Made by a program: the position numbers and the translations under genes. From positions 1-58,054 of the IMG/VR virus record IMGVR_UViG_3300036851_000122: a stretch of DNA of 58,054 bases. One strand, 5' to 3'. Shown here in pieces: positions 1-58,054 of this stretch (the first letter of the stretch is position 1; every line of letters starts with the position of its first letter). The stretch is from a virus. The notes under the pieces were generated by a model, which worked only from the letters and a program-made list of their open reading frames with translations, was not told the origin of the DNA and did not search any database.

Positions 1-685
1 GCGTGCGATAGCTACCGCGTGGGAGGACCCCCACCCCAGAGGGATGGATGCAAAACTCCCTCTCAGAGGGGACAGGTAGACATCACCACCTGACGGAGGG
101 TGTCGCATAGTCATACACTCCCCCTGAGACCCCCGCAAGAGGGAGGCAGTAGGGTAGGGGGCAGGTCGGTAGCACACATCCCCTCAATGTAGGGTATGGT
201 AGCTAGGGCAGGCAAGGGCGGGCAAGCGGCCCGTAGGTATTTGAGGTACAGCCCCCTAGCAGGCAGTTGCCTCTAATGGCTTGACCCTTGGGTCATACCT
301 GCCTATAGGCGTGTACAGACTTCCAGCCAACTAGGCAGGTAGCTCGGCAGCTAGGTAGGTGGCATGGGCGAGCGGGTAGGTAACACGTCAGCCAAAAGGC
401 TGCCAGGGCGAGGGCAAAATAGCCGGGGCAATAGGGGGCTGGCGGTTATTTTGGCGTTTATTAGCAAATATTTTGCACGCCAGAAGTTAGAAGTGGCAAA
501 GGGTTTATGGCGTGTACGGGGGGCAGTTTGCAGGTGGCATCCCCTCAAGTGGGGGTTGGCATGTTTGGCGGGCTGGTCGATACTGCCCCACGTTGACGCC
601 TAGCACGTTAGTTGCCCCCGCATTTTCGCTCGCCCTAGTGGGCAGCACGGTAGGGCTTACTAGCAGCTAGGGTTACACAAGGGGA
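1..685. other. gene-poor control region, left end
   Basis: No convincing gene is seen. The sequence is G-rich and full of CTAGG and GGCAGG words. Two hairpin-forming blocks built on GAGGG/CCCTC lie around positions 40-75 and 105-150. One copy of the dispersed TTGGCGTTTATTAGC motif is at 451-465. Short ORFs at 351-603 lie antisense to each other without a convincing start, and I read them as chance. Because the terminase gene starts at 58012 and points away, this region would join the right end if the genome is circularly permuted, so it could hold late promoters or packaging/replication signals. That role is inference. Confidence 0.5.
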
Positions 686-691
686 ATGACA

Positions 692-1159
692 ATGGCTAAG
701 GCTTCTTTCAAGGTTGCAGTGCTACCGGAGCTACGTAGCAAGGTGCTCGACAAGGAACGCCACGACGGGGCGACCGCAGGCAAGACAACTGGTCTCAAGC
801 TGGTTCACTACGTAACGTGCTTGCTGGCAGGCAACGAATCGGCCAAGCTGGACGACGATGCCCTAGCAGCTATGCTGCGGGCTGAATTTCCCAAGCCCCG
901 CAATGGGCAGCATCAGGCCATACCTACTTGGCGGGCTTACTATAACGGCAGCAAGCACGGCATGAACGAGAAGGGTCGCCATAGCACTCGCTACGGCAGC
1001 GATGGGCAGCCCGCTCGTAGGGCGATTGGCGAGGGCAAAGCGAAGGGCAAGGGCAAAGGTGCCAAGGCGAAGGCGAACGGTAAGCCCGCTGGTAAGGGCA
1101 AGGCTAAGGCAGCCCGCAAGCCCAAGGCAGCCACCAGCGAACCCGTAGCCGCTGAGTAG
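692..1159 (+). CDS. hypothetical protein with histone H1-like lysine/alanine tail
   Basis: A 155-residue protein I do not recognise. Residues 1-105 look folded. The rest is a low-complexity tail of Gly, Lys, Ala and Pro ending in a short acidic segment, like the C-terminal tails of H1-like nucleoid proteins, so DNA or RNA binding is plausible. Two ATG codons lie six bases apart (686 and 692). The Shine-Dalgarno AAGGGG sits directly against the first and seven bases from the second, so 692 is chosen. The leader ACACAAGGGGAATGACAATG is repeated exactly in front of the opposed gene at 1731. A clear terminator follows at 1196. It stands alone on the plus strand, away from the main operons. Confidence 0.7.
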   Translation: MAKASFKVAVLPELRSKVLDKERHDGATAGKTTGLKLVHYVTCLLAGNESAKLDDDALAAMLRAEFPKPRNGQHQAIPTWRAYYNGSKHGMNEKGRHSTRYGSDGQPARRAIGEGKAKGKGKGAKAKANGKPAGKGKAKAARKPKAATSEPVAAE

Positions 1160-1195
1160 TGTCCCCTTGTGGTTGCCCACTCGCGGCAAGCACGA

Positions 1196-1230
1196 CCCCG
1201 CCAGTAGCCCTAGTGCTGGCGGGGTTTTTT
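1196..1230 (+). terminator. intrinsic terminator after the lysine-tail gene
   Basis: A perfect 9-bp stem (CCCCGCCAG / CTGGCGGGG) with an 11-base loop is followed by six T residues. It lies 37 bases after the stop codon at 1159. Confidence 0.9.
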
Positions 1231-1330
1231 CGTAGGCTGACAAGATGCCAGCCAGCTACTAGCAGATATCCCACCATCGGGCAGGCGGCAAATAGCCTGC
1301 CATTTTGGCAGCCCGTATAAACGCCTAGGC

Positions 1331-1350
1331 AGCCCGCTGGCGGGCTTTTG
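1331..1350 (+). terminator. weak terminator-like hairpin
   Basis: A GCCCG stem with a four-base loop and CGGGC is followed by TTTT. It lies in gene-free sequence between the two small control-region genes and is directly followed by a copy of the TGTGGGRGAA motif family (1346-1360). Confidence 0.4.
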
Positions 1351-1448
1351 TGGGAAAAGGTACCTAAGTAGCCACCTAGGCCGGCGAGGGCTACAGCGGG
1401 GCTGCTAGGGGCCTAGGCGGGCAAACCGTGGCAAGGGCTACCCGCCAA

Positions 1449-1478
1449 CGAAAACAGCCAGCGGGTTAGGCTGGCTGT
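1449..1478 (-). terminator. terminator downstream of the CxxC mini-gene
   Basis: A perfect 9-bp inverted repeat (ACAGCCAGC / GCTGGCTGT) with a 7-base loop is followed on the minus strand by a T tract. It lies about 30 bases after the stop of the gene at 1510-1731. Confidence 0.7.
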
Positions 1479-1509
1479 AGGGCGGATCGGTTGTAGGGTA
1501 GGGCTAGGG

Positions 1510-1731
1510 CTAGTGGTGATAATCGGCAAGGGCCGCACGTATGGTAGCCGCACCATCAGGCACCTCGCTAATCATCAGCACGGCAGCAACAAGCGACTGC
1601 GAGCTAGATAGTGCTGCCCAAGTCGCAAATTGCTGAGGGCAACACCAGGGGCATGGCCACTCGTACTGCCCATCGTCACCAATCTGCCTGTTATCGCAAA
1701 CGTGACAGGTGGTCCTTGAAGCCGTTTTCAT
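1510..1731 (-). CDS. small protein with paired CxxC motifs
   Basis: A 73-residue hypothetical protein. Near the N-terminus it carries CHVC and CPWC spaced by about 15 residues, a plausible zinc knuckle. The start is supported by a leader, ACACAAGGGGAATGACAATG, identical to that of the divergent gene at 692. As there, the second of two ATGs (1731 rather than 1737) has the correct spacing from the ribosome-binding site. A terminator follows at 1478-1449. The shared leader suggests common post-transcriptional control, perhaps by the phage CsrA (inference). Function unknown. Confidence 0.6.
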   Translation of the reverse strand: MKTASRTTCHVCDNRQIGDDGQYEWPCPWCCPQQFATWAALSSSQSLVAAVLMISEVPDGAATIRAALADYHH

Positions 1732-2268
1732 TGTCATTCCCCTTGTGTTTTGGTAGCGGCTACCGCAAGCGAAAGCCCGCAGCTAAGCACTACCAATCGG
1801 CTAATGGTAGGGTAAGCAATAGGTGTTGTCAAGCGGGTGGCAACAAAGCCACGCGGGGCTGACGGTCAGTAGGGCAAGCAACACGCCGCACGGGGCTGAG
1901 CACCACGATTAATGCACACCCTCACAGCGGAGGGAAGGCGGTGGATTAGGAAGGATACCCCACTTTGAGGTGCCTGGTGGGAAGGAGCCCTAACCAGGGG
2001 AGGGAAGCATGTAGCAGAACAATACACCAGGGAGGGAATGGCTGATATCCCACCTAGGAGGGGTGCCTCTTGGGAACCCCCACTTTGGAGGGAGGTTACC
2101 CATACTCCCCCATTGTAGGTAAGAGGTCCGCAATAGGAAAAGGAGGTTTTGCTGTACGGGGGATATAGCGTTTTGAATCTGTAAAAAATTCCCCGATTTT
2201 CGAAACGCAAACCCTCGGGGGATTCCCAAAGGGTTTTTGGAGTTTATTAGCAAACTAGGGGCCGGGCC
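1732..2268. other. noncoding region with imperfect GGAGGG hairpin repeats
   Basis: No gene is supported here. Two imperfect direct repeats begin GGAGGGAA at about 1935 and 2031. Each continues through GATA-CCCAC, a GAGG-GTGCCT block and TGGGAA with C runs. They can fold as GAGGG/CCCTC hairpins and resemble the hairpin blocks at 40-150. A TTGGAGTTTATTAGC motif closes the region at 2237-2251. Possible roles are a replication origin, a structured RNA or a leader trap for CsrA. None is shown. Confidence 0.45.
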
Positions 2269-2460
2269 TCAGTGCGTATCAGCCAGGGCAGAAGACTGCG
2301 TGTCACGCTGACCAATACATGACTCCAGTTCTACTATCTTCTTCTCAGCAGCCAAGAGGCGGGCATTCAAGTCCACCACCATCTTGGAGAGGGCCATAAA
2401 CTTGTCAGGCGTCATATCCTCAAAGCTGGCTTCCAGGTCTTTATAAATCTGTTGGTCCAT
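2269..2460 (-). CDS. small coiled-coil hypothetical protein
   Basis: A 63-residue acidic protein whose middle (heptads rich in L, A, K and E) is predicted by eye to be a coiled coil. It is the last gene of the leftward early operon. The start at 2460 has a good GGAGAATTGCA-ATG site, and a longer upstream extension would overlap csrA without a ribosome site. Unknown function. Its position directly after csrA invites a partnership with it, but nothing in the sequence proves that. Confidence 0.6.
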   Translation of the reverse strand: MDQQIYKDLEASFEDMTPDKFMALSKMVVDLNARLLAAEKKIVELESCIGQRDTQSSALADTH

Positions 2461-2510
2461 TGCAATTCTCCGATAGTCATGAAGGTTGGCGAGCAGAAAT
2501 CCACGTGGTG

Positions 2511-2723
2511 TCATGTTTTCAGGTCTGGCAGCCCCTCCGCTGGTGGTGCGTTCCTTCTGCTTTCACGTTGTACAGCCTCCCACACCTCCTGCCTGTGAAT
2601 GGGTACGCTATCGGGGGCTTCGATGCCGAGGCGTACCTTGTTACCACGGATATCAACGATGGTGACGGTTATGTTATCACCGATTTTGATGCTTTCGTCT
2701 CGGTGTCTGCTTAGTACGAGCAT
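2511..2723 (-). CDS. csrA: carbon storage regulator CsrA-like RNA-binding protein
   Basis: A 70-residue protein that follows the CsrA pattern end to end. It has the MLVLSR start, ESIKIGD, a VxLGIEAP-type segment (RLGIEAPDSVPIHRQEVW) and a helical C-terminus with the basic residues used in RNA contact. CsrA dimers bind GGA in mRNA leaders and change translation or stability. The start has an unusually strong AAGGAGGAAAAGA-ATG site. The gene overlaps the upstream hypothetical gene by 47 bases, at the end of the primase operon. Several genes in the window start after ACAAGGA or ACAAGGG, matching the core of the CsrA consensus, so it may regulate its own genome as well as host transcripts (inference). 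Confidence 0.93.
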   Translation of the reverse strand: MLVLSRHRDESIKIGDNITVTIVDIRGNKVRLGIEAPDSVPIHRQEVWEAVQRESRRNAPPAEGLPDLKT

Positions 2724-2973
2724 TCTTTTCCTCCTTACGTTTGAGTTTGATCCACTCGGCCATTTTCAGAATTCTGTCGTCTATGTCCACCCGTTCAGAA
2801 GGGTCCGTAATCTTCTGTGGCTCATAACCCAGTTCAAGAGCTACAAGAACTTCAGACTTTGGGACAACGTCACACGTAATAGAACTCATCCCGTCTGACA
2901 AGTAGGTCTTGTAATTCCTAAGCCTTAGAACGTCTGCCACGTTTGGCTCCTTTAGCAGTAGTAGGTAGTCCAT
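2677..2973 (-). CDS. hypothetical protein between primase-helicase and csrA
   Basis: A 98-residue protein with a charged, basic C-terminal tail. It starts inside the 3' end of the primase-helicase gene (56-base overlap) and its 3' end overlaps csrA, so it is probably translated by coupling. No clear Shine-Dalgarno is seen. No family recognised. Confidence 0.6.
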   Translation of the reverse strand: MDYLLLLKEPNVADVLRLRNYKTYLSDGMSSITCDVVPKSEVLVALELGYEPQKITDPSERVDIDDRILKMAEWIKLKRKEEKNARTKQTPRRKHQNR

Positions 2974-5278
2974 TAGTCAGCCCATACACATTTGCCCAGA
3001 GGGCTGCCATCTGTGGGGAAAGAACCCATCTATGCCGGTCGCGGCCTCTCTGCCCGGAGTTGTTAGGTTCCGTCTGACGTTTGATGATGCCGAACTCTAG
3101 CAAGTCGCCTAGCATTCGACGGGTGGTGGTTTCTGGAGCAGCAATGACCGAACAGAGCTCGCGTTGGTCGAGACCAATGGATAGCGAAGCAAAACCATTG
3201 GTGGCCTTCCCGTCCGCGAAGTGTACGCTTGCTAGTTGGGAGACAATCTCGTACTGGAACCCCATGCTGGTATCGTTGACAATCTTCAATAGCAGTCGAA
3301 CTATCTCATCGTCGTATTCGTCATGTCCAAGGACCAGTGCGAGGAAGAACCCCATCTTTGTCAGCTGGGAACAGATTCGAGTTCCGAACTCAGTTCGAGG
3401 TTTATAGATAGGATCATCGGTTTTTTGGAGTCGTGCTCGCATTTTAGCAACGAACTGACCCATTGCTTCAAGGTGGAGCTCTCGATCACTAGAGAGACGG
3501 GGGATCGGAAACGTCTTGAGGTTTTCCTTGAGATACTTGATGAATCCGTACGTGACTTGTTTGATGAACTCTGGGGCATCGGCTTTGTCCTCATCTGCAA
3601 TAGGTTGGAAACCGTCTAGTAAGGAGGCATAGGTATTCTTGATGGACCGCTTGAGGTACAGCCCATTGTCTGTTTCGTCACGACTGACAATCTCACAGTC
3701 GAGGAACCGCTCGCCTAGGAAAGTGCGATTGAGAGCTCGCAGACTATCTGTGCCACAGAGGATGAATGTCATGCGGATGTTTTCAAAATCGTCCCCTGTT
3801 TTGTTGCGGTACTCAGAGCGGCTGGTGCCGTCGTACAGGTCACGTAGCTCACGGAGGATTTGGTCGCGGTTGGGGCTGTTGCTGAGCGTGTCGGCATCCT
3901 TCATGACAACAGTATGATTGTTATACTTAGGGATAAGACTGGCGGTTTCACCAGAACCGCTGGGGTCCACAAAGCCTGAATGGAATCCAGTAATTACGGA
4001 TTTTGGCATGACCCATTCGCGGGCGGCAGACACAGCTTCAGCGAGGGTGGACTTTAGCGAACCGGGGGGGCCGATTACACGTAGCCAGAGATGGTTGGTC
4101 TTCTCGGCTTCTGTGCTAAGGATTGCTGCCAGCATGATCGCGAGGGTGTCTTTGATGTTTTGGGTAAAGTGATAGACCTTCTCGTAGTCCTGACAGAGCT
4201 CATCGAAGCTAGTGCGTTCAATCGGTTTGACCTTGGGTTCTTCTTGGGCCGCTGCTTTTGTGGGAGAAGTGAAGGAGACTTCCTTGAGCATGGCAAGCAA
4301 ACCGGCAAGGCCAAGCGGGAAACCTCTGGGCACGCCTTTGGCTTCGGCGTCCCGTGGTAAGTGTGTGGTCAGGTGGTCACGCACATCCCAACCGTCGGGC
4401 AGGTCAGGGTTGTGCCCGCCGTCAGTATGCCAATGAAGAGTTCGCAGGCGGATAGGCTGCTTGGCAGATTTGCAGAGCAAACTGCGGATACGTTCCATTC
4501 CATCCCAGCCAGGACGGACGTGCTTGCCACGTACGACCATAAGCTCACCAGCCTTCTCATGATCGGCTGGATAGAGCTTGGGGTGGTCATTATCAAAGAG
4601 GAGATCGACTTCCTTACCGTCGAGGTACTCGAACCATTCAAGCTGGAAGTTGTTGGCACCGGGAGCTGCCAGGATGGCGGTACTGGCATAGAGCACCTTG
4701 GCCGGGTCGCTGGATTTTATTAGCTTACCTTTGCCCGCGTCCCGATGGGTGGTCAAGGCGTCGTACATGGCACACCCGTCCCACAGCCCTTCGTTGACTG
4801 CCAGCTTGCTTTTGGCCGGTTGCCTCCTATATTCTGCAAGGCCAAAGGGGTGAATCTTGCAGGTGGGGGTTCCTCGCAGTGCCCAAATGTCTCCAGCTAC
4901 GTTTACGTAGCGATAGAGATTGGATAGGACACCCTTTGTGTTGTGGGCTGGAACAATCCACTCGTTGGTGATTATGGATTTGGCAAGCTCGAACGTGCGG
5001 AGACTTTCAACAGAGACCCCTTTCCACTGGGCTAGTTTCTCATAATCCTGTTGGGTGGTTTTAGTGAAGCTGGTTTCATGAAGCATTGCCAGGAAGGTGT
5101 ACACGTTTCCCTCGGCCATGCACCGCTGGCACTTCATGCGACCGTCTTCTACTTTGACAAAGAAGTGGTTGTTTTTGAGGCAGAAGGGGCAGGTGCCTAA
5201 GGCCCACTCTTTGTCTTTCCAGTCGAGGGTGATGCCATGGAATTCATACGGGCGGAGTTTTTCAGGTGCTTGCGTCAT
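2918..5278 (-). CDS. DNA primase-helicase
   Basis: A 786-residue replication protein. The N-terminus has a zinc-binding pair, C30-x2-C33 and C50-x2-C53, of the DnaG/gp4 kind. A Toprim-like region follows, with acidic residues in VNEGLWDG (E163) and FDNDH (D229/D231). The C-terminal half is a P-loop ATPase with Walker A GPPGSLKST at about 403-411 and a Walker B-like VVMKDAD near 460. A final winged-helix-like segment (about 720-760) resembles the ends of phage DUF927/primase-helicase proteins. It would open the fork and prime synthesis for the family A polymerase at 13758-16094. Translation is coupled to the preceding gene, whose stop is one base away. A TTTATTAG motif (4710) and two TGTGGGRGAA motifs (3009, 4255) lie inside the reading frame. 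Confidence 0.85.
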   Translation of the reverse strand: MTQAPEKLRPYEFHGITLDWKDKEWALGTCPFCLKNNHFFVKVEDGRMKCQRCMAEGNVYTFLAMLHETSFTKTTQQDYEKLAQWKGVSVESLRTFELAKSIITNEWIVPAHNTKGVLSNLYRYVNVAGDIWALRGTPTCKIHPFGLAEYRRQPAKSKLAVNEGLWDGCAMYDALTTHRDAGKGKLIKSSDPAKVLYASTAILAAPGANNFQLEWFEYLDGKEVDLLFDNDHPKLYPADHEKAGELMVVRGKHVRPGWDGMERIRSLLCKSAKQPIRLRTLHWHTDGGHNPDLPDGWDVRDHLTTHLPRDAEAKGVPRGFPLGLAGLLAMLKEVSFTSPTKAAAQEEPKVKPIERTSFDELCQDYEKVYHFTQNIKDTLAIMLAAILSTEAEKTNHLWLRVIGPPGSLKSTLAEAVSAAREWVMPKSVITGFHSGFVDPSGSGETASLIPKYNNHTVVMKDADTLSNSPNRDQILRELRDLYDGTSRSEYRNKTGDDFENIRMTFILCGTDSLRALNRTFLGERFLDCEIVSRDETDNGLYLKRSIKNTYASLLDGFQPIADEDKADAPEFIKQVTYGFIKYLKENLKTFPIPRLSSDRELHLEAMGQFVAKMRARLQKTDDPIYKPRTEFGTRICSQLTKMGFFLALVLGHDEYDDEIVRLLLKIVNDTSMGFQYEIVSQLASVHFADGKATNGFASLSIGLDQRELCSVIAAPETTTRRMLGDLLEFGIIKRQTEPNNSGQRGRDRHRWVLSPQMAALWANVYGLTNGLPTTAKGAKRGRRSKA

Positions 5279-5279
5279 G

Positions 5280-5513
5280 TTATCCGTTGTATCCCATAAA
5301 TGCGGCTAGGAGGGTGTTGAACTCTCCGGAGCGTAGTCTTCGGGCGACTTCTGGACAGTGGGGGTGGTGGCCATACTTTGTTTCTGAAGACTGAGCCAGT
5401 TCTTCTGCATACTGCTGAGGAGATAGGCCACGTTGAGCGGCCGACTCTGGGCTGCCTGAGTCTTGCTGGCGGGCGTACCTCAGTGCTTCGGCTATGTCCT
5501 CGTATGTTAGTAT
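5280..5513 (-). CDS. hypothetical protein, start codon unclear
   Basis: The reading frame is open up to 5561 and gives a plausible soluble protein rich in Ala, Gln and Glu, ending two bases before the primase start. No ATG is present in the N-terminal part. A TTG at 5561 lacks a ribosome site. The only Shine-Dalgarno (GGAG, five bases away) points to an ATA codon at 5513, overlapping the stop of the gene upstream. A rare ATA or a coupled non-AUG start is therefore possible. Function unknown. Confidence 0.5.
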   Translation of the reverse strand: MLTYEDIAEALRYARQQDSGSPESAAQRGLSPQQYAEELAQSSETKYGHHPHCPEVARRLRSGEFNTLLAAFMGYNG

Positions 5514-5851
5514 AGTATCTCCATGCCTAGCTCTTTGGTGTGCCGGTAGATAATGTCCCAACCGCTAGAGATACAGTTTTCTCCGACGGCGGGGTGGACA
5601 AGGACCAAGTAGGCCCCTTCCTTGCGTACGATCTCGAGGAACTTGGCTATGTCGGAAAATCGGTAAACGTGGAGACAGTAATACAAAGGTTCCTCCGAGC
5701 ATTGAGGCTGTTTAGCTCCTGCTTGGACCTCAAGCACCTCCGTGTCCTGGGCGAGCAACAAACCGCTAGGGAGTTCTTCAACAGCACCGCGTACAACTTT
5801 GCGAAGTGGTTGGGAAGGAGTAGGATTACAGTAGGGACGTTCAGGCGGCAT
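5507..5851 (-). CDS. hypothetical protein
   Basis: A 114-residue protein with a Pro-rich N-terminus and an alpha/beta-looking second half (a strand ending in YLVLVHP, then a Gly-rich turn). The start at 5851 has AAAGGAACTGCA-ATG and overlaps the end of the HAD gene by 11 bases. The extension to 5905 is rejected because it overlaps the HAD domain and lacks a ribosome site. No family recognised. Confidence 0.6.
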   Translation of the reverse strand: MPPERPYCNPTPSQPLRKVVRGAVEELPSGLLLAQDTEVLEVQAGAKQPQCSEEPLYYCLHVYRFSDIAKFLEIVRKEGAYLVLVHPAVGENCISSGWDIIYRHTKELGMEILY

Positions 5852-6503
5852 TGCAGTTCCTTTCTGCAAAGTACCTCTTGATGAATGCCAGGGGGTTATT
5901 AGCAAACTGATAGTTTACGTTCCAGGGCTGGGGAAACACAAGGGCATTGCCGGGCTTGCTGTAGCGGGCTTGACACTCCATCATCCAGGCGTTGATGTTC
6001 TTTTCGTAATCATCGATGAGCAGAGAGTCTGGAGCAACTAGCCGCCACTTGTTGGCTGGAACGTCCAGACCGGATATGGTTATAAGCTCCAGGTCCTGCA
6101 TACCATACTGGTTTAGTAGATGGCGTGCTCCAGCGTTGGCGTGAGGATGCCAGTCGCTATGAGACAGGATGCATAGATGCTTGCAGTTATCCTTGAGGAA
6201 GCCTACAAGCAGTTGGTTCCAGGTGTAAGGCAGAAGCCGTTTCCAGAACGTTGGGTCTGTCCTGGTGGGCCGCATGAACTCTTCGTTGTCTGGGAAGAGG
6301 TTCTTACCGTTGGAGTTGGATAGGTACTTCTGTAAGGTCTGGCCTACTGGCCAGTTCTTGTAGAGAACGCCGCGACTCAGCATCTCTGGGCCGTTTTGGT
6401 GGATATGCGAAAGGTCCATCCCTTCGCGTTGGTGCATACGTGCTGCTTCCGTATGGAAGTCAAACAGTACGCCGTACAGGTCTAGGAAGATGGTGTGGAA
6501 CAT
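5841..6503 (-). CDS. HAD-superfamily hydrolase
   Basis: A 220-residue protein with the ordered HAD motifs. Motif I is FLDLYGVLFDF at residues 6-16 (nucleophile D8), motif II is the serine in ILSHSD, and motif IV is the acidic pair in LLIDDYEKN. The residue two after the nucleophile is Tyr, not the Asp usual for phosphatases of the deoxyribonucleotidase group. That DxYG form is typical of haloacid-dehalogenase-type members, although some phosphatases also have it. Position among nucleotide-metabolism genes suggests a nucleotide or modified-base substrate (inference). A TTCTGTGGGAGAAAG motif lies in the 36-base gap upstream of its start. Confidence 0.75.
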   Translation of the reverse strand: MFHTIFLDLYGVLFDFHTEAARMHQREGMDLSHIHQNGPEMLSRGVLYKNWPVGQTLQKYLSNSNGKNLFPDNEEFMRPTRTDPTFWKRLLPYTWNQLLVGFLKDNCKHLCILSHSDWHPHANAGARHLLNQYGMQDLELITISGLDVPANKWRLVAPDSLLIDDYEKNINAWMMECQARYSKPGNALVFPQPWNVNYQFANNPLAFIKRYFAERNCNAA

Positions 6504-6539
6504 TTTGGGACGGGCCTAAATTCTGTGGGAGAAAGGATG

Positions 6540-7184
6540 TTACTGACGAGACACACCAAAGAAATCGCAGAGGGCCTGAACGTGAGGGGCGATTCTAACA
6601 CCATCAAGGGTTGCTGCATATCGCATGAAGAACCTAGCAGCATCTTGGGCGTTTCTGAATCGCACCCTTGATTCCTCGGCGTTCCGTTGAGAGCGGAGGC
6701 TAGCTGCTAGGTCATCGCTGTCTATTGCGTCCTTCATTTCCTTCGACATCCGAGCGGCAGGTCTGGCGGCTTCAACCTTAGTGACTATTTCACCGTCTGT
6801 CAGGGGGCGGTTTGGAACTGTACCACCGCGGTCCACCTGCTTGCGGTGTTCAATCTCTGCTTCCACCAATAGCAAGTAGCGGCGGAGATCGCGAAGGGTT
6901 TCCAGAATGGACTCGCTGCCGCCTACGCCGGCTTCAATGCGAGCGAAGATATCGTACTCAGGGATTTCCTTCTGCCACTCTGGTCCAGGTGGGATACGAT
7001 AGGTGGCTTTGGCAGGAACCTTCAGTTGCTCCTCCAGACGGTCCCACTTACGGGCGATGCCTTGGTGGAAGGCTCCTGTACCTCCACGCTTCTTCCAGGA
7101 GGAGCCGTACTCAGCATCCTTCTTGATGAGGGTTTGGATGTCAATGCTGGCGATGGTTTCGAGTGTCAGTTGCAGATTGTTCAT
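6540..7184 (-). CDS. DUF1599 / nucleotide-modification-associated-like helical protein
   Basis: A 214-residue helical protein. The N-terminal third carries a KDAEYGSSWKKRGGTGAF stretch followed by RKWDRLEEQ. This Asp-Tyr-Gly...Trp pattern with a later KWDR is seen in MazG-like/DUF1599 proteins, a group repeatedly found beside DNA base-modification genes in phages. The C-terminal part (about 150-214) is Arg-rich and unassigned. The start overlaps the upstream stop (ATGA). Assignment rests on pattern memory only, and a generic MazG-like helical protein is the alternative. The neighbourhood (ThyA-like, MazG-like and aGPT proteins) supports a role in altered nucleotide pools. Confidence 0.55.
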   Translation of the reverse strand: MNNLQLTLETIASIDIQTLIKKDAEYGSSWKKRGGTGAFHQGIARKWDRLEEQLKVPAKATYRIPPGPEWQKEIPEYDIFARIEAGVGGSESILETLRDLRRYLLLVEAEIEHRKQVDRGGTVPNRPLTDGEIVTKVEAARPAARMSKEMKDAIDSDDLAASLRSQRNAEESRVRFRNAQDAARFFMRYAATLDGVRIAPHVQALCDFFGVSRQ

Positions 7185-7450
7185 TTTCCGTCGTCCTTAC
7201 GCATAGTTTTGTCAACGGGCTTTCCGCATACTGGGCAGAACGAGCCGAACACGGTCTTCTTGCTTCCCTTTAACTTGGGGTTGATTTTGGCTGTTGGCAG
7301 AGGCAGGGCAACGCGGTAGGTGCCGTCCTTGAAGTTTATCACGAGCTCTGTTTCCAGACAGGTGTTGTACTTCGCGAGCTCTTTGTCAATCTGCTGTATG
7401 CACTTGCACCCCTTCTTAGCTGGCTTTCGTACTTTGGGTTTTGTCTTCAT
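7181..7450 (-). CDS. small zinc-ribbon-like protein
   Basis: An 89-residue basic protein with CKC near residue 18 and a late CPVC. Between them is a beta-rich segment (ELVINFKDGTYRVALPL), a plausible zinc ribbon. The start at 7450 (MKTKPK...) sits inside the end of the upstream gene, and the longer 7501 start overlaps further without a ribosome site. It overlaps the next gene by four bases (ATGA). Function unknown. Confidence 0.55.
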   Translation of the reverse strand: MKTKPKVRKPAKKGCKCIQQIDKELAKYNTCLETELVINFKDGTYRVALPLPTAKINPKLKGSKKTVFGSFCPVCGKPVDKTMRKDDGK

Positions 7451-7715
7451 AGTCTTCACGCATGGGACGGGGACGCAGTAAGGTATCTTGGACGTACTCA
7501 AGTTCTCCTGTGCAACTATGGCGGATGAGTGTGAAACGTGTGCAAGCTACAACTCCGGAGACTGTGGGTACTTGGTCCACTATACGACGGATGGGAACCA
7601 GAATGTTGGGCATAGCTGGATCAGACACTAGGACTATTCGTCCCGTCTTGTAGCCACCATCTTTGGCAGACGTCCATTCGACCTCGAGTGCTCTTCGGGC
7701 AGTATCGATCGTCAT
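7416..7715 (-). CDS. hypothetical beta-rich protein
   Basis: A 99-residue protein starting at ATG 7715 within the upstream stop (ATATGA), with GGAGGGCTGAT as ribosome site. The sequence alternates hydrophobic residues, as in a small beta barrel, and ends in a charged tail. No family recognised. Confidence 0.6.
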   Translation of the reverse strand: MTIDTARRALEVEWTSAKDGGYKTGRIVLVSDPAMPNILVPIRRIVDQVPTVSGVVACTRFTLIRHSCTGELEYVQDTLLRPRPMREDYEDKTQSTKAS

Positions 7716-7825
7716 ATCAGCCCTCCAAAGAAGAGAACGAATGCCAGTATAGCCATCAGGATGACCATCAGGCAGCTTTGGAAGCAGAAGTGCAACAGGT
7801 CTTTAATCAGTTCGTAGAGAGGCAT
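7712..7825 (-). CDS. 37-residue membrane microprotein
   Basis: A very short gene with ribosome site AAAGGAACACTA-ATG. It encodes a short amphipathic start and then a single transmembrane helix (LMVILMAILAFVLFFGG) reaching the C-terminus. It overlaps the end of the ThyA-like gene by 23 bases and the next gene by four, so it fits the coupled architecture of the operon. Function unknown; small phage membrane proteins often modulate host functions. Confidence 0.6.
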   Translation of the reverse strand: MPLYELIKDLLHFCFQSCLMVILMAILAFVLFFGGLI

Positions 7826-8942
7826 TAGTGTTCCTTTCCTGCCAGGCATAGGCACGACGTTCAATCCAGGAGCCGCAAGCCATTGACCAATCTGGACTGG
7901 CGATCTCCAAACAGTGAGCGAGAGCACGAGTGTAGTTGCGTGCCTTGTGGTCGTTCCAGGCGAGCAGCATTGGGCGGACGGTGTGCTGGAGAAATTTGTT
8001 GCTGAACTCACTGGAGTAGCAGTTGTACTCCTTAGTGAAGTCTGGTGCATGGAACAAAAAGCCAAGTTCAGTCATGAAATCTTTGCTGTCCTCCGTAAGC
8101 TGAAAGAGGCTTTGAGGACGCAGATGCTGACGGACGTATGGATCAGCAAGTTCACCACTCTTGAGCAGCTTCTCAGGAGACCATTTACCAGACCAGAGAC
8201 CATTGGCTCCTGCATACACATGGAGGTTGTTAGTTATCTGGCTATAGACGTTGGGTTTGAACCCGGTTGCCAGGGACATGTACTCCAGGAGGAAGGAGAA
8301 TGTGACGTAGTTGCTCCCAAGAGCTCCCAGGATCATATCGTTGCTGCGGTTGATAACAGTAAGATCGAGGAAGTCCCCACGTGGGAGGAGCATCACGTCC
8401 AGGTTACAGGGGACGTCTTTGCAAGTGGGAAAATTTTCGACTCTCTTGAGGTCCGTGTGCTCCCACATGCTGAGTACCACACGGCGACAGCTACGGTCTC
8501 TTCTGAGGATGTTGATGGCAGACTCAAGTTGGTGTACCTTCTGCCACCGCTTTCCGTAAGCACCATGCCACGTTATCCCGTCATCGGAGAATTCCCTTAC
8601 CTTGGGAGTAAAGTGCTCGAGGTAGGAAATCTCATCCTTGCCAGCTAGAACCCAGAGGGCCTCAAACAGGTGAAAGAAGGGGTTGGCGTCCCGTTCGTAG
8701 TTGAACAAGCAACGCTCAAGAGGGTTGGTGTAGGTGATGGTTACTGGTTCGTTGATGACCAACACTTCTCCATAGCGGCTGGGGGAATGGGAGATAGGTG
8801 GCTCATAACTCACAGGGAGTTGTTGGCGTTTGTTGAAAGCGTAGGTGTTTGGGTAGATTGCCATTCCCGAGAACCTTCCACTATTGAACCCCTTGCAGAG
8901 TTCAGTAAAGGCGTCGTTGACGTTGCGGTAGTATAGGTGCAT
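7803..8942 (-). CDS. thymidylate synthase-family enzyme, likely dUMP hydroxymethylase
   Basis: A 379-residue ThyA-fold protein. Landmarks are the phosphate-binding SCRRVVLSMW (R153/R154), the catalytic cysteine in DVPCN (C179), RSNDMILG and a retained Asn about N211, and NNLHVYA. The Asn (Asp in dCMP hydroxymethylases) points to dUMP as substrate. The residue after the catalytic Cys is Asn, not the His of ordinary ThyA, and the protein is longer than usual, as in phage enzymes that make 5-hydroxymethyl-dUMP. Proximity to two aGPT/HMUDK-type genes favours hydroxymethylation for thymine hypermodification. A normal thymidylate synthase remains possible. The start at 8942 is chosen for its ACAAAGGAAACAAG-ATG site; an upstream in-frame start at 8972 has none. 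Confidence 0.8.
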   Translation of the reverse strand: MHLYYRNVNDAFTELCKGFNSGRFSGMAIYPNTYAFNKRQQLPVSYEPPISHSPSRYGEVLVINEPVTITYTNPLERCLFNYERDANPFFHLFEALWVLAGKDEISYLEHFTPKVREFSDDGITWHGAYGKRWQKVHQLESAINILRRDRSCRRVVLSMWEHTDLKRVENFPTCKDVPCNLDVMLLPRGDFLDLTVINRSNDMILGALGSNYVTFSFLLEYMSLATGFKPNVYSQITNNLHVYAGANGLWSGKWSPEKLLKSGELADPYVRQHLRPQSLFQLTEDSKDFMTELGFLFHAPDFTKEYNCYSSEFSNKFLQHTVRPMLLAWNDHKARNYTRALAHCLEIASPDWSMACGSWIERRAYAWQERNTNASLRTD

Positions 8943-9231
8943 CTTGTTTCCTTTGTGAACGAAATCTAGCAACAGTTTGGTGACGCTCCTCCTTCAGCAT
9001 CTCTGTGTACCACTCAGCTATACGTACCTCCTGTGGCTTCATGGTTTTTGTGTATGGCATCCATTCCCAGGCAGTGCAGTCGTGGATGTCTGCCTGTTTG
9101 GGCTGCTTGTCCAAAGCCGCCCCAATGAGGCGGGTGGCGTTTATTAGGTTTTGGGTCCATACTTCGGCGGCGTACCCAGCACCAGAGCGGTGGGGGAGGA
9201 ACAGGGCGAATAGGCGGAGGTTAGCGTGTAT
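8902..9231 (-). CDS. hypothetical protein with no conventional start
   Basis: About 109 residues, with protein-like composition from position 9231 onward (aromatic and aliphatic residues, an EWYTEMLKEERHQ helix). Upstream of 9231 the same frame becomes Arg/Ser-rich shadow sequence of the MazG-like gene. No ATG, GTG or TTG lies at the boundary. The best ribosome site, GGGGAAGAAGGGG, precedes an ATA codon at 9231, just before the MazG stop at 9221. Alternatives are a frameshift fusion to the MazG-like protein, or a shorter product from a later ATG. It overlaps the ThyA-like start by 41 bases. Function unknown. Confidence 0.45.
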   Translation of the reverse strand: MHANLRLFALFLPHRSGAGYAAEVWTQNLINATRLIGAALDKQPKQADIHDCTAWEWMPYTKTMKPQEVRIAEWYTEMLKEERHQTVARFRSQRKQDAPILPQRQRRLY

Positions 9232-10084
9232 CCCCTTCTTCCCCGTGGACTTGATCTTCGTACTCTGCCTTCGAGGCTGTTGATTCTCCAAGACGAGTGG
9301 ACTCGTCCTTGATTTCGTTTTCGAGGTCCGTGATGGAGCCAATGCGTGGCTCTTCTTCGATCTGCTCTTCAAGCCTCGCGAGGCTGGCGTTCCAGTTGGC
9401 ACGATTAGTCTCCTGTTCAGATATCCGCATAGCCTCGTTGATGATAGCGTGAATCTTCTCATCTGGGGGCACCCAGCTTGGAGGCTTCCTGGCTTTGCCG
9501 GCTCCATCATAGACGGCGTAGCAGCGAGTGGCTTCAGGCCCAGTCAAGACGAGCGGGGCTCCCTCTGGGGCTACACACTTGGCTGACCAACCTTCCTTAC
9601 GTTTCTCGGTAATGGTCTGACATTCCTCGTATGTCCACAGCTTGGACATGTTGGCGTCCTGGACTGCCTGCCAGACCTTCGCGAGAGGAACGCCATACTC
9701 CAGTGCCCAGCCGATCGCGTAGTAAATCAGATCGACAATAGCATCGGCCATGCCAGCCATGTCCTGTTTCTCGTAGGCTTCGTCGAACTCATCGAGTTCC
9801 TCGTGCAGAACAGCCTTGCGGAATTCCTGGCGATTCTGTGGGGGAAAGGCACAGGTCTTGAGGACAGGGTGATGAAACGCTTTGTGAAACTCGAACACAT
9901 CGCCGAGTAAGTCAGGGACGCAACCGCCAAAGAGGTCGAGCTGCATCTTCTGACTCTGGCGATTGAACTCGTAGGCACTTTTGGTGCCGAACATTTGCTC
10001 CGTGATCTCCTTGGCGATCTGCCGCTCGCCAATTTGGTTAGGTTCTGGGTAACGATTGCCATCGAGGACGTTTGGATCAGCCAT
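9221..10084 (-). CDS. MazG-like all-alpha NTP pyrophosphohydrolase
   Basis: A 287-residue protein whose middle third has the MazG/HisE-type helical core: EEL-DEFDEAYEKQD then DAIVDLIYYAIGWALEYG, with the paired acidic residues (E, E, D and D) that bind Mg2+ for NTP to NMP plus PPi hydrolysis. The C-terminal third is acidic and probably extended. Beside a ThyA-like hydroxymethylase it may remove dTTP or dUTP so that modified nucleotides are incorporated. That role is known for other modified-DNA phages and inferred here. The start at 10084 (MADPNV...) follows GGGAGACACCACTC-ATG; the longer frame to 10255 is shadow of the gene upstream. Confidence 0.7.
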   Translation of the reverse strand: MADPNVLDGNRYPEPNQIGERQIAKEITEQMFGTKSAYEFNRQSQKMQLDLFGGCVPDLLGDVFEFHKAFHHPVLKTCAFPPQNRQEFRKAVLHEELDEFDEAYEKQDMAGMADAIVDLIYYAIGWALEYGVPLAKVWQAVQDANMSKLWTYEECQTITEKRKEGWSAKCVAPEGAPLVLTGPEATRCYAVYDGAGKARKPPSWVPPDEKIHAIINEAMRISEQETNRANWNASLARLEEQIEEEPRIGSITDLENEIKDESTRLGESTASKAEYEDQVHGEEGDTR

Positions 10085-10115
10085 GAGTGGTGTCTCCCAA
10101 ATGTGGTTGAGGAAC

Positions 10116-10409
10116 TTACGCTTGTGAAGTGCGGTCGTGTCCGAAACACTTCTTGTAGATGCAGACAACAGCCTCTTCGATCTGCTCCTTTGCTTTGAGG
10201 GCTTCTGCTGTCCATTCATAAAAGATCTCCGGAGGACGTTCTCCTGTTGGATCAATGTGTACGGAGAACTTGAGGTTGTCCATTATTCGCCCGAGCAGAT
10301 CGAATAGTGGCTTAGTAGCACGTTGGTAGTCGTGTAACTGACGAATGGTGGGTCTTTCAAACCCCCTTATACTTCCGTTTGCTCTGCTTGGGGTTGGCTC
10401 CTGGTTCAT
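10116..10409 (-). CDS. hypothetical helical protein
   Basis: A 97-residue protein with GGAGGAAGATT-ATG at 10409, overlapping the end of the aGPT-type gene by 53 bases. It is mainly helical with a charged central segment (about residues 20-80), a conserved-looking HIDPTGERPPE turn and a Cys near the C-terminus. No family recognised. Confidence 0.6.
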   Translation of the reverse strand: MNQEPTPSRANGSIRGFERPTIRQLHDYQRATKPLFDLLGRIMDNLKFSVHIDPTGERPPEIFYEWTAEALKAKEQIEEAVVCIYKKCFGHDRTSQA

Positions 10410-11682
10410 AATCTTCCTCCGCGATAGGATAGGCAACACGCATGTACTTGTCAAACTCACATAGTGAAGATTCTACCTCGCGGAGCTCAAATAGGGGAAC
10501 GGCTGGTTTGGCTCCTGGGTAGAAAGGTAGTGGCTTGATGAGCGATTCAAGAGCTCCTCCCTTCTTGAGTTCTGGCTGACACAGGTTGAACAGTTGCTTC
10601 ATCTCCGACAACCAGTTGTAGCTTTCCTTCTGAAAGTACATAGGGCGACCGAACAGTCGATTGAGACCACGCATGGCTCCAGGCCCGGCATTGGCCCATT
10701 GGAGAGAATCATCATGCGAAATGGCGTTTGTGAACCTTAAGTCGCAGACAATCTCGTAGGCCAGGAAGCGACCGATAGCCGGGAAGCTCTGCAAGTATCC
10801 CCAAGCCGCTTGCATTTTGCGGATGCCAATATCCTCCACGTCTAACCCCTGAGCTACGTTGTCAATGCAGGTGATGACAGAGTTCAGCTTGTTAGAGCCG
10901 ACTCCGCTGGCAACTACATGAGCTCCAGTGAAGCATTGCTTGTGGTCCTTTAGGAGCTCATAGGCACGCTTGCCGTCCCAGTTGGTGAACAGGGAACCCT
11001 TTAACCAACGAGTAGCAGTCTTGGCATCAGGAACTTGATCACCAAGCTTCCAGTCAGTTTCTGTGTTGCTGCCAGTCAGCAAACTGATCGCCGTAGGTAC
11101 ATGGTTGAACCATCTAAAGATAACGGTGGCCAAAACCACAGCCGGGTTCCTCTGCAATGGGTTGCGGACAAATTCTCGGAACCATGTGGTATTCTTGTCA
11201 AGTTCCCGGAACACGTTACAGAAGAAGTTATCGCGGAGGGTAACGTCCTTTGTCCAGGGCTTAGGAGCACCAGCCATCCGTAGATGTTGCATCTGGTGAC
11301 GTTCGTTCATCCAATAGAAGAACTTGGCCAGTTTGTCTGGGTCTATCTTCTGGTTGGGGTCAGGTTTGAAGTGTCTCCTCTGGCGGGGCTCGCCATTCTG
11401 TGGGGAATGGGAACCGATACGGGTAGTCGTAACAGCCTTGGCGGAAAGGGCACGCTTGGGGAGGGAGATCTCGTCTCCCCATTCGCCGTCGAGAGAGTAC
11501 AAAGGGAAGAAAGTAAAGTCGTAGCGATTCTTGTTTCCTTCCTGGGTAAGAACTTTAGCAGCTAACCCATCGTTGTCCACCACCTCTGTAGGTTGCCAAG
11601 GAGATTCAGGAGACAGGCGATACCAATACCAGCCTGGGCTATTTGGTAGCGTGCGACTTACGACCTGAGTTGCTAGAGGCAT
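10357..11682 (-). CDS. HMUDK-helical / aGPT-pyrophosphorylase-like protein, paralogue 1
   Basis: About 441 residues from the ATG at 11682 (site CGGAGAACAATC). Residues 1-90 form a separate N-terminal domain beginning PGWYWYRLSPESPW. The rest matches the helical domain of phage 5-hydroxymethyl-dU DNA kinases and alpha-glutamyl/putrescinyl-thymine pyrophosphorylases: ER-HQMQHLRMAGAPKPWTKD, CNVFRELDKNTTWFRE, AYEIVCDLRFT, WANAGPGAMRGLNRLFG and a terminal SLCEFDKY. The paralogue at 12779-13768 shares all of these. In thymine-hypermodified phages such enzymes act on hydroxymethyl-dU already in DNA. No P-loop is seen, so a pyrophosphorylase/transferase-like role is favoured over kinase. A further upstream start (11811) lacks support. 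Confidence 0.75.
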   Translation of the reverse strand: MPLATQVVSRTLPNSPGWYWYRLSPESPWQPTEVVDNDGLAAKVLTQEGNKNRYDFTFFPLYSLDGEWGDEISLPKRALSAKAVTTTRIGSHSPQNGEPRQRRHFKPDPNQKIDPDKLAKFFYWMNERHQMQHLRMAGAPKPWTKDVTLRDNFFCNVFRELDKNTTWFREFVRNPLQRNPAVVLATVIFRWFNHVPTAISLLTGSNTETDWKLGDQVPDAKTATRWLKGSLFTNWDGKRAYELLKDHKQCFTGAHVVASGVGSNKLNSVITCIDNVAQGLDVEDIGIRKMQAAWGYLQSFPAIGRFLAYEIVCDLRFTNAISHDDSLQWANAGPGAMRGLNRLFGRPMYFQKESYNWLSEMKQLFNLCQPELKKGGALESLIKPLPFYPGAKPAVPLFELREVESSLCEFDKYMRVAYPIAEEDYEPGANPKQSKRKYKGV

Positions 11683-11896
11683 GATTGTTCTCCGAAGGTA
11701 GAAAGCCAATATGGTAAGGTTCAGTAACATACTCCAACTCTTCTGGATGTAACCACTGCTCGTAGCGAGTAGTTCCATCCCACCAGGAGCATTTGTACTT
11801 GATGCAGTCATCTGAAGAGATCAATACTTCCACGACAATAACGGTAAGGTGGTTTCCAGATTGTATGCGACTGCCCGGACGGTGGACGTTAAGCAT
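11639..11896 (-). CDS. hypothetical protein in the DNA-modification cassette
   Basis: An 85-residue protein translated from ATG 11896 (GAGGTAGTT), overlapping the FkbM stop. It is beta-rich, with an early VIVVEVLI strand and a CSWWDGTTRYEQWLHPEELE motif resembling small SH3-like or translation-modifier folds found in phage YodC-like proteins (weak resemblance). It overlaps paralogue 1 by 44 bases, so it is co-translated with the modification enzymes. Confidence 0.6.
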   Translation of the reverse strand: MLNVHRPGSRIQSGNHLTVIVVEVLISSDDCIKYKCSWWDGTTRYEQWLHPEELEYVTEPYHIGFLPSENNHASSNSGRKSHATK

Positions 11897-11898
11897 AA

Positions 11899-12600
11899 CT
11901 ACCTCATACAAAAGATCAGCCTGTCATAGAAGCCGGGGTACTTGTCACCTTCGTACTTCTGGTCCAGACTGGGGATATAACTGACAGTTCGGAACTGTGA
12001 CCGCAGGAACTTCATGCGACGGCGAAAGTTCTTCATACATGGGTCTTTGGTTAGGTGGTACTCCATGCAGACCTTGCGGGCTGGAGGGCACCACTCATCG
12101 TCTAGCATGAGGAGCTCGCTGCCCTCAATGTCTAACTTGCAGCCGTCCCACTGGTTGTAGCCGCGATCCTTGAACAGTTGGGAAACGTGTATGTTCGGTA
12201 CGATAGCATAGGGGCGGGTGGATTTTATTGCCGTATAACGATAGCGGTCATCAGCACGGGTGCCCTTGTAGAACTGGATAGTGTCTGCTTCGTGAACCGT
12301 CACAGCGGAGTTGTGGGCTGTGAAGCCCTTGAGCCCTTGGAGGTTTTTGCAGAGGATTTCAAAGTTTTCCCCATCTGGTTCGTAGCAGTCAGCAGTAGCA
12401 CCTAGGAAGTGGCAGTAAAGAGCAAACGCCCCAATGTTGGCACCTAGGTCTAACCAGTGTTCGCCTTCTTCTACCTCGAAGCCCAGCATGGCTTTCCGGT
12501 AGCACTGGCCATCTATCACCTCCTTGAGGACGCGTTCGTCGGAGGTGTCTGGGCGGTAGCGGACAGGTCTGTCGCGGATGGTTTGGACGGCTATCATCAT
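11899..12600 (-). CDS. FkbM-family SAM-dependent methyltransferase
   Basis: A 233-residue class I methyltransferase. SAM motif I is WLDLGANIGAF at residues 49-59, followed by an acidic YEPDGEN, and the FkbM hallmark CKLDIEGSELLML lies near residue 155. FkbM enzymes usually O-methylate sugars or small molecules. Lying between two aGPT/HMUDK-type genes, this one may methylate a hypermodified base or its added moiety (inference). An alternative is methylation of a host surface glycan. The start at 12600 follows GAGGAACCAG. A TGGATTTTATTGCC dispersed motif lies inside the frame at 12219. Confidence 0.8.
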   Translation of the reverse strand: MMIAVQTIRDRPVRYRPDTSDERVLKEVIDGQCYRKAMLGFEVEEGEHWLDLGANIGAFALYCHFLGATADCYEPDGENFEILCKNLQGLKGFTAHNSAVTVHEADTIQFYKGTRADDRYRYTAIKSTRPYAIVPNIHVSQLFKDRGYNQWDGCKLDIEGSELLMLDDEWCPPARKVCMEYHLTKDPCMKNFRRRMKFLRSQFRTVSYIPSLDQKYEGDKYPGFYDRLIFCMR

Positions 12601-12779
12601 CTGGTTCCTCTAAATCCTTCGGACCACTCTTTAGCCTGCCAAGGGGCATAGCTCCCCACATAAGGATTCGCCTGTTCATTCTTACCAGAATAGTAAGCCT
12701 CCACTCCCTCATAATATTCCTTCTGCTGGTTGTTAGCCTTTGGGAACAAAATTATCCAGAGTCTAGTAAAGAATTCCAT
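12597..12779 (-). CDS. ribosome-modulation-factor-like small protein
   Basis: A 60-residue protein. Its second half follows the small Rmf/CrpP-type pattern: a Gly-containing EAYYSGKNEQANPY helix-turn, then WQAKEWSEGFRGTR at the end, with the familiar NPY and W...GF spacing. Rmf dimerises stationary-phase ribosomes, while CrpP-like relatives are small proteins of uncertain role. The ATG at 12779 lies within the upstream stop, with GGAGTAAGGTG as site, and the 3' end overlaps the FkbM start. The family link is by motif memory and is tentative. Confidence 0.5.
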   Translation of the reverse strand: MEFFTRLWIILFPKANNQQKEYYEGVEAYYSGKNEQANPYVGSYAPWQAKEWSEGFRGTR

Positions 12780-13768
12780 CACCTTACTCCTTGGTAGTTG
12801 CGTTTGATGTTACCGTCACACAAGCGGGCACGTTCGTACTTATCAAATTCGCAGAGGCTGTGTTCTATCTCCCGCATCTCCAGTACAGGCATCTTGGGGA
12901 TTATGTATGTTTTGCGTGGTGCTTTAACTTGACGCCCACCTATCTTTAGAGAATGTATAATCGGTTCCCCTTCCACCTGCCACTGCTTCGAGGGAAGGTA
13001 ATCCTTGCTAAGCCGCAATAGCTCACGCATCTTTTGGAGGGCACCTGGGAACTTTGGCGTTTCACCGCGAGCGTAGGAGACCATTGGGGTAGGGAACACT
13101 CTGTATAGTCCACGGTTGGCACCTGGGCCGAGGTTAGCCCACGTCAGCTTGTCAGGTGCGTTCTCCAAGATGTGCGTGTAGCGGAGGTCGCATACCACCT
13201 CGTAGGACATGAAAGGTCCCATTTGGGGGTATTGCATAAGCCGACTGGTAGCAACTTCCAGGCTCATTGGGTGAGACTTTGGGTTGTTGTCCACGAGGTC
13301 CAGGTATAACTGCTCGCGGTCCCTCCACACAAGGCTGAGGATATCAACGGCTGCCTCGATCTTGGGCATACCGTTGTAGAGCTTGATGATGTAGGCTCCT
13401 GTGAATACTTGCTTCTTGGCTGCCACCAGCTTGCGGAGTTCCTTCAGACAGACATGAGATTGCCAGGAATTCAGTAGGTTGTACTCCAGCAGCATGTTGC
13501 CGGTGCTAATCAGGTTGAATAGACGGAAGGCCAGGGTGCCAAAGAGGACATTCTTGTGGTCCTTCCACTTGTCGCGGTAGGCTTCACGGAACCAGACTGT
13601 TGTGCGGTCCATCTCCCTGTAGGGGTTGGTGAAGAAGACGGATTGCATGACAGGGTCTTTGCTCCAGGGCTTTGGGCAACCCTGCTGGCGGAGATGGTGG
13701 ATTTGGTAGCGTTCCTGTGTCCAGTAGAAGAAACGCTCTAGGGGGTCTTTGGGGATGCTAGGCAACAT
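12779..13768 (-). CDS. HMUDK-helical / aGPT-pyrophosphorylase-like protein, paralogue 2
   Basis: A 329-residue protein sharing with the 10357-11682 protein FFYWTQERYQIHHLRQ-GCPKPWSKD, TNPYREMDRTTVWFRE, YEVVCDLRYT, WANLGPGANRGLYRVF and SLCEFDKYE. It lacks the extra N-terminal WYWYR domain. The match is to the helical domain common to 5-hmdU DNA kinases and aGPT-pyrophosphorylases. Two divergent paralogues suggest two steps, or two substrates, in one modification pathway. The start at 13768 is preceded by GGAGTTCA and overlaps the polymerase stop by 11 bases. Confidence 0.75.
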   Translation of the reverse strand: MLPSIPKDPLERFFYWTQERYQIHHLRQQGCPKPWSKDPVMQSVFFTNPYREMDRTTVWFREAYRDKWKDHKNVLFGTLAFRLFNLISTGNMLLEYNLLNSWQSHVCLKELRKLVAAKKQVFTGAYIIKLYNGMPKIEAAVDILSLVWRDREQLYLDLVDNNPKSHPMSLEVATSRLMQYPQMGPFMSYEVVCDLRYTHILENAPDKLTWANLGPGANRGLYRVFPTPMVSYARGETPKFPGALQKMRELLRLSKDYLPSKQWQVEGEPIIHSLKIGGRQVKAPRKTYIIPKMPVLEMREIEHSLCEFDKYERARLCDGNIKRNYQGVR

Positions 13769-16094
13769 TGAACTCCACTCCTTCATCAGCCTTCGACCAG
13801 TTCTGGCTATGGCGGCTGATCTCAACTGGGGTAGGGATGCCAATGGCGTCTCCGCTAGAGGCCATAATGCGGCCGATCTCTTCGATCACCTGTTTGTTAC
13901 GCTGGTGCTTGGGGAAATCGAAGTCCAGCTCGTCGTGGATGGTCATGATCATACGGTAGGTAGGTTCCCCTGCCTTGGGGCCTCCCCTACGAATGCGTTC
14001 GTTCAACGTCTTGAGGTACGTGTGGACACGATTTATGGCGAGAACCATGCACCATCCGGCAGTACCCTGGACATAGTAATTGACAGCAACGTGAGGTTCG
14101 GTGGGCGGAACCCAGAGACGGTATCCACCTTCGCACGTGATATAACCGTATGCCTTAGCCTCAGCATCCTTTTTCGCAAGGAAGTAATCGACCCGCGGAA
14201 GGTTTTTGCGGATGGCATCGTATCCTCCTGGACGGTGGTAAGTGCTATCAGCTTTATCACGACCTGCTCCGTACAGCAGAGCGAAGTTTCCGTTCTTGGT
14301 CCACTGGTAGAAAGTGGTCTTGTACTTCTTCTTGAAGAGGTCACCGGCCTTGTGGGTATCTCCACTAGCTTCCTTTCTGCACGCCGCGAACTCTGTGGGG
14401 AAAAGGATCTCAGCAAACACTAAGTGAACCGCGTAGCCGGTCTCGAACGTCTCGATCAGCTTTTGGTCCTCTGCCTTGTAGCTGAAGATTCTCATTTCAA
14501 TGTTGCTGTAGTCGATAGAGAACCACTCCCTGCCGGGCATTGGTCCAAAGATTTCTCGAAGGCTCGGAATCGGGTCATCATCTCGCTTACCGCCCTTTCC
14601 GATGTTCTGAGCATTGGGCTGGGAAGAGGAGAAACGTGTAGTGTCTGTTCCCGTTGGATTAAAAGATGGGTGTAGTAGGAGCCAGCCGGTGCCGTTGGGC
14701 ATTCCCCGAAGGATGTATTCTTCAAGGTAATCTCGGGACTTTTCTCTTCCTCTGAAGGCAAGCAGCTTCCAGATAAACTCATGCTGAAGCGTTCCTTGTA
14801 GCTCGGGGCGAATGAGGAGACTTTCGAGTGTCTTGGCGTCAGTGCTGTAGCCAGTAGCGGTACGCTTCCCAGGGCGTATCTTCCAAGTGCCATAGAGGAG
14901 ACCTTCTAACTGCTTCCAGGAAGCTAGATTGTCTATTTTGGCAACAGGGCGGTGGGCAAACCCCTTCTTGGGTTTGGCACCAGGAGCAGGAGCCTCACGG
15001 GCAATTTCAAAGCAGCGGCTCTCCAGAGTGGCAGCTTCCTTGGCCAGCTTTTTGTCCATTGATGAAAGGCGTTGGCGGCTGGCGGTTACGCCCATATGCT
15101 CCATCTCGTAGATGGCTTCTAGCAAACGACGGCGTTCTTCGTAGAGTGGTAGAAGGCCCTGTTGCTCCAGGGCTTCTAGCTGTAACCACCAGAGACCGTA
15201 GGTACGCTCAGCATCACGGAGGGCGTAGGTTTCCAGAACCGTCCACCAGGGATGGTCTTCTGGGTAGTTGTAGAAACGAGCTACTGCTCGCGGGAGCCAA
15301 GTGTCGAAGACCCACCAGCCAGCTTTGGGAGCCTTACGGGTAGCTGGGAAGTGAGGGTGGCCTCCATCCTGGGCTATGGCCCAACCTAACTTGCGACCGA
15401 TAAGGCGGGCTTCGTTGGTGGCATCCCGTAAGTCTTGTTGGTCGTCGTCACGGATGTTGAGATACTGTAGTCCTAGCTCTTTGAGACCGTGGGACTCGTT
15501 GGAGCAAAGTACATGGCTGGCAATGAGAGTGTCCTGACAGGTGCCTAAGTTAATGCGAGGCAGCCCCAGCATCTCTAGAGCACGAACGTCGAACTTTGTA
15601 TTGTGGAGTATAAAGTGATGTTCGGCTATTAGCTTCTTGAGCTCAGCTTTATCTGCTTTAGGTGGACCGTTTATCCACTTGTTGCAGGACATAAGGGCGT
15701 AGGGATTAGTAGGCAGCCCTTGGGGATTTGCCCAGTAGCCGACTTCTCGTGTCTTGGGGTTTACGTCCCACTGCCAGAAGGTTAGCTCACCTTCCTCGTC
15801 ACAAGTAGATACAAAGAAGGGTTTGCAGCCGTGCCACAAGTCAACGCCAGTGGTTTCAGTGTCGAGGGCAAGCTGCCGAAATAGTTGGCGTTTATTAGTT
15901 AACAGGGGGGCCGGGGCTTTTGTGGGAGAAAGACCAATACCGCCTTTGAGGGGTTTGGCAGTTTTGGGTGTGTGGCTCAGTTCTTTTTGTAGTTGATACA
16001 GCAGCTCCCCAACCCCTTCTGGGGTCAATGGCTTAGGAGCACGCTGGTCATCGGGCTTGGGATAGCGGAGCTTCTGGGCTGGTTTGGTTTTCAT
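13758..16094 (-). CDS. family A DNA polymerase with 3'-5' exonuclease
   Basis: A 778-residue replicative polymerase. The N-terminal exonuclease has LALDTETTG (D78, E80) and HNTKFDVRALE. Polymerase motif A is DYSNIEMR (528-535), motif B is K600 to F604 to YG (WTKNGNFALLYGAG), and motif C is IHDELDFD (H720-E722). The Phe equivalent to E. coli Pol I F762 is kept. The Arg normally four residues before the motif B Lys appears to be Tyr, an unusual change at an incoming-nucleotide contact that could matter for modified dNTPs (inference, needs alignment). A TTGGCGTTTATTAGT motif and two TGTGGGRGAA motifs lie inside the gene. No good Shine-Dalgarno is seen. Confidence 0.95.
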   Translation of the reverse strand: MKTKPAQKLRYPKPDDQRAPKPLTPEGVGELLYQLQKELSHTPKTAKPLKGGIGLSPTKAPAPLLTNKRQLFRQLALDTETTGVDLWHGCKPFFVSTCDEEGELTFWQWDVNPKTREVGYWANPQGLPTNPYALMSCNKWINGPPKADKAELKKLIAEHHFILHNTKFDVRALEMLGLPRINLGTCQDTLIASHVLCSNESHGLKELGLQYLNIRDDDQQDLRDATNEARLIGRKLGWAIAQDGGHPHFPATRKAPKAGWWVFDTWLPRAVARFYNYPEDHPWWTVLETYALRDAERTYGLWWLQLEALEQQGLLPLYEERRRLLEAIYEMEHMGVTASRQRLSSMDKKLAKEAATLESRCFEIAREAPAPGAKPKKGFAHRPVAKIDNLASWKQLEGLLYGTWKIRPGKRTATGYSTDAKTLESLLIRPELQGTLQHEFIWKLLAFRGREKSRDYLEEYILRGMPNGTGWLLLHPSFNPTGTDTTRFSSSQPNAQNIGKGGKRDDDPIPSLREIFGPMPGREWFSIDYSNIEMRIFSYKAEDQKLIETFETGYAVHLVFAEILFPTEFAACRKEASGDTHKAGDLFKKKYKTTFYQWTKNGNFALLYGAGRDKADSTYHRPGGYDAIRKNLPRVDYFLAKKDAEAKAYGYITCEGGYRLWVPPTEPHVAVNYYVQGTAGWCMVLAINRVHTYLKTLNERIRRGGPKAGEPTYRMIMTIHDELDFDFPKHQRNKQVIEEIGRIMASSGDAIGIPTPVEISRHSQNWSKADEGVEFNVA

Positions 16095-16125
16095 TGGAGC
16101 GAATGTCCATCGTTTGAGTAGAAAT

Positions 16126-16368
16126 TTACTTCAGTTCTTCTAAGCCAGAACGGAGGCGTTGTGTAGCCTTGGTCGCGTCTTTACCAGCAGCTATAGACTC
16201 CCCAGCTAACAGTCGATCCATCGTCTCCGTGCTTTCGCCATCTACAGTCCACACTAACCCTAGAAGCATTCCTGAAAGGAGTTGCAGTTGCCCATCTGAG
16301 AGCCCTTCTCTGAGTATCTTCTGACGAATAGTCTTCCGGGCATCATTGATCTGCTGTTCAGTTTTCAC
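16126..16368 (-). CDS. hypothetical helical protein
   Basis: An 80-residue helical protein from GTG 16368, four bases inside the upstream gene, with GGAGGAA as site. It is rich in Leu, Gln and Thr, with an amphipathic LLSGMLLGLVWTVDG centre. It precedes the polymerase gene. No family recognised. Confidence 0.6.
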   Translation of the reverse strand: MKTEQQINDARKTIRQKILREGLSDGQLQLLSGMLLGLVWTVDGESTETMDRLLAGESIAAGKDATKATQRLRSGLEELK

Positions 16369-16712
16369 TTCACTTCCTCCACGTTAGCAACAGGTTCGTA
16401 GTGGAAACGGCGGCCAAAGGCGTTCTCCTCTGGCAGTTTGATTATCAGGTACTCCCCGTCTTTGTTGGTGTCACCGTGGCAAGAATCGGCACCAGTAACC
16501 ACGCCCTGGATTGGCTTGTCCTTCACCTTTACCTTCTTACCGTGCCACTGGTCATACAGGTCGGAAATTGGACCTAGCTGGGGTTTGGCATCATCCAAAC
16601 TAGGTGGTGGTTGGATAACTGTATATGGAGGTAGCGTGGCTCCACAGTCACGGCATTCAACCTCCCCGTTGAGAGGGAACGTGCGGCACACTTGGCAGTG
16701 GGGACGGGACAT
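16365..16712 (-). CDS. zinc-ribbon hypothetical protein
   Basis: A 115-residue protein. The first 25 residues form a rubredoxin-like zinc ribbon (CQVC ... CRDCG). The rest contains a KVKVKDKPIQGVVTG strand and an EYLIIKLPEENAFG beta segment. The start at 16712 follows GAGGGTTGATCA and nearly touches the nuclease stop. Small zinc-ribbon proteins beside phage nucleases often bind DNA, but the function is unknown. Confidence 0.6.
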   Translation of the reverse strand: MSRPHCQVCRTFPLNGEVECRDCGATLPPYTVIQPPPSLDDAKPQLGPISDLYDQWHGKKVKVKDKPIQGVVTGADSCHGDTNKDGEYLIIKLPEENAFGRRFHYEPVANVEEVK

Positions 16713-16715
16713 TGA

Positions 16716-17174
16716 TCAACCCTCAAGGTCAAAACGGTAGTTGGAAGCGATATTAGCAGCAGCTAGGAAATCAGGAAATGGGCCACTTAGGTCAAAGGGA
16801 CTGATGATCGTTCGGCTATAGACCTTGGCCAGTGCTTGACCTCGCCTATAGTCCAGGACACAGCAAATGATCGGGTGATCTAACACCCTACGAGCGAATA
16901 GTTGGAGCACTGCTTCGTATTCTGGGGAAATCATGGCGGGCTTCACTTCAAAGTACATAGTGACCTTCTGACCGTCCGTGTAGAAGACCACTTTGAAATC
17001 GGGGGTGTAGGTCCAGCCTTTCTGTGGGAGAAGAAACTCCTTAGGTTCGTAGGTGAACGATAAGACATTAGTGCAGTTGTCCAACGTACAAGCAAACCGA
17101 GCCTCCAGGCGACTGCGATAGAGAATACCGCGGTAGCGGGTTGGCTTCGGCTCTATGTGGAGTTTCCTAGACAT
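16716..17174 (-). CDS. PD-(D/E)XK endonuclease
   Basis: A 152-residue nuclease with the phage endonuclease core. YRSRLEARFA supplies the conserved Glu, YTPDFKV the Asp, and YFEVKP the ExK. This TnsA/VRR-like arrangement is common in single-domain phage enzymes that cut host or branched DNA. The start is ATG 17174; the longer frame to 17285 is not supported by a ribosome site. The gene lies just downstream of the SSB-like protein, suggesting a recombination or repair role. Confidence 0.7.
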   Translation of the reverse strand: MSRKLHIEPKPTRYRGILYRSRLEARFACTLDNCTNVLSFTYEPKEFLLPQKGWTYTPDFKVVFYTDGQKVTMYFEVKPAMISPEYEAVLQLFARRVLDHPIICCVLDYRRGQALAKVYSRTIISPFDLSGPFPDFLAAANIASNYRFDLEG

Positions 17175-17265
17175 AATAAGAAGCCCCGTTTGGGGACGTG
17201 CTACGGGACCAGAGCACGCTATGACCGCGAGTACGGCCGTCCCACCAACAGACAGCCCATCAGCC

Positions 17266-18117
17266 CTACGCTTCCAGCTTCTCAAAGCGGACGTTGTTCA
17301 GCACCAGAGGCTTCTGGCCCTTCTTGGGCTTGGCCTTCTGGGTAAGCTGGACCTTCCCCTTCTCCTCGTTAACCTTGGTGACGGTGAACCGCTGGGTTTC
17401 TCCCTTATAGGTGTAACCGTACTCGTCCTTCAGTTGTGGGACGTAGCCAGCATCATCGTCGTTGGCGGGCACAACACCATCATCTTCTGCAACTACGTCG
17501 TCAGCAGGGTCGGGTTCTGTTGGAGCAGCGGGGGCAGCTCTACGTTTTGAGCCGCCGCCAGAACCGTTGGCAGAGGTGGCTGGAGCGGCACGGCGGGATT
17601 CACGGCCGGCATCCTCACCGGCTCCCTGTTGTGGTTCGTCAGCGTAACCGTCGGCTGGTCCCTGGATGAACACGTTGGGGGCCTTGCCACCCTTCCGTTC
17701 GGCACCCGTATTGAGGAGCAGGTGGACACCACGTTCGCAGAGGTCGTCAAGGCAGGCGGGAATCTGGTCGATGTCATCGGGGAGCTCAACACCTGCCAGG
17801 GCGAGGTCGTTGGCCATCATTTCGAGGCATTCGTCAACCGTGTTGTACTCCGAATCGTTGATGAACCAAGAGATGGTTGCCCGGCGGCCTTCCAGTTCTG
17901 CGTCATCCTTGATGATGCACGTGAGGGTAAAGTACGGGTCTCCCTTCTGAGTGGCGGCAAACTTCCAGTGTTTGCAGACGCCAACGATGTTCTTCAAGCG
18001 AGGGGGGAGACCGCCTCCTCCTCGGGCTTTAGGTTCCACATTGCGGGCTTGCTCCCAGCCACCCTTGGACTTACGCTTGAGGTCGTTGAGCAGTTGGGCA
18101 CGAGTCTTTTCAGCCAT
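17266..18117 (-). CDS. SSB-like single-stranded DNA-binding protein
   Basis: A 283-residue protein next to a Sak4-like recombinase, the usual place for a phage SSB. The first 150 residues include an OB-fold-like stretch (HWKFAATQKGDPYFTLTCIIKDDAELEGRRATISWFI). A Gly/Ala/Ser/Pro linker and an acidic segment follow, then a second small beta-rich domain with VTKVNEEKGKVQLTQK. The classic acidic SSB tip is absent. The start at 18117 is unusual: GGAGTTTATTAAC-ATG, a minus-strand copy of the dispersed TTTATT motif acting as its ribosome site. An in-frame ATG at 18198 is less likely. Confidence 0.55.
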   Translation of the reverse strand: MAEKTRAQLLNDLKRKSKGGWEQARNVEPKARGGGGLPPRLKNIVGVCKHWKFAATQKGDPYFTLTCIIKDDAELEGRRATISWFINDSEYNTVDECLEMMANDLALAGVELPDDIDQIPACLDDLCERGVHLLLNTGAERKGGKAPNVFIQGPADGYADEPQQGAGEDAGRESRRAAPATSANGSGGGSKRRAAPAAPTEPDPADDVVAEDDGVVPANDDDAGYVPQLKDEYGYTYKGETQRFTVTKVNEEKGKVQLTQKAKPKKGQKPLVLNNVRFEKLEA

Positions 18118-18293
18118 GTTAATAAACTCCAGAATGGTAACAAGGAACAGTAAAAGGAGCCTCCCACTGTGCAGCTCGATCCGCGGTTTGCTCGGCATAC
18201 GCCGATAACACAGAGGCCGAAGAACGTCGTGGACCCAATCATCTGCTTGACGGTGCCGAAGCGAGGCTCCAGAATAGAAACAGGAAATAGAGC

Positions 18294-19229
18294 CTACCGC
18301 AAACCAGCCGCCTTCTTGTACGCTTTGCAGAAGGCGTTGTACGCATCTAGGGAACTTTCCCCAGCGTTGAGGATTTCTTCCATACCCCACCAATTCTTGG
18401 CTTCGTAGAGTGGGTTGGGGGCGGTGTAGATCAGCCGACGGATGGTATCTTCTTGTGCTTTACCTTTACCTCCTTCTTTCTTCACTTCGACGTACTGGTT
18501 GTAGAAGAACACGGCGTTGGCCCAACGGCAGACTTGAGCCCAGCTTTCCTTATCCAAGTAGGGGATGTACTTGTCGTAGTTGACCCCGTGAGGATTGCTG
18601 AAGGTCTTCACTTGGCTGTGCCCGAGGACCACTACGTTGATGCCGGCCCGGCGGACATCGTCTAGATCGCTGAGAATATCTGGCCAGTCAGTCTTGGCGG
18701 CGTTCTTGGGGCCAGCCTGGAAGGCGTAGAACCCATCCTTGGACCAGTTGTCCTCGAACTGCTCGTGGCAGTGGTGGTGGAAACAGAGCTTCTCGAAGCC
18801 TGTGAGGGAGTCCAGCACCAGGGATTTGATCTTGAACTTCCCGGTACAGGCATCCGCCAGCAGGTTGCGGGTTTCCTGCCAGTTACCAGCTTCTTCGATC
18901 ATGCGAGGTTTGGGAACACGCTTGAACGTGACCAAGTTGTGGATACCTTGCTCCTGTGGATCGTGGATGAACCCCACGTCAGGGAGGTGTGCCCACATGG
19001 ACGTTTTGCCAATACCGGGGATACCGTGCATGACGATGGTAAAGGGAGGCAGACCGAATAGGCCGTTATCCTGGTCGATGATCAGCCCCTCATCAGGTTT
19101 TGGTGCTCCGTTAGGAGGGGCTTTCCTGTTTGCCGGGGGAGGTGCCCCCTTGCGGATGGGTCGTTGTTGAGTGGTTGTAGCCATGTACTTAGTATCCTGA
19201 TAATGGTCGGAGTCGTGGTCGCCTAACAT
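18294..19229 (-). CDS. Sak4-like RecA-fold ATPase
   Basis: A 311-residue single-strand annealing/recombinase ATPase. After a Pro/Ala-rich N-terminus comes Walker A HGIPGIGKTS (68-77), Walker B-like KSLVLDSLTGFEK, and a third strand VVVLGHSQVK. A conserved WGMEEILNA segment near the end is typical of phage Sak4 proteins. These support recombination-dependent replication with a partner SSB (the next gene). ATG 19229 overlaps the upstream stop and has GGAACGTGT; ATG 19184 is an alternative. Confidence 0.8.
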   Translation of the reverse strand: MLGDHDSDHYQDTKYMATTTQQRPIRKGAPPPANRKAPPNGAPKPDEGLIIDQDNGLFGLPPFTIVMHGIPGIGKTSMWAHLPDVGFIHDPQEQGIHNLVTFKRVPKPRMIEEAGNWQETRNLLADACTGKFKIKSLVLDSLTGFEKLCFHHHCHEQFEDNWSKDGFYAFQAGPKNAAKTDWPDILSDLDDVRRAGINVVVLGHSQVKTFSNPHGVNYDKYIPYLDKESWAQVCRWANAVFFYNQYVEVKKEGGKGKAQEDTIRRLIYTAPNPLYEAKNWWGMEEILNAGESSLDAYNAFCKAYKKAAGLR

Positions 19230-19636
19230 ACACGTTCCGTTGTGTCAGCTTCAGCAGGTTCCAAATCAGCGAAGCGTGGCAGTCGCTCTTTTACTTGATT
19301 GTAGAGAGTAAGAGGTTCTATCTCTCTACCGTGAGGTTCAATAGCCGTTTTCAATGTCTCTTCCTTAAGGAACCCTAGTTGCACCGCTCGTAGTACAGCT
19401 ATAGTCAACACAAGAGACTGGTTACAGATATACTTATAGAGTATCCAGATTCTCGAGCCGTAGATGCCAAGGGAATCCAGTGCTAGGATCGGCCCAATTC
19501 CACCTAGCATTGAATCTGGGTCTATACGTTCACCTTCCTTTAGAAGGTTAATACAGACATTCAGAGCCCCAGGATTACCCTCGGACATCTTCAGAAGAGC
19601 GGACGTAGGATTGTCATGCAGTTCTATGCGGCTCAT
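19223..19636 (-). CDS. conserved phage protein of unknown function
   Basis: A 137-residue protein. The central part (GPILALDSLGIYGSRIWILYKYIC, shown here as two short pieces: GPILALDSLGIYGS and RIWILYKYIC) followed by AVLRAVQLGFL is a pattern I recall from many unrelated phages without a known function. It may be a replication accessory protein. A TTCTGTGGGAGAAGAAGG motif lies 13-30 bases upstream of the ATG, where a ribosome site would be expected, and no ordinary Shine-Dalgarno is present. Confidence 0.6.
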   Translation of the reverse strand: MSRIELHDNPTSALLKMSEGNPGALNVCINLLKEGERIDPDSMLGGIGPILALDSLGIYGSRIWILYKYICNQSLVLTIAVLRAVQLGFLKEETLKTAIEPHGREIEPLTLYNQVKERLPRFADLEPAEADTTERVC

Positions 19637-19681
19637 GATCTGGTGTCTTTCTGTGGGAGAAGAAGGTAAACAAACCACTGA

Positions 19682-19924
19682 CTAGTCGGTGTCATCCTCT
19701 TTGTCTTCAGTCAGCATTCTGGTAACAAAGATGAGGGCAGCCTTATAAGCGACATCCTCCTCAGTAGTTAGATGAAGAGCAGCAGTCTCCTTTAGAGCCG
19801 CACCTTTCATGTACATTACGTTTTCGATGAGGCAGCTTGCCGTTTTGGCGAGAAGCTCAGAGTTGTCCGTTGGGCCACCAAGATGCATCATTTGTACTTC
19901 GCCCATGCCAGGAATGTGTACCAT
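19682..19924 (-). CDS. small hypothetical protein with CsrA-type leader
   Basis: An 80-residue helical protein with a Met-rich N-terminus and acidic end. Its leader reads TCACAAGGAAATTAAC-ATG. ACAAGGA matches the core of the CsrA binding consensus and also serves as Shine-Dalgarno. The stop of the 56-residue gene upstream lies in the leader, so the two are coupled. Function unknown. Confidence 0.6.
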   Translation of the reverse strand: MVHIPGMGEVQMMHLGGPTDNSELLAKTASCLIENVMYMKGAALKETAALHLTTEEDVAYKAALIFVTRMLTEDKEDDTD

Positions 19925-19925
19925 G

Positions 19926-20096
19926 TTAATTTCCTTGTGAGTCAGGCGGAAGGGTAATCATTTCTCCTGTGCCTATGTTGAGCTCAATGCCCTGTAAGGC
20001 CAAGAGATGCTGGATAGTAACCAGCGTGCGGAGGTCACACGTCAGTAGGTAGTTTACTATTGCCTCCGGGGTTGCAGAAATCAGAGTTTCGGCCAT
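19926..20096 (-). CDS. 56-residue hypothetical protein
   Basis: A small gene from ATG 20096 with AAGGAGAATAGCGA upstream, encoding a helical product beginning MAETLISATPEAIVNYLL. It stops in the leader of the next gene and overlaps the membrane microprotein gene at 20035-20190 in another frame. Chained overlaps and a good ribosome site argue that it is real despite its size. Confidence 0.55.
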   Translation of the reverse strand: MAETLISATPEAIVNYLLTCDLRTLVTIQHLLALQGIELNIGTGEMITLPPDSQGN

Positions 20097-20190
20097 TCGC
20101 TATTCTCCTTAGTTCGGGGAGTATACGGAACTCCAGAATGGCGGAGATAGCAATCAGCATGAGCCAAATTGCAAATTCGCCGCTGGTCAT
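20035..20190 (-). CDS. 51-residue membrane microprotein
   Basis: Starts at an ATGA overlap with the stop of the nuclease gene (CGGAGCTAACAGG-ATG). It encodes one transmembrane helix (FAIWLMLIAISAILEF) followed by a basic, polar tail. It overlaps the next small gene by 62 bases in a different frame. Function unknown. Confidence 0.5.
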   Translation of the reverse strand: MTSGEFAIWLMLIAISAILEFRILPELRRIANGRNSDFCNPGGNSKLPTDV

Positions 20191-21362
20191 CCTGTTAGCT
20201 CCGGGTAAAGGTTCTTGATCTTCTTCAGACCAGCCTGACTGCCAGTAGTCAGGTAGCCAAAGTAGTCGCCTCTGTAGCCCTGTCCGAGGGTGTCGTACAC
20301 TCCCCAGGGGGCTTGGAAGTGGAGGGTGTTGTTCACGGGCAGAGGGGAAAGGCGAGTTATCAGACGTGGACGCCAGGGGTCCGCTGGGTCGGCGGCTATC
20401 CATTCCCACCAGTCGCAGAGGGTTTCCAGGATTGGGTGGAACACGCGGACCTTGAAGCGTTCAATGTCCTCGTCAGTCAGAATGATCTTCCATCGCTTGA
20501 AGTAGTGTTCGGGTTTTTCATCGATCTGGCTGCCAAGTCGTTCGTAGAACTGTTTGGGCGTTTCGGCTACCTTCTGCTTGATGGCGTATCTGTCGGATAG
20601 TGGACGACGGATCACATTATAGAGAACGCCAACGAGAGGGAAGCCTAGTTGAACCGCACCCCGTAAAGCAGTGAAGTCCTCATGGTCTGGTATCCCCTGG
20701 CGAATCATCTCGCGGAGGGCTATTTGGTAGAGACATGTTTGCAGGTTCCTGTCTGTAGTCTTCAGCAAGCCCTCCTCGTCAATTTCACCTTTTGTCTTGT
20801 TTTCCTGATTGGATATTCCCTTTTTGGCTTTAGGCCAGTTAGCCATCCAGGCTTTATAGAGCTCGGAGTCGCGGTTTTTGTGGGGAAAGTCAAGAAGCAT
20901 AATGGCATCCCACTTACCCCGCAGGCGGATGGTCCTTCCGCTAGGAAGGGTATAGGGGACGCAGAACGCCTTCTCCTCCAGCAGGGGCTTACGGCTCTTC
21001 TCGTCGCCGTGGGTCCTCCAGTATTCCAGATAACGGGGGAATTGTTGGAGGGCTACGTTGTACCACTTGTTGATCAACGCTTCGCTTCCTCCGTATGTTT
21101 TGATCAGGTGGTTGTAATACTTCTTGAGGGCGGGCTGCCAGGGATGCCCACCGCAGAAGGCTTCTTCCGCAGCGTGCCAGAGTGAGCCATATTCCATAGA
21201 GTGGTTGAAGCCTTGATCTTCCACGAGGCCGTGGACCACTCGTAGGTAGAAGCGATGGCGGCAGTTGATCCACTTGCTCAGGAGGCTGAAGGTTATCCCG
21301 TCCTCCTGTGGGCCTTTCCAGAGCTTCTGGGTCTTGGTTGGTGTAGAGGTAGGTTGGTTCAC
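20187..21362 (-). CDS. RecB/Cas4-type PD-(D/E)XK exonuclease
   Basis: About 391 residues from a possible GTG start at 21362. It opens with FSLLSKWINCRHRFYLRVVHG, the alpha-helical cysteine-containing entry of AddB/RecB/Cas4-like nucleases. It continues with EYGSLWHAAEE, RGKWDAIMLLD (catalytic Asp) and a later Gln/Tyr helix (NLQTCLYQIAL) typical of motif V. It would process DNA ends for the Sak4/SSB recombination system. Upstream the same frame is shadow sequence, while a zinc-ribbon ORF in a different frame runs straight into it without a stop. A frame change may join the two (see findings). Confidence 0.75.
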   Translation of the reverse strand: MNQPTSTPTKTQKLWKGPQEDGITFSLLSKWINCRHRFYLRVVHGLVEDQGFNHSMEYGSLWHAAEEAFCGGHPWQPALKKYYNHLIKTYGGSEALINKWYNVALQQFPRYLEYWRTHGDEKSRKPLLEEKAFCVPYTLPSGRTIRLRGKWDAIMLLDFPHKNRDSELYKAWMANWPKAKKGISNQENKTKGEIDEEGLLKTTDRNLQTCLYQIALREMIRQGIPDHEDFTALRGAVQLGFPLVGVLYNVIRRPLSDRYAIKQKVAETPKQFYERLGSQIDEKPEHYFKRWKIILTDEDIERFKVRVFHPILETLCDWWEWIAADPADPWRPRLITRLSPLPVNNTLHFQAPWGVYDTLGQGYRGDYFGYLTTGSQAGLKKIKNLYPELTG

Positions 21363-21735
21363 CGAGCTCTGGTGCTGGTGGGTTTGACCAAACGTAGACC
21401 TCTCCCCAAGGGTAGGTGGTCCTGGTGTAGTGGAGACCTCCGAAGCAGCCCTCGCTTTTGATTCCCTCTTCCGGCGGGCCAGGCTGGCAGCCAACACCTC
21501 CGACGGTTTGGGGGCTATATGATCCTTCGGTCGTGTGGCCCTTGAGGGCAGGATGCCCGAATGGCTGACTGTTCGGCGTGTTTGGGCTGTTTGGGTCATA
21601 GTTGGCTGGCAATCGTAGGTTGTGGAGTTTATTAGCTGGGCAAGGTAGCGTGCTGGCTCCGCGGCACGCAGGGTTTGGACAGCGGTGGGAAAGCCAGATG
21701 TCCTCGCACTTGGGACAGAAGCGATAGTCAGGCAT
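20989..21735 (-). CDS. zinc-ribbon ORF leading into the RecB-type nuclease
   Basis: ATG 21735 has a strong GGAGTTGAAAG site, and the first 26 residues form a convincing zinc ribbon (CPKC ... CPNPAC). A Pro/Gly/Thr-rich linker follows to about residue 140 (near 21310). Beyond that, the frame reads as low-quality shadow of the nuclease until its stop at 20989. The simplest model is that the real product is zinc ribbon plus linker plus nuclease, joined by a +1 frame change or a base error near 21300-21362. Otherwise there are two overlapping genes. Confidence 0.55.
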   Translation of the reverse strand: MPDYRFCPKCEDIWLSHRCPNPACRGASTLPCPANKLHNLRLPANYDPNSPNTPNSQPFGHPALKGHTTEGSYSPQTVGGVGCQPGPPEEGIKSEGCFGGLHYTRTTYPWGEVYVWSNPPAPELGEPTYLYTNQDPEALERPTGGRDNLQPPEQVDQLPPSLLPTSGPRPRGRSRLQPLYGIWLTLARCGRSLLRWASLAARPQEVLQPPDQNIRRKRSVDQQVVQRSPPTIPPLSGILEDPRRREEP

Positions 21736-22420
21736 CTTTCAACTCCTTCAACGCTTTGAGAGCGTCTCCCATGTTGAGCAGCCAACGCTTCTCCTGGAGG
21801 GACTGGGAAGAAAGAGCCTCGTTGCGGAGGATGGCTGCCGGGTGCAGGAACGTCCGTAAGGGTATCTGTAGTTTGAGTTTGGCGTAGTAGCGTTCAGCTA
21901 TGTTGCCGAGACAGATGACCATCTTGGGCTTGGCGATTTCTATCAGTTGGGCCAAGCGGGGACGACAGGCGGCTGCTTCGTCTTTGGTAGGTGGGCGGAT
22001 GGAGCCGCTACCCAAGGCTTCCTCATCTGGTTGGATGGGAATGCAGGCGACTATGTTGGTGATACCAATCTTACAGAGAGCACAAGGACAACCGCAAGCA
22101 GAACACTGGTTGGAATACACAGTCCTCCCGCAGAGGCTACACTCAGGCGGGCAGTCCTCGTAGGGGGCCATGAGGGCAGAGTTCAGCAGCTTATCGAAAT
22201 ACTTGCCCGCCTCTCCGATGAAGGGGTAGCCGATAGCGTCCTCACCCTCGCCGGGGGCTTCTCCAATGAACAGGATGTCGCAGGGCAGGTAGCCTCGAAA
22301 GAGGACCACCTTCTTGCGGGTTTGGCAAAGTTGACAGAGTTGGCAGTCGAACCAGGAAACCTCGTGGTTGAGAAAGGCGGTGTGAACCTTCTTGTCTGCG
22401 AATGAGACGTAGTCGAGCAT
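21728..22420 (-). CDS. family 4 uracil-DNA glycosylase with extra Cys-rich insert
   Basis: A 230-residue enzyme with the family 4 signature GEAPGEGEDAIGYPFIGEAG, the TNIVACIP strand, VICLGNIAERYY and the second motif HPAAILRN. N-terminal cysteines (CQLCQLC) fit the iron-sulphur cluster of this family. An additional Cys-rich loop at about residues 85-115 (CSLCG ... CSACGCPCALC) is not standard and looks like a zinc ribbon. It removes uracil from DNA. In a phage suspected of using hydroxymethyl-uracil it may police unmodified dU (inference). Good GGAGATAAAG start site. Confidence 0.88.
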   Translation of the reverse strand: MLDYVSFADKKVHTAFLNHEVSWFDCQLCQLCQTRKKVVLFRGYLPCDILFIGEAPGEGEDAIGYPFIGEAGKYFDKLLNSALMAPYEDCPPECSLCGRTVYSNQCSACGCPCALCKIGITNIVACIPIQPDEEALGSGSIRPPTKDEAAACRPRLAQLIEIAKPKMVICLGNIAERYYAKLKLQIPLRTFLHPAAILRNEALSSQSLQEKRWLLNMGDALKALKELKDA

Positions 22421-22422
22421 CT

Positions 22423-22785
22423 TTATCTCCGGTTGGAGTAGTAATCAGAGTATAAGCCATCACCTGTTCCTGCATGAGGAATATCTTCAAGGTCCACTTC
22501 TATCTCTTTAGTGAGCCAGCACTCCCACATTCCTTGAATAATAGTGATCGCTAGAGTGCCAAAGAAAGCAACTCCAGCAGTTCCGGCTATCAAGCAAGCG
22601 AAAGCACCGCAGAATTGGTCTATGAAATCTGGGTCGGAGTCCGGAACAAGAGAAGGCAGTTTCCAGCCGAAGTAGATGAGACCAACCAGATAGGAGAAGC
22701 CTACAATCGTCCAACCGATTCCTTTCCAGTTGAGAACACGGATAGTAACCTTATCTTCTTTCAGTGGTTTTCCAATGTCTGTCAT
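22423..22785 (-). CDS. two-helix membrane protein
   Basis: A 120-residue protein. A basic N-terminus precedes a transmembrane helix at about residues 22-40 (WTIVGFSYLVGLIYFGW). A second lies at about 58-82 (FACLIAGTAGVAFFGTLAITII), and the tail is acidic. The ATG at 22785 overlaps the upstream stop (TAAAATG). It lies among repair enzymes rather than lysis genes, so its role is unclear. Confidence 0.6.
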   Translation of the reverse strand: MTDIGKPLKEDKVTIRVLNWKGIGWTIVGFSYLVGLIYFGWKLPSLVPDSDPDFIDQFCGAFACLIAGTAGVAFFGTLAITIIQGMWECWLTKEIEVDLEDIPHAGTGDGLYSDYYSNRR

Positions 22786-22786
22786 T

Positions 22787-23122
22787 TTACACGTCCACAA
22801 TTTTGAGTCCACGGGCGGCTAGGAACTCCTCACAGACAGTGTAGAAGTCTGCGGAGTGTACAACCAGAATACAGCCGGGGATGTCTCTACGGAACAGCCC
22901 CACAACAGCGGTGCGACCCTCTGCCTTCGCTTTCTCGCGGCTATCCTGGCAGAGGGTCATTATGGGCAGACCCTTGGAGTATTTGCTGTCGAGGAACAGC
23001 TTGGGGTGGAGGCTGTCGTCCCTTCCCGTCTTGCTGTTTCCCCCGCTTAGCGGACGGCGGGTGCTTCCGAAGAGTTTGGCGAGAGTCTCCTCCTTCCGCT
23101 TCCAGGTTTTGGATGAGCTCAT
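22787..23122 (-). CDS. Holliday-junction-resolvase-like nuclease
   Basis: A 111-residue protein with the phage resolvase-like pattern KRKEETLAKLFGSTRRPLSG, NSKTGRDDSLHP and FLDSKYSK, giving the Glu, Asp and ExK-like catalytic set of PD-(D/E)XK nucleases (here D-x-K). It would cut branched recombination intermediates. The conserved N-terminus lies wholly within the 3' part of the upstream CxxC gene in another frame. There is no strong ribosome site at ATG 23122, so translational coupling or a frameshift fusion is possible. Confidence 0.65.
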   Translation of the reverse strand: MSSSKTWKRKEETLAKLFGSTRRPLSGGNSKTGRDDSLHPKLFLDSKYSKGLPIMTLCQDSREKAKAEGRTAVVGLFRRDIPGCILVVHSADFYTVCEEFLAARGLKIVDV

Positions 23123-23615
23123 CGGTGGTTTTCCGCTTCTTCGGTGGAAGTATAGGCGTCATGGCCAATGGACCACGGCTAATAGCAGCAACAGTTGGAC
23201 CGCTGGCGGCTTTCTGTGGGGAAAAGGCAGAAGCTGGAGCAGGCCGCAGAACCTCATGACCCAGAACCCTAAACACGGGACGTCCATCTTGGTCAACAGA
23301 CATGAGCTTCGCGTCCGTCACACGGAGTACAGGCTCCTGAGGGCGGTTCATCCGTGCGAGGTTTTCCAGGGGGACGCCCTTCCCGTAGCCCTCAAAGCAC
23401 AGGGAGCAGACTTTGAGCTCCTTGGCGATTTCCTTGCGGGTAGCAGTTCCATCGTGGACACGCAGTTGTTCCTTACGGTAGCCGAAGCCGGGAACAAAGC
23501 GGTCAACCATTGCCAGGCGAAACTTGGGAACTTCCAGCTCCCTGTAAATACGAATTAGGAGGGCTGGCCCTTTGGCGGAGTGGACGCGGTCGCAGACTTG
23601 GCAGCAGTAGCACAC
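22941..23615 (-). CDS. CxxC zinc-binding protein overlapping the resolvase gene
   Basis: A frame of 224 codons from GTG 23615. The first 100 residues are protein-like, with CYCCQVC at the start and CSLC near residue 70, plausibly one zinc site formed by two pairs. After about residue 165 the frame overlaps the resolvase-like gene and becomes low-complexity (Pro/Gln/Lys), probably shadow. A natural end near 23120 or a frame change into the resolvase is possible. It resembles HNH-associated or recombination-associated zinc proteins only loosely. Confidence 0.5.
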   Translation of the reverse strand: MCYCCQVCDRVHSAKGPALLIRIYRELEVPKFRLAMVDRFVPGFGYRKEQLRVHDGTATRKEIAKELKVCSLCFEGYGKGVPLENLARMNRPQEPVLRVTDAKLMSVDQDGRPVFRVLGHEVLRPAPASAFSPQKAASGPTVAAISRGPLAMTPILPPKKRKTTDELIQNLEAEGGDSRQTLRKHPPSAKRGKQQDGKGRQPPPQAVPRQQILQGSAHNDPLPG

Positions 23616-23929
23616 GGTTTTGGTCCCGAATGGTTGTTAGCCGAACGGGATGCAGGAGTGCGGATCTGACCTACGTAGAACATGACAATATGCTCTACGG
23701 TTGGGAACATACTTACGCGGATGCCAGCTTTAGTGGCTTCCTTACGGAGACGGTTTTCCATGGACTCGGAGCTGCACGTGTAGTCAACTCCGCGGACTAG
23801 CTTGAGGCCCTTGCCAGCTTGGAAGTCCGTTTCTTTGCGTGCTTTCTCGAACCAGGAAGCGATGGGGTACTTGCTCGACACCCGACCGCGAGGTTTGGGC
23901 CTCTTAAAGTTTTTGATGATCTGGGGCAT
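23555..23929 (-). CDS. first gene of the leftward operon, hypothetical basic protein
   Basis: A 124-residue basic protein starting at ATG 23929, with an N-terminal KNFKRPKPRGR patch. No family recognised. Instead of a clear Shine-Dalgarno, the leader contains AGAGTTTATTGTG immediately before the start, a minus-strand variant of the dispersed TTTATT motif similar to the leader of the SSB-like gene. The last 60 bases overlap the CxxC gene. Confidence 0.55.
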   Translation of the reverse strand: MPQIIKNFKRPKPRGRVSSKYPIASWFEKARKETDFQAGKGLKLVRGVDYTCSSESMENRLRKEATKAGIRVSMFPTVEHIVMFYVGQIRTPASRSANNHSGPKPCATAAKSATASTPPKGQPS

Positions 23930-24114
23930 GTTGCACAATAAACTCTAAAGGAGCGTCTAGGGTTCCAGCTTTTCCACCACAGGGCGGGCTACTCTGCAAG
24001 AGAGAATCACCGTCTTGGACGCATCTACGAACGGGGGGTCATCAGGTAAAGCTGATGTCTGGCCTTACGGCTTGAGCCCCCAACCCCTTTACAGGCTGGG
24101 CCTCCCAAAGTTGG

Positions 24115-24194
24115 CGGTACGGAAGTCCGTGGTGTGGTCACGCTGCGGAGTGGAACCTGACAGACCGCCTACCTACAGGCGGGACTTCCGTACC
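24115..24194 (-). ncRNA. structured element with 13-bp terminal stem
   Basis: The ends are a perfect 13-base inverted repeat, GGTACGGAAGTCC and GGACTTCCGTACC. Inside lie a CGCCT-AGGCG hairpin and a GGTTCCAC/GTGACC pairing, which together would make a three-way junction. Another hairpin (CATCAG/CTGATG, around 24038-24058) lies further along the minus strand. It sits between divergent operons, directly 3' of the tRNA-like RNA. It could be part of the same transcript, an operator or an origin. The symmetry means either strand could fold. Confidence 0.4.
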
Positions 24195-24197
24195 AAG

Positions 24198-24325
24198 GAT
24201 GCCGAAGGGGACTCGAACCCCCACACCCTCCGTAAGCGAGGTTGCAAGACCTTTAGGTCTGTAACCAGGAAGGCCCTGAGGCCACCTGCCGCTGGGAGGT
24301 ACACTGCCAATTGTGTTACCGGCAT
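24198..24325 (-). tRNA. tRNA-like RNA with hairpins in place of the anticodon arm
   Basis: The 128 bases fold with a 7-bp acceptor stem (ATGCCGG / TCGGCAT) and U8-A9. A D arm follows (ACAC-AATTGGCA-GTGT, loop with GG), and there is a canonical T arm (GGGGG-TTCGAGT-CCCCT). Between them CCTCC pairs with GGAGG as an anticodon stem would, but about 61 bases intervene instead of a 7-base loop. These form two hairpins, CAGG-GGCC/GGCC-CCTG and a long GGTT...AACC stem. No anticodon can be assigned and CCA is not encoded. It could be an intron-bearing tRNA, a degenerate tRNA or a tRNA-mimicking regulatory RNA. Confidence 0.55.
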
Positions 24326-24515
24326 CCGTTGCATTCGCGTGGTTCTGTGGCTGACATCTCTACTTCATTAGACTTCCTCCTATGGGGTATGTGGGTGGTT
24401 GCTGTTGCTGCCAACCCCCAGCCTACCAGCAGAGGGCAGGGGGCAAGCTAGGGGTGGCGTTTATTAGCGTAAAGCATTGGCGGGTAAGGGTTTGTGGCAA
24501 ACTTGGCGGGTGTGC

Positions 24516-24545
24516 TTGTGCTGGCAGCCCCTATACGTATATATT
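24516..24545 (+). promoter_or_regulatory. possible rightward promoter
   Basis: TTGTGC and TATATT separated by 18 bases (or ATATAT by 17) resemble sigma70 -35 and -10 boxes. The predicted transcript would start near 24552, about 50 bases before the first rightward gene. Upstream, at 24453-24468, is a GGTGGCGTTTATTAGC motif. Confidence 0.3.
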
Positions 24546-24604
24546 GGGTGGCAAGTGCGGGGTGGCAGTGTGCTGCCTCAGAGTTTAACACAAGGAGTTT
24601 GGAC

Positions 24605-24958
24605 ATGGCTACGAATCGTGTGAAGGGTTACTGGTTGCAGATTAAGGAGATTCAACAGGAGAAGGGCTGCACGAAGGAGGAGGCCCAGGCGTGGTATAAG
24701 TCGCAGAAGAATGGAGCAGTTCCGGCAGAGAAGAAGCCTGTGGGAAAGAGCTTCCAAAACACGTTTGACCATCCTGGCGTGGTGGTCGAGTTCGCAGAAG
24801 CCAAGTTGCAGGAAATAGGGGATCAGGTTCGACTGTTGGAACTCCAACTAGAACAGCTTCGTTCCCAGGTGGCTGGTTGGGACCGGATTGCCAAGTCACT
24901 GGTTGACGACTCCAGCCCGGCGGCCATTGAGGCAGCCTACAGTCGAGCGGCCAAGTAG
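24605..24958 (+). CDS. first rightward-operon gene, coiled-coil hypothetical protein
   Basis: A 117-residue protein. The N-terminus (MATNRVKGYWLQIKEIQQEKG) is basic-aromatic and helical. The C-terminal half has a clear leucine heptad coiled coil (VRLLELQLEQLRSQV). The leader ACACAAGGAGTTTGGAC-ATG has an ACAAGGA word matching the CsrA core and a second GGA, suggesting translational control by the phage CsrA (inference). A terminator follows directly, so this gene may also be transcribed on its own at high level. Confidence 0.7.
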   Translation: MATNRVKGYWLQIKEIQQEKGCTKEEAQAWYKSQKNGAVPAEKKPVGKSFQNTFDHPGVVVEFAEAKLQEIGDQVRLLELQLEQLRSQVAGWDRIAKSLVDDSSPAAIEAAYSRAAK

Positions 24959-24971
24959 CCAACACCACAAC

Positions 24972-24998
24972 GGCGGGGGTGTGAGCCCCGCCTCTTTT
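24972..24998 (+). terminator. intrinsic terminator after first rightward gene
   Basis: A perfect 7-bp GC stem (GGCGGGG / CCCCGCC) with a 7-base loop is followed by TCTTTT, 13 bases after the stop at 24958. Downstream genes are probably read through it or from another promoter. Confidence 0.75.
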
Positions 24999-25013
24999 GT
25001 AAGGAATAGTTAG

Positions 25014-25388
25014 ATGTCTGATAAATCTTTGATGAACCTTTGGGCCAGCTTTCTGGCAAATCACAAGCTTACAGCAGAACGAACAGGTAACTTGGAAGTC
25101 CTGCTGAGCTTGTGTAAACTTCTGGCAGCTATAGAAGGGCCGAAGGTAAAGCCACATACGGCTCGTCTGAGAAGTAGAAGACTAGTTTGCCTAACAGCTA
25201 TGGAAGCTGGAATCGACCTTACAGCCCTGAAGTGCCATGGGAAAGTAGCTATGGCACGGGGGCTGTTGGATATGTGGAACGCTTGCTACCAAGAACGCTA
25301 CGGTGGAACCTATGGAACCGCTCGAGCGAAGGAAGTTTCGCGTCGTGGCGTTAAGACCAAGTTGGCAGAACGTAACATGGAGGTCTAA
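25014..25388 (+). CDS. hypothetical helical protein
   Basis: A 124-residue protein from ATG 25014, preceded by GTAAGGAATAGTTAG. It is mostly helical, with an Arg-rich middle and a basic C-terminus. Two Cys residues are well separated and no motif is recognised. It is followed after two bases by the next gene. Confidence 0.6.
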   Translation: MSDKSLMNLWASFLANHKLTAERTGNLEVLLSLCKLLAAIEGPKVKPHTARLRSRRLVCLTAMEAGIDLTALKCHGKVAMARGLLDMWNACYQERYGGTYGTARAKEVSRRGVKTKLAERNMEV

Positions 25389-25390
25389 CA

Positions 25391-25621
25391 ATGGTTCAGA
25401 TTGTCAGTACCGAGTTTGTGCCCGACGTCAGGGAACTTGGGCGGCTGTTCGTCAGCGATACAAACGGGTGGCAGTGGCCTGAGGACCAGTTTTCCAGTCT
25501 CCCCATACGACAGGCAATAGCTGCCAGGAAGAAGTTGCAGGAACAGGCGGCCAAGAAGTCGAGTGCGTTCTACAAGAAGAGATATCGTAGGCGTAAAGCC
25601 AGAAAGACAGGCAGGCGGTGA
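25391..25621 (+). CDS. small basic hypothetical protein
   Basis: A 76-residue protein. The first 30 residues are polar and aromatic. The C-terminal 25 residues are strongly basic (KKRYRRRKARKTGRR), suggesting nucleic-acid binding. The start lies two bases after the previous stop, with GGAGGTCTAACA as site. The dispersed TCTCTGTGGGGGAAGG motif directly follows its stop. Confidence 0.6.
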   Translation: MVQIVSTEFVPDVRELGRLFVSDTNGWQWPEDQFSSLPIRQAIAARKKLQEQAAKKSSAFYKKRYRRRKARKTGRR

Positions 25622-25677
25622 TCTCTGTGGGGGAAGGGAAGAAGTGGTAACATCCACATTTCACAAGGAAGACAGTC

Positions 25678-27270
25678 ATGCAGAAAACAGCAGTCAAACC
25701 ACGAAACCGACCCAGCGTCCTCGAAGGTGGGCTTTCAGACGAGGCGGTTAAAGCCATGCGGGGGAAGATACGGCCGGAGCCGCTAGGAGGGCATCCGCAG
25801 AAGACGGTAGTCAGAACGAAGCCAGCAAAGCGGGAGCGAGTGTACAAGGAGGTTACGGCCACCGTGCGGCAGGGGAAGAATGCCCTGACGGTCGAAGAGG
25901 CAATGGAGCTAATTGGTTGGACCCCGGTAGATGAAGGGGAGTTCCACCTGCGGGACATCCACGGGGTGAAGGTATTTCTGAAGAATAATGCCACCAACCG
26001 TCCATTTAGGGATGGGCTGGCTAAACGGTATGCCAGCGAGATTCTACGTAACAAGTGGAAGCTCAACGGGGAGACGATGGTCTTCGACTGGTTCGGAGAC
26101 GCACAGTCCTGCCAGCACCGTTTGGTGGCGTTCATTCTGGCAGAACAAATGCGAAGGGAGGATGTTGGCAAGAAGGGCGGCGGGCAGGGCTGGAAGGATA
26201 AGTGTAAGGTTTACTGGGGACATGGCGGCCCGTTGACTATGGAGGTCATCCTAGTGCGGGGAATCAACCCCAGCCCGGAGGTTATCGACACGTTGGACCT
26301 TGGACAGAAGCGTACGCTGGGGGACCTGTTCTACAGGGAGGAAAGGTTTGCCGGCCCTTCTTCTGTGGAGGAAGAGAAGCAGAACGGAAAGCAGATGGCC
26401 ACGCCCAGAGTGTCCACCTCCACACGCAGGCAGTTGTGCAACATCCTAGCCAATGCCACGAGACTGGTTTGGCTGCGGGCGGGGGGTAAGTCAATTAGCG
26501 ATGCACCACACTTCCCCCATAGCGAAGCGTTGGATTTTATTAACGCACACAAACGTATTGAAGACTGTATCCTCTATATCTGGGGACTAGAAGGTGGTAT
26601 GGGGAAAGGGGGCAAGCATATTTCCAGGTTCCTCAGCCTAGGGTATGCGGCTGGGTTGCTATATCTGATGTCCACCAGCACCACCGAGCCGGATGACTTT
26701 GTGGAAAAAGGTGTGGAAGCCCTAGACTTCAAGCTGGAAAAGAAAGCAAAGGAGTTCTGGGCCAAAGTGGCCAGTGGAGCAAAGCTAGAAACAGGAGACC
26801 CGATCCTAGTGTTGCGGGAAGCACTGCCCAAGGTGGATGCTGGTAGCGGGTTGGGTAGGGATGAAATCGTGGGAATGGTCATCAAGGCGTTCAACCTCTG
26901 GGTGGATGGCCAGAAGAAGGTGCAGGATAAAGATGTAGCCATGAAGAAGCGGACGGATGACCTGGACCGCCCCAAGCTGGCGGAGGAGCCGAGGCTGGGT
27001 GGCATTGATGTGGCCGGTCCGGAGAAGCCCGATCCGTTGGACATTTTGACGGTGGACGATAATAGGGAGGGGCACCAGCAGCGGAAGGACAAAACGTGGT
27101 CGGAGGGGGATACCTGTTGGGTGCGGGATGCGGATGGGGAACACTGGTTCGGAACGATTGACGAAGTGGTGAAGGGTCCGTCAGGAACGGTAGCCAACAT
27201 TACGGATGTTGATACAGGCATCCAGTGGGAAGAGGCGTTGAAGAATCTGTGGTTGAAGTATCCAGGTTAG
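25678..27270 (+). CDS. phage protein with a QHR-type motif (DGQHR-like)
   Basis: A 530-residue protein. Residues 75-225 match a recurring phage pattern: NRPFRDGLAKRYASEIL, then FDWFGDAQSCQHRLVA, then MEVILVRGINPSPEVIDTLD and GQKRTLGDLF. The QHR element resembles the DGQHR box of ParB-like and DndB-like proteins, but the Asp-Gly is replaced here. The last 100 residues form a separate domain with WSEGDTCWVRDADGEHWFGTID, like a chromo/Tudor-type barrel. The leader TTCACAAGGAAGACAGTC-ATG contains a CsrA-like ACAAGGA. Function unknown; DNA or nucleotide handling is a guess. Confidence 0.65.
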   Translation: MQKTAVKPRNRPSVLEGGLSDEAVKAMRGKIRPEPLGGHPQKTVVRTKPAKRERVYKEVTATVRQGKNALTVEEAMELIGWTPVDEGEFHLRDIHGVKVFLKNNATNRPFRDGLAKRYASEILRNKWKLNGETMVFDWFGDAQSCQHRLVAFILAEQMRREDVGKKGGGQGWKDKCKVYWGHGGPLTMEVILVRGINPSPEVIDTLDLGQKRTLGDLFYREERFAGPSSVEEEKQNGKQMATPRVSTSTRRQLCNILANATRLVWLRAGGKSISDAPHFPHSEALDFINAHKRIEDCILYIWGLEGGMGKGGKHISRFLSLGYAAGLLYLMSTSTTEPDDFVEKGVEALDFKLEKKAKEFWAKVASGAKLETGDPILVLREALPKVDAGSGLGRDEIVGMVIKAFNLWVDGQKKVQDKDVAMKKRTDDLDRPKLAEEPRLGGIDVAGPEKPDPLDILTVDDNREGHQQRKDKTWSEGDTCWVRDADGEHWFGTIDEVVKGPSGTVANITDVDTGIQWEEALKNLWLKYPG

Positions 27271-27272
27271 TA

Positions 27273-27288
27273 ACACACACACACACAC
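27273..27288. repeat. (AC)8 dinucleotide tract
   Basis: Eight AC units immediately precede the GGAG ribosome site of the next gene, right after the previous stop. Slippage would change leader spacing but not a reading frame. Confidence 0.9.
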
Positions 27289-27300
27289 AGGAGAATGAAC

Positions 27301-27774
27301 ATGGGCTGTGACATACATATTCACCTTGAGCGGAAAGTAAAGTATAAGTGGGTCCACCTTCACGAGCTCGAAGAGCCACTGAAGTGGCGGAGCTATGATT
27401 ATTTTGGTGTGTTGGCTGGAGTTCGCAACTATGCGGCTAACCCGCCAATCTGCGAACCAAGAGGTCTCCCGCCAGATGTCTCGGAAGGTGTACAGCAGGA
27501 AGCCGACAATTGGGATTGTGACGGACATACCCATTCCTGGTTCCTGGTAAGCGAACTGCTAGCATTTGACTGGAACAAACCAGTGGAGGATAGAAGGGTA
27601 ACGCGACAGATTTCTCCGAATTACACAGATGGAGGATGTACCTGTGAGCCGGGTGAGGGTCGGATGACTACCTATAGGGAAATGTTTGGGGTCAGCAGAC
27701 TGGCAGCTCTGCAAGAGTTGTCAGAAGCAAACCCTGGTCAAAAGTTGCGTTTGGTTTTCTGGTTTGATAGTTAA
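27301..27774 (+). CDS. conserved phage MGCDIH-family protein
   Basis: A 157-residue protein beginning MGCDIHIHLERK and containing RSYDYFGVLAGVRN, RGLPPDVS and DGHTHSWFLVSELL. This ordered set is familiar from many phages under the label hypothetical. The His, Asp and Cys residues in these blocks could bind a metal, as in a small hydrolase, but no activity is known to me. Of two ATGs six bases apart, 27301 has proper spacing from AGGAG. An (AC)8 tract forms the leader. Confidence 0.7.
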   Translation: MGCDIHIHLERKVKYKWVHLHELEEPLKWRSYDYFGVLAGVRNYAANPPICEPRGLPPDVSEGVQQEADNWDCDGHTHSWFLVSELLAFDWNKPVEDRRVTRQISPNYTDGGCTCEPGEGRMTTYREMFGVSRLAALQELSEANPGQKLRLVFWFDS

Positions 27775-27815
27775 CCCGTGCCCCACGCTTTCTGTGGGAG
27801 AAAGGAGAAAGTGCT

Positions 27816-28022
27816 ATGTACGTGGACCCAAATTTTCAGACGAAGAAGGCTTTCAAAGAAGCAGTGGCTCGTGGGGATATGGTGGAATTCTTCCAGCCAG
27901 GGTTAGGCCCGCCTGCTCCAAAGGATGGAAAGATTTTAGTAGAAGGCCCGCACTATCCGAAGCCGCACAGTTGGTATGCGAGCGTAGAGCTGCGTGGCGG
28001 GAAGGTTGCCAAAATTTCCTGA
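27816..28022 (+). CDS. small conserved-type phage protein
   Basis: A 68-residue protein beginning MYVDPNFQTKKAFKEAV, with GPHYPKPHSWYASVEL near the end, a pattern I associate with short phage proteins of unknown role. Its ribosome site lies in a TTTCTGTGGGAGAAAGG copy of the dispersed motif (27789-27805), followed by a second GGAG. It is the last gene before the operon terminator. Confidence 0.65.
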   Translation: MYVDPNFQTKKAFKEAVARGDMVEFFQPGLGPPAPKDGKILVEGPHYPKPHSWYASVELRGGKVAKIS

Positions 28023-28053
28023 GCCGCCTATAATACAAGCGTCCCCCTTGTGG

Positions 28054-28096
28054 CCCCCTCTGGTAGAATGGTCTGCCAGCAGGGGGTTTTCTTTTT
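28054..28096 (+). terminator. terminator of the rightward operon
   Basis: A CCCCCT/AGGGGG stem with an inner TGG/CCA pairing is followed by TTTTCTTTTT, 31 bases after the last rightward stop. Confidence 0.9.
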
Positions 28097-28562
28097 GGCA
28101 GGGTGCTAGGAATGGGGTTGGCGTTTATTAGTTTACCGCTCAGTAGGGTGTATTCCCACAGAAGAATATAAGCCACCTAGCATAGTTGGCGTTTATTGCC
28201 ATAAGGCATTCAACCTTCGGAGGTTGCCACCAACTAGGTGCCAGTGCTTCCTGTTAAGCTGGGTAAGCTAGGCAAAAGCGTAAACTGGGCAAGTTGGGGT
28301 GTATGCCCGTAAAGCCCCACAATAGGGCCTAGCGGGCAGCCGAGCGGCTAAGGGTGCTGGGTGCCAGCTAGGGGCGGCGAGGGCTGCCAAGCTGCGGCTA
28401 GGCGTGCTGGCTAAGGCGGCTGCTAGGCTGGCCGAGCAGCGTGGGCGCGGGTTAATTGCCAGTAGCGGGCTGGGGTTTACGTATCCCGCGAGCGTTCAAC
28501 CGCCAGCCGGACCAGGGATGGCAGCGGGTCGGTTCAATCGAGCTGGAAGGCGAGGCCGGTGG
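28097..28562. other. noncoding gap with two TTTATT motifs
   Basis: This lies between the rightward operon and the end of the leftward virion block. It holds TTGGCGTTTATTAGT (28118-28132), TTGGCGTTTATTGCC (28186-28200) and a reversed TGTGGGAA-like element near 28150. A GC-rich stretch full of CTAGG and GGCAGC words resembles 1-685. A plus-strand frame over 28404-28832 is antisense to the cysteine-rich gene and is not supported. Confidence 0.5.
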
Positions 28563-28877
28563 TTAGGGCGGCGAGTAGTCGGGGCATGTCGCACAGCACG
28601 CCAACCCGTCCAGCTTCTTGCCAAGCGTGCAGTCGCCATAGATGGTGCAGCCAAAGATCTTGATTCGCTGCTTGCCGGCACAGGTGTCACAAACCTGCTG
28701 GCGAACTTCGGGGCCGAGGTGAACGCAGGTGGCGGGCGGCTTCACGACAGTCGGCGGAGGTTCCAGCTCCACGCCCCCAAACGACACCAGCCGGCGGCAG
28801 ATGCACGTATAGGGGCACTCGCTTTCGAGTAGCCGAACGCGAAAGCCGCAGCCGGGGCAGCGGATGACTCGTTTCAT
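28563..28877 (-). CDS. cysteine-rich CxxC protein
   Basis: A 104-residue protein with about 14 cysteines: CPGC and CPYTCIC near the start, then CVHLG, CDTCAG, FGCTIYGDCT and CCATCPDY. The second half is a repeating C-H-G...C..C pattern that I recall from planctomycete and environmental phage proteins of unknown role. It is the last gene of the late block and overlaps the upstream tail gene by four bases. Zinc binding or a disulphide-rich virion appendage are both possible. Confidence 0.6.
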   Translation of the reverse strand: MKRVIRCPGCGFRVRLLESECPYTCICRRLVSFGGVELEPPPTVVKPPATCVHLGPEVRQQVCDTCAGKQRIKIFGCTIYGDCTLGKKLDGLACCATCPDYSPP

Positions 28878-30319
28878 GGGCTGCCAACACTGACAGTTGT
28901 GCTTGTGAAATCCAGCTCTGCATGTCCTGAATCAGAGATATAGGCGAGCGAAACATCGCCACCGCTCCAGCTAAGACAGTCTCCGTCCCAATCCGCCTGG
29001 AACCAGGCATTGCCGTTAATGAAGGTTACCGTCGAGCCGCAGGATGTGAAATCCAAATCCCCCCATGCATACGGCGGCGATGCTCCGCCGTTGACTGTGT
29101 GATCTAGCATCGTGGTGATGTTTCGGACTGTCACTTGAGCAACAATCTTAAAACCTGTCCCGCCTGATAGCTTAACCAGCCAGATAGTGGAAAGAATTTC
29201 CAAAGGGACAGTGTGCCAAGTAAGGGCGGAGCAGCTCATATCCGACAGGGAAGGACTGCATGGAGTGTTGAAACACCCATTAAACGATAGTGGGCGTTCG
29301 CCTTGGTTGTAGATCATTCCTTGCGTTACAACCCTGTCACTGAATCCCCTTGAGTAACTAACAGCATCGCCGTTGTAATTATTCGGGGACAGATTGGTCA
29401 CAGCCCCGCAACTCGCGAATGGAATTATGTAGGTTCCATCTAGAGCAGGGACATCCCACGTACGATCGTCAACGCCATTACTCCCAGCTTCTACGTCATA
29501 GATGTCACCTGCACCAAACGCACTGCAATTTACGACGGCAACACTCTTCCAGCGTGTGTTGTCAGTAAATCCCTCCAGCAGATTCGCGACTGATATTTTA
29601 ATGTTGGGCAGCGCTTTGTTGGGTCGTGTAGCGTCCGAATTGGTACAAGGCCCTGTGCATGGTTGCAGAACATCGCAGTTTGCACAGGCCAACGAGCCGC
29701 CGAGTCGCGATAGCTCAGCATCATCGAAATAGGCATTTGTACTGACACCGATAGTTTCAAAGCCCACCTTCGTTCCGCCGTTTAGTGTAACGCTGTAATC
29801 CCATGAACTTTCAATGACCCCATCGGGATCAACAGAAGCGACAATCTCACCCTCCGTTACGTTGACGCACACCGACACTACGTTGTCATCGCGTCGGTCG
29901 AAGCCAGGGATAGGTGTTGCCACGTTTAAGGCTGTCGGCGTCCCGGCAGACATAGAGAATAGCTGGATCGTTGCCGATGCAAGTGCGGTCGCCGTGAACT
30001 CTAGGTAGTGGTATGTGTCGTCGCTTGCGTCATCGACCCAGTCAACCTTGAATCGCACTGTCCCATTTGCGTTACCAAAGTTGAACGTGACTTTCCAACG
30101 ATAGCCGTCCGTTGATGTTGTTGGTACAGACTGAACCAAACGAATATCACCATCGGTCGGTGGTTTAAGATGAGAGCCGTTTGTAGGCCAAGCACCGTCT
30201 AGTTCCTCCCAATCAGCGCCAGGGCCAGCGGCCGTGCGTGTGAAGTTGTCAAGTTTAACGAGACAGGCAACAATCTCGCAGCCGCAGTTGGGACAGCGGA
30301 TAGCACGAGGGAAAGTCAT
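28874..30319 (-). CDS. tail fibre-like structural protein
   Basis: A 481-residue protein. It starts with a short zinc-ribbon-like CPNCG segment. Residues about 25-200 look like a LamG/concanavalin-type beta sandwich (YRWKVTFNFGNANGTVRF, YHYLEFTATA, YFDDAELS). The rest is beta-rich, with many Cys (CANCDVLQPCTGPC, CFNTPC, MSCSAL) and repeated Trp/Gly motifs. It lies at the tail-tip end of the late operon, after tape measure and two tail proteins, consistent with a receptor-binding or host-attachment role (inference). Confidence 0.6.
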   Translation of the reverse strand: MTFPRAIRCPNCGCEIVACLVKLDNFTRTAAGPGADWEELDGAWPTNGSHLKPPTDGDIRLVQSVPTTSTDGYRWKVTFNFGNANGTVRFKVDWVDDASDDTYHYLEFTATALASATIQLFSMSAGTPTALNVATPIPGFDRRDDNVVSVCVNVTEGEIVASVDPDGVIESSWDYSVTLNGGTKVGFETIGVSTNAYFDDAELSRLGGSLACANCDVLQPCTGPCTNSDATRPNKALPNIKISVANLLEGFTDNTRWKSVAVVNCSAFGAGDIYDVEAGSNGVDDRTWDVPALDGTYIIPFASCGAVTNLSPNNYNGDAVSYSRGFSDRVVTQGMIYNQGERPLSFNGCFNTPCSPSLSDMSCSALTWHTVPLEILSTIWLVKLSGGTGFKIVAQVTVRNITTMLDHTVNGGASPPYAWGDLDFTSCGSTVTFINGNAWFQADWDGDCLSWSGGDVSLAYISDSGHAELDFTSTTVSVGSP

Positions 30320-31015
30320 TTAAGCCACCGGGCACTTGAGGCCGGCTACGAGTGGGAGACCGTTGGGGAAAGCAACAGTAACAGGTTTCATGTTGTCGAT
30401 ATCTACTGACAGATTTGTACAGTCCTCGATAGTCTGGCCAGTTAACCCAGTTCCCAACGCCTTGCGGACTTTCACGGTTCCGGTTGTGGCGTCTTCTAGA
30501 ATATCACCGTCTGCTTCTCCATAGACCACAGCAGGGAACTGTTGAGTGGCACGAAGATAGACTGACCCGTCTTCGGTTAGGGTGCCACCGCTGGCTAGGA
30601 AGCCGGGACAGTCCTTGAACACTTTCCATTCACCGGCGTTTGGCCCCCACATTTGTCCAGGGAGCGGAGTGCCAGTAGCGTCGCGTAGTATCCAGTCAGC
30701 TTCGTAGAGATAAGTAGCCCATCCATACTTCTGGTCTTCTATCTCATGTAGAGCAACTAGGTAACGTAGCTGGAAGACTGCATCTGGCTTGTCGAACGAG
30801 CAGACCAAACCTTCTTTTGTTACTTCTTCTTCACCCAGAACCTTGAGGCAGCCTCCCTTTGGGGCTGTTTCACTAGCTTCGTTGAAGACGCGAATAATCT
30901 CGGCAGTGCGGGGGCGATTCTGTGGGAGAAAGAGGTTAAAGGGTTCATGACGATGGTAGAAATCACGCTTTAGCCCTTCAGCTACCCGGCGGTCTTTGAA
31001 TGCATAGGCGGGCAT
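30320..31015 (-). CDS. hypothetical tail-associated protein
   Basis: A 231-residue mixed alpha/beta protein. It begins with a helical, basic 30 residues and ends with a beta-rich domain (TLTEDGSVYLRATQQFPAV, VTVAFPNGLPLVAG). GGAGTTTTAG-ATG precedes it, one base after the upstream gene. Its place between the tape-measure-distal protein and the fibre suggests a tail-tip component. No family recognised. Confidence 0.6.
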   Translation of the reverse strand: MPAYAFKDRRVAEGLKRDFYHRHEPFNLFLPQNRPRTAEIIRVFNEASETAPKGGCLKVLGEEEVTKEGLVCSFDKPDAVFQLRYLVALHEIEDQKYGWATYLYEADWILRDATGTPLPGQMWGPNAGEWKVFKDCPGFLASGGTLTEDGSVYLRATQQFPAVVYGEADGDILEDATTGTVKVRKALGTGLTGQTIEDCTNLSVDIDNMKPVTVAFPNGLPLVAGLKCPVA

Positions 31016-31990
31016 CTAAAACTCCAGGTTCAAGGGGCCGAAGTCGGTATAGGGGAACTCGTGAAACTTCAGGAATTGGGCATCAGCGTTTTCTTCAAGG
31101 AGTGTGCCACCAGCAAACAGTGGACCGTTTGGGTCACTAGTGTCAACTTTCAAATTGACGCGAGCGGGCTGTTTAGTTTTAGGGTCAATGTACATCTGAG
31201 GATCGTCGCCAGCTTCAGGGCGATACATAAACCCTTGGTGCAGGACTTCGACCATCCAGCCATCCTCTTGTGGTGTGGAGTCCACATCTGATGTCTGTGG
31301 ATCATCGTACTGACGGATTTTGAACTTGAGGCGGTAGATAACCTTCGCGTACACGTTCCCGTTCACAATAACTTCTTCATCTTCCATCTCGGCGAGCCAG
31401 GCACACCCGCGAGGGGCTCCCATGAAGGGGCCGGAGTTAGTGTGGTTCACGTAGTCAAGATACTTCTGGCCGTCGAGTGGGAACGGCTCGAACCTTTCTA
31501 TCTCAACCACGTAAATGGCTTGATGCTTCTCAGCCTGGATAGGCTCCCCTGCTTGCGTAACAACTGGAAGGCCGGTGCTAGCATCACGAGTTAGGGCTTC
31601 TTTCTCTTGCTCTACGTAGCGGCGACGCTTGGGCCGCATGTCAGTCGGGTCTTCTGTGTTGCCAGTGCCACCACCCTCACCGTCCCCACCTGGGTAGCGT
31701 GAATCATAAGATACTTCCACTTCCCACAAGGTGGCTAGAACGCCAGTAACTGGATGGCGTACCGTGTTCATCTCCTTGAACTTACGGCCTACAACGTGCG
31801 TGCCGTTCTTCTCGTCGTCGATCTGAGGAAGTTCATCAAAGTCACCAACGTCGTCTTCTGTATCGTCAATAGTGTCACTTAGTACATAGTGACAGTCCTG
31901 GAAAGTCTTTCGCTTGAGGTAGCCGGCTTCCTCCTGTTCCATCCGAATGTAGGCATTACGTTCCCCTTCTTTGGTACCGAGAAGAATCAT
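31016..31990 (-). CDS. hypothetical tail protein
   Basis: A 324-residue acidic protein directly after the tape measure. It has a Gly-rich loop (GGDGEGGGTG) near residue 105. Conserved-looking aromatic segments are YVVEIERFEPFP, PRGCAWLAEME and VIYRLKFKIRQYDD. By position it is a distal tail or baseplate-hub protein (inference). No family recognised. Confidence 0.55.
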   Translation of the reverse strand: MILLGTKEGERNAYIRMEQEEAGYLKRKTFQDCHYVLSDTIDDTEDDVGDFDELPQIDDEKNGTHVVGRKFKEMNTVRHPVTGVLATLWEVEVSYDSRYPGGDGEGGGTGNTEDPTDMRPKRRRYVEQEKEALTRDASTGLPVVTQAGEPIQAEKHQAIYVVEIERFEPFPLDGQKYLDYVNHTNSGPFMGAPRGCAWLAEMEDEEVIVNGNVYAKVIYRLKFKIRQYDDPQTSDVDSTPQEDGWMVEVLHQGFMYRPEAGDDPQMYIDPKTKQPARVNLKVDTSDPNGPLFAGGTLLEENADAQFLKFHEFPYTDFGPLNLEF

Positions 31991-31995
31991 TAGGG

Positions 31996-34173
31996 CTATA
32001 CTCCCACTAAGGCATTGCGAGTGTTGACTTCAATCATGGCCAGTTTCTCGTCCTGGTCCCCGGCGAGGGCTACTAGCTTCTCTAGCTCCTTGCCAAAGGC
32101 AGAGAACTTGTTCTCCTGGAACTGTTTGGCTGCTTCGGTGGAGTGACGTAAGGCGGCAGGGTTCCCGTGTGGGGCCACGCGACCAGTGTCCACTGCTTGG
32201 CCGGGTGTGATCAGGTTCTGAGCAGCTTTTAGGAGAGCATCGGCTTGGGTCTGAGCGTTGACTTCTGGGCTGGTAGCAAAGGGGCTGGGAGTTTCGGTAA
32301 GAAGCTGTCGGAAGATTTCGGCACCACCTTTTAGGGTTTCGAGCTCGGTCCTCAGCTTTTCCAGCTCTGCATTGCGAGCAGTACGGGCAGCCTCAGTAGC
32401 TGGATCGTGGGCCAGTTCCAGCAACGAGCCCTCCATCGTTTCTTTCAAAGATCGGACGTATTCTCGTTGCTGCTCAATCGCTCCTGGTCTGAACTTTCCA
32501 GCAGGTGCTTTTTCCATTTCGGCCAGCCATCCTTCAGCAATCATTAGAACGGCGTCTTGACCAACAGTCATGAAGCCAGCCTTGGGAGCCTTCTTCAAAT
32601 CTTCCCAGATGGTTAGTAGGGCATTAACACCTTCCTTCCAGATGACTGCCAGTTGAGCAAACATTAGCTTGGCAGCCTCTTCAATCTGACCTTGACCCAG
32701 ATACATAGCAATATCATTCATTACTGTTTGAAAACTCTTGCCTAGTTCTGTCACTTTGGATGCTGAGTTGGTGGCCATGTCCGCAAAGGCTTGGCGGACT
32801 TGTGGGAGAAGGGAAATGAGTAGTATAGCACCAGCGATGATGGCACCACCTGGGATAAAGAGTAGACCGATGAGTTGCAAAGGAACAATAGCCAGGAAGC
32901 TGAGTCCGCTGAGCATATGTAGGGACTGCCCTAGTAGGACCAGGGAGACTCCCAGTAACCCAATGCCGGCAACGGTAGCCACTGTCATGACTATCCATCC
33001 ACGGTGGGCGTTGATGAAGTCGCGGATGGAACCAAGGGTATGTTCGGTGTGGAGGCCGAGATTGCGGATAGCCAAGTCTAGAGATTCACCAATGGCAATG
33101 GCGACTGCTTCGGCTGCTGATTCGAGCAAGCGGAAGGTTCCGCCGATACCAGTTTCCATCTGGTCATGCGTACGTTTGGCTGTACCGGCTACGTCTGCCA
33201 GAACGGTGCGCATACGAGCGAGAGTGTCTACTGATTTGCCGAGACCCATTGCTGGAACAGTAGCACGAGTCTCGAACAGTTGGGTAAGCAGATCGCTGGC
33301 TTCGAGGTTGCCTACACCTTCCAGAGCCTTGGAGATGCCAACTAGCATCTCGAGCGGGTTTACGAGATTTCCGGCTGCATCGGTGAACTCAATAGTGTTT
33401 CCAGTGAGCTCCTGTAACTTCTTGTTGAAGTCCTCCCGCTCCTTTGCTTGAGAGACATAGAGGAGCATGTTGCGAAAGGCAGTGCCAGCAATGGAAGCAT
33501 CAACACCGAGCTCACGGATGCCTGCCAGCCCGGCGAGCAAGTCGGTTAGAGGGACGTTGAAGTTCTTGGCGATTGGAGCGGCGTACTGAAGTGCTGTGGA
33601 CATCTCCTCCAGCGAGAATTTGGAGTTGTTTACAGCAGCCGTTAGAAGGTCTGCTACATTGGCTGTCTCTGCTGTTTCTAAACGGTAGGCAGCCAGGACC
33701 TGAGTAACAGCATCCGTGGACTGGATGATATCCATGCCTAGGTCTTCACCTGTTCCTCCAGCACGAGCGAGGAGCATAATAGGTTCGACCATCTTGGCAA
33801 TATCACTGCGGCTCTTTCCAAACTGAGCCAAGCGAGCCATTAGCTGTCCAATGTGTGTGGCCGTGAAGGCCGTGGTAGCTCCTAATGTTTTGGCTTGCTC
33901 GCGGAGGTTCTGCATCTCTTCGGCAGTGCCTCTTGTACGAGCTTCAACAATCCGCATGGAGTCGTCGAACTTTGCATATACTCCTAGGGAAAGGCCAGCA
34001 GGGGTTAGAGCGGCTGCTGCTCGGAGGGCCATTGTGGTTCCGATCTGGGAGATCTCAGAACCGAACCTGCCAATGCGGTTGCGGATTTGGTTCAGAATCT
34101 TGGCAGTCATGTCAACTGCTTCGATGAGAACGAACGCCTTGCCTGCTTTGATTCCGTGTGTTGTGGCAGCCAT
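31996..34173 (-). CDS. tail tape measure protein
   Basis: A 725-residue protein of the TP901-type tape-measure class. The N-terminal core has FDDSMRIVEARTRGTAEEM, LREQAKTLGATTAFTA and repeated helical MARLAQFGKSRSDIAKM-type blocks. Long hydrophobic segments around residues 390-460 may insert into the host membrane. A C-terminal coiled region follows (LEKLRTELETLKGG). It sets tail length and helps DNA pass into the cell. There is no Shine-Dalgarno. Instead TTGGATTTTATTAGC (read in reverse, GCTAATAAAATCCAA) lies five bases upstream of the ATG. Confidence 0.88.
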   Translation of the reverse strand: MAATTHGIKAGKAFVLIEAVDMTAKILNQIRNRIGRFGSEISQIGTTMALRAAAALTPAGLSLGVYAKFDDSMRIVEARTRGTAEEMQNLREQAKTLGATTAFTATHIGQLMARLAQFGKSRSDIAKMVEPIMLLARAGGTGEDLGMDIIQSTDAVTQVLAAYRLETAETANVADLLTAAVNNSKFSLEEMSTALQYAAPIAKNFNVPLTDLLAGLAGIRELGVDASIAGTAFRNMLLYVSQAKEREDFNKKLQELTGNTIEFTDAAGNLVNPLEMLVGISKALEGVGNLEASDLLTQLFETRATVPAMGLGKSVDTLARMRTVLADVAGTAKRTHDQMETGIGGTFRLLESAAEAVAIAIGESLDLAIRNLGLHTEHTLGSIRDFINAHRGWIVMTVATVAGIGLLGVSLVLLGQSLHMLSGLSFLAIVPLQLIGLLFIPGGAIIAGAILLISLLPQVRQAFADMATNSASKVTELGKSFQTVMNDIAMYLGQGQIEEAAKLMFAQLAVIWKEGVNALLTIWEDLKKAPKAGFMTVGQDAVLMIAEGWLAEMEKAPAGKFRPGAIEQQREYVRSLKETMEGSLLELAHDPATEAARTARNAELEKLRTELETLKGGAEIFRQLLTETPSPFATSPEVNAQTQADALLKAAQNLITPGQAVDTGRVAPHGNPAALRHSTEAAKQFQENKFSAFGKELEKLVALAGDQDEKLAMIEVNTRNALVGV

Positions 34174-34241
34174 AGGTTTTGGATTTTATTAGCGATTGTA
34201 CCCGTTAGGGTCAAACGCTAGTGAGCGAAGCGAATGTAGCT

Positions 34242-34258
34242 GGAGACTTCTAGTCTCC
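34242..34258 (-). other. stop-codon hairpin GGAGACT-AGA-AGTCTCC
   Basis: A perfect 7-bp stem whose loop contains part of the TAG stop of the 34250-34387 gene. It has no T tract, so it is more likely an mRNA stabiliser or processing element than a terminator. Confidence 0.6.
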
Positions 34259-34387
34259 AAACTGGGCAATAAGCCAAGGTAGCAGAACAGCTATAGTAAG
34301 TAGGAGAAGAATAGCAACCAGGACCAAGGCTGAAGGAATCCAGTCAGGGGGTGGGTCGCTCTTCTGTGGGGAAAGATGATCAACCAC
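34250..34387 (-). CDS. 45-residue membrane microprotein
   Basis: From GTG 34387, which overlaps the upstream stop (GTGGTTGA). A Pro-rich start including HLSPQKSDPPPDW, partly encoded by a TTCTGTGGGGAAAG motif, precedes a long transmembrane helix (SALVLVAILLLLTIAVLLPWLI). Function unknown. Its place between the gp10-like gene and tape measure is unusual for a holin. Confidence 0.5.
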   Translation of the reverse strand: MVDHLSPQKSDPPPDWIPSALVLVAILLLLTIAVLLPWLIAQFGD

Positions 34388-35009
34388 GATAGCCCAGGCT
34401 GTTGAACCAGAGTTTAGGAAGGCGACGGCGGGCACGCATGAGAGCCGGCATCATAAAGGCCCGCTGGGGATAGTGGACCATAGCCGACTTGAACATGGTA
34501 GCCTTCTTTCCATAACGACCACTCTTGAGGCGACGTTGTCCTAATTGGGTGAATACTTTGCGGCGGGCTGTTCCACCATGTTCATGGAGACCTGGAACGG
34601 CTGGACCGATCTTTCGGTAGCCAACCATACCGACCATGACTCCAGTGCCTAGACGTATGGGCACTGAGAAGATTTGCTTAAAAGGCGGTGTGCGTCCTAT
34701 ATAGCGACCACGGCGAGTAGTCCTCCCTCTTCCGTATTTGTTGCTCGGAGTGTTGGCGTGAGAGTAGGGCGGCCTTCCTGGTGGGGATGTTGTCTTGTGG
34801 CTGCGACGTTTGATACTACCGCGAGCAATCCTCATGACGAGGTTGCCAGCGTGCATAAGAGGATCGCGGTTGAACTTGGGCCACCGAGTCTTGATTATAC
34901 TCCGGTCAAAGAACTGAATCTGTACTCGAGGCTTTATACGAAAAAGACTCCCGGCCCTAGCAGAGCCGGAAGTCAGTCTTGCTCCAGATAGTGAGCGAGC
35001 GATGTACAT
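34380..35009 (-). CDS. HK97 gp10-like head-tail/tail component
   Basis: A 209-residue, very basic protein. VQIQFFDRSIIKTRWPKFNR, HAGNLVMRIARGSIKRR, TSPPGRPPYSH, HEHGGTARRKV and a C-terminal RAFMMPALMRARRRLP resemble the HK97 gp10/virion-morphogenesis group, in which a late GGT and a PAL motif are typical. These proteins help tail completion. It is followed in the late operon by the tape measure gene. Confidence 0.55.
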   Translation of the reverse strand: MYIARSLSGARLTSGSARAGSLFRIKPRVQIQFFDRSIIKTRWPKFNRDPLMHAGNLVMRIARGSIKRRSHKTTSPPGRPPYSHANTPSNKYGRGRTTRRGRYIGRTPPFKQIFSVPIRLGTGVMVGMVGYRKIGPAVPGLHEHGGTARRKVFTQLGQRRLKSGRYGKKATMFKSAMVHYPQRAFMMPALMRARRRLPKLWFNSLGYRG

Positions 35010-35013
35010 GGTT

Positions 35014-35027
35014 TGACCTTCAGGTCA
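35014..35027 (-). other. post-stop hairpin TGACC-TGAA-GGTCA
   Basis: A 5-bp perfect stem with a four-base loop between the stop of the 35034-35276 gene and the next start, four bases before the ATG. It could hide the next ribosome site. Confidence 0.5.
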
Positions 35028-35033
35028 CACCTT

Positions 35034-35276
35034 CTACGTCCGATCGTCCAATGCAGACGCGATCTCGGCACCGCGAGCAGCTTGGTCTTCGGGAAGACCG
35101 GCCTCGACCAGCTTGGTCTTGACCTTCTTGGCTTCCGCAGTGAGCTCGCCGGACATTGCTACGGGTTTGCCGCCGTTGACCTTCGTCAGCATCTGACTGA
35201 GTAGTTCAATCAGTTGCATGATTTCGGGGGCCAAGTCTTTGAACTTGGTGAGGGCAGCAAGAAGTTTGAGCCACAT
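35034..35276 (-). CDS. hypothetical helical protein in tail block
   Basis: An 80-residue protein with an amphipathic N-terminal helix (LLAALTKFKDLAPEIMQLIELLSQML) and an acidic C-terminus. GGAGACCAGTTACC precedes the ATG. It sits between the tail chaperones and a gp10-like gene. No family recognised. Confidence 0.55.
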   Translation of the reverse strand: MWLKLLAALTKFKDLAPEIMQLIELLSQMLTKVNGGKPVAMSGELTAEAKKVKTKLVEAGLPEDQAARGAEIASALDDRT

Positions 35277-35295
35277 GGTAACTGGTCTCCTGAAG

Positions 35296-35640
35296 CTAGT
35301 GTTTGGAAAGTGCAGCGGCGAGTAGCTTCAGCACGCCGATGTTCTTTGCAGTAACTTTCATGCCCTCGAGAGGGGTATCACGGTAGGGATGGAAGTAAGC
35401 TGCTGTTCTTGGCTTGACTTTGGACCTGCCTGTAATGTTGAGGACGATTACAGAGAGGTTATGTAGGGCAGCGTGGATTGTTGATGTGTGGTCCCACTCC
35501 TTGAGGACCATAGCATCGTGGCAGACGATCAAGTCGCGTAGGGTTACCCCTGGACGCCAGAGCTCGTTCAGTGGCCAGCCGGCAAGAGTTGCGAGGATTG
35601 CAACATTTCTCCAACTCGTTCGCCTTGGGTCTTCTTTAGC
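35296..35640 (-). CDS. tail assembly chaperone, -1 frameshift extension
   Basis: This frame has no usable start codon until a late TTG (35532), yet it reads as good protein well upstream: AKEDPRRTSWRN, VAILATLAGWPLNELWRP, TLRDLIVCHDAMVLKEW and AAYFHPYRDTPLEG. It lies in the -1 frame relative to the chaperone gene 35568-36140 and continues 270 bases beyond its stop. This is the classic lambda G/GT arrangement, in which a minority of ribosomes shift and make a longer chaperone that contacts the tape measure. The exact slip site was not identified; GGGAAAG near 35645 is out of the ideal phase. Confidence 0.7.
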   Translation of the reverse strand, partial: AKEDPRRTSWRNVAILATLAGWPLNELWRPGVTLRDLIVCHDAMVLKEWDHTSTIHAALHNLSVIVLNITGRSKVKPRTAAYFHPYRDTPLEGMKVTAKNIGVLKLLAAALSKH

Positions 35641-36140
35641 CTTTCCCGTATCTGGCTGACTGCCAGGTCCATGTCCTCGTTCAGCAGTGTCTCCAGCAGC
35701 GGTTCGGTCTCCAATACGCTTTGACTGATCTTGTTGCTCAAGTTCCGTAGCTGCCGGTCTAATGTAGATAAGACGGTCTTGAGCTCGGGGAAAAAATCTC
35801 CTATCGACTCCAGAAAGGCTTGCTGGCCGTCTAGCTTCGCCTTGGCGTTGATGCCACTAACGAATTCTAGCTCGGCAGCTTCTGGGTCGGTATCAGGGTC
35901 GATGGGAAAGGTGCCAGCTTTGTGCATCTCTTTTGCCTGGGGTTGCACGATCGCCCAGATGACAGCAAAGGTAAAGGGGGACTTCAGGACGATGTCCCGC
36001 AGCACTTCCTTTTTGAGGTCGAGGATAGAGAATGGTTCTTTGAAGTAGGCTTTGAAGTCAGAAGCGTCGATGCGTCGGCAGGTGAGCAGGTCGAGCTCTG
36101 TATCCCATTCTCGTCCTTTCTTATCTTTGAAGGTTTTCAT
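35568..36140 (-). CDS. tail assembly chaperone (lambda G-like)
   Basis: A 190-residue protein: MKTFKDKKGREWDTELDLL start, a DLKKEVLRDIVLKSPFTFAVIWAI helix and QAFLESIGDFFPELKTVL. This follows the order seen in phage tail chaperones that precede the tape measure. It binds the tape measure during tail-tube assembly. A -1 frameshift near its end would add the 35296-35640 extension. Good synteny: tail tube upstream, tape measure downstream. Confidence 0.7.
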   Translation of the reverse strand: MKTFKDKKGREWDTELDLLTCRRIDASDFKAYFKEPFSILDLKKEVLRDIVLKSPFTFAVIWAIVQPQAKEMHKAGTFPIDPDTDPEAAELEFVSGINAKAKLDGQQAFLESIGDFFPELKTVLSTLDRQLRNLSNKISQSVLETEPLLETLLNEDMDLAVSQIRERLKKTQGERVGEMLQSSQLLPAGH

Positions 36141-36146
36141 TCTGGT

Positions 36147-36527
36147 CTAGTCTTTCTTGGTGGTCGGGTTTACCTGTTCTTTAACCGTGCCAATCTCTTC
36201 TTTGATCTTTTCTAGTTCCTCCTTTAATTCTGCGGTGTTCTTGACTCTCTGCTTAGCTGCTGCTTCTTCCAACTTCTTAATTTCGATTCTGGCTTTCTTG
36301 ACTTCGGCTCTGTGCCCGGTTAGCCCTATTGTGAGCAGAACTATCCAGAGCACCACAAGGAGGAAGGCTGCGGCAGTGCCAGCAGTAAGAATGACAATGA
36401 GTCCGCTTGTAACTCGGACTACCCACACGGGAACCCGAACCATCTTGATGTATGCGGGAGCTGTGCTTCCGTTTTTGTCAAGACTGTTCGGCTGATTCGT
36501 CGGTTGGTTTTCGCTTCCTCCTGCCAT
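36147..36527 (-). CDS. membrane protein with C-terminal coiled coil
   Basis: A 126-residue protein: polar Asn/Gln-rich start, one transmembrane region (GTAAAFLLVVLWIVLLTIGL) and a charged coiled coil (EIKKLEEAAAKQRV ... LKEELEKIKEEIG). This layout fits an inner-membrane spanin or a tail-associated membrane protein. The second of two ATGs (36527) has right spacing from AGGAG. Its start overlaps the upstream membrane gene by 50 bases. Confidence 0.55.
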   Translation of the reverse strand: MAGGSENQPTNQPNSLDKNGSTAPAYIKMVRVPVWVVRVTSGLIVILTAGTAAAFLLVVLWIVLLTIGLTGHRAEVKKARIEIKKLEEAAAKQRVKNTAELKEELEKIKEEIGTVKEQVNPTTKKD

Positions 36528-36954
36528 AGCCATTCTCCTGGTCTTCCTCGATTTCAGAGCCCCCATCGAATATAGGATCATATGTACCGCTACGCAGAGC
36601 TCTCTTCGCATTTTTGAGATGCGAGATAACGTCGCTGTTAATGCCAAGTTTACTCTGGTTCTCTGATACATAGGAATCGAAGGCTGCAACTAGCTCAATG
36701 GTAGCCTCATGGGTTGATCCATTTCTTCTGAATAGTGCAATAACCAATTTTGAGAGGCGTGAGACCCCTTTGGATACTTGCCTGTGACTGTCGATGCTTG
36801 CCTGGAACCATTTAGGAGCCCACTCTCTAAGAACGCTGACTGTGCTCATTGCTACCCACAGGAAGAGCAGTAGAACGCAGACCAGAAATACCGTTCCTAT
36901 TCCGTAAATGGCTCCGTGCTTGAGAAATTGCTCGACTGCTGTCTGTCCATTCAT
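36478..36954 (-). CDS. single-pass membrane protein, holin candidate
   Basis: A 158-residue protein with a short N-terminus, one strong transmembrane helix (GIGTVFLVCVLLLFLWVAMS) and a long basic/acidic cytoplasmic tail. It is in a cluster of membrane genes (36147-39138) with a cysteine peptidase. Holin is possible, but the tail is longer than usual. The start at 36954 uses GGAGAACGAG; an in-frame start at 36993 overlaps the upstream gene. Confidence 0.5.
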   Translation of the reverse strand: MNGQTAVEQFLKHGAIYGIGTVFLVCVLLLFLWVAMSTVSVLREWAPKWFQASIDSHRQVSKGVSRLSKLVIALFRRNGSTHEATIELVAAFDSYVSENQSKLGINSDVISHLKNAKRALRSGTYDPIFDGGSEIEEDQENGYGRRKRKPTDESAEQS

Positions 36955-36986
36955 CTCGTTCTCCAACAACCGGGTATCCGACGAAC

Positions 36987-37430
36987 TTAGCAACTACCTA
37001 GGCCAAACAAACCACGTCCCCCAGAACGACGGGCTGCTCGACGTTCGGCACCACGGGAGAAGAAACCTCTAAAGACTGAGCCGGAACCTCGTCCACGAAA
37101 GATACCACGCCTGGGAGCCTCATCACAAGTGAACTCAGCTTGTTGGTGCTTGTGAGCATACTGAACAGGAGCCTGGGTTGGCTGTGGCTTCTGTGGGGGA
37201 AGGTGATGTTCATGTACCTGGGCCGGCGATTGGGCTGGTGAAGGGGAAGCAGAGAAATCATCAGGATAGCTACGTTGTATGGGATAGCTTCCATCAGGTC
37301 GTACCTGGGTAGCTACAAAGAACTCCGCGTGAACGGCCGGGGCGGTACTGAACATTGAGGCTGAAATGTCCTGTCCACAGCATAGACCGCAGCACGCGAT
37401 AACCAACGAGATTGCAAGTAGATTCTTCAT
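36987..37430 (-). CDS. secreted Pro/His-rich and Arg-rich protein
   Basis: A 147-residue protein with a lipoprotein-like signal (MKNLLAISLVIACCGLCCGQ). A Pro/Gln/His-rich middle (HEHHLPPQKPQPTQAP) follows, then a Cys, then an Arg/Gly/Phe-rich end (RGIFRGRGSGSVFRGFFSRG). Export and possible lipidation are suggested by the Cys-rich cleavage region. Its leader CCTTGTGGAAGAAAAACA-ATG is shared with the zinc-ribbon gene at 54940. Not recognised. Signal-bearing, low-complexity proteins in a phage late operon are unusual. Confidence 0.55.
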   Translation of the reverse strand: MKNLLAISLVIACCGLCCGQDISASMFSTAPAVHAEFFVATQVRPDGSYPIQRSYPDDFSASPSPAQSPAQVHEHHLPPQKPQPTQAPVQYAHKHQQAEFTCDEAPRRGIFRGRGSGSVFRGFFSRGAERRAARRSGGRGLFGLGSC

Positions 37431-37483
37431 TGTTTTTCTTCCACAAGGGTAAGGTAACAGGAAACACTTGAACAGAGGTGTGG

Positions 37484-37687
37484 TTACTTCGCAAACAACG
37501 CGAGGATCATTAGGATGATCTCAATAATTGCTGCGAAGTCGAAACCGGCGGCCCCAGAGCTGTACTTCTGGTGCATGGTTTCCATGACGGCTTCAGAAGC
37601 CTCATCGTGATCCTTGCCAGAGGCACGAGCGGCTTTGTAGGCTTGGATGACTTCACGATTGAGACGGAGACGATCGATCAGACGCAT
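37484..37687 (-). CDS. tail-anchored small membrane protein
   Basis: A 67-residue protein with a helical, charged N-terminal 45 residues and a C-terminal membrane helix (FAAIIEIILMILALF). GGAGTATTTC precedes the ATG. It follows the cysteine peptidase gene by nine bases and may anchor or inhibit it, or act in lysis (inference). Confidence 0.6.
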   Translation of the reverse strand: MRLIDRLRLNREVIQAYKAARASGKDHDEASEAVMETMHQKYSSGAAGFDFAAIIEIILMILALFAK

Positions 37688-37696
37688 GAAATACTC

Positions 37697-38899
37697 CTAG
37701 GTAGCGAGGGCATTAAAGTCAGCAGCCGAGATGGCTTGCTCGACGATTTTCTCTTGACGAGTCTTGAAGTAATCTTGTATAGTGGAGTCCTGCATCTGCT
37801 TGATAAAATCAAGTGTGACGAAGGCTTCCCAGGTAACACGTTCGAAGCCCCATACGGAGCAGATGGCATAGCTGTCATCACCGCTGAGCATACGGGCGAC
37901 GACGGAGCCTTTTGCGTAGAAGGAACCTGTGGGCATGTCCGGGGCTCCAGGTGGCTTACCGCTGCGGCTGTTCCAGTTGCCCCAGGAGTTCTGGATCATT
38001 GGGCAGATGTCATCGTGCTTGGCGGCCCAAGCGTTGTTGATGCTTGCTGGGGAGCACATGGCGTGAGACCATCCACCAGAAGCTTTTGCGACTCCTTCGT
38101 TGTCAGTGCCGCTGCTAAAGCCTTGGCCTGAGCAGATATTCGTGCCAAAGCCCATTGCGTGAGCATCGCGGAGCTCTTCAAGCGTGCGGATCGGGATGAT
38201 CCACTTTGCCTTGTTCTTGGCAGATTCGGCTTCCAGCCATGATGGCACACCGGCTTTCCCGTTGCTCTGCCACGAGGAGTTATACTTCGTGAGGTCAACT
38301 TTCTCGCTGCCATTTTCATAGACCTTGCGGTAGAGGAGACCACCTTTCCCATTTGGACCGATGTAGGCACATGGAGCCTCGCAAGACCAGCCATCTCCAT
38401 TGAAGCCGCGAGAGCGGTAGATGTTCTCGAAAGCAAGTTGGCCGAGGAACTTGGCCTGTCCCCAGAGGGAATCGTTGCAGTAGTCCACTTCTGCTGCGTG
38501 TTGGGTTCCGTGTACTGTGCAGTCACCCTGTACCTGAGCGTTGAGACCTCCCCAGCCAGGAATCTGCTTGAGGTTGGCTAGGTAAGGAGTGTTGATACGC
38601 CCCTTGCCAATGTCGCGTGCCCAGGGGAATACTTCGTAGAGGGTGGGTGAAGCAGCCCGCCACTCACGATACTTACGGTGCTCCTCAGGAATAAGAGAGT
38701 CGGTGCGTATGCCCTGGAAGCCACGGTTGTAGATGTCCAGGATTTCAGCGGGCTTGGGAAGAGTGACGAAGTCGGAAGCGTCAACGTCGTCTCCCTTGTC
38801 GTTTGGCTTCGTGAGCTCCTGAACGGGAACGCCTCTCACGCGGGCGAGGCATTGTTCGAACTGGAGGCCAACGAACTCTTTTGCTCTGGTTACGGGCAT
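37697..38899 (-). CDS. C1 (papain)-like cysteine peptidase
   Basis: A 400-residue protein with the papain-family catalytic order: QVQGDCTVHGTQHA (Cys127), GGWSHAMC (His279) and MIQNSWGNWN (Asn304 in the classic NSWG box). No signal peptide is seen. The N-terminal 100 residues may be a virion-targeting or pro-like segment. C1 peptidases are rare in phages. Possible roles are virion maturation, attack on protein-rich host envelope, or lysis with the adjoining membrane proteins. The leader ACCAGGAAATGAACC gives a good start. Confidence 0.8.
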   Translation of the reverse strand: MPVTRAKEFVGLQFEQCLARVRGVPVQELTKPNDKGDDVDASDFVTLPKPAEILDIYNRGFQGIRTDSLIPEEHRKYREWRAASPTLYEVFPWARDIGKGRINTPYLANLKQIPGWGGLNAQVQGDCTVHGTQHAAEVDYCNDSLWGQAKFLGQLAFENIYRSRGFNGDGWSCEAPCAYIGPNGKGGLLYRKVYENGSEKVDLTKYNSSWQSNGKAGVPSWLEAESAKNKAKWIIPIRTLEELRDAHAMGFGTNICSGQGFSSGTDNEGVAKASGGWSHAMCSPASINNAWAAKHDDICPMIQNSWGNWNSRSGKPPGAPDMPTGSFYAKGSVVARMLSGDDSYAICSVWGFERVTWEAFVTLDFIKQMQDSTIQDYFKTRQEKIVEQAISAADFNALAT

Positions 38900-38922
38900 G
38901 GTTCATTTCCTGGTCAGGAATG

Positions 38923-39138
38923 TTAAGCAGATTTTCCTAGGTAACTGGAAGGTGGGTATCCTCCAAGGTCCATCAGGATTCCGGTGAGGACGAATACAGC
39001 ACCAACAGCTATAACGCCCATCGCAATCTTGTTAAATGGCTGAGGAAGACCAATGAATCCCACAAGCCACCAGAGGAGCCAACAGACTGCTCCGGTAATG
39101 ATAATTAGACCAACAGCACGGACAAGTTTGGGAAGCAT
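38923..39138 (-). CDS. two-helix membrane protein, holin candidate
   Basis: A 71-residue protein with two membrane helices (LVRAVGLIIITGAVCWLLWWL and GVIAVGAVFVLTGILMDL; shown in pieces) joined by a short Pro turn, and a short C-terminus. Size and topology fit class II holins. It directly precedes the cysteine peptidase in transcription order. Start site AGGAAACTCGTT. Confidence 0.6.
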   Translation of the reverse strand: MLPKLVRAVGLIIITGAVCWLLWWLVGFIGLPQPFNKIAMGVIAVGAVFVLTGILMDLGGYPPSSYLGKSA

Positions 39139-39148
39139 AACGAGTTTC

Positions 39149-39955
39149 CTAAAAGACGGCTGCTCTTATGGCAGTAGCTGTGTCCCGCCAGAGTTGAGCG
39201 ATGCCTGGAATGTTTGTGGTCGTCAGATTTCTGGCTTTGAAGAGGTTTGCTTGATACTGGGACAGTCCTGGATCAAAGAACTTTGGTCCCCAAATAGCCG
39301 CTTCGTCTGGCGTGAACAGGCGACCATTTTCAACAGAGGTCAAAAGCGTAAAGTCTTGCAGGCTTCTGACTTCATTTGTGGCTACTGCTTTGGAAGCTAC
39401 GCCTTCGTAGTTGTCAGCGATCTTGAGAGCCTTTTCCTTGGAGTAGGAAGGACCAAGTGCTTTGAGAAGTGTAAACAAGTGCTTAGCGAACGGATCAGAA
39501 GGACCGGGGCCAGGAATAGGGTCCGGGTCTGGATCAGGAGTTGGGTCGGGGCCAGGTCCAGGTGGAACGGGTGTCCCGCCAACCTTGTAGTCCTTCTTGT
39601 ATTGCTGGATATCTATCCCAGAGATCACCCTGCGGTCAACAACAATTCTTTTGGACTGGTCAGCCGGATCGGGAATAGAGACCTGGAGGAGCTCGTAGGT
39701 TTTGACCAGTACAGTGGCTTCGATCCAGTGTGGGCCGGGTGGTGCCCATACGTGGAGTTTATTACCGTTTTCGGCGGTAACGGTCTTGGCAGCATTATCC
39801 ACTCTCCATAGGAACATAGCTTCCCCATCCTTGGGGATTATGCAGTTGCATCCTGCAACAATCGGATCGTATGGAGCTACAACGTCTGGCACTTGAATCT
39901 GTGCCAGTGCTGAGGAAGTGAACAGGAGGAACAGTAGGCAGCTAACTCTGGTCAT
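39149..39955 (-). CDS. secreted protein with Pro-Asp-Gly linker
   Basis: A 268-residue protein with a clear signal peptide (MTRVSCLLFLLFTSSALAQ). A beta-rich domain to about residue 125 (EAMFLWRVDNAAKTV, LHVWAPPGPHWIEATV) resembles an Ig/PKD-like fold. A Pro/Asp/Gly repeat linker follows, then a helical C-terminal domain (KHLFTLLKALGPSYSKEKAL). The layout is typical of exported bacterial, especially planctomycete, proteins and is odd in a phage. It may act in the host periplasm during lysis or superinfection exclusion. GTGGAGTTTATTACC lies inside the gene. Confidence 0.6.
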   Translation of the reverse strand: MTRVSCLLFLLFTSSALAQIQVPDVVAPYDPIVAGCNCIIPKDGEAMFLWRVDNAAKTVTAENGNKLHVWAPPGPHWIEATVLVKTYELLQVSIPDPADQSKRIVVDRRVISGIDIQQYKKDYKVGGTPVPPGPGPDPTPDPDPDPIPGPGPSDPFAKHLFTLLKALGPSYSKEKALKIADNYEGVASKAVATNEVRSLQDFTLLTSVENGRLFTPDEAAIWGPKFFDPGLSQYQANLFKARNLTTTNIPGIAQLWRDTATAIRAAVF

Positions 39956-40040
39956 GGTCGGGCGGCTTTCTGTGGGAGAAGGGAAGTGTATAGATGCTTG
40001 CGTCTAAACACCCTTGAGGACACGAGGTCCGAATGGGTGA

Positions 40041-40541
40041 TTAGGTACGCTTGGTCCCCGGCGAGGAGAACCTGTCGCGGCGTTCCTCGCCAGCGTTGGT
40101 GTCAGATGCCGGGCCTTCGTTCTTGCCGGAGTTGGGGAGGCTTGTATTCTCAGGTGAGAAACGTGAACCCTGGCGTTCCGGCTTCTTGTATTCCTTACCG
40201 AGACGCTTTACTTGGAAGTTGGCTGGAAGTTTCATACCATCAATCTCCGTTTCTCCAGACTCGGTGATGAGCTCGACTTCCTTATTGTCGATCATGGCCT
40301 GGAGATCGATCTTCTCGATGATCAGCGGTTCATCAGGAGGATTCTTCTTGACTGCTTTGGCGTATGCCTGAGCAACAGGGTGATCCGGGTTCTTGGCTAT
40401 AACAGCCGCGAGCTCCCGACAGGTTAGAGTGAATGTTTCACCCTTTTGGACCTTTATGTATCCAAGCTCAGGAGTTGCTTGTTCCTCTTTGGGCTTGTTC
40501 ATCCTGGAGAGGACAGAGTCGGCGAGTGATTCATCGGGCAT
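40041..40541 (-). CDS. hypothetical tail-region protein
   Basis: A 166-residue charged protein following the tail tube gene. It has a helical centre (RELAAVIAKNPDHPVAQAYAKA) and a polar, probably disordered C-terminal 60 residues. No Shine-Dalgarno is evident at ATG 40541. A TTTGGAGTTTATTGGC motif lies about 57 bases upstream. No family recognised. Confidence 0.5.
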   Translation of the reverse strand: MPDESLADSVLSRMNKPKEEQATPELGYIKVQKGETFTLTCRELAAVIAKNPDHPVAQAYAKAVKKNPPDEPLIIEKIDLQAMIDNKEVELITESGETEIDGMKLPANFQVKRLGKEYKKPERQGSRFSPENTSLPNSGKNEGPASDTNAGEERRDRFSSPGTKRT

Positions 40542-40637
40542 GTGGCACCTATGGAGTAACCACTCCAGAGGCAGGGAGCCGACGAGGCGACCGTACCTTT
40601 GGAGTTTATTGGCAAAATGGGGGCTACGGGTTAGTGG

Positions 40638-41105
40638 CTATGCGACCACGAACCAGGATGGATCAACTTCAACAGCGGAGGCCACCATATATCCAATAGC
40701 CAAACGGATGTCGTGGCCTGCAACGTCTTCGAGGGGTTGGTCAAAGGGGAACTGTTCCACGAGGACAGGGCACCGGAGTCCCTCCACACCTGGGTCAGTA
40801 ATCAGGCCGCCCATGAAGGCCCACTCCTCAACGCTGCCAGCAAAGAAGGCGGTTCGGATGGCTGTATAGGCAGTAGCACCAAGACCGTAGTGGAGGCGGA
40901 ACTCGATGGCAATAGATTGGATAAGCGTGGGAAGGTTCTTGGTGAAGTCCTTTGCACGACGCTTGAGCTCGGCTAGGCCACGAGCTAGATCGGAAATCGA
41001 TAGGTCTCCGATTTCGGAGACAAGAGCCCAGACAGGAACAGCAGGCGTTCCCGTGTTACGGTACGCCTTCATTCGATGCCCGGTGAGCGGTTCAAAACCA
41101 GCCAT
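40638..41105 (-). CDS. major tail (tube) protein
   Basis: A 155-residue protein. MAGFEPLTGHRMKAYRNTGT, VPVWALVSEIGDLSISDLARG, AELKRRAKDF, AFFAGSVEEWAFMGG and LRCPVLVEQFPFDQPLED follow the order of siphophage-type tail tube subunits (start, W-x-x-v/I, R...F, G-S/T-V-x-x). Position between connectors and chaperones supports this. GGAGGACTCT precedes the ATG. Confidence 0.65.
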   Translation of the reverse strand: MAGFEPLTGHRMKAYRNTGTPAVPVWALVSEIGDLSISDLARGLAELKRRAKDFTKNLPTLIQSIAIEFRLHYGLGATAYTAIRTAFFAGSVEEWAFMGGLITDPGVEGLRCPVLVEQFPFDQPLEDVAGHDIRLAIGYMVASAVEVDPSWFVVA

Positions 41106-41114
41106 AGAGTCCTC

Positions 41115-41612
41115 CTAGAGGTTAGGGACCATGCGAGTGTAGAAAGCTGTAAAGTACGCTTCGAAGGTCTGTGCCTTCCTCTGCATTATAAAGCTGAGGG
41201 GCATACCTTCTGGGTCTAAGGCATACTCGAGACGGGAGAACGAGAACGGGGGGAGGTTCACCAGCTTCTGGCAAACGTCTTCCAGTTCTTGCATAAACGA
41301 TAGGTAAGAGTCGATTTCAGCATCGTCTTGTGGATTCAGGATAACTATCTGGAATCCAAGCATGACTCCATGGTCGCGAGGACCGGCTGTATTGTTGCGG
41401 GAGCGGTTGATCAGGTCTCCAGGCCGGCCTCCCATTACGTACACTTTGCCGTGTGGGAACTGTTCTGGGTCCGCTAGGTCTTCTAGGTACTCAAAGGGCT
41501 TCCAGGTCTTTTCAAGAATGAAGTTATTGGCAAAGGTGAACTCTTCGGCAGCCTTGCGTACTCCTATACGGAGGTGGACTTCGTCTCTGATAAGTGTGAC
41601 TGGGTGGGGCAT
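41115..41612 (-). CDS. head-tail or tail-completion protein
   Basis: A 165-residue protein between the capsid-proximal genes and the tail tube, where tail terminator proteins are usually found. The mixed fold ends in an aromatic MQRKAQTFEAYFTAFYTRM helix. No strong Shine-Dalgarno is seen, and a TTTGATG-TAAA-CATCAAA hairpin abuts the ATG and may regulate it. The function is inferred from synteny alone. Confidence 0.45.
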   Translation of the reverse strand: MPHPVTLIRDEVHLRIGVRKAAEEFTFANNFILEKTWKPFEYLEDLADPEQFPHGKVYVMGGRPGDLINRSRNNTAGPRDHGVMLGFQIVILNPQDDAEIDSYLSFMQELEDVCQKLVNLPPFSFSRLEYALDPEGMPLSFIMQRKAQTFEAYFTAFYTRMVPNL

Positions 41613-41660
41613 GGTTTGATGTTTACATCAAAACTAAAGGAGCGTAAGCGACTGCACAGT

Positions 41661-41675
41661 GAGACTTTCAGTCTC
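41661..41675 (-). other. post-stop hairpin GAGACT-GAA-AGTCTC
   Basis: A perfect 6-bp stem that begins two bases after the TAG stop of the 41677-42060 gene. It is nearly the same as the hairpin at 34242-34258. Confidence 0.6.
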
Positions 41676-41676
41676 G

Positions 41677-42060
41677 CTAGTATCCCCTGGAGTCTCTGTG
41701 AGTGTGAACCAGAATACGTTCGCGGTTGGAGGTGGTGTGCTGGAAAGGCGGTTCGTCCATCCCCATTGAAGCGGCTGTAAACCTCTCGTGTGTGTCGAGG
41801 CGTTCTACTTTGTCGCCTTCTAGCGGTGGGTAGAGATTCTTGAGGTGTATGACTTCGATTCCAAAATCCTGGTACTCCAATCTGGTGGCTGAAGCGTTGC
41901 CTGGAGTGATCTCATCAGAAGATATCAGGATAGGCTGTACGTCTAGAGGAATCCTGTAGGTGACGCCGGAACGTATTCCTACATAGACCGCCCGGACCGT
42001 GTTGGTCTGGGTCATCCGTTGCCCAACGTGTCGCAATCTGTTTTGGAAGATATAAGCCAC
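41677..42060 (-). CDS. hypothetical head-completion region protein
   Basis: A 127-residue protein from GTG 42060 with GGAGAAATCCTT. It is beta-rich (VRAVYVGIRSGVTYRIPLDVQP) with a charged end containing HTHR. Its order after the decoration protein suggests a head-tail connector (inference). Confidence 0.5.
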   Translation of the reverse strand: MAYIFQNRLRHVGQRMTQTNTVRAVYVGIRSGVTYRIPLDVQPILISSDEITPGNASATRLEYQDFGIEVIHLKNLYPPLEGDKVERLDTHERFTAASMGMDEPPFQHTTSNRERILVHTHRDSRGY

Positions 42061-42125
42061 AAGGATTTCTCCGCCTTCCCCGGATCGCCAGGGGGACTGG
42101 TCCGGGGAAGGCAGCCAACGAAACT

Positions 42126-42141
42126 ACGACCGTTAGGTCAT
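42126..42141 (-). other. hairpin with stop codon in its loop
   Basis: ATGACC-TAAC-GGTCGT forms a 6-bp stem; the loop holds the TAA stop of the decoration-protein gene. Confidence 0.55.
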
Positions 42142-42522
42142 AGTAGTAACCTGGGGGAGAATCTTGTTGATGTCCGTCTTAACGTGGTCATCACCGTCAA
42201 TGGCAGGTTCGTCTGCGATGCCCGCGTAGATGATGTTGGCACCGGCAGCAGCAACAGCAGTAAAGTTCACTGTATCCCAAAAGACTTTGGAGGATTGGGC
42301 AAACGTGACGCCTCCGCCAACAGCCTTCTTTAGCTTGAAGACATTGGCCTTTGCTACTGATCCCAATTTGCCATCGGTCAAACCTTCCGGGCTGGTAACG
42401 ATACCAATGTCACCACCCAGATCGATGACCTTACCAACGCCAGGGGAGGAACCGGAAGGTGTGAAGTCTCCCCGGTTCTGGTCATTCCCTCGGTAGAATA
42501 CAGCTTCAAGTGTCTGTGCCAT
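42133..42522 (-). CDS. DUF2190-like capsid decoration protein
   Basis: A 129-residue Gly/Ala/Val-rich beta protein. GKVIDLGGDIGIVTSPEGL, VAKANVFKLKKAVGG and SSKVFWDTVNFTAV follow the recurring pattern of DUF2190 capsid-associated proteins, which lie next to major capsid genes and coat the shell. TAGGAGCCAATC precedes the ATG. Confidence 0.7.
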   Translation of the reverse strand: MAQTLEAVFYRGNDQNRGDFTPSGSSPGVGKVIDLGGDIGIVTSPEGLTDGKLGSVAKANVFKLKKAVGGGVTFAQSSKVFWDTVNFTAVAAAGANIIYAGIADEPAIDGDDHVKTDINKILPQVTTMT

Positions 42523-42577
42523 GATTGGCTCCTAATTGTTGGTTGTGGGGCTCTTTGTGAAGGAAAGGGAAGAAGAC

Positions 42578-43033
42578 CTACTTCTTGGGCTTATCACCCT
42601 CACCGGCAGGAACCGTGCTGGCTTCAGCAGCCTCAGGCTTGGTGGTCTCCCGATGGACACGGCCGACGGAGTCGCTGTCCCGAGTAACACGTTCGCCGAG
42701 CTTCTTCTCCAGTCGGCTGCGGCCTTGTGGACGAGGAGCCATGCGAGGAGGCTCGTTGGCTTCCCGCTTGTGCTTGCCACGAGGCTTCTTGCCTGTGGCT
42801 TCATCAACTTCGGGTTCCTCGAACATGCAGTCACAGAGGTCTTCACAGGGAACCTCTATGGCTCCTGCTCCGGTTTCAGCAACATCATCCATGTTGCCAC
42901 CAAGCTTCTCATAGATATCAGCGAGCTCGGAGTTGATGGTCACGAACCCTTGGGAGCCTTCGACGCCACGGGCAATGTCTTCCAACTCCTTGATCTTGTT
43001 GACGTCGATTTCTTCGTGTTTGCGTTTGGCCAT
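42578..43033 (-). CDS. hypothetical charged protein next to capsid gene
   Basis: A 151-residue protein with an acidic N-terminal half containing CEDLCDC and a long basic, disordered second half rich in Lys, Arg, Glu and Pro. AAGGAAAATCAACA precedes the start. It sits between the capsid and decoration genes. A structural accessory is possible; no family recognised. Confidence 0.55.
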   Translation of the reverse strand: MAKRKHEEIDVNKIKELEDIARGVEGSQGFVTINSELADIYEKLGGNMDDVAETGAGAIEVPCEDLCDCMFEEPEVDEATGKKPRGKHKREANEPPRMAPRPQGRSRLEKKLGERVTRDSDSVGRVHRETTKPEAAEASTVPAGEGDKPKK

Positions 43034-43182
43034 TGTTGATTTTCCTTCTTAATGGTAGGTCAGGAGGGCAGGGAGAACAGTTAGGTAGCTAATCTTTCTG
43101 CCTCCCTACCCAGCCCGACCAGAGTGGTGGAGTCTGGAACAACTGTCGATTGAAGCTGCGGGCAACGAGTCCGCAAGCGAAG

Positions 43183-45525
43183 CTAGGCTCCAGCACTCTT
43201 AAGAGCCATTTGGGTAATGTGCATGGCGAGACCGAAGTCAAAGTAGCCACGCATCTGGATGCCACCGGGGATGTTGAACTGGGTTTCCTCCTGGTCGAAG
43301 AATGGAGTCTGACGACCATTGAGAAAACCGATAACCAGAGCAGCACCCTGAGGAGCGTTGGGGGAAGCAATCAGATACCACTGAGTTGCTGACTGCCCGC
43401 TGATCGCACGACCATCCTGGTCGGTGATCGAAGTGTTGTTGAGATAGCCGCTGCCAATTGGACGGTAGCGTCCAACAAACGGGTTGTTTGCGAATTGGGG
43501 GACGTTCGCGGTGGTGGTTACTTCTAGGTTGGACTGGCTGAAGATTCGGCCAGCCAAAACCTCGTTGGTGGTTCCAACCAGGAGGATCGACGGGGCCACC
43601 GAGATCGGCTTGCCGTTGATTACCTGATTTCGGAAGGAAACCTGTGCAGTCTCGATGGAAGTGAGACCAAGAGCCGAAGCGGCTCCTGTGAGCAGGTTGC
43701 CGTTGCCAGCAGCGAAGAAGGAGCCAGGGTTGCTGAGGAGTAAGACGAAGAGGGCTTCCTCGATACGTTGAGCACCGAGGGAACCGAAGCCCTGTGCCTG
43801 ACTCATCACGAGACCGAGATCGTCGTTAATCCGGGTCTTGCGATCAATCGTCAGCATTGCACCAAACGTCTCTGCCTGGATGGTTTTCTTCGTGTCAACC
43901 AAGCTGAGGTGCTTGAGCTCGCCGTCAGGAGCCACCTTGCGGAAATGCCCCTGGTAGTCCAAGCGGTAGAGAGCGTGAATCTTGAAGTCATTGAGGGAAC
44001 GGACAGAGGAGATTTGCCGCCAGACTCCCTCAGTGGCTACGAAGCCGAGCATGGCGGCTTTGTGCATCACGTTCTCGAGGACTTGAACCACGTTGATGGT
44101 GGAAAAGCCAGAAGCCTTGAGCTCCTTAGCCTTCACCCAGGCACCGTGAGCTTCGGCCTGGATGTTGGATTCTCCACGCAAGTAGCCGAGATTCTTACCG
44201 GCTGCAACAATTTGCAAACGGTAGAGGTTCTCGATGCTGTTGTTAATCCGATACTGCTGCTTCTCCGAGGCGGTAAGCACCTTCTCGTTGTAAATGTGTT
44301 CCAGGCCGTATTTGGTGCCAGACTTCACATTCACTTCGTTGAGAGGCATCATTGCCTGCCGGAGGATGGCACACTCGAGAGCTTCGTTCTCGACTTCCTT
44401 GTTGACAATATGGATGGCAGGACCGCCTGCTTCCAAGTCGACACGAGAGGCACGCCGACATTCGAGCTCAAACTGGTCGGCTTCCCAGCCCTCACGGATA
44501 GCATGGGAACGTGCAGCTTCGAAGGTGAGCTCTTTGCCACCGATCTTCATCTTGGTGATGCCCGCTTCCGAAAAGCGATTGGCAACCGCCACGATGGAAC
44601 CGCGACGCTCATCTTCTTCAGCGTCAAGTTGGCGACGCTTGGTCACGTACTCCTTGAGATCGAAGTTGTTGGAAGCACGTACGCGACGGCTAGCAGGAGG
44701 ATCATCGTCCGGCGGGTCTTCGTCGTCGGGAGGGTCGTCATCGTCGTCCTTCGGTTGAGCCTTGAGACGCTTTCCCTTCTTCGCATTCTTTTTGGGCGGC
44801 TCAGAGCCCTTCCAGAGTTGGCGATACTTGGCTTCGATTTCGGGCGTCATGCCTTCCAGCGTCAGGCCAAGGTCTTTGAGGAATTCTTCAAACTCCATGT
44901 CAATCTCCTTTTTCAAGCGAGACGCGACAATCGTTTCCGTATTGCCATCGGCTCCTAGAACGGTTACAGAAAGTTCACGTATAGAGCTCCTTGTCGCAAC
45001 GATGATCGGACCTTCATAGGTCTTCCCATTGACATCCACCTCTTCGTCTTCATCTACGAAGGTGGCTGCCAGTACCTTGGCACCAATTGAGACTTGGAAC
45101 GGAAAGCCCTTCCTGGCGTCAGTAACAATCCCTTTCGCGATTTCCATGTCGGATGATCTAACCCCTCTTGCTCCAATAAAGGGACCTATCACCTTCTTGT
45201 CACCTAGCAGACTCTTTTCTCCGGCCTTAAGGATGAGTTGTTCAGTCGTATGGCCAATACGATTGCTCGTCTTGTGATCAGCAATAATAGGAGTCTTGTT
45301 CTTGTGGAACCTGGCTCCCTTCATGTCAACAACAACAGGATAGGGAAACCCCGCAAGGTCCATCGGAACCCCAGTGTTCGCCATGAGGGTTAGCTGGGGT
45401 TCTTTGTCACCTTCACTTGAAGCAGCGGCAACATCTAGGTTGCCAACAAACTCAAAGTCGGCCTTTTCGAGTTTCAGAGCTCGAGTACCGCAAATGGTGC
45501 CAGGGATTATGAGGTGTTTAGGCAT
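43183..45525 (-). CDS. prohead protease-major capsid protein fusion
   Basis: About 780 residues. Residues about 1-190 look like a phage prohead protease: ARFHKNKTPIIADHKTSNRIGH supplies a His (the stretch is quoted in part: TPIIADHKTSNRIGH), and FPFQVSIGAKV a Ser. A highly acidic Asp/Pro linker (about 245-270) and a helical scaffold-like region follow. The C-terminal 380 residues form an HK97-fold-like capsid (RINDDLGLVMSQAQGFGS, FVGRYRPIGSGYLNN). One precursor thus carries protease, scaffold and capsid. There is no Shine-Dalgarno: a GCTAATAAAATCCAA element lies directly before ATG 45525. An upstream in-frame ATG at 45564 is possible. Confidence 0.82.
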   Translation of the reverse strand: MPKHLIIPGTICGTRALKLEKADFEFVGNLDVAAASSEGDKEPQLTLMANTGVPMDLAGFPYPVVVDMKGARFHKNKTPIIADHKTSNRIGHTTEQLILKAGEKSLLGDKKVIGPFIGARGVRSSDMEIAKGIVTDARKGFPFQVSIGAKVLAATFVDEDEEVDVNGKTYEGPIIVATRSSIRELSVTVLGADGNTETIVASRLKKEIDMEFEEFLKDLGLTLEGMTPEIEAKYRQLWKGSEPPKKNAKKGKRLKAQPKDDDDDPPDDEDPPDDDPPASRRVRASNNFDLKEYVTKRRQLDAEEDERRGSIVAVANRFSEAGITKMKIGGKELTFEAARSHAIREGWEADQFELECRRASRVDLEAGGPAIHIVNKEVENEALECAILRQAMMPLNEVNVKSGTKYGLEHIYNEKVLTASEKQQYRINNSIENLYRLQIVAAGKNLGYLRGESNIQAEAHGAWVKAKELKASGFSTINVVQVLENVMHKAAMLGFVATEGVWRQISSVRSLNDFKIHALYRLDYQGHFRKVAPDGELKHLSLVDTKKTIQAETFGAMLTIDRKTRINDDLGLVMSQAQGFGSLGAQRIEEALFVLLLSNPGSFFAAGNGNLLTGAASALGLTSIETAQVSFRNQVINGKPISVAPSILLVGTTNEVLAGRIFSQSNLEVTTTANVPQFANNPFVGRYRPIGSGYLNNTSITDQDGRAISGQSATQWYLIASPNAPQGAALVIGFLNGRQTPFFDQEETQFNIPGGIQMRGYFDFGLAMHITQMALKSAGA

Positions 45526-45607
45526 TTGGATTTTATTAGCTGGGGGCAGCCTTCTAGGAGCCATGTTGAAGTTTAGGTGGTCGGCTTCCTCTCAAGCAAC
45601 AGTATAT

Positions 45608-47236
45608 TTAGCGGGCTGGTTTCTTAGCCGGCTTCTTCTTTGTGGAAGAAGATGAACCGGGCTTGGCCGGAGCGGGAGCGTTGTCAACCTTGTAGGTATC
45701 CTCCGGGTTGACAGGCTTCAACTTGCCACGGAACTGCTCATCCTCTAGGAGCTCCTCACGCCAATCGTCAACGTCACGGTTGTAGTGGCCTTCTTGAATG
45801 TCGGCATCTGTTAGGAACCGCTTATCATGTAGCGTCTTCAGAGCGGCGGCCACTTTGTCAGGATCGGTGTGGTCGAGGCCAACACGGTCCCATCTCCAGC
45901 GATGAGCAATATATCCCATCCTGTCGCTAGAGAGCATATTGTCGCCGAGGTAGTTTCGAACAAGGATGGCTTCTTCCCACCACATGGGGAAGGCAATGTT
46001 GAGCACGTCCTCTTCGGAACTGGTGCGTTCGGAATGCTGACCGCCTTTGTAGATATGCTGGTCTAGGACACCAGCAGACATGTTGGAGTCCTTGGAGGTG
46101 CCGGCGGCCATGTTGTAGGGGGCTAGAATGGGACGGACAATCTCGCGTAGCAGGGCTCCCACAAAAGCGTCGTACTGTTGCCCAAGGGGGACGGATTCTA
46201 GTTGCTTGGCCTTGTAGCCTAAGGGAAGATTGGACATCATTCCCATGTCGATTGGCCAAACAGCAAAGGGGTCATCAATCAAGTTGCCATAAGCGTCCAT
46301 ATTGAACGGGGCTGGCGAGGCTGGATTGTCAGTCTCCAGAAGGATAGTAAAGTCGGCGACCACTTCAGCGTGGCGGATGATCGAGAGCGTGTACCTACGA
46401 AGAAGGGCACACAGAGGTAGAGAGGGTGTGAGCTCAGGGATGCCACGAAGCCAGCCTCGATCTTGACGGAACCAATGGATTACCTGTTTGGCATCCACCC
46501 ACTTCCCATCATTGCGTTCAGAAGCAGGTGCAAAGGGGTTACGAGCAGAGCCGCCTGGATGACGGTAGAGAATATGATACTGAGTTGGCTGCTCGTAGGA
46601 ATCGAACCGTACGCCGTCGATTTCTCCTATGCGGCGTCTCGGGTCTGGGGCCGGCTCTTCGGAGGAGATGCGGTCGGTTTCTATAATGTGAAAGTCGAGT
46701 AATACCTTGTGATCTATCCTCCGGTTGCGATTGGTAAAGGGGATAAGGAAGCTCTCTCCATCCGTGATCTTTGCCATACGCATACGCCATAGCTTCTGCC
46801 GGAAGCGTGAGACTTCACACCACTCGTTCCAACGCTTCTCAATGGCTCGACGGCGGGCTGGAGAGAACCGCTTGTCTGTAATCTGGAGCTTGGGACCGGT
46901 TCCTACGAAGTCGTTGGCAAGCGTAAGTAGTGTACCCTTCAAGTAGGGATTGTTCTCCATAACTTCATAACGGGAACGGGAACGCAGTGTGCGACGTACG
47001 GCTAGAGAAGCTGCTTGGTGAGGGTCGAGATGGTCAGCGTTTGCCCAGTGGTTCTCGTTGGATGTGAATGTCTGAGCAGCATCGTATTTTGCACGGAGCT
47101 CTCTACGTTGTTGAATAAGCTGGTTGAGAGCCCTGGCATACTGAGCTGCTAACTCAGGAGGTAGTGGGCGTGGCGTTTCTGTGGGAGAAATACCACTCAT
47201 AGGCCGCCCGGAAGCATCAAGAAGTTGACCGTGCAT
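45608..47236 (-). CDS. portal protein (lambda-type)
   Basis: A 542-residue protein of the lambda B-like portal class. RSRSRYEVMENNPYLKGTLL, GTGPKLQITD, DGESFLIPF, RRYTLSIIRHAEVVADFTIL and a C-terminal Lys/Pro/Ser-rich tail are typical. It forms the dodecameric ring for DNA entry and precedes the protease-capsid fusion, as expected. TTTCTGTGGGAGAAA (47176) encodes part of the N-terminus. Confidence 0.88.
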   Translation of the reverse strand: MHGQLLDASGRPMSGISPTETPRPLPPELAAQYARALNQLIQQRRELRAKYDAAQTFTSNENHWANADHLDPHQAASLAVRRTLRSRSRYEVMENNPYLKGTLLTLANDFVGTGPKLQITDKRFSPARRRAIEKRWNEWCEVSRFRQKLWRMRMAKITDGESFLIPFTNRNRRIDHKVLLDFHIIETDRISSEEPAPDPRRRIGEIDGVRFDSYEQPTQYHILYRHPGGSARNPFAPASERNDGKWVDAKQVIHWFRQDRGWLRGIPELTPSLPLCALLRRYTLSIIRHAEVVADFTILLETDNPASPAPFNMDAYGNLIDDPFAVWPIDMGMMSNLPLGYKAKQLESVPLGQQYDAFVGALLREIVRPILAPYNMAAGTSKDSNMSAGVLDQHIYKGGQHSERTSSEEDVLNIAFPMWWEEAILVRNYLGDNMLSSDRMGYIAHRWRWDRVGLDHTDPDKVAAALKTLHDKRFLTDADIQEGHYNRDVDDWREELLEDEQFRGKLKPVNPEDTYKVDNAPAPAKPGSSSSTKKKPAKKPAR

Positions 47237-47240
47237 GATA

Positions 47241-47618
47241 CTAGCTCTCTAAAACGTAAACCTGAATAGGCGAAGTGGCTAGGCTGGACTTGAAAGCAAG
47301 AACAGCACCAGCTTTCATACGAAATGAAGCCTGATCCCCAGGGTTTAGTGTTCCGATTGGATGGAGTGTTGCAGCAACAACAGGTCCCCAGTCAACTACA
47401 GCGGCAGCATCTACGTTCTTGAAGTAGATCAGACCAAGCGTAGTGACTCCAGTTGTCACCAAATTTGCTCCTTGTGCAGCATTGGTCGCAATGTGCTGAC
47501 CAGGAACACCGCCGCCTTGTCCGGTCTGGTTTAACTGTATGGAGCTGCCAACTCGGGGGAGGGTGAATGTTCCCTTCTTAGCAGACAGGGTAACATTGTG
47601 GGTGATCTCATTGGCCAT
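47241..47618 (-). CDS. minor virion protein
   Basis: A 125-residue beta protein, MANEITHNVTLSAKKG start, with GLIYFKNVDAAAVVDWGPV and RMKAGAVLAFKSS, resembling small phage structural proteins found with spike-base proteins. A GTGGAGTTTATTGAC motif lies 15 bases upstream of its start. It ends four bases before the portal gene. Confidence 0.55.
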   Translation of the reverse strand: MANEITHNVTLSAKKGTFTLPRVGSSIQLNQTGQGGGVPGQHIATNAAQGANLVTTGVTTLGLIYFKNVDAAAVVDWGPVVAATLHPIGTLNPGDQASFRMKAGAVLAFKSSLATSPIQVYVLES

Positions 47619-47666
47619 AGGACACCGTACTAGTGGAGTTTATTGACAAAAGTGTGGCTGCGGTTC

Positions 47667-47900
47667 TTATCCCACCCCGTACAAGGCAACGATAGAAGTC
47701 GCTGTGGTTCCCGTACCACGTACACGGGATACGTGAATATCAAGTTGGGTGCCGGCCGGAACGCCTGTGAAAGTGACCGTTTGGCCTCCTTGCATAACAA
47801 CAGACAGATTTCCAGCACCGCCTACCCAGAGAGCATCTGTGGTCCCGGAAACGGTATCATTCGTGTCGTGAGGCGTGACAGCTTCGGCAGAACGAAACAT
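47667..47900 (-). CDS. spike-base-like small virion protein
   Basis: A 77-residue protein with EAVTPHDTNDTV, ALWVGGAGNLSVVM, TFTGVPAGTQLDIHV and TGTTATSIVALY, the recognisable order of the small head-spike-base proteins known from gene-transfer agents and phages. AGGAAACCAACCA precedes the start. Confidence 0.65.
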   Translation of the reverse strand: MFRSAEAVTPHDTNDTVSGTTDALWVGGAGNLSVVMQGGQTVTFTGVPAGTQLDIHVSRVRGTGTTATSIVALYGVG

Positions 47901-47921
47901 TGGTTGGTTTCCTAATGAGTG

Positions 47922-48458
47922 TTATGAACAGGTGCCAGGAGGTTTAGTGCGAGCAGTTCGGATGCCCCACGGGACGGTAGTAAGATCAGCAGCTTTGGCA
48001 TAGCGGTCTGCCTTGATGAGGTCATCAATGCTACGCTCTTCGACCGTTCCTTCTACAGTACGTGTACGGCGGGGTGACTTGGCTAGATCGATAAACTCTT
48101 GGGTGGTGATGCCTGGAACAGGCGGAGTACGGACGGCTGCGGGGTCGAATATCTCAATCTCGATGCCTTCGTCTTCAGACGGGTAGGTATCTGGTTCGGC
48201 ACCAACATATGCCTTGAAGAAGCCGATGTAGTTGCCGGCGACTGCTACTCCTGCTGGTTGGAAGTCATAATCCACCCAACCGTTGACGGCGTCTGTGATA
48301 GTGGCAGGAGTTTCAGCAATTGCCAGAGCTCCGTCCAGATCGTACATGACGAAGTTGACAGTATGCCCAGTGAGGTTAACTGGAGCACCGCCTCTCTGGA
48401 GTTGTATTCCAAATGGGGAGAGGGTGTCCCCAACTGCTCGTTCGTGACGGTAGGTCAT
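47922..48458 (-). CDS. BppU-N-like beta-sandwich protein
   Basis: A 178-residue protein. The first 110 residues (GDTLSPFGIQLQRGGAPVNLTG, VNFVMYDLDG, GWVDYDFQPAGVAVAG; the first is shown whole at its limit as GDTLSPFGIQLQRGG) resemble the N-terminal domain of baseplate upper protein BppU. A Pro-rich linker and a helical tail follow. It would attach the large fibre encoded just upstream. GGAGAAGTATA precedes the ATG. Confidence 0.65.
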   Translation of the reverse strand: MTYRHERAVGDTLSPFGIQLQRGGAPVNLTGHTVNFVMYDLDGALAIAETPATITDAVNGWVDYDFQPAGVAVAGNYIGFFKAYVGAEPDTYPSEDEGIEIEIFDPAAVRTPPVPGITTQEFIDLAKSPRRTRTVEGTVEERSIDDLIKADRYAKAADLTTVPWGIRTARTKPPGTCS

Positions 48459-51400
48459 TATACTTCTCCGCTTTCGAGCTCAATAACCAGACGGCCTGTT
48501 ACGTTGATGATAAGACGCTCTCGTGGGGTCACTTGGGCTTCATCAAACGAGGGGCTGAGTATAGTTATCACTGAGGGAGTGACTGGTTGTATCTTTGAAG
48601 AAAGCAAGGGGCTACTTGCTACGTTGAGTATTCCAGGCAGTAAGGTGGACCCTGTTAGTATCTCTGGAGAGACGCTGGAGACTGAAACATCGTCAGCTGG
48701 AACATCAGCAGACTTGTGGAGAGTTATACTAGAGCTCGTGACAGAGATTACAACAGAAGTGAGGGTGTCTCCCAGAGTAGCTAGTATTTCAGCCGCAGTA
48801 ATTGTTTCTGCTACGGATGGCACGCTTGATACTTTTATTGTTTTCAGACTAGTTACTGTTTCGGAAACTGCAACAGATGGAACAGATACACTACCTGCCG
48901 ATTCAAGGATAATTCCTGTGACTACAACAACTGAAGTGATGAGCGGAACCCCGTGCACAGAGGACAGGTTTATGGATTCTACTAGCACGGAGGACGTTGG
49001 AACGCTGATGATTCTGCCTGCTCCTAGCGAAGAAGCAGTCACGGTGACTTCTGTGGGGGAAAGGAGGCTTTGCTTACCAGTGGATAAAGCAGGGGCTGAT
49101 ACTACTAGAGCCTGTGGATCAACGGGAACTGAAGAGAAAGCATTAAGAGCAGCAGCTGAAACGGTGATACTTGCGGTAGGTACATCTGCAATAATTTCCT
49201 CTTTGAAATTGCTGGAATGTAAGATGGTTCCATTGGCCCAGTGGGCTTCAATGTTTTGCTGTGTGGCAACAACACCCTTCCACAGACAAGACTGACCAAC
49301 CCCGCCAGCGTAACGGCCTAAAGCGTGATTGAAACTAAGTATTGCTGTCCCATTGAGAGCATCCCCAGAGCCTGCACTTACATCGACCTCAACCCTACCG
49401 GCCCAATTGCCATTTTTGACTGCTCCGTACACCTGCCGCACCTTATCATAAAACTGATGAACGAGGTAGAGCGTGCTAATTGAGACTGCACCCAAGTCGA
49501 TGTCACGAAGGGAGCCATTAATGGTAGCATAGGCATGTAGGTTGCCTCCTGTGACATAGTACCCATATTCTCTATTGGTACTAAAGTCATCTTTAGCAAG
49601 CATGATTGGTGTTCCGGCCACCGAATTAAGAGAAAATAGATAGGAGTGGACGTAGCTACCTGTTCCAAGTTGCACTTGTGCGGAGTTCGAGACTGTAAAT
49701 CCCTTAGTGCTATCGACTACCTGTACCCTGAGTCGGGTTCCAAAATCGTCTGTAACACCGACTTGAGTAGCTACTGTGCTCAAGACCTTATCTACTGGAG
49801 CGGCTCCCCCAATTTCATTCATTTCCCAACAATACGCAAGACCATCAGACAGTGTGTTTGCTGGGACGTCAAAGCGGCTGACATCAAATGTTGTTATCGG
49901 TTCTAAGTAAAGATCATAGGGCATGAAGACTGGCCGCGAATCGGCCATCGTCGTCTTGTTCCAGTAATCGAACATGCCCATTAGGCCGTGCTCAAACTTC
50001 AAGACGCATGTTACTTGAGCGTTGAATACTGTTCCTACAGGGCTGGCCAACATTGAATCTTGAGCCGGTCGATACGTACCTGTGGGCGTGAGTGACAATG
50101 AGTGCCTAGGACGAAACGAAACCGCTCCTCCACTATCATAGTAAATCGGGAATGAGTGAGCCAACCCAACAACTCCATCCGTGAAGTCAGCCATTGCTGG
50201 TGCCTCCCAGGTGCCTGTAACGGCAGTAATGGGAGCAGCGGCTGTGTCATTTTCGTAGTCAGCAGTTAACTGGGTAACACGAATATCAATCCCATCATCT
50301 TTGTTGTATGGGCGATATCCAACATCATCATAGTCAACGTACAGATTTGCGTCCCAGCCTCCGTCTCCATCAATCTGCATACCTGTAGGGTAAATGTCAG
50401 CCCAACCACCTAACTGTTCAATGTCAGCAGAAGTCATAACAAAGTAGGCATCGTTATCTCTAGCTGGACGATATCCGAAGAACCATAGCACAAACTTATC
50501 ATCGCTAGGCCGCTGACGAATGTGCGGACGGATGACGTACTTACGATTGGCAGGAACGGCAGCAATAATCCCAACTGGGTCCCAATTGTAGAAGTCGTCA
50601 GGCTCGAGGTTTGCACAACGATAAAGATTTATACCGTTAATGCCGTTAGCGTCCTTTCCGGCGGCTACATTACTAAAGAAATTGCAACTGGTTCCGAGCA
50701 GGTACTTGAAGCCGTCTATGATTAGAGGAGCACCACCTTGACCACTAACTATTTCTCCGCAGTGAGCCTCCAACGAGTTGCCCTCGGTGTCATACCACTT
50801 GTCGGCAGCGTCAAGTGAGTTTTTGAAGCCGTACGGGTGGTAGGGCCGAGTTATAACAACGTCTGACCCAGGTGTTGATAATGAGTTATCAAACGTCTTG
50901 AGTCTGACAGTAACCGCACCCCCCGATGCGTCCAGCGTTGCTGGAGGCCAGACAGAATCACTTTCGGTTGGATCGGTGGCATCTGTTCTGTAGTACGTCG
51001 TTCCCGATGTTGTCCAATTTGTATTGGTTGGATGGAACAGCCCATCAGTTTTCCGCCCACCGTTCGGGTATGGTCGAGGAGGGGCTGGTTTCACACTAGT
51101 TGGCCCGCCAGCCTCCACAAAGAACTTTATCTCAGCAATGTTGCATCTGCTGCCTGTGGGGCCTAAGTAGCGAACGTATCGCCTACTAGGAGCACCAACA
51201 ATATCGACGTAAGTGAATTGGAGGGAGTGGTAAACAGGGAACGTGGGGATTGTATAGATATCTGTAACGCCTGTAGCGAATGTCGGATCGTCAGAGACCT
51301 GAAACTTGCCGCCTCCCAAACGCTTCTCGTATTCGCTTTCATCGGCTGGCGTTGAATCTGTACGTCGAGGGGCAAACCCTACTTTCTTAACAACACCAGC

Positions 51401-51565
51401 CGATCCCAAATCCTTCCCCACCCAATCCCCAGAGACATTTGCAGCACTGAAGAAGGTCGTGAAGCTACCATCAAACACCTTGTCCTTCTCGTCCGCAGCA
51501 GTCCCACTCTCGGAGCCTGTGCTTCCGATAATGGTCCCAATAGCCTCAACAATCCCAGTAGCCAT
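48458..51565 (-). CDS. large tail fibre with F5/8-type, GH43-like and LamG domains
   Basis: A 1035-residue modular protein. Residues about 25-150 resemble a discoidin/F5-8 type C carbohydrate-binding domain (VFDGSFTTFFSAANVSGDWV). Residues about 240-560 have GH43/exo-galactanase-like propeller features: YDTEGNSLEAHCGEIV, YLLGTSCNFFS, VPANRKYVIRPHIR and FVLWFFGYRP. Residues about 600-770 look like LamG. The last 260 residues are Ser/Val/Thr-rich and repetitive (SVPSVAVSETVTS and similar). It likely binds or trims a host glycan. Catalytic acids need structural confirmation. Confidence 0.65.
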   Translation of the reverse strand: MATGIVEAIGTIIGSTGSESGTAADEKDKVFDGSFTTFFSAANVSGDWVGKDLGSAGVVKKVGFAPRRTDSTPADESEYEKRLGGGKFQVSDDPTFATGVTDIYTIPTFPVYHSLQFTYVDIVGAPSRRYVRYLGPTGSRCNIAEIKFFVEAGGPTSVKPAPPRPYPNGGRKTDGLFHPTNTNWTTSGTTYYRTDATDPTESDSVWPPATLDASGGAVTVRLKTFDNSLSTPGSDVVITRPYHPYGFKNSLDAADKWYDTEGNSLEAHCGEIVSGQGGAPLIIDGFKYLLGTSCNFFSNVAAGKDANGINGINLYRCANLEPDDFYNWDPVGIIAAVPANRKYVIRPHIRQRPSDDKFVLWFFGYRPARDNDAYFVMTSADIEQLGGWADIYPTGMQIDGDGGWDANLYVDYDDVGYRPYNKDDGIDIRVTQLTADYENDTAAAPITAVTGTWEAPAMADFTDGVVGLAHSFPIYYDSGGAVSFRPRHSLSLTPTGTYRPAQDSMLASPVGTVFNAQVTCVLKFEHGLMGMFDYWNKTTMADSRPVFMPYDLYLEPITTFDVSRFDVPANTLSDGLAYCWEMNEIGGAAPVDKVLSTVATQVGVTDDFGTRLRVQVVDSTKGFTVSNSAQVQLGTGSYVHSYLFSLNSVAGTPIMLAKDDFSTNREYGYYVTGGNLHAYATINGSLRDIDLGAVSISTLYLVHQFYDKVRQVYGAVKNGNWAGRVEVDVSAGSGDALNGTAILSFNHALGRYAGGVGQSCLWKGVVATQQNIEAHWANGTILHSSNFKEEIIADVPTASITVSAAALNAFSSVPVDPQALVVSAPALSTGKQSLLSPTEVTVTASSLGAGRIISVPTSSVLVESINLSSVHGVPLITSVVVVTGIILESAGSVSVPSVAVSETVTSLKTIKVSSVPSVAETITAAEILATLGDTLTSVVISVTSSSITLHKSADVPADDVSVSSVSPEILTGSTLLPGILNVASSPLLSSKIQPVTPSVITILSPSFDEAQVTPRERLIINVTGRLVIELESGEV

Positions 51566-51576
51566 GGATTAAACTC

Positions 51577-53355
51577 TCACTTGCTGCGGGGGAGCGTCTG
51601 ACGGATTTCGATCCTGTCTTCGAAGACTTCTACAGTTTGGTGCTCGTTGGCATACCTAAGAGGAAACTGAATAACAGGGTTCGGCGGAGGTGGGATGGGG
51701 ATGGTGTCTTTTCCTACCCTTGTGGTAATGCTCGTCCTGTTCGGTGTATCGGAGGACAACCTCATCATCCACCAGCCTTCTTCACTGGCAGACATATAAG
51801 TGCCGACGTTAACATTTTTGACTTCGAGCTCTTTTGAGCGGTAGGGAGCATCACTTGTGATCTTTACAGGAGTGCCGCTATCAAGAAGGTAGATAAACCC
51901 GTCTGGTGTTTCGGTTGGTTCGCGTTTACTGTGAAATGTCTGTTCCCAGTTGTGCTTTCTGCTACTAATGGCAGCACTGTCCCAACTGTAGTATCTATCT
52001 AATCTGGTCGGCTCTGTGCCCTCGAAGTCGTCTCGGATTTCCAGTTCTGTTCCGTAGAGTATTGTACGTCTCCAAAGAGTTAAAAAGGCAGGCGGAGGGT
52101 CCCAGTACGGCTGGTTGTATCTCTCCCCTTTTGTTTCCATTATGATCTTGGCCTTACCTTCTATGACGTCAGCAGATACAGTCTTGCGATCTGCCATAGG
52201 ACCGAGACCGAAGACCTTGCCACTGTTGAACACTCCCCAAGGAGCGTAGCATAGAGGGTGATCGAGGAGCCACTCTCCGTCTTTGTACAGACGAACGTCC
52301 CAATCGTTCATCTGATGGTCCACCCCTACAGGATTTGCCGAGAAGGTGTTTAGGAAGTCGTCGCCTTTACGGAAGATGGTGAGACCTGGTCCTGTGGTCC
52401 TGATGCCTTGCGGATTATCAGCAAGTGGGTTGGCCTGTAGCAGACTAGAATCAAAGACCCAGTATGTGCGATACAGTGTATGATAGAGGTCAATGGGTTT
52501 GTACTGCTGAGCCAATCGAGAAAGCAGAGCCAGAAGCTTTCCATCTTGGTCTCCACCCAAGCCAACAACTAGGGCCATTAGGGGAAGTCTGGAATGTGCA
52601 AGAATGTCTCTTGGATGCTCGATGTCTCCCCAATGGGCTGGTTGCTTTAGGTTGGATGTTATATTCCATTGCAACTGCTTTGCTAGTTCTGGAAGCCAGG
52701 CTTTGATTTCTGGGAATCTTGAAAGGTCGGGGGACACTGACCAGGCACCCATCAGGAGTATCTGGGAAGTCCCCTCGTTGTAGCCAACTGCTGCTTCTAT
52801 CCATTCCCCGTTTTTGGCGTGGACTAAGAAGGAAAGAATCGCTTCCCACATTTGGGGAACGATTGGATTGCTAGAATATGTTGTTCCTAGCAACCCGTCG
52901 GTTTTGAGAATAGGGAAGTAATGACCGACAACAACGTCTGAGTCGTTCAGGCGAGTGTTACTTACCATAAACTGAGACCAACTGCTCAGTTTGGTTTTCC
53001 ATTCTTCACGCTCCTTGGCTGTCATGTCCCCCTGGAGAGCTTCGTAGAGGACAGGCCAAACGTGAGCGTACTCCCTAGAGTCGTTCAGGTCCGACGGTAG
53101 GGGCTTGAAGGCAGCACTAGCAGCATCAATCGCTCGGCGAGCGTAGGACTTGTTTCCAGTCTGCTTGAAGACAATAGCTTCCCACTGGCCGAAGTCCCCG
53201 TATGGTGGAGGTTCCCTGTCTGCAAACTGTTTTGGAAACTCTTGCCACTCTTTGGCAACAGGGGAAACCTCCACTAGGAAGCTGGAAGCTACCCACAAAG
53301 CTAGAGCAGTAGCAACTCCCGCTGCGGAGGTTCCGGCAATGGTTCTGGTCTTCAT
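51577..53355 (-). CDS. heparinase II/III-like polysaccharide lyase
   Basis: A 592-residue protein with an N-terminal signal or anchor (ATALALWVASSFLVEV), a helical toroid-like half to about residue 320, and then a beta-sandwich. The junction has GVDHQMNDWDVRLYKDGEWL, the His/Asn-rich signature seen where heparinase II/III-like lyases place their active site. HWGDIEHPRDILAHSR and RLDRYYSWD add to the match. A phage depolymerase for acidic or sulphated glycans is likely. The signal anchor is odd for a virion protein and may mean export in the infected cell. No Shine-Dalgarno is seen. Confidence 0.6.
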   Translation of the reverse strand: MKTRTIAGTSAAGVATALALWVASSFLVEVSPVAKEWQEFPKQFADREPPPYGDFGQWEAIVFKQTGNKSYARRAIDAASAAFKPLPSDLNDSREYAHVWPVLYEALQGDMTAKEREEWKTKLSSWSQFMVSNTRLNDSDVVVGHYFPILKTDGLLGTTYSSNPIVPQMWEAILSFLVHAKNGEWIEAAVGYNEGTSQILLMGAWSVSPDLSRFPEIKAWLPELAKQLQWNITSNLKQPAHWGDIEHPRDILAHSRLPLMALVVGLGGDQDGKLLALLSRLAQQYKPIDLYHTLYRTYWVFDSSLLQANPLADNPQGIRTTGPGLTIFRKGDDFLNTFSANPVGVDHQMNDWDVRLYKDGEWLLDHPLCYAPWGVFNSGKVFGLGPMADRKTVSADVIEGKAKIIMETKGERYNQPYWDPPPAFLTLWRRTILYGTELEIRDDFEGTEPTRLDRYYSWDSAAISSRKHNWEQTFHSKREPTETPDGFIYLLDSGTPVKITSDAPYRSKELEVKNVNVGTYMSASEEGWWMMRLSSDTPNRTSITTRVGKDTIPIPPPPNPVIQFPLRYANEHQTVEVFEDRIEIRQTLPRSK

Positions 53356-53393
53356 GACGGTTCGGCAGATAAGTGGTTGAGGTTGGAGAAGAG

Positions 53394-54437
53394 TTAGCCG
53401 GTCATCTGCATGATGCCGTCGGTGGCTGAGAAGTCGAAGGTGAAGTTGGAACCGTCAGGTGTTTTGTTGGAAGCAAACTCGATCCAGTGGAGGGGTAGAG
53501 AGCCGGCGGTGTTCACGACGAACTTTCCGAGGCCAACACCTTGGATGGGACGTGTGCCTGCTCCCAGATTGGCGACCACCTCATCGTCCGCAGAGAACTC
53601 AGCACGATCGTTTGCATCGTCCACCGCAACAGCTTGATTGTCCAGGGCTAGACCGCCAGCAGAGTAGTTGGCTCCATCAAACTCGTCGGCGGTAATGTCG
53701 CTAAAGGTGTCCACCGCATCCCGGATAGTGTCCAGGGTGGTGTTGGTCATCAACGGCCAGATGCGAATATCATCTGAAACGAGGTTTATGGCACCTGTCC
53801 AGTATTGCGTGAAGGCAAACTGGAGACCATGAGAAGCGTTCTGGATGCCGGAGCCAGTGAGGTCAGCGACCTCCCTCGTGAGGGCTTCAACGTACTTGAG
53901 GGCTTTGGGGTTTCCCTTCTTGTGCTCACCTTCCCACTGTTCTAGTTGCTTTTCACGCTGCTTGATGAGGGCAGTACGGTTTGCGAGCCACTCGGCATCA
54001 CAGTCATGTTTGGGAGCAATAAGTCGCTCCTTCCGCTGAGCAGTATCCAGGCCCTTTAGATGCCCACGGTTCAGATAGAGCTCGATAGCACGTTTCTCAT
54101 CAGTACGTGAAGCCAGCTTCCTTTGTGCGGACGTGTAGGCGTTGATACCGCCGGACTTGAAGCCGGCTGGGTTTACGCCGCCAGGAATCCTAGCTTCCTG
54201 GATAGCCCTTATCCGCCTTTCTATCACGTAGGCGGCCATATCATGAGCCAGCTTGTCAGCTTTGGGAGCGAGGTCCTTTCCGGCCTTCTCGCCATCAGCA
54301 ACCAGCAGATCAAAAGCCTTCTTGAGGAACTGTTTTGGGTCAACTGTAACCTCAGCATCAACGCCGTCGATCAGAAGAGCGTAGTGACCAGAACGCCGCT
54401 GGTCACCTCCTCGCTGATAAATTTCGAATTTGGGCAT
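53394..54437 (-). CDS. virion structural protein with helical N-terminal region
   Basis: A 347-residue protein. The first 200 residues are helical and charged (RREKQLEQWEGEHKKG-type stretches). The last 150 residues are a beta domain: WPLMTNTTLDTIRDAVDTFSD, DEFDGANYSAGGLALDNQAV, RAEFSADDEVVANLGAGT. The latter recalls minor virion proteins found in many phage structural clusters. The start follows CGGAGGCACTT. A CTTTGGATTTTATTAGT motif is 34 bases upstream. Confidence 0.6.
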   Translation of the reverse strand: MPKFEIYQRGGDQRRSGHYALLIDGVDAEVTVDPKQFLKKAFDLLVADGEKAGKDLAPKADKLAHDMAAYVIERRIRAIQEARIPGGVNPAGFKSGGINAYTSAQRKLASRTDEKRAIELYLNRGHLKGLDTAQRKERLIAPKHDCDAEWLANRTALIKQREKQLEQWEGEHKKGNPKALKYVEALTREVADLTGSGIQNASHGLQFAFTQYWTGAINLVSDDIRIWPLMTNTTLDTIRDAVDTFSDITADEFDGANYSAGGLALDNQAVAVDDANDRAEFSADDEVVANLGAGTRPIQGVGLGKFVVNTAGSLPLHWIEFASNKTPDGSNFTFDFSATDGIMQMTG

Positions 54438-54523
54438 AAGTGCCTCCGAGTGTAAGGGTGCAACCGGCTACTTTGGATTTTATTAGTTCATACGGGTCAC
54501 AAGCCAGGGCATATTTAGCAGTG

Positions 54524-54940
54524 CTATTTCTTCCTCCGTAAGTGCTTACTCTGACGTTTGGGCGGCTTTTCTGTGGGGAAAGGTCGTGAAGAAGGCTCCT
54601 TAGCCGCGGGCAATGGAGGGTAAGGGTTGCCATTGGCTTGGGCCTCCGCTGGTGAGAGTAGCCCGTTAATAATCTCCAGGTTGCCAGCAGCCCGTCCTAG
54701 GTCGTAGGCGGGCCGCATGGCCGAATCGTGGGGTATGGATGGCGACTTTACGAGGTCTTCGTGTTGGAACTCGACCGTAGTGAAGGTTATCCCACAGTTG
54801 CGGCACTGTCGCCGTCGTTTGATGGTGGTGATCTTCTTCTTGCGGAATTCACGCTCGATGACCTCGGTGCCCGTCACTTTGGACTGCTTGCATCCGCAGT
54901 AGCGACATTCGAATTTGTCGGTTGGTTCGCCGAGTGGCAT
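54524..54940 (-). CDS. NrdR-type zinc-ribbon protein
   Basis: A 138-residue protein whose first 57 residues copy the NrdR zinc ribbon: CRYCG (C12, C15), an Arg/Lys-rich turn KKITTIKRRRQ, and CRNCGITFTTVE (C46, C49). NrdR proper continues with an ATP-cone; here a Pro/Ala-rich disordered tail follows instead. Ribbon-only relatives are seen in phages. It could bind DNA near the terminase, for example as a small-terminase-like or late regulator protein (inference). The leader CTTGTGGAAGAAAACCA is shared with the 37430 gene. Confidence 0.7.
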   Translation of the reverse strand: MPLGEPTDKFECRYCGCKQSKVTGTEVIEREFRKKKITTIKRRRQCRNCGITFTTVEFQHEDLVKSPSIPHDSAMRPAYDLGRAAGNLEIINGLLSPAEAQANGNPYPPLPAAKEPSSRPFPTEKPPKRQSKHLRRKK

Positions 54941-54959
54941 TGGTTTTCTTCCACAAGGG

Positions 54960-55223
54960 TTAAGTATCAGTCAAATTCCGGAAAGGCTTTACAGTCGTCA
55001 ACCAGACTGGAGGCATAGTTACACCGAGGACACCGAGCCACACGCGACCAGTGCGGTTGATCTCCTCGAGCTCCTCTTTGGTGAGCTTCCAGCAGGAGAT
55101 GACTGTGGGGCGGTGTTGAGTATCATTACCACGCCAGATGGACAGGGAATAGACCTCGTCTTCCGTCATTCCAGCAGGCGGACCTAGAAACGTGTTGGAC
55201 TCGTCGAAGGAGCAGGCTTCCAT
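54960..55223 (-). CDS. conserved phage hypothetical protein
   Basis: An 87-residue protein. SFDESNTFLGPPAGMTEDEV, ISCWKLTKEELEEI and GRVWLGVLGVTMPPVWLT form a pattern I recall from many phages and their hosts without known function. It lies between the spanin-like gene and the NrdR-type gene. Confidence 0.65.
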   Translation of the reverse strand: MEACSFDESNTFLGPPAGMTEDEVYSLSIWRGNDTQHRPTVISCWKLTKEELEEINRTGRVWLGVLGVTMPPVWLTTVKPFRNLTDT

Positions 55224-55229
55224 AGGACT

Positions 55230-55469
55230 CTACCTCCGGTAGTTGTTCAACTCTTGCTTATACTTATCCAGGTCAGCATGAGCAGAGAGGGTTCTGGCGA
55301 ATTGCACGTTTGTCTGTTGCTTCCAATAGTCAACTTCACGTTTGAGCTGCTTGATCTCAACGTCCTTCTGCTTGAGGAGGTTAGTGGCTGTACGGTCGGC
55401 GGCTATCCCCCACCAGAGGAAGCATAGTGACAAGGTTAAGAAGAACAGGGATTGTAGGTTGTGTCTCAT
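55230..55469 (-). CDS. membrane-anchored coiled-coil protein, possible inner spanin
   Basis: A 79-residue protein: short N-terminus, a membrane helix (LFFLTLSLCFLWWGIA), then a continuous charged coiled coil to the end. This layout matches Rz-type inner spanins, though position beside the terminase would also fit a packaging accessory. The ATG overlaps the terminase stop (TGATG). Confidence 0.5.
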   Translation of the reverse strand: MRHNLQSLFFLTLSLCFLWWGIAADRTATNLLKQKDVEIKQLKREVDYWKQQTNVQFARTLSAHADLDKYKQELNNYRR

Positions 55470-58012
55470 CACGCTCTCAGCTTGTGGGGACGGTTAGAAG
55501 GTACAGAGGCACCACGGCGGGAGTTGTACACCTGGGATAGGTTCCGGCGGATAGGCTTAAAGTCCTCGTCGGACGTTTTGACAGACGCACCCAAGGAGGA
55601 GGCGAGGGCCATACAGCCGGCTGCTCCGTCTAACCAGTCGTTGTCGTAGGCAGTCCCTTCGCGGACTGTCCACTGGTTCTTTACGATTCCTCGTGCTCCA
55701 ACTGGTTCGGGGTACTCGCTAGAGCAAATATGATTAACAAAGAGCTCATGGTAGTCAGCAGGAGCAGAATGTAGAGACACGCAACCGGGTGCCCCCATAG
55801 GAGTTCCCAGACGAGAGAACAGAAAGTCTTTGAGCCGGTTGACGTCGGCTTGCATGTAGTACATTCCATCGGGATTGGGACGTGTGACCCACTTTGGCTC
55901 TCGGACATTCGGGTGTAGCATGTTCTCAAAGAACCAACCGTCACGGCGTTCGTACTCCTCCAGTTGGCGATTCGTCGGTGGGAAGGCAGCACCGTAATAG
56001 GGAACAATATGGGGGTTCTTTGTTTCACGGATAAACCTCTTGATTACTTCGGATGCTTGCCCCCAGCGAGTGTCTATGCCGAGGCGTTGAATCTTCATAC
56101 GCCGTTTGGAGCTGTCCTGGCGGATGTATTCGCGTCCTAGGAGCATGGTGGTACACTGATTGAGGGCGTAATAGAGCTTGGCCTCTAGTGGAGCACGTAC
56201 CTTGCCAGCAGAATTGCGGATGGCTTTGGACCTGTACTTCATGAATTCGGGCTGTTGGAAGAACAAGCTAGTGATCATCGACCATGAAGAGGTTTGTTGC
56301 TTGGTGAAATAGGAGTGTTTTGTGTCTGGCCAAGTGCCATAGTCGATAAATGTGCCGTTGAAGTCAACATCACAGGCAAATACCACATAATAGAGGATTT
56401 CGTCCTGAATATCAAGGAAACAGGTGACATATTCGTGGTTTGGAGCCAATTCTCCACGTTTTGTGTCAACCATTTTCTTAAGAAGTTGGTCAGCAGTAAT
56501 GAGAACTTCGCTAGTTTCAACCAGCCGGCGGCCAATATTCTGGTATTCTGATAGAAACATCGGCCCGAGCTGGAGCCGCAGGTTCATTGCGTTCTGCTGA
56601 GCAGAGATTTCTGAGCGGGTATCGAACCTACTGGCCCAGGAAACCTCAAAACCCTTATCCATCACCTTCCGATTGGCGGGTTTGGCGTAGAATTCAGTAG
56701 CTAGGGAGATGTTTTTCTTGTCTCTAAGCGAAACACGCCTCAGTTCTTCGTATTCTCCCCACTTCTTGCCGGCTGGGGTGTTCTTCGTGATTTCGTAGTC
56801 GGTTATGCCTTCTGGCCAAGAATTGACCATTCGGCACCTTTCCCCCTGGAAATCAGGCTTTAGGAGAGGATTTAGGTAGGTGTCTGCTGCATCACCTTCG
56901 CGGATGACGGTACAGGGCATAAGAACATCAATATGGCGGCCTTCTCCAGCGAGGCCGGCAACAGCACCGTCGATCAGGCGAATGAGTTTTTCGCAGAGAA
57001 GTGGGGAATCAGCCTTTTGGTCCTTTTGCACGTCGTCTAGGATGACCAAGTCGGGGCGTGGTTGGGTCAGCCAGACTGGGTCAGCTTCGGCTTCACCACG
57101 GATAGAACCGTCGATGCCAGCCGAGCGGAGGATAACGCCTCCGTTTGTAGGCACCCAGATATTGAGGTGTTCGACGTGTTTGACAGATTCTGGGTCATGT
57201 TCAAGGTAGTGGTCCCGGTATTCTGTGGGAAAAGAGAGGATGGGGAACCTAACGTCATCATCGCCCCAGTTAATGTGAGTGGGTTGGCCTAAGAAGAGCT
57301 GACCACGCGATAGTCGGTTGGAACCTTCGAGCTGATAGGCAGCCCAGCAGACCTCGGGGAAGTCCTGGCGGACTAGTGGATTGTTCACCAGATGGGTTTT
57401 GACCATCTTCAGCGTTTGGAGGGCCATCTGCTCCTTGCTGCCAATGTTGTAGATGAACCGCTTGAGAGCGTAGAGCACCGCCCAGAGAGTAGCTCCGCGG
57501 ACTATGGCAGTCTTCCCGCCAGCACGAGGCATGGCAATAGCGAACTTGCCACCTTCCATGACGACTGTTTGGGCCTTGTTAACGCAGACGAGTTGGTCGG
57601 TGGACCACTCTTTGGAAAAGATGCCCTTGAGGTACGTTTCGTTGAACAGGCGGAGATTGGCTTTACAGGCGAGGCGGCGTTCCCAGTTGATATCTAGGGG
57701 GAACTCGCCGATGTCTCGCTGCATCGGGCGGTTGGTACGCTTCCACTTGTCAGCGTGGGCTCGCTGGGCAGCAGCCTTCTCCTCAATGGTGTGGAACTTT
57801 GTGTTTGCTAAAGGACCAGCTTTCCTCCACAGTTCGCGTTGCTCGGCTACGGGCATACGCTTTGGCTTCGGGCTAGGAGGCGGCCTAGGAGGCAGAGCAA
57901 CCCGCATAGAGGCCCAGGAGGCTATTGGCCCCTCTTGGAGAGGAGTTTCCGAGGTCTCTGGAGGGGGCTTCCTGCTCTTCGTGAGTGAGGGACGTTTGAC
58001 AGGAGCTTTCAT
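55469..58012 (-). CDS. terL: terminase large subunit
   Basis: An 847-residue packaging motor. Walker A is MPRAGGKTA (161-169) and Walker B is RPDLVILDDVQK. A C-terminal RNase H-type nuclease region has FLDIQDEILYYVVFACDVD and DWLDGAAGCMAL. A basic Pro-rich extension of about 100 residues precedes the ATPase. GAGGACTC precedes the ATG. No small terminase was recognised nearby. Confidence 0.92.
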   Translation of the reverse strand: MKAPVKRPSLTKSRKPPPETSETPLQEGPIASWASMRVALPPRPPPSPKPKRMPVAEQRELWRKAGPLANTKFHTIEEKAAAQRAHADKWKRTNRPMQRDIGEFPLDINWERRLACKANLRLFNETYLKGIFSKEWSTDQLVCVNKAQTVVMEGGKFAIAMPRAGGKTAIVRGATLWAVLYALKRFIYNIGSKEQMALQTLKMVKTHLVNNPLVRQDFPEVCWAAYQLEGSNRLSRGQLFLGQPTHINWGDDDVRFPILSFPTEYRDHYLEHDPESVKHVEHLNIWVPTNGGVILRSAGIDGSIRGEAEADPVWLTQPRPDLVILDDVQKDQKADSPLLCEKLIRLIDGAVAGLAGEGRHIDVLMPCTVIREGDAADTYLNPLLKPDFQGERCRMVNSWPEGITDYEITKNTPAGKKWGEYEELRRVSLRDKKNISLATEFYAKPANRKVMDKGFEVSWASRFDTRSEISAQQNAMNLRLQLGPMFLSEYQNIGRRLVETSEVLITADQLLKKMVDTKRGELAPNHEYVTCFLDIQDEILYYVVFACDVDFNGTFIDYGTWPDTKHSYFTKQQTSSWSMITSLFFQQPEFMKYRSKAIRNSAGKVRAPLEAKLYYALNQCTTMLLGREYIRQDSSKRRMKIQRLGIDTRWGQASEVIKRFIRETKNPHIVPYYGAAFPPTNRQLEEYERRDGWFFENMLHPNVREPKWVTRPNPDGMYYMQADVNRLKDFLFSRLGTPMGAPGCVSLHSAPADYHELFVNHICSSEYPEPVGARGIVKNQWTVREGTAYDNDWLDGAAGCMALASSLGASVKTSDEDFKPIRRNLSQVYNSRRGASVPSNRPHKLRA

Positions 58013-58054
58013 GAGTCCTCAATCCATACACTAACCAGAAACCCTTAAAGCGGT

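Follow-up and report, generated by a model that had tools for sequence, protein, structure and literature searches.

The described systems closest to the locus analysed here combine a thymidylate-synthase (TS)-type hydroxymethylase with a protein of the PF18723 (HMUDK_hel) family. In the M6/YuA type, exemplified by gp51-gp58 of Pseudomonas phage M6, the two lie near a family-A DNA polymerase gene and are accompanied by a P-loop kinase (gp54, PF18748), an amino-acid:DNA transferase (ADDT; gp51, PF18724), a PLP enzyme (gp52) and a radical-SAM enzyme (gp53). In the PaMx11/Epa5 type (Bradleyvirinae), the PF18723 gene adjoins the TS gene with polA close by, and Epa5 encodes an ADDT, a FAD enzyme, a P-loop kinase and, in our own reading, a small acetyltransferase-like ORF. 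Studied phages carry PF18723 proteins together with a kinase; the family is named after that kinase, and phage annotation follows the name. HTVC023P-type pelagiphages likewise pair a TS with such a protein, there called aG/PT-PPlase1, near polA, and some of them have a putative glucosyltransferase (PMC9599517). Phages with plain 5-hydroxymethyl-deoxyuridine (5-hmdU) DNA, such as SP8, are also known (PMC7653180).

The new analysis concerns IMGVR_UViG_3300036851_000122, positions 1-58,054 (the window, meaning the whole 58,054-bp stretch), a linear record of uncertified completeness from which a kinase gene could be missing. It comes from a virus of bacteria whose genes look able to replace thymine by an altered base: beside its family-A DNA polymerase gene lies a cassette, all on the minus strand, with a TS homologue and PF18723 proteins as in the systems above (Table 1). 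Unlike M6 and Epa5, the window lacks a P-loop kinase and an ADDT, as well as the PLP and radical-SAM genes of the former and the FAD enzyme of the latter; unlike M6, it has two PF18723 proteins (HEL_A and HEL_B) and an FkbM-type methyltransferase. The portion of the pelagiphage account drawn on here mentions neither a second HEL copy nor FkbM (PMC9599517). We favour, at a probability of roughly 0.55, the reading that this phage makes 5-hmdU DNA that is handled by the two HELs instead of a kinase/amino-acid-transferase pair.

Table 1. The cassette and its upstream neighbour in the window
Feature	Position	Strand	Evidence or remark
PolA, family-A DNA polymerase, upstream neighbour of cassette	13758..16094	-	PF00476 E 4.2e-41; phrog_17 E 3.7e-80
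HEL_B, PF18723 (HMUDK_hel) protein	12779..13786	-	PF18723 E 2.7e-46, 158.6 bits
61-aa ORF between HEL_B and FkbM	12597..12782	-	overlaps each by 4 nt (chosen ATG starts)
FkbM-type class-I SAM methyltransferase	11899..12600	-	PF05050 E 4.6e-7; phrog_28597 E 1.5e-16
HEL_A, second PF18723 protein	10357..11682	-	PF18723 E 3.2e-42, 145.3 bits
MazG/PRA-PH-type nucleotide pyrophosphohydrolase, start uncertain	9221..10255	-	PF01503 E 4e-14; phrog_671 E 4.8e-28
Thymidylate-synthase-family enzyme, predicted dUMP hydroxymethylase	7803..8942	-	PF00303 E 5.2e-16; phrog_5131 E 7.1e-79
D1599, conserved small helical protein, possibly MazG-like	6540..7184	-	70 homologous ORFs; weak fold match
HAD-family protein, deoxynucleotidase-like	5841..6503	-	phrog_420 E 1e-9; phrog_2643 (5'-3' deoxyribonucleotidase) E 3.8e-5

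The initial annotation had read this region as a thymine-modification cassette, and gene content and family membership support that reading. Pfam and PHROG profiles recover the genes it had listed, namely the TS, the MazG-like enzyme, the two paralogues, FkbM and the neighbouring polymerase. Its span of 6540-13768 was right but slightly short, as the HAD gene outside it seems to be part of the cassette as well. HEL starts were set at ATG 13786 for HEL_B, whose ORF is open to TTG 13843, and at ATG 11682 for HEL_A, open to 11811; with the chosen ATG starts HEL_B overlaps the polA end by 29 nt. A megablast of the cassette region against phages gave no match. Another IMG/VR record, IMGVR_UViG_3300020156_000032 (G001; its HEL locus is L006), is collinear with the window over its whole length (57,890 versus 58,054 bp), with its terminase at the same end and a PolA 45% identical to that of the window. 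The two share both HELs, the TS, the MazG-like protein and D1599, and differ in that G001 has no FkbM.

The upstream half of the proposed pathway would begin with the TS homologue, predicted to convert dUMP to 5-hm-dUMP. In a 13-sequence alignment including M6 and Epa5, Cys179 is invariant and Asn211 nearly so; the Cys and the dUMP-type Asn, the latter already noticed initially, are as in the M6/Epa5 enzymes. Judged by family and conserved residues, the protein would be the TS-family dUMP hydroxymethylase of an M6/ViI/PaMx11-type system. Its best phage matches, at 37-39% identity, are labelled thymidylate synthase or deoxyuridylate hydroxymethyltransferase, and it could instead be an ordinary thymidylate synthase. 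The MazG-like enzyme, the HAD protein and perhaps D1599 may remove competing thymidine nucleotides, after which PolA would insert 5-hmdU in place of T. D1599 had been called DUF1599-like: it is a conserved protein (the 70 homologues being ORFs in the fetched loci), but neither it (Pfam, E<=1) nor four of its homologues (E<=0.5) match DUF1599 or, in the case of the window protein, any Pfam family. Its model weakly resembles DCTPP1/MazG folds (Z 6.9, 87 aligned residues, rmsd 3.6), and phage Pam3 has a homologue that carries the annotation "nucleotide modification". HAD-like genes also stand directly upstream of the TS in loci L087 and L088, that of L087 matching NT5C (E 3e-9).

Searches for the known partners came back empty. 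Six-frame searches of the record gave no match to the 5-hmdU DNA kinase (PF18748), the ADDT (PF18724), or glycosyltransferases of the PF20691 (TAGT) and PF00534 (GT-B) families, and four custom glycosyltransferase profiles gave none either. PF18748 alone is insensitive, as it missed phiW-14 and nACB2, and the absence of a kinase rests mainly on phrog_800, which detected distant kinase matches in both of those phages and whose match in the window record is limited to its HEL part (315-490), and on a P-loop scan, in which the only window ORF with a GxxxxGK[ST] motif is RecA-like (18294-19229). Pfam scans of 10 cassette-area proteins and 56 further window ORFs (E<=0.01) found no kinase, PLP, radical-SAM, FAD-lyase or acetyltransferase families. 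The kinase, PLP enzyme and acetyltransferase missing from the initial annotation are therefore absent from these scans too, and the gene set is, as proposed there, a different one; it departs from the M6/ViI/PaMx11 type in having no P-loop kinase, ADDT, PLP, radical-SAM, FAD or GNAT gene. A further reading, that this is an M6-type system of the usual kind with its kinase and ADDT genes overlooked or situated beyond the ends of the record, is quite improbable. The record is linear, a kinase can be far from HEL, as in G006 and nACB2, and L087 and L088, whose HELs fall in the same region of the tree, carry kinase, ADDT and PLP genes; yet the collinear G001, with its terminase at the same end as in the window, is also without kinase and ADDT, and the window offers no P-loop ORF other than the RecA-like one. 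Whole-record family searches of G001 likewise found no TAGT or other glycosyltransferase families. Since the kinase and the decorating enzymes of studied relatives are lacking, the phage may carry an undescribed DNA base; that base is hypothetical, and plain 5-hmdU is another possible product.

Attention thereby turns to the HELs. Both far exceed the PF18723 cut-off of 25 bits and retain the invariant residues of the family; they are 34% identical over 330 aligned positions (E 7e-54), and HEL_A has an additional N-terminal region of about 110 aa, found elsewhere only in the L006/L127 copy. PDB sequence searches gave no meaningful match for either protein. The AF2 model of HEL_B (pLDDT 91.7) finds as its top VIA-align match PaMx11 gp46, the 5-PmdU glycinyltransferase (Z 10.7; 222/335 residues, rmsd 4.1, 9% identity), followed by OGG-type glycosylases (Z 9.7-9.1), and in BFVD it matches a protein with an ADDT domain (E 2.3e-3). 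On these two comparisons, VIA-align and BFVD, the model appears to have an HhH DNA-glycosylase-like/ADDT fold, a Z of about 10 being of moderate strength for a helical model; Foldseek against the PDB returned nothing below E 2.7. The initial annotation had assigned the paralogues to an aGPT/HMUDK-helical group, and profile searches uphold the PF18723 part of this, whereas nothing seen supports a pyrophosphorylase role; for the putative role as part of a 5-hmdU kinase, no kinase partner was found in the record. One HEL might be a transferase of ADDT-related fold that adds a group directly to 5-hmdU without phosphorylation, which we regard as doubtful. The glycinyltransferase as nearest solved fold, the BFVD match, weak ADDT-profile matches of two HELs (E 3.4e-6 and 1.5e-5, both under the cut-off), and two diverged copies with intact invariant residues, one with its own N-terminal extension, speak for it. 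On the other side, a separate ADDT stands alongside HEL in 17 of 30 kinase loci, which argues that HEL is not simply an ADDT, and the hydroxyl would need activation. A hydroxyl without it is a poor leaving group.

A survey of HEL loci offers a broader view. The 112 dereplicated loci were gathered with two HEL queries, one TS query and three phage records, and 106 of them have the same TS-type hydroxymethylase within 8 kb of HEL; PolA as query yielded three distant loci, none with HEL. The partner is a kinase in 30, a glycosyltransferase in 63, both in 1, an adjoining methyltransferase in 12 and none in 6. Brevibacterium phage LuckyBarnes has a TS, two TAGTs and a HEL, and searches for a kinase there found none. 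Kinase and glycosyltransferase would be expected together in 17.7 loci and are seen together in 1; these partner statistics treat as independent loci that are not. In the one locus with both, L151, the P-loop ORF is flanked by two TAGTs and matches PF18748 at only E 0.018. On the HEL tree (98 rows), the kinase label needs 12 changes, well supported branches forcing 10 of them, and the glycosyltransferase label 19, of which 13 are forced, so the tree requires many partner switches. Loci without a kinase are not mere truncations: long flanks are common (79 loci have a flank of at least 3000, 50 of them with a glycosyltransferase and 9 with a methyltransferase), and whole-record searches agree. 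Nor do the six partnerless loci form a single class, as in L011 a kinase match turns up at a distance of about 13 kb, L012 has a Zeta-toxin-like P-loop ORF just upstream, and L018 ends inside an ORF read as a glycosyltransferase end, without a profile match. Only the window, L006 and L007 then remain, and L007 is a 17-kb fragment that ends in TS.

The partner counts, the rare overlap and the tree switches suggest that HEL stays while the group-adding enzyme is exchanged. Together with the fold of HEL_B, the variety and switching of partners favour HEL as a module that acts on 5-hmdU in DNA over HEL as "part of a kinase". In the favoured reading, HEL_A and HEL_B would bind and probably flip out 5-hmdU and so select sites for further handling; the hydroxymethyl would then stay free or receive a group from an enzyme other than the known kinase, the ADDT or a recognisable glycosyltransferase.

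The only candidate seen for such an enzyme is FkbM. Its identity as a methyltransferase, proposed from the outset, holds (PF05050 at 30.5 bits, the cut-off being 22.7; SAM-binding motif LDLGANIG intact), and it is 35% identical over 94% to the FkbM of Pelagibacter phage HTVC112P; a PDB sequence search gave no meaningful match, and a search for relatives in viral contigs found none. Its suggested part in making a new base is less secure, as G001 does without it and it is near HEL in only 1 of 45 other records searched. It is conceivable, if unlikely, that FkbM O-methylates the hydroxymethyl of 5-hmdU in DNA while the HELs present the base, giving 5-methoxymethyl-dU. FkbM has a HEL on either side, with the genes upstream of it overlapping by 4 nt, and its SAM motifs are intact. 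Furthermore, in 28 IMG/VR loci (for example L095) a different, PF13489-type methyltransferase (E 2.5e-9) overlaps HEL or lies just upstream of it, with no kinase or glycosyltransferase in the fetched stretch; TAGT is missing throughout 10 of these records, and the 2 examined have no kinase, ADDT or PF00534. These loci resemble the window in combining HEL, TS, D1599 and a SAM methyltransferase, but their enzyme is of the PF13489/PF08241 family, their HEL is single, and they form one clade, separate in the HEL tree. Against a methyl ether stand, besides that single clade and the collinear relative, the nearest isolate relatives of FkbM (HTVC112P and MED4-184), which lie beside neither HEL nor TS in the 20-kb stretches examined, and the FkbM of G011, which accompanies sugar-nucleotide enzymes and two glycosyltransferases and more likely methylates a sugar. 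The fuller version, with 5-methoxymethyl-dU in the phage DNA, HEL as a general 5-hmdU reader/flipper with swappable partners, and FkbM served by two readers, possibly of differing sequence preferences, is rather improbable. We know of no natural DNA in which 5-methoxymethyl-dU is a base.

The product may also be plain 5-hmdU, with FkbM unrelated and the HELs either protective or left over from binding or site selection, though we give this little credence. The window and G001 have no decorating enzyme in common, and SP8 is a precedent (PMC7653180); both genomes, however, keep two intact, diverged HELs, suggesting a role beyond 5-hmdU synthesis.

Should HEL prove to be the 5-hmdU-handling part common to cassettes with a kinase, a glycosyltransferase or a methyltransferase, then thymine decorated with sugars, methyl groups or other additions probably occurs in many uncultured phages, hidden by annotations that read a fragment of a kinase or pyrophosphorylase. 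It would further supply an explanation, open to testing, of why some thymines are modified and others are not; a bias towards TG/TC sites has been reported and ascribed to the kinase (PMC6449724). With two HELs and no known partner, the window is the leanest case and suits finding the role of HEL itself.

Separately, a scan of genome contigs turned up HEL relatives in nine MAG contigs.

The analysis indicates that the window, a linear IMG/VR virus record of 58,054 bp with terminase, portal, tape-measure and capsid genes in the Pfam scan, carries a putative 5-hmdU cassette in which two HEL modules (PF18723, HMUDK_hel) would act on 5-hmdU in DNA without the kinase and amino-acid:DNA transferase (ADDT) route, a reading to which we assign a probability of about 0.55. 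As the initial annotation had proposed, the cassette genes lie together beside PolA; they are on the minus strand. Specifically, the order is PolA, HEL_B, a 61-aa ORF, the FkbM methyltransferase, a 90-aa ORF, HEL_A, a MazG-like gene, TS (a predicted dUMP hydroxymethylase), D1599 (a conserved small protein), HAD and primase. Both HELs match PF18723, share 34% identity and retain the residues, among them the LCEFDKYxR motif, that are invariant in an alignment of 56 HELs, while in the TS homologue, of family phrog_5131, both the Cys and the dUMP-type Asn are retained, as in M6 and Epa5.

Coordinates of features in the window and in related loci
Feature	Record	Position	Strand
CsrA homologue	window	2511-2723	
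D1599	window	6540..7184	-
TS	window	7803..8942	-
HEL_A	window	10357..11682	-
FkbM	window	11899..12600	-
HEL_B	window	12779..13786	-
RecA-like protein	window	18294	
Candidate UDG-like gene	window	21728-22420	
HEL cassette	L018 (IMGVR_UViG_3300033143_001775)	120-4031	
HEL cassette	L086 (part of G011; locus = L016)	2813-9854	
Two TAGTs flanking a P-loop ORF	L151	11043-13392	
Region with an FkbM relative	L171 (cyanophage MED4-184)	9318-11442	

In M6 and Epa5, a P-loop kinase, ADDT and tailoring genes accompany the HEL, whereas none was matched in the window. The chief way for the main reading to be wrong would be an overlooked kinase, which we regard as improbable. Scanning window ORFs of at least 60 residues for GxxxxGK[ST] returned only the RecA-like protein; PF18748 (kinase), PF18724 (ADDT), PF20691 and PF00534 had zero matches across the record; and Pfam scans of 10 and 56 window ORFs gave no kinase, ADDT, glycosyltransferase or tailoring families. 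PF18748 is insensitive, missing phiW-14 and nACB2; phrog_800 gives P-loop matches in both, is therefore the better kinase control, and matches only a HEL in the window record. The earlier observation that no kinase is seen holds across these searches. That plain 5-hmdU is the final base is a next-level alternative, and an unlikely one.

A close comparison is provided by G001 (IMGVR_UViG_3300020156_000032), which is nearly equal in length and collinear from terminase through primase, with the terminase 43 and 132 bp from the ends of the two records. It encodes two HELs, TS, a MazG-like protein and D1599; kinase, ADDT, TAGT, PF00534 and FkbM had no match there, and a Pfam scan of 56 ORFs gave no such family among 25 of 41 matches listed. 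As such, the absence of kinase, ADDT and glycosyltransferase is probably a property of this lineage, the completeness of both records being uncertified. The window CsrA homologue is 69% identical to that of G001. The Pfam scan gave a uracil-DNA-glycosylase superfamily match without naming the ORF; the best candidate for it is the ORF at 21728-22420 (36% identity to its G001 counterpart), and a gene of this kind is curious in a predicted 5-hmdU phage.

The survey drew on two HEL queries, a TS query (best 80 of 381 matches) and a PolA query in IMG/VR, plus three phage records and the window. It gave 157 loci with HEL, duplicates included (L127 repeats the G001 record); in 147 of them the fetched stretch also contains TS. 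The partner lying up to 8 kb from HEL was a glycosyltransferase in 84, a kinase in 35, both in 1 and MT95 (a PF13489-type methyltransferase distinct from FkbM) in 28, and 9 loci had none. Dereplication at 90% HEL identity left 112 loci, 106 with TS: glycosyltransferase 63, kinase 30, both 1, MT95 12 and none 6. Kinase and glycosyltransferase thus coincided once, against 17.7 expected by chance (Fisher p 1.1e-13, treating loci as unrelated; p 3.4e-6 at 50% dereplication). ADDT occurred in 17/30 kinase loci and 0/82 others. D1599 accompanied 27/63 glycosyltransferase, 12/12 MT95, 1/30 kinase, 1/1 mixed and 3/6 partnerless loci, so that D1599 connects the window with the types lacking a kinase. 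The sole locus of 157 with both labels, L151, has a TAGT on either side of a P-loop ORF that matches PF18748 weakly (E 0.018).

A HEL tree of 98 rows requires 12 changes of the kinase label (10 forced by supported branches), 19 of the glycosyltransferase label (13 forced) and one of MT95. Two HELs per fetched stretch were seen only in the window, G001 and L091. Both HEL_As group with the L007 HEL (support 99/92). These three sit in a larger clade (91/91) together with both HEL_Bs and two further groups, one of glycosyltransferase type (L009, L089, L091) and one of kinase type (L087, L088, L092).

The predicted HEL_B structure (pLDDT 91.7, pTM 0.88) best matches the PaMx11 5-PmdU glycinyltransferase gp46 (Z 10.7, 222 aligned, rmsd 4.1), followed by 8-oxoguanine glycosylases from archaea and bacteria (Z 9.7-9.1). 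Foldseek alone against the PDB gave nothing below E 2.7; BFVD returned HMUDK-helical proteins and an ADDT-domain protein (E 2.3e-3). From these matches, HEL appears to be a DNA-glycosylase-like module, akin to ADDT, that flips bases. Direct group transfer by a HEL, a further next-level alternative, is considered equally unlikely.

FkbM lies between the window HELs, overlapping its upstream neighbour by 4 nt. A methyl ether made by FkbM on the base is the third next-level possibility, held at similarly low probability. FkbM occurs in 4/46 records searched, close to HEL only in the window and G011, where its neighbours are a UDP-sugar dehydrogenase, an epimerase, a TAGT and another glycosyltransferase-like gene; in its closest isolate relatives neither HEL nor TS adjoins it. 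Independently of FkbM, the MT95 clade, a single one, hints that HEL can have a methyltransferase as its partner. In MED4-184, the FkbM relative is flanked by DNA methylase and queuine tRNA-ribosyltransferase genes.

L018 has genes beside HEL and TS for a PIG-L deacetylase (PF02585, E 1.3e-6) and for an APS kinase (PF01583, E 2.7e-12), together with a sulfotransferase-like gene, and might perhaps produce a sulfated, deacetylated sugar on DNA. In the L086 cassette the TS homologue carries a dCMP-like Asp where dUMP-type enzymes have Asn; the cassette also contains UDP-sugar dehydrogenase, epimerase, FkbM, TAGT, a second glycosyltransferase-like gene and a further methyltransferase-like ORF. The cultured Brevibacterium phage LuckyBarnes (MF668275.1) encodes TS, HEL and two TAGT-type glycosyltransferases, with no kinase match across its record, and offers a ready test case.

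Published work describes the route through a 5-hmdU kinase, with a preference for TG/TC (PMC6449724), aG/PT-PPlase1 paired with TS near PolA in pelagiphages, some with a putative glucosyltransferase (PMC9599517), and DNA di-glucosylation as the likely role of TAGT in T6-like phages (PMC13390438). Among the papers listed by the literature searches, no title or abstract opening presents a HEL common to kinase-, glycosyltransferase- and methyltransferase-type cassettes, or a two-HEL, kinase-free phage. Predicted defence domains include aGPT-Pplase, according to PMC13092281, and nine bacterial MAG contigs (L178-L186) carry HEL relatives.
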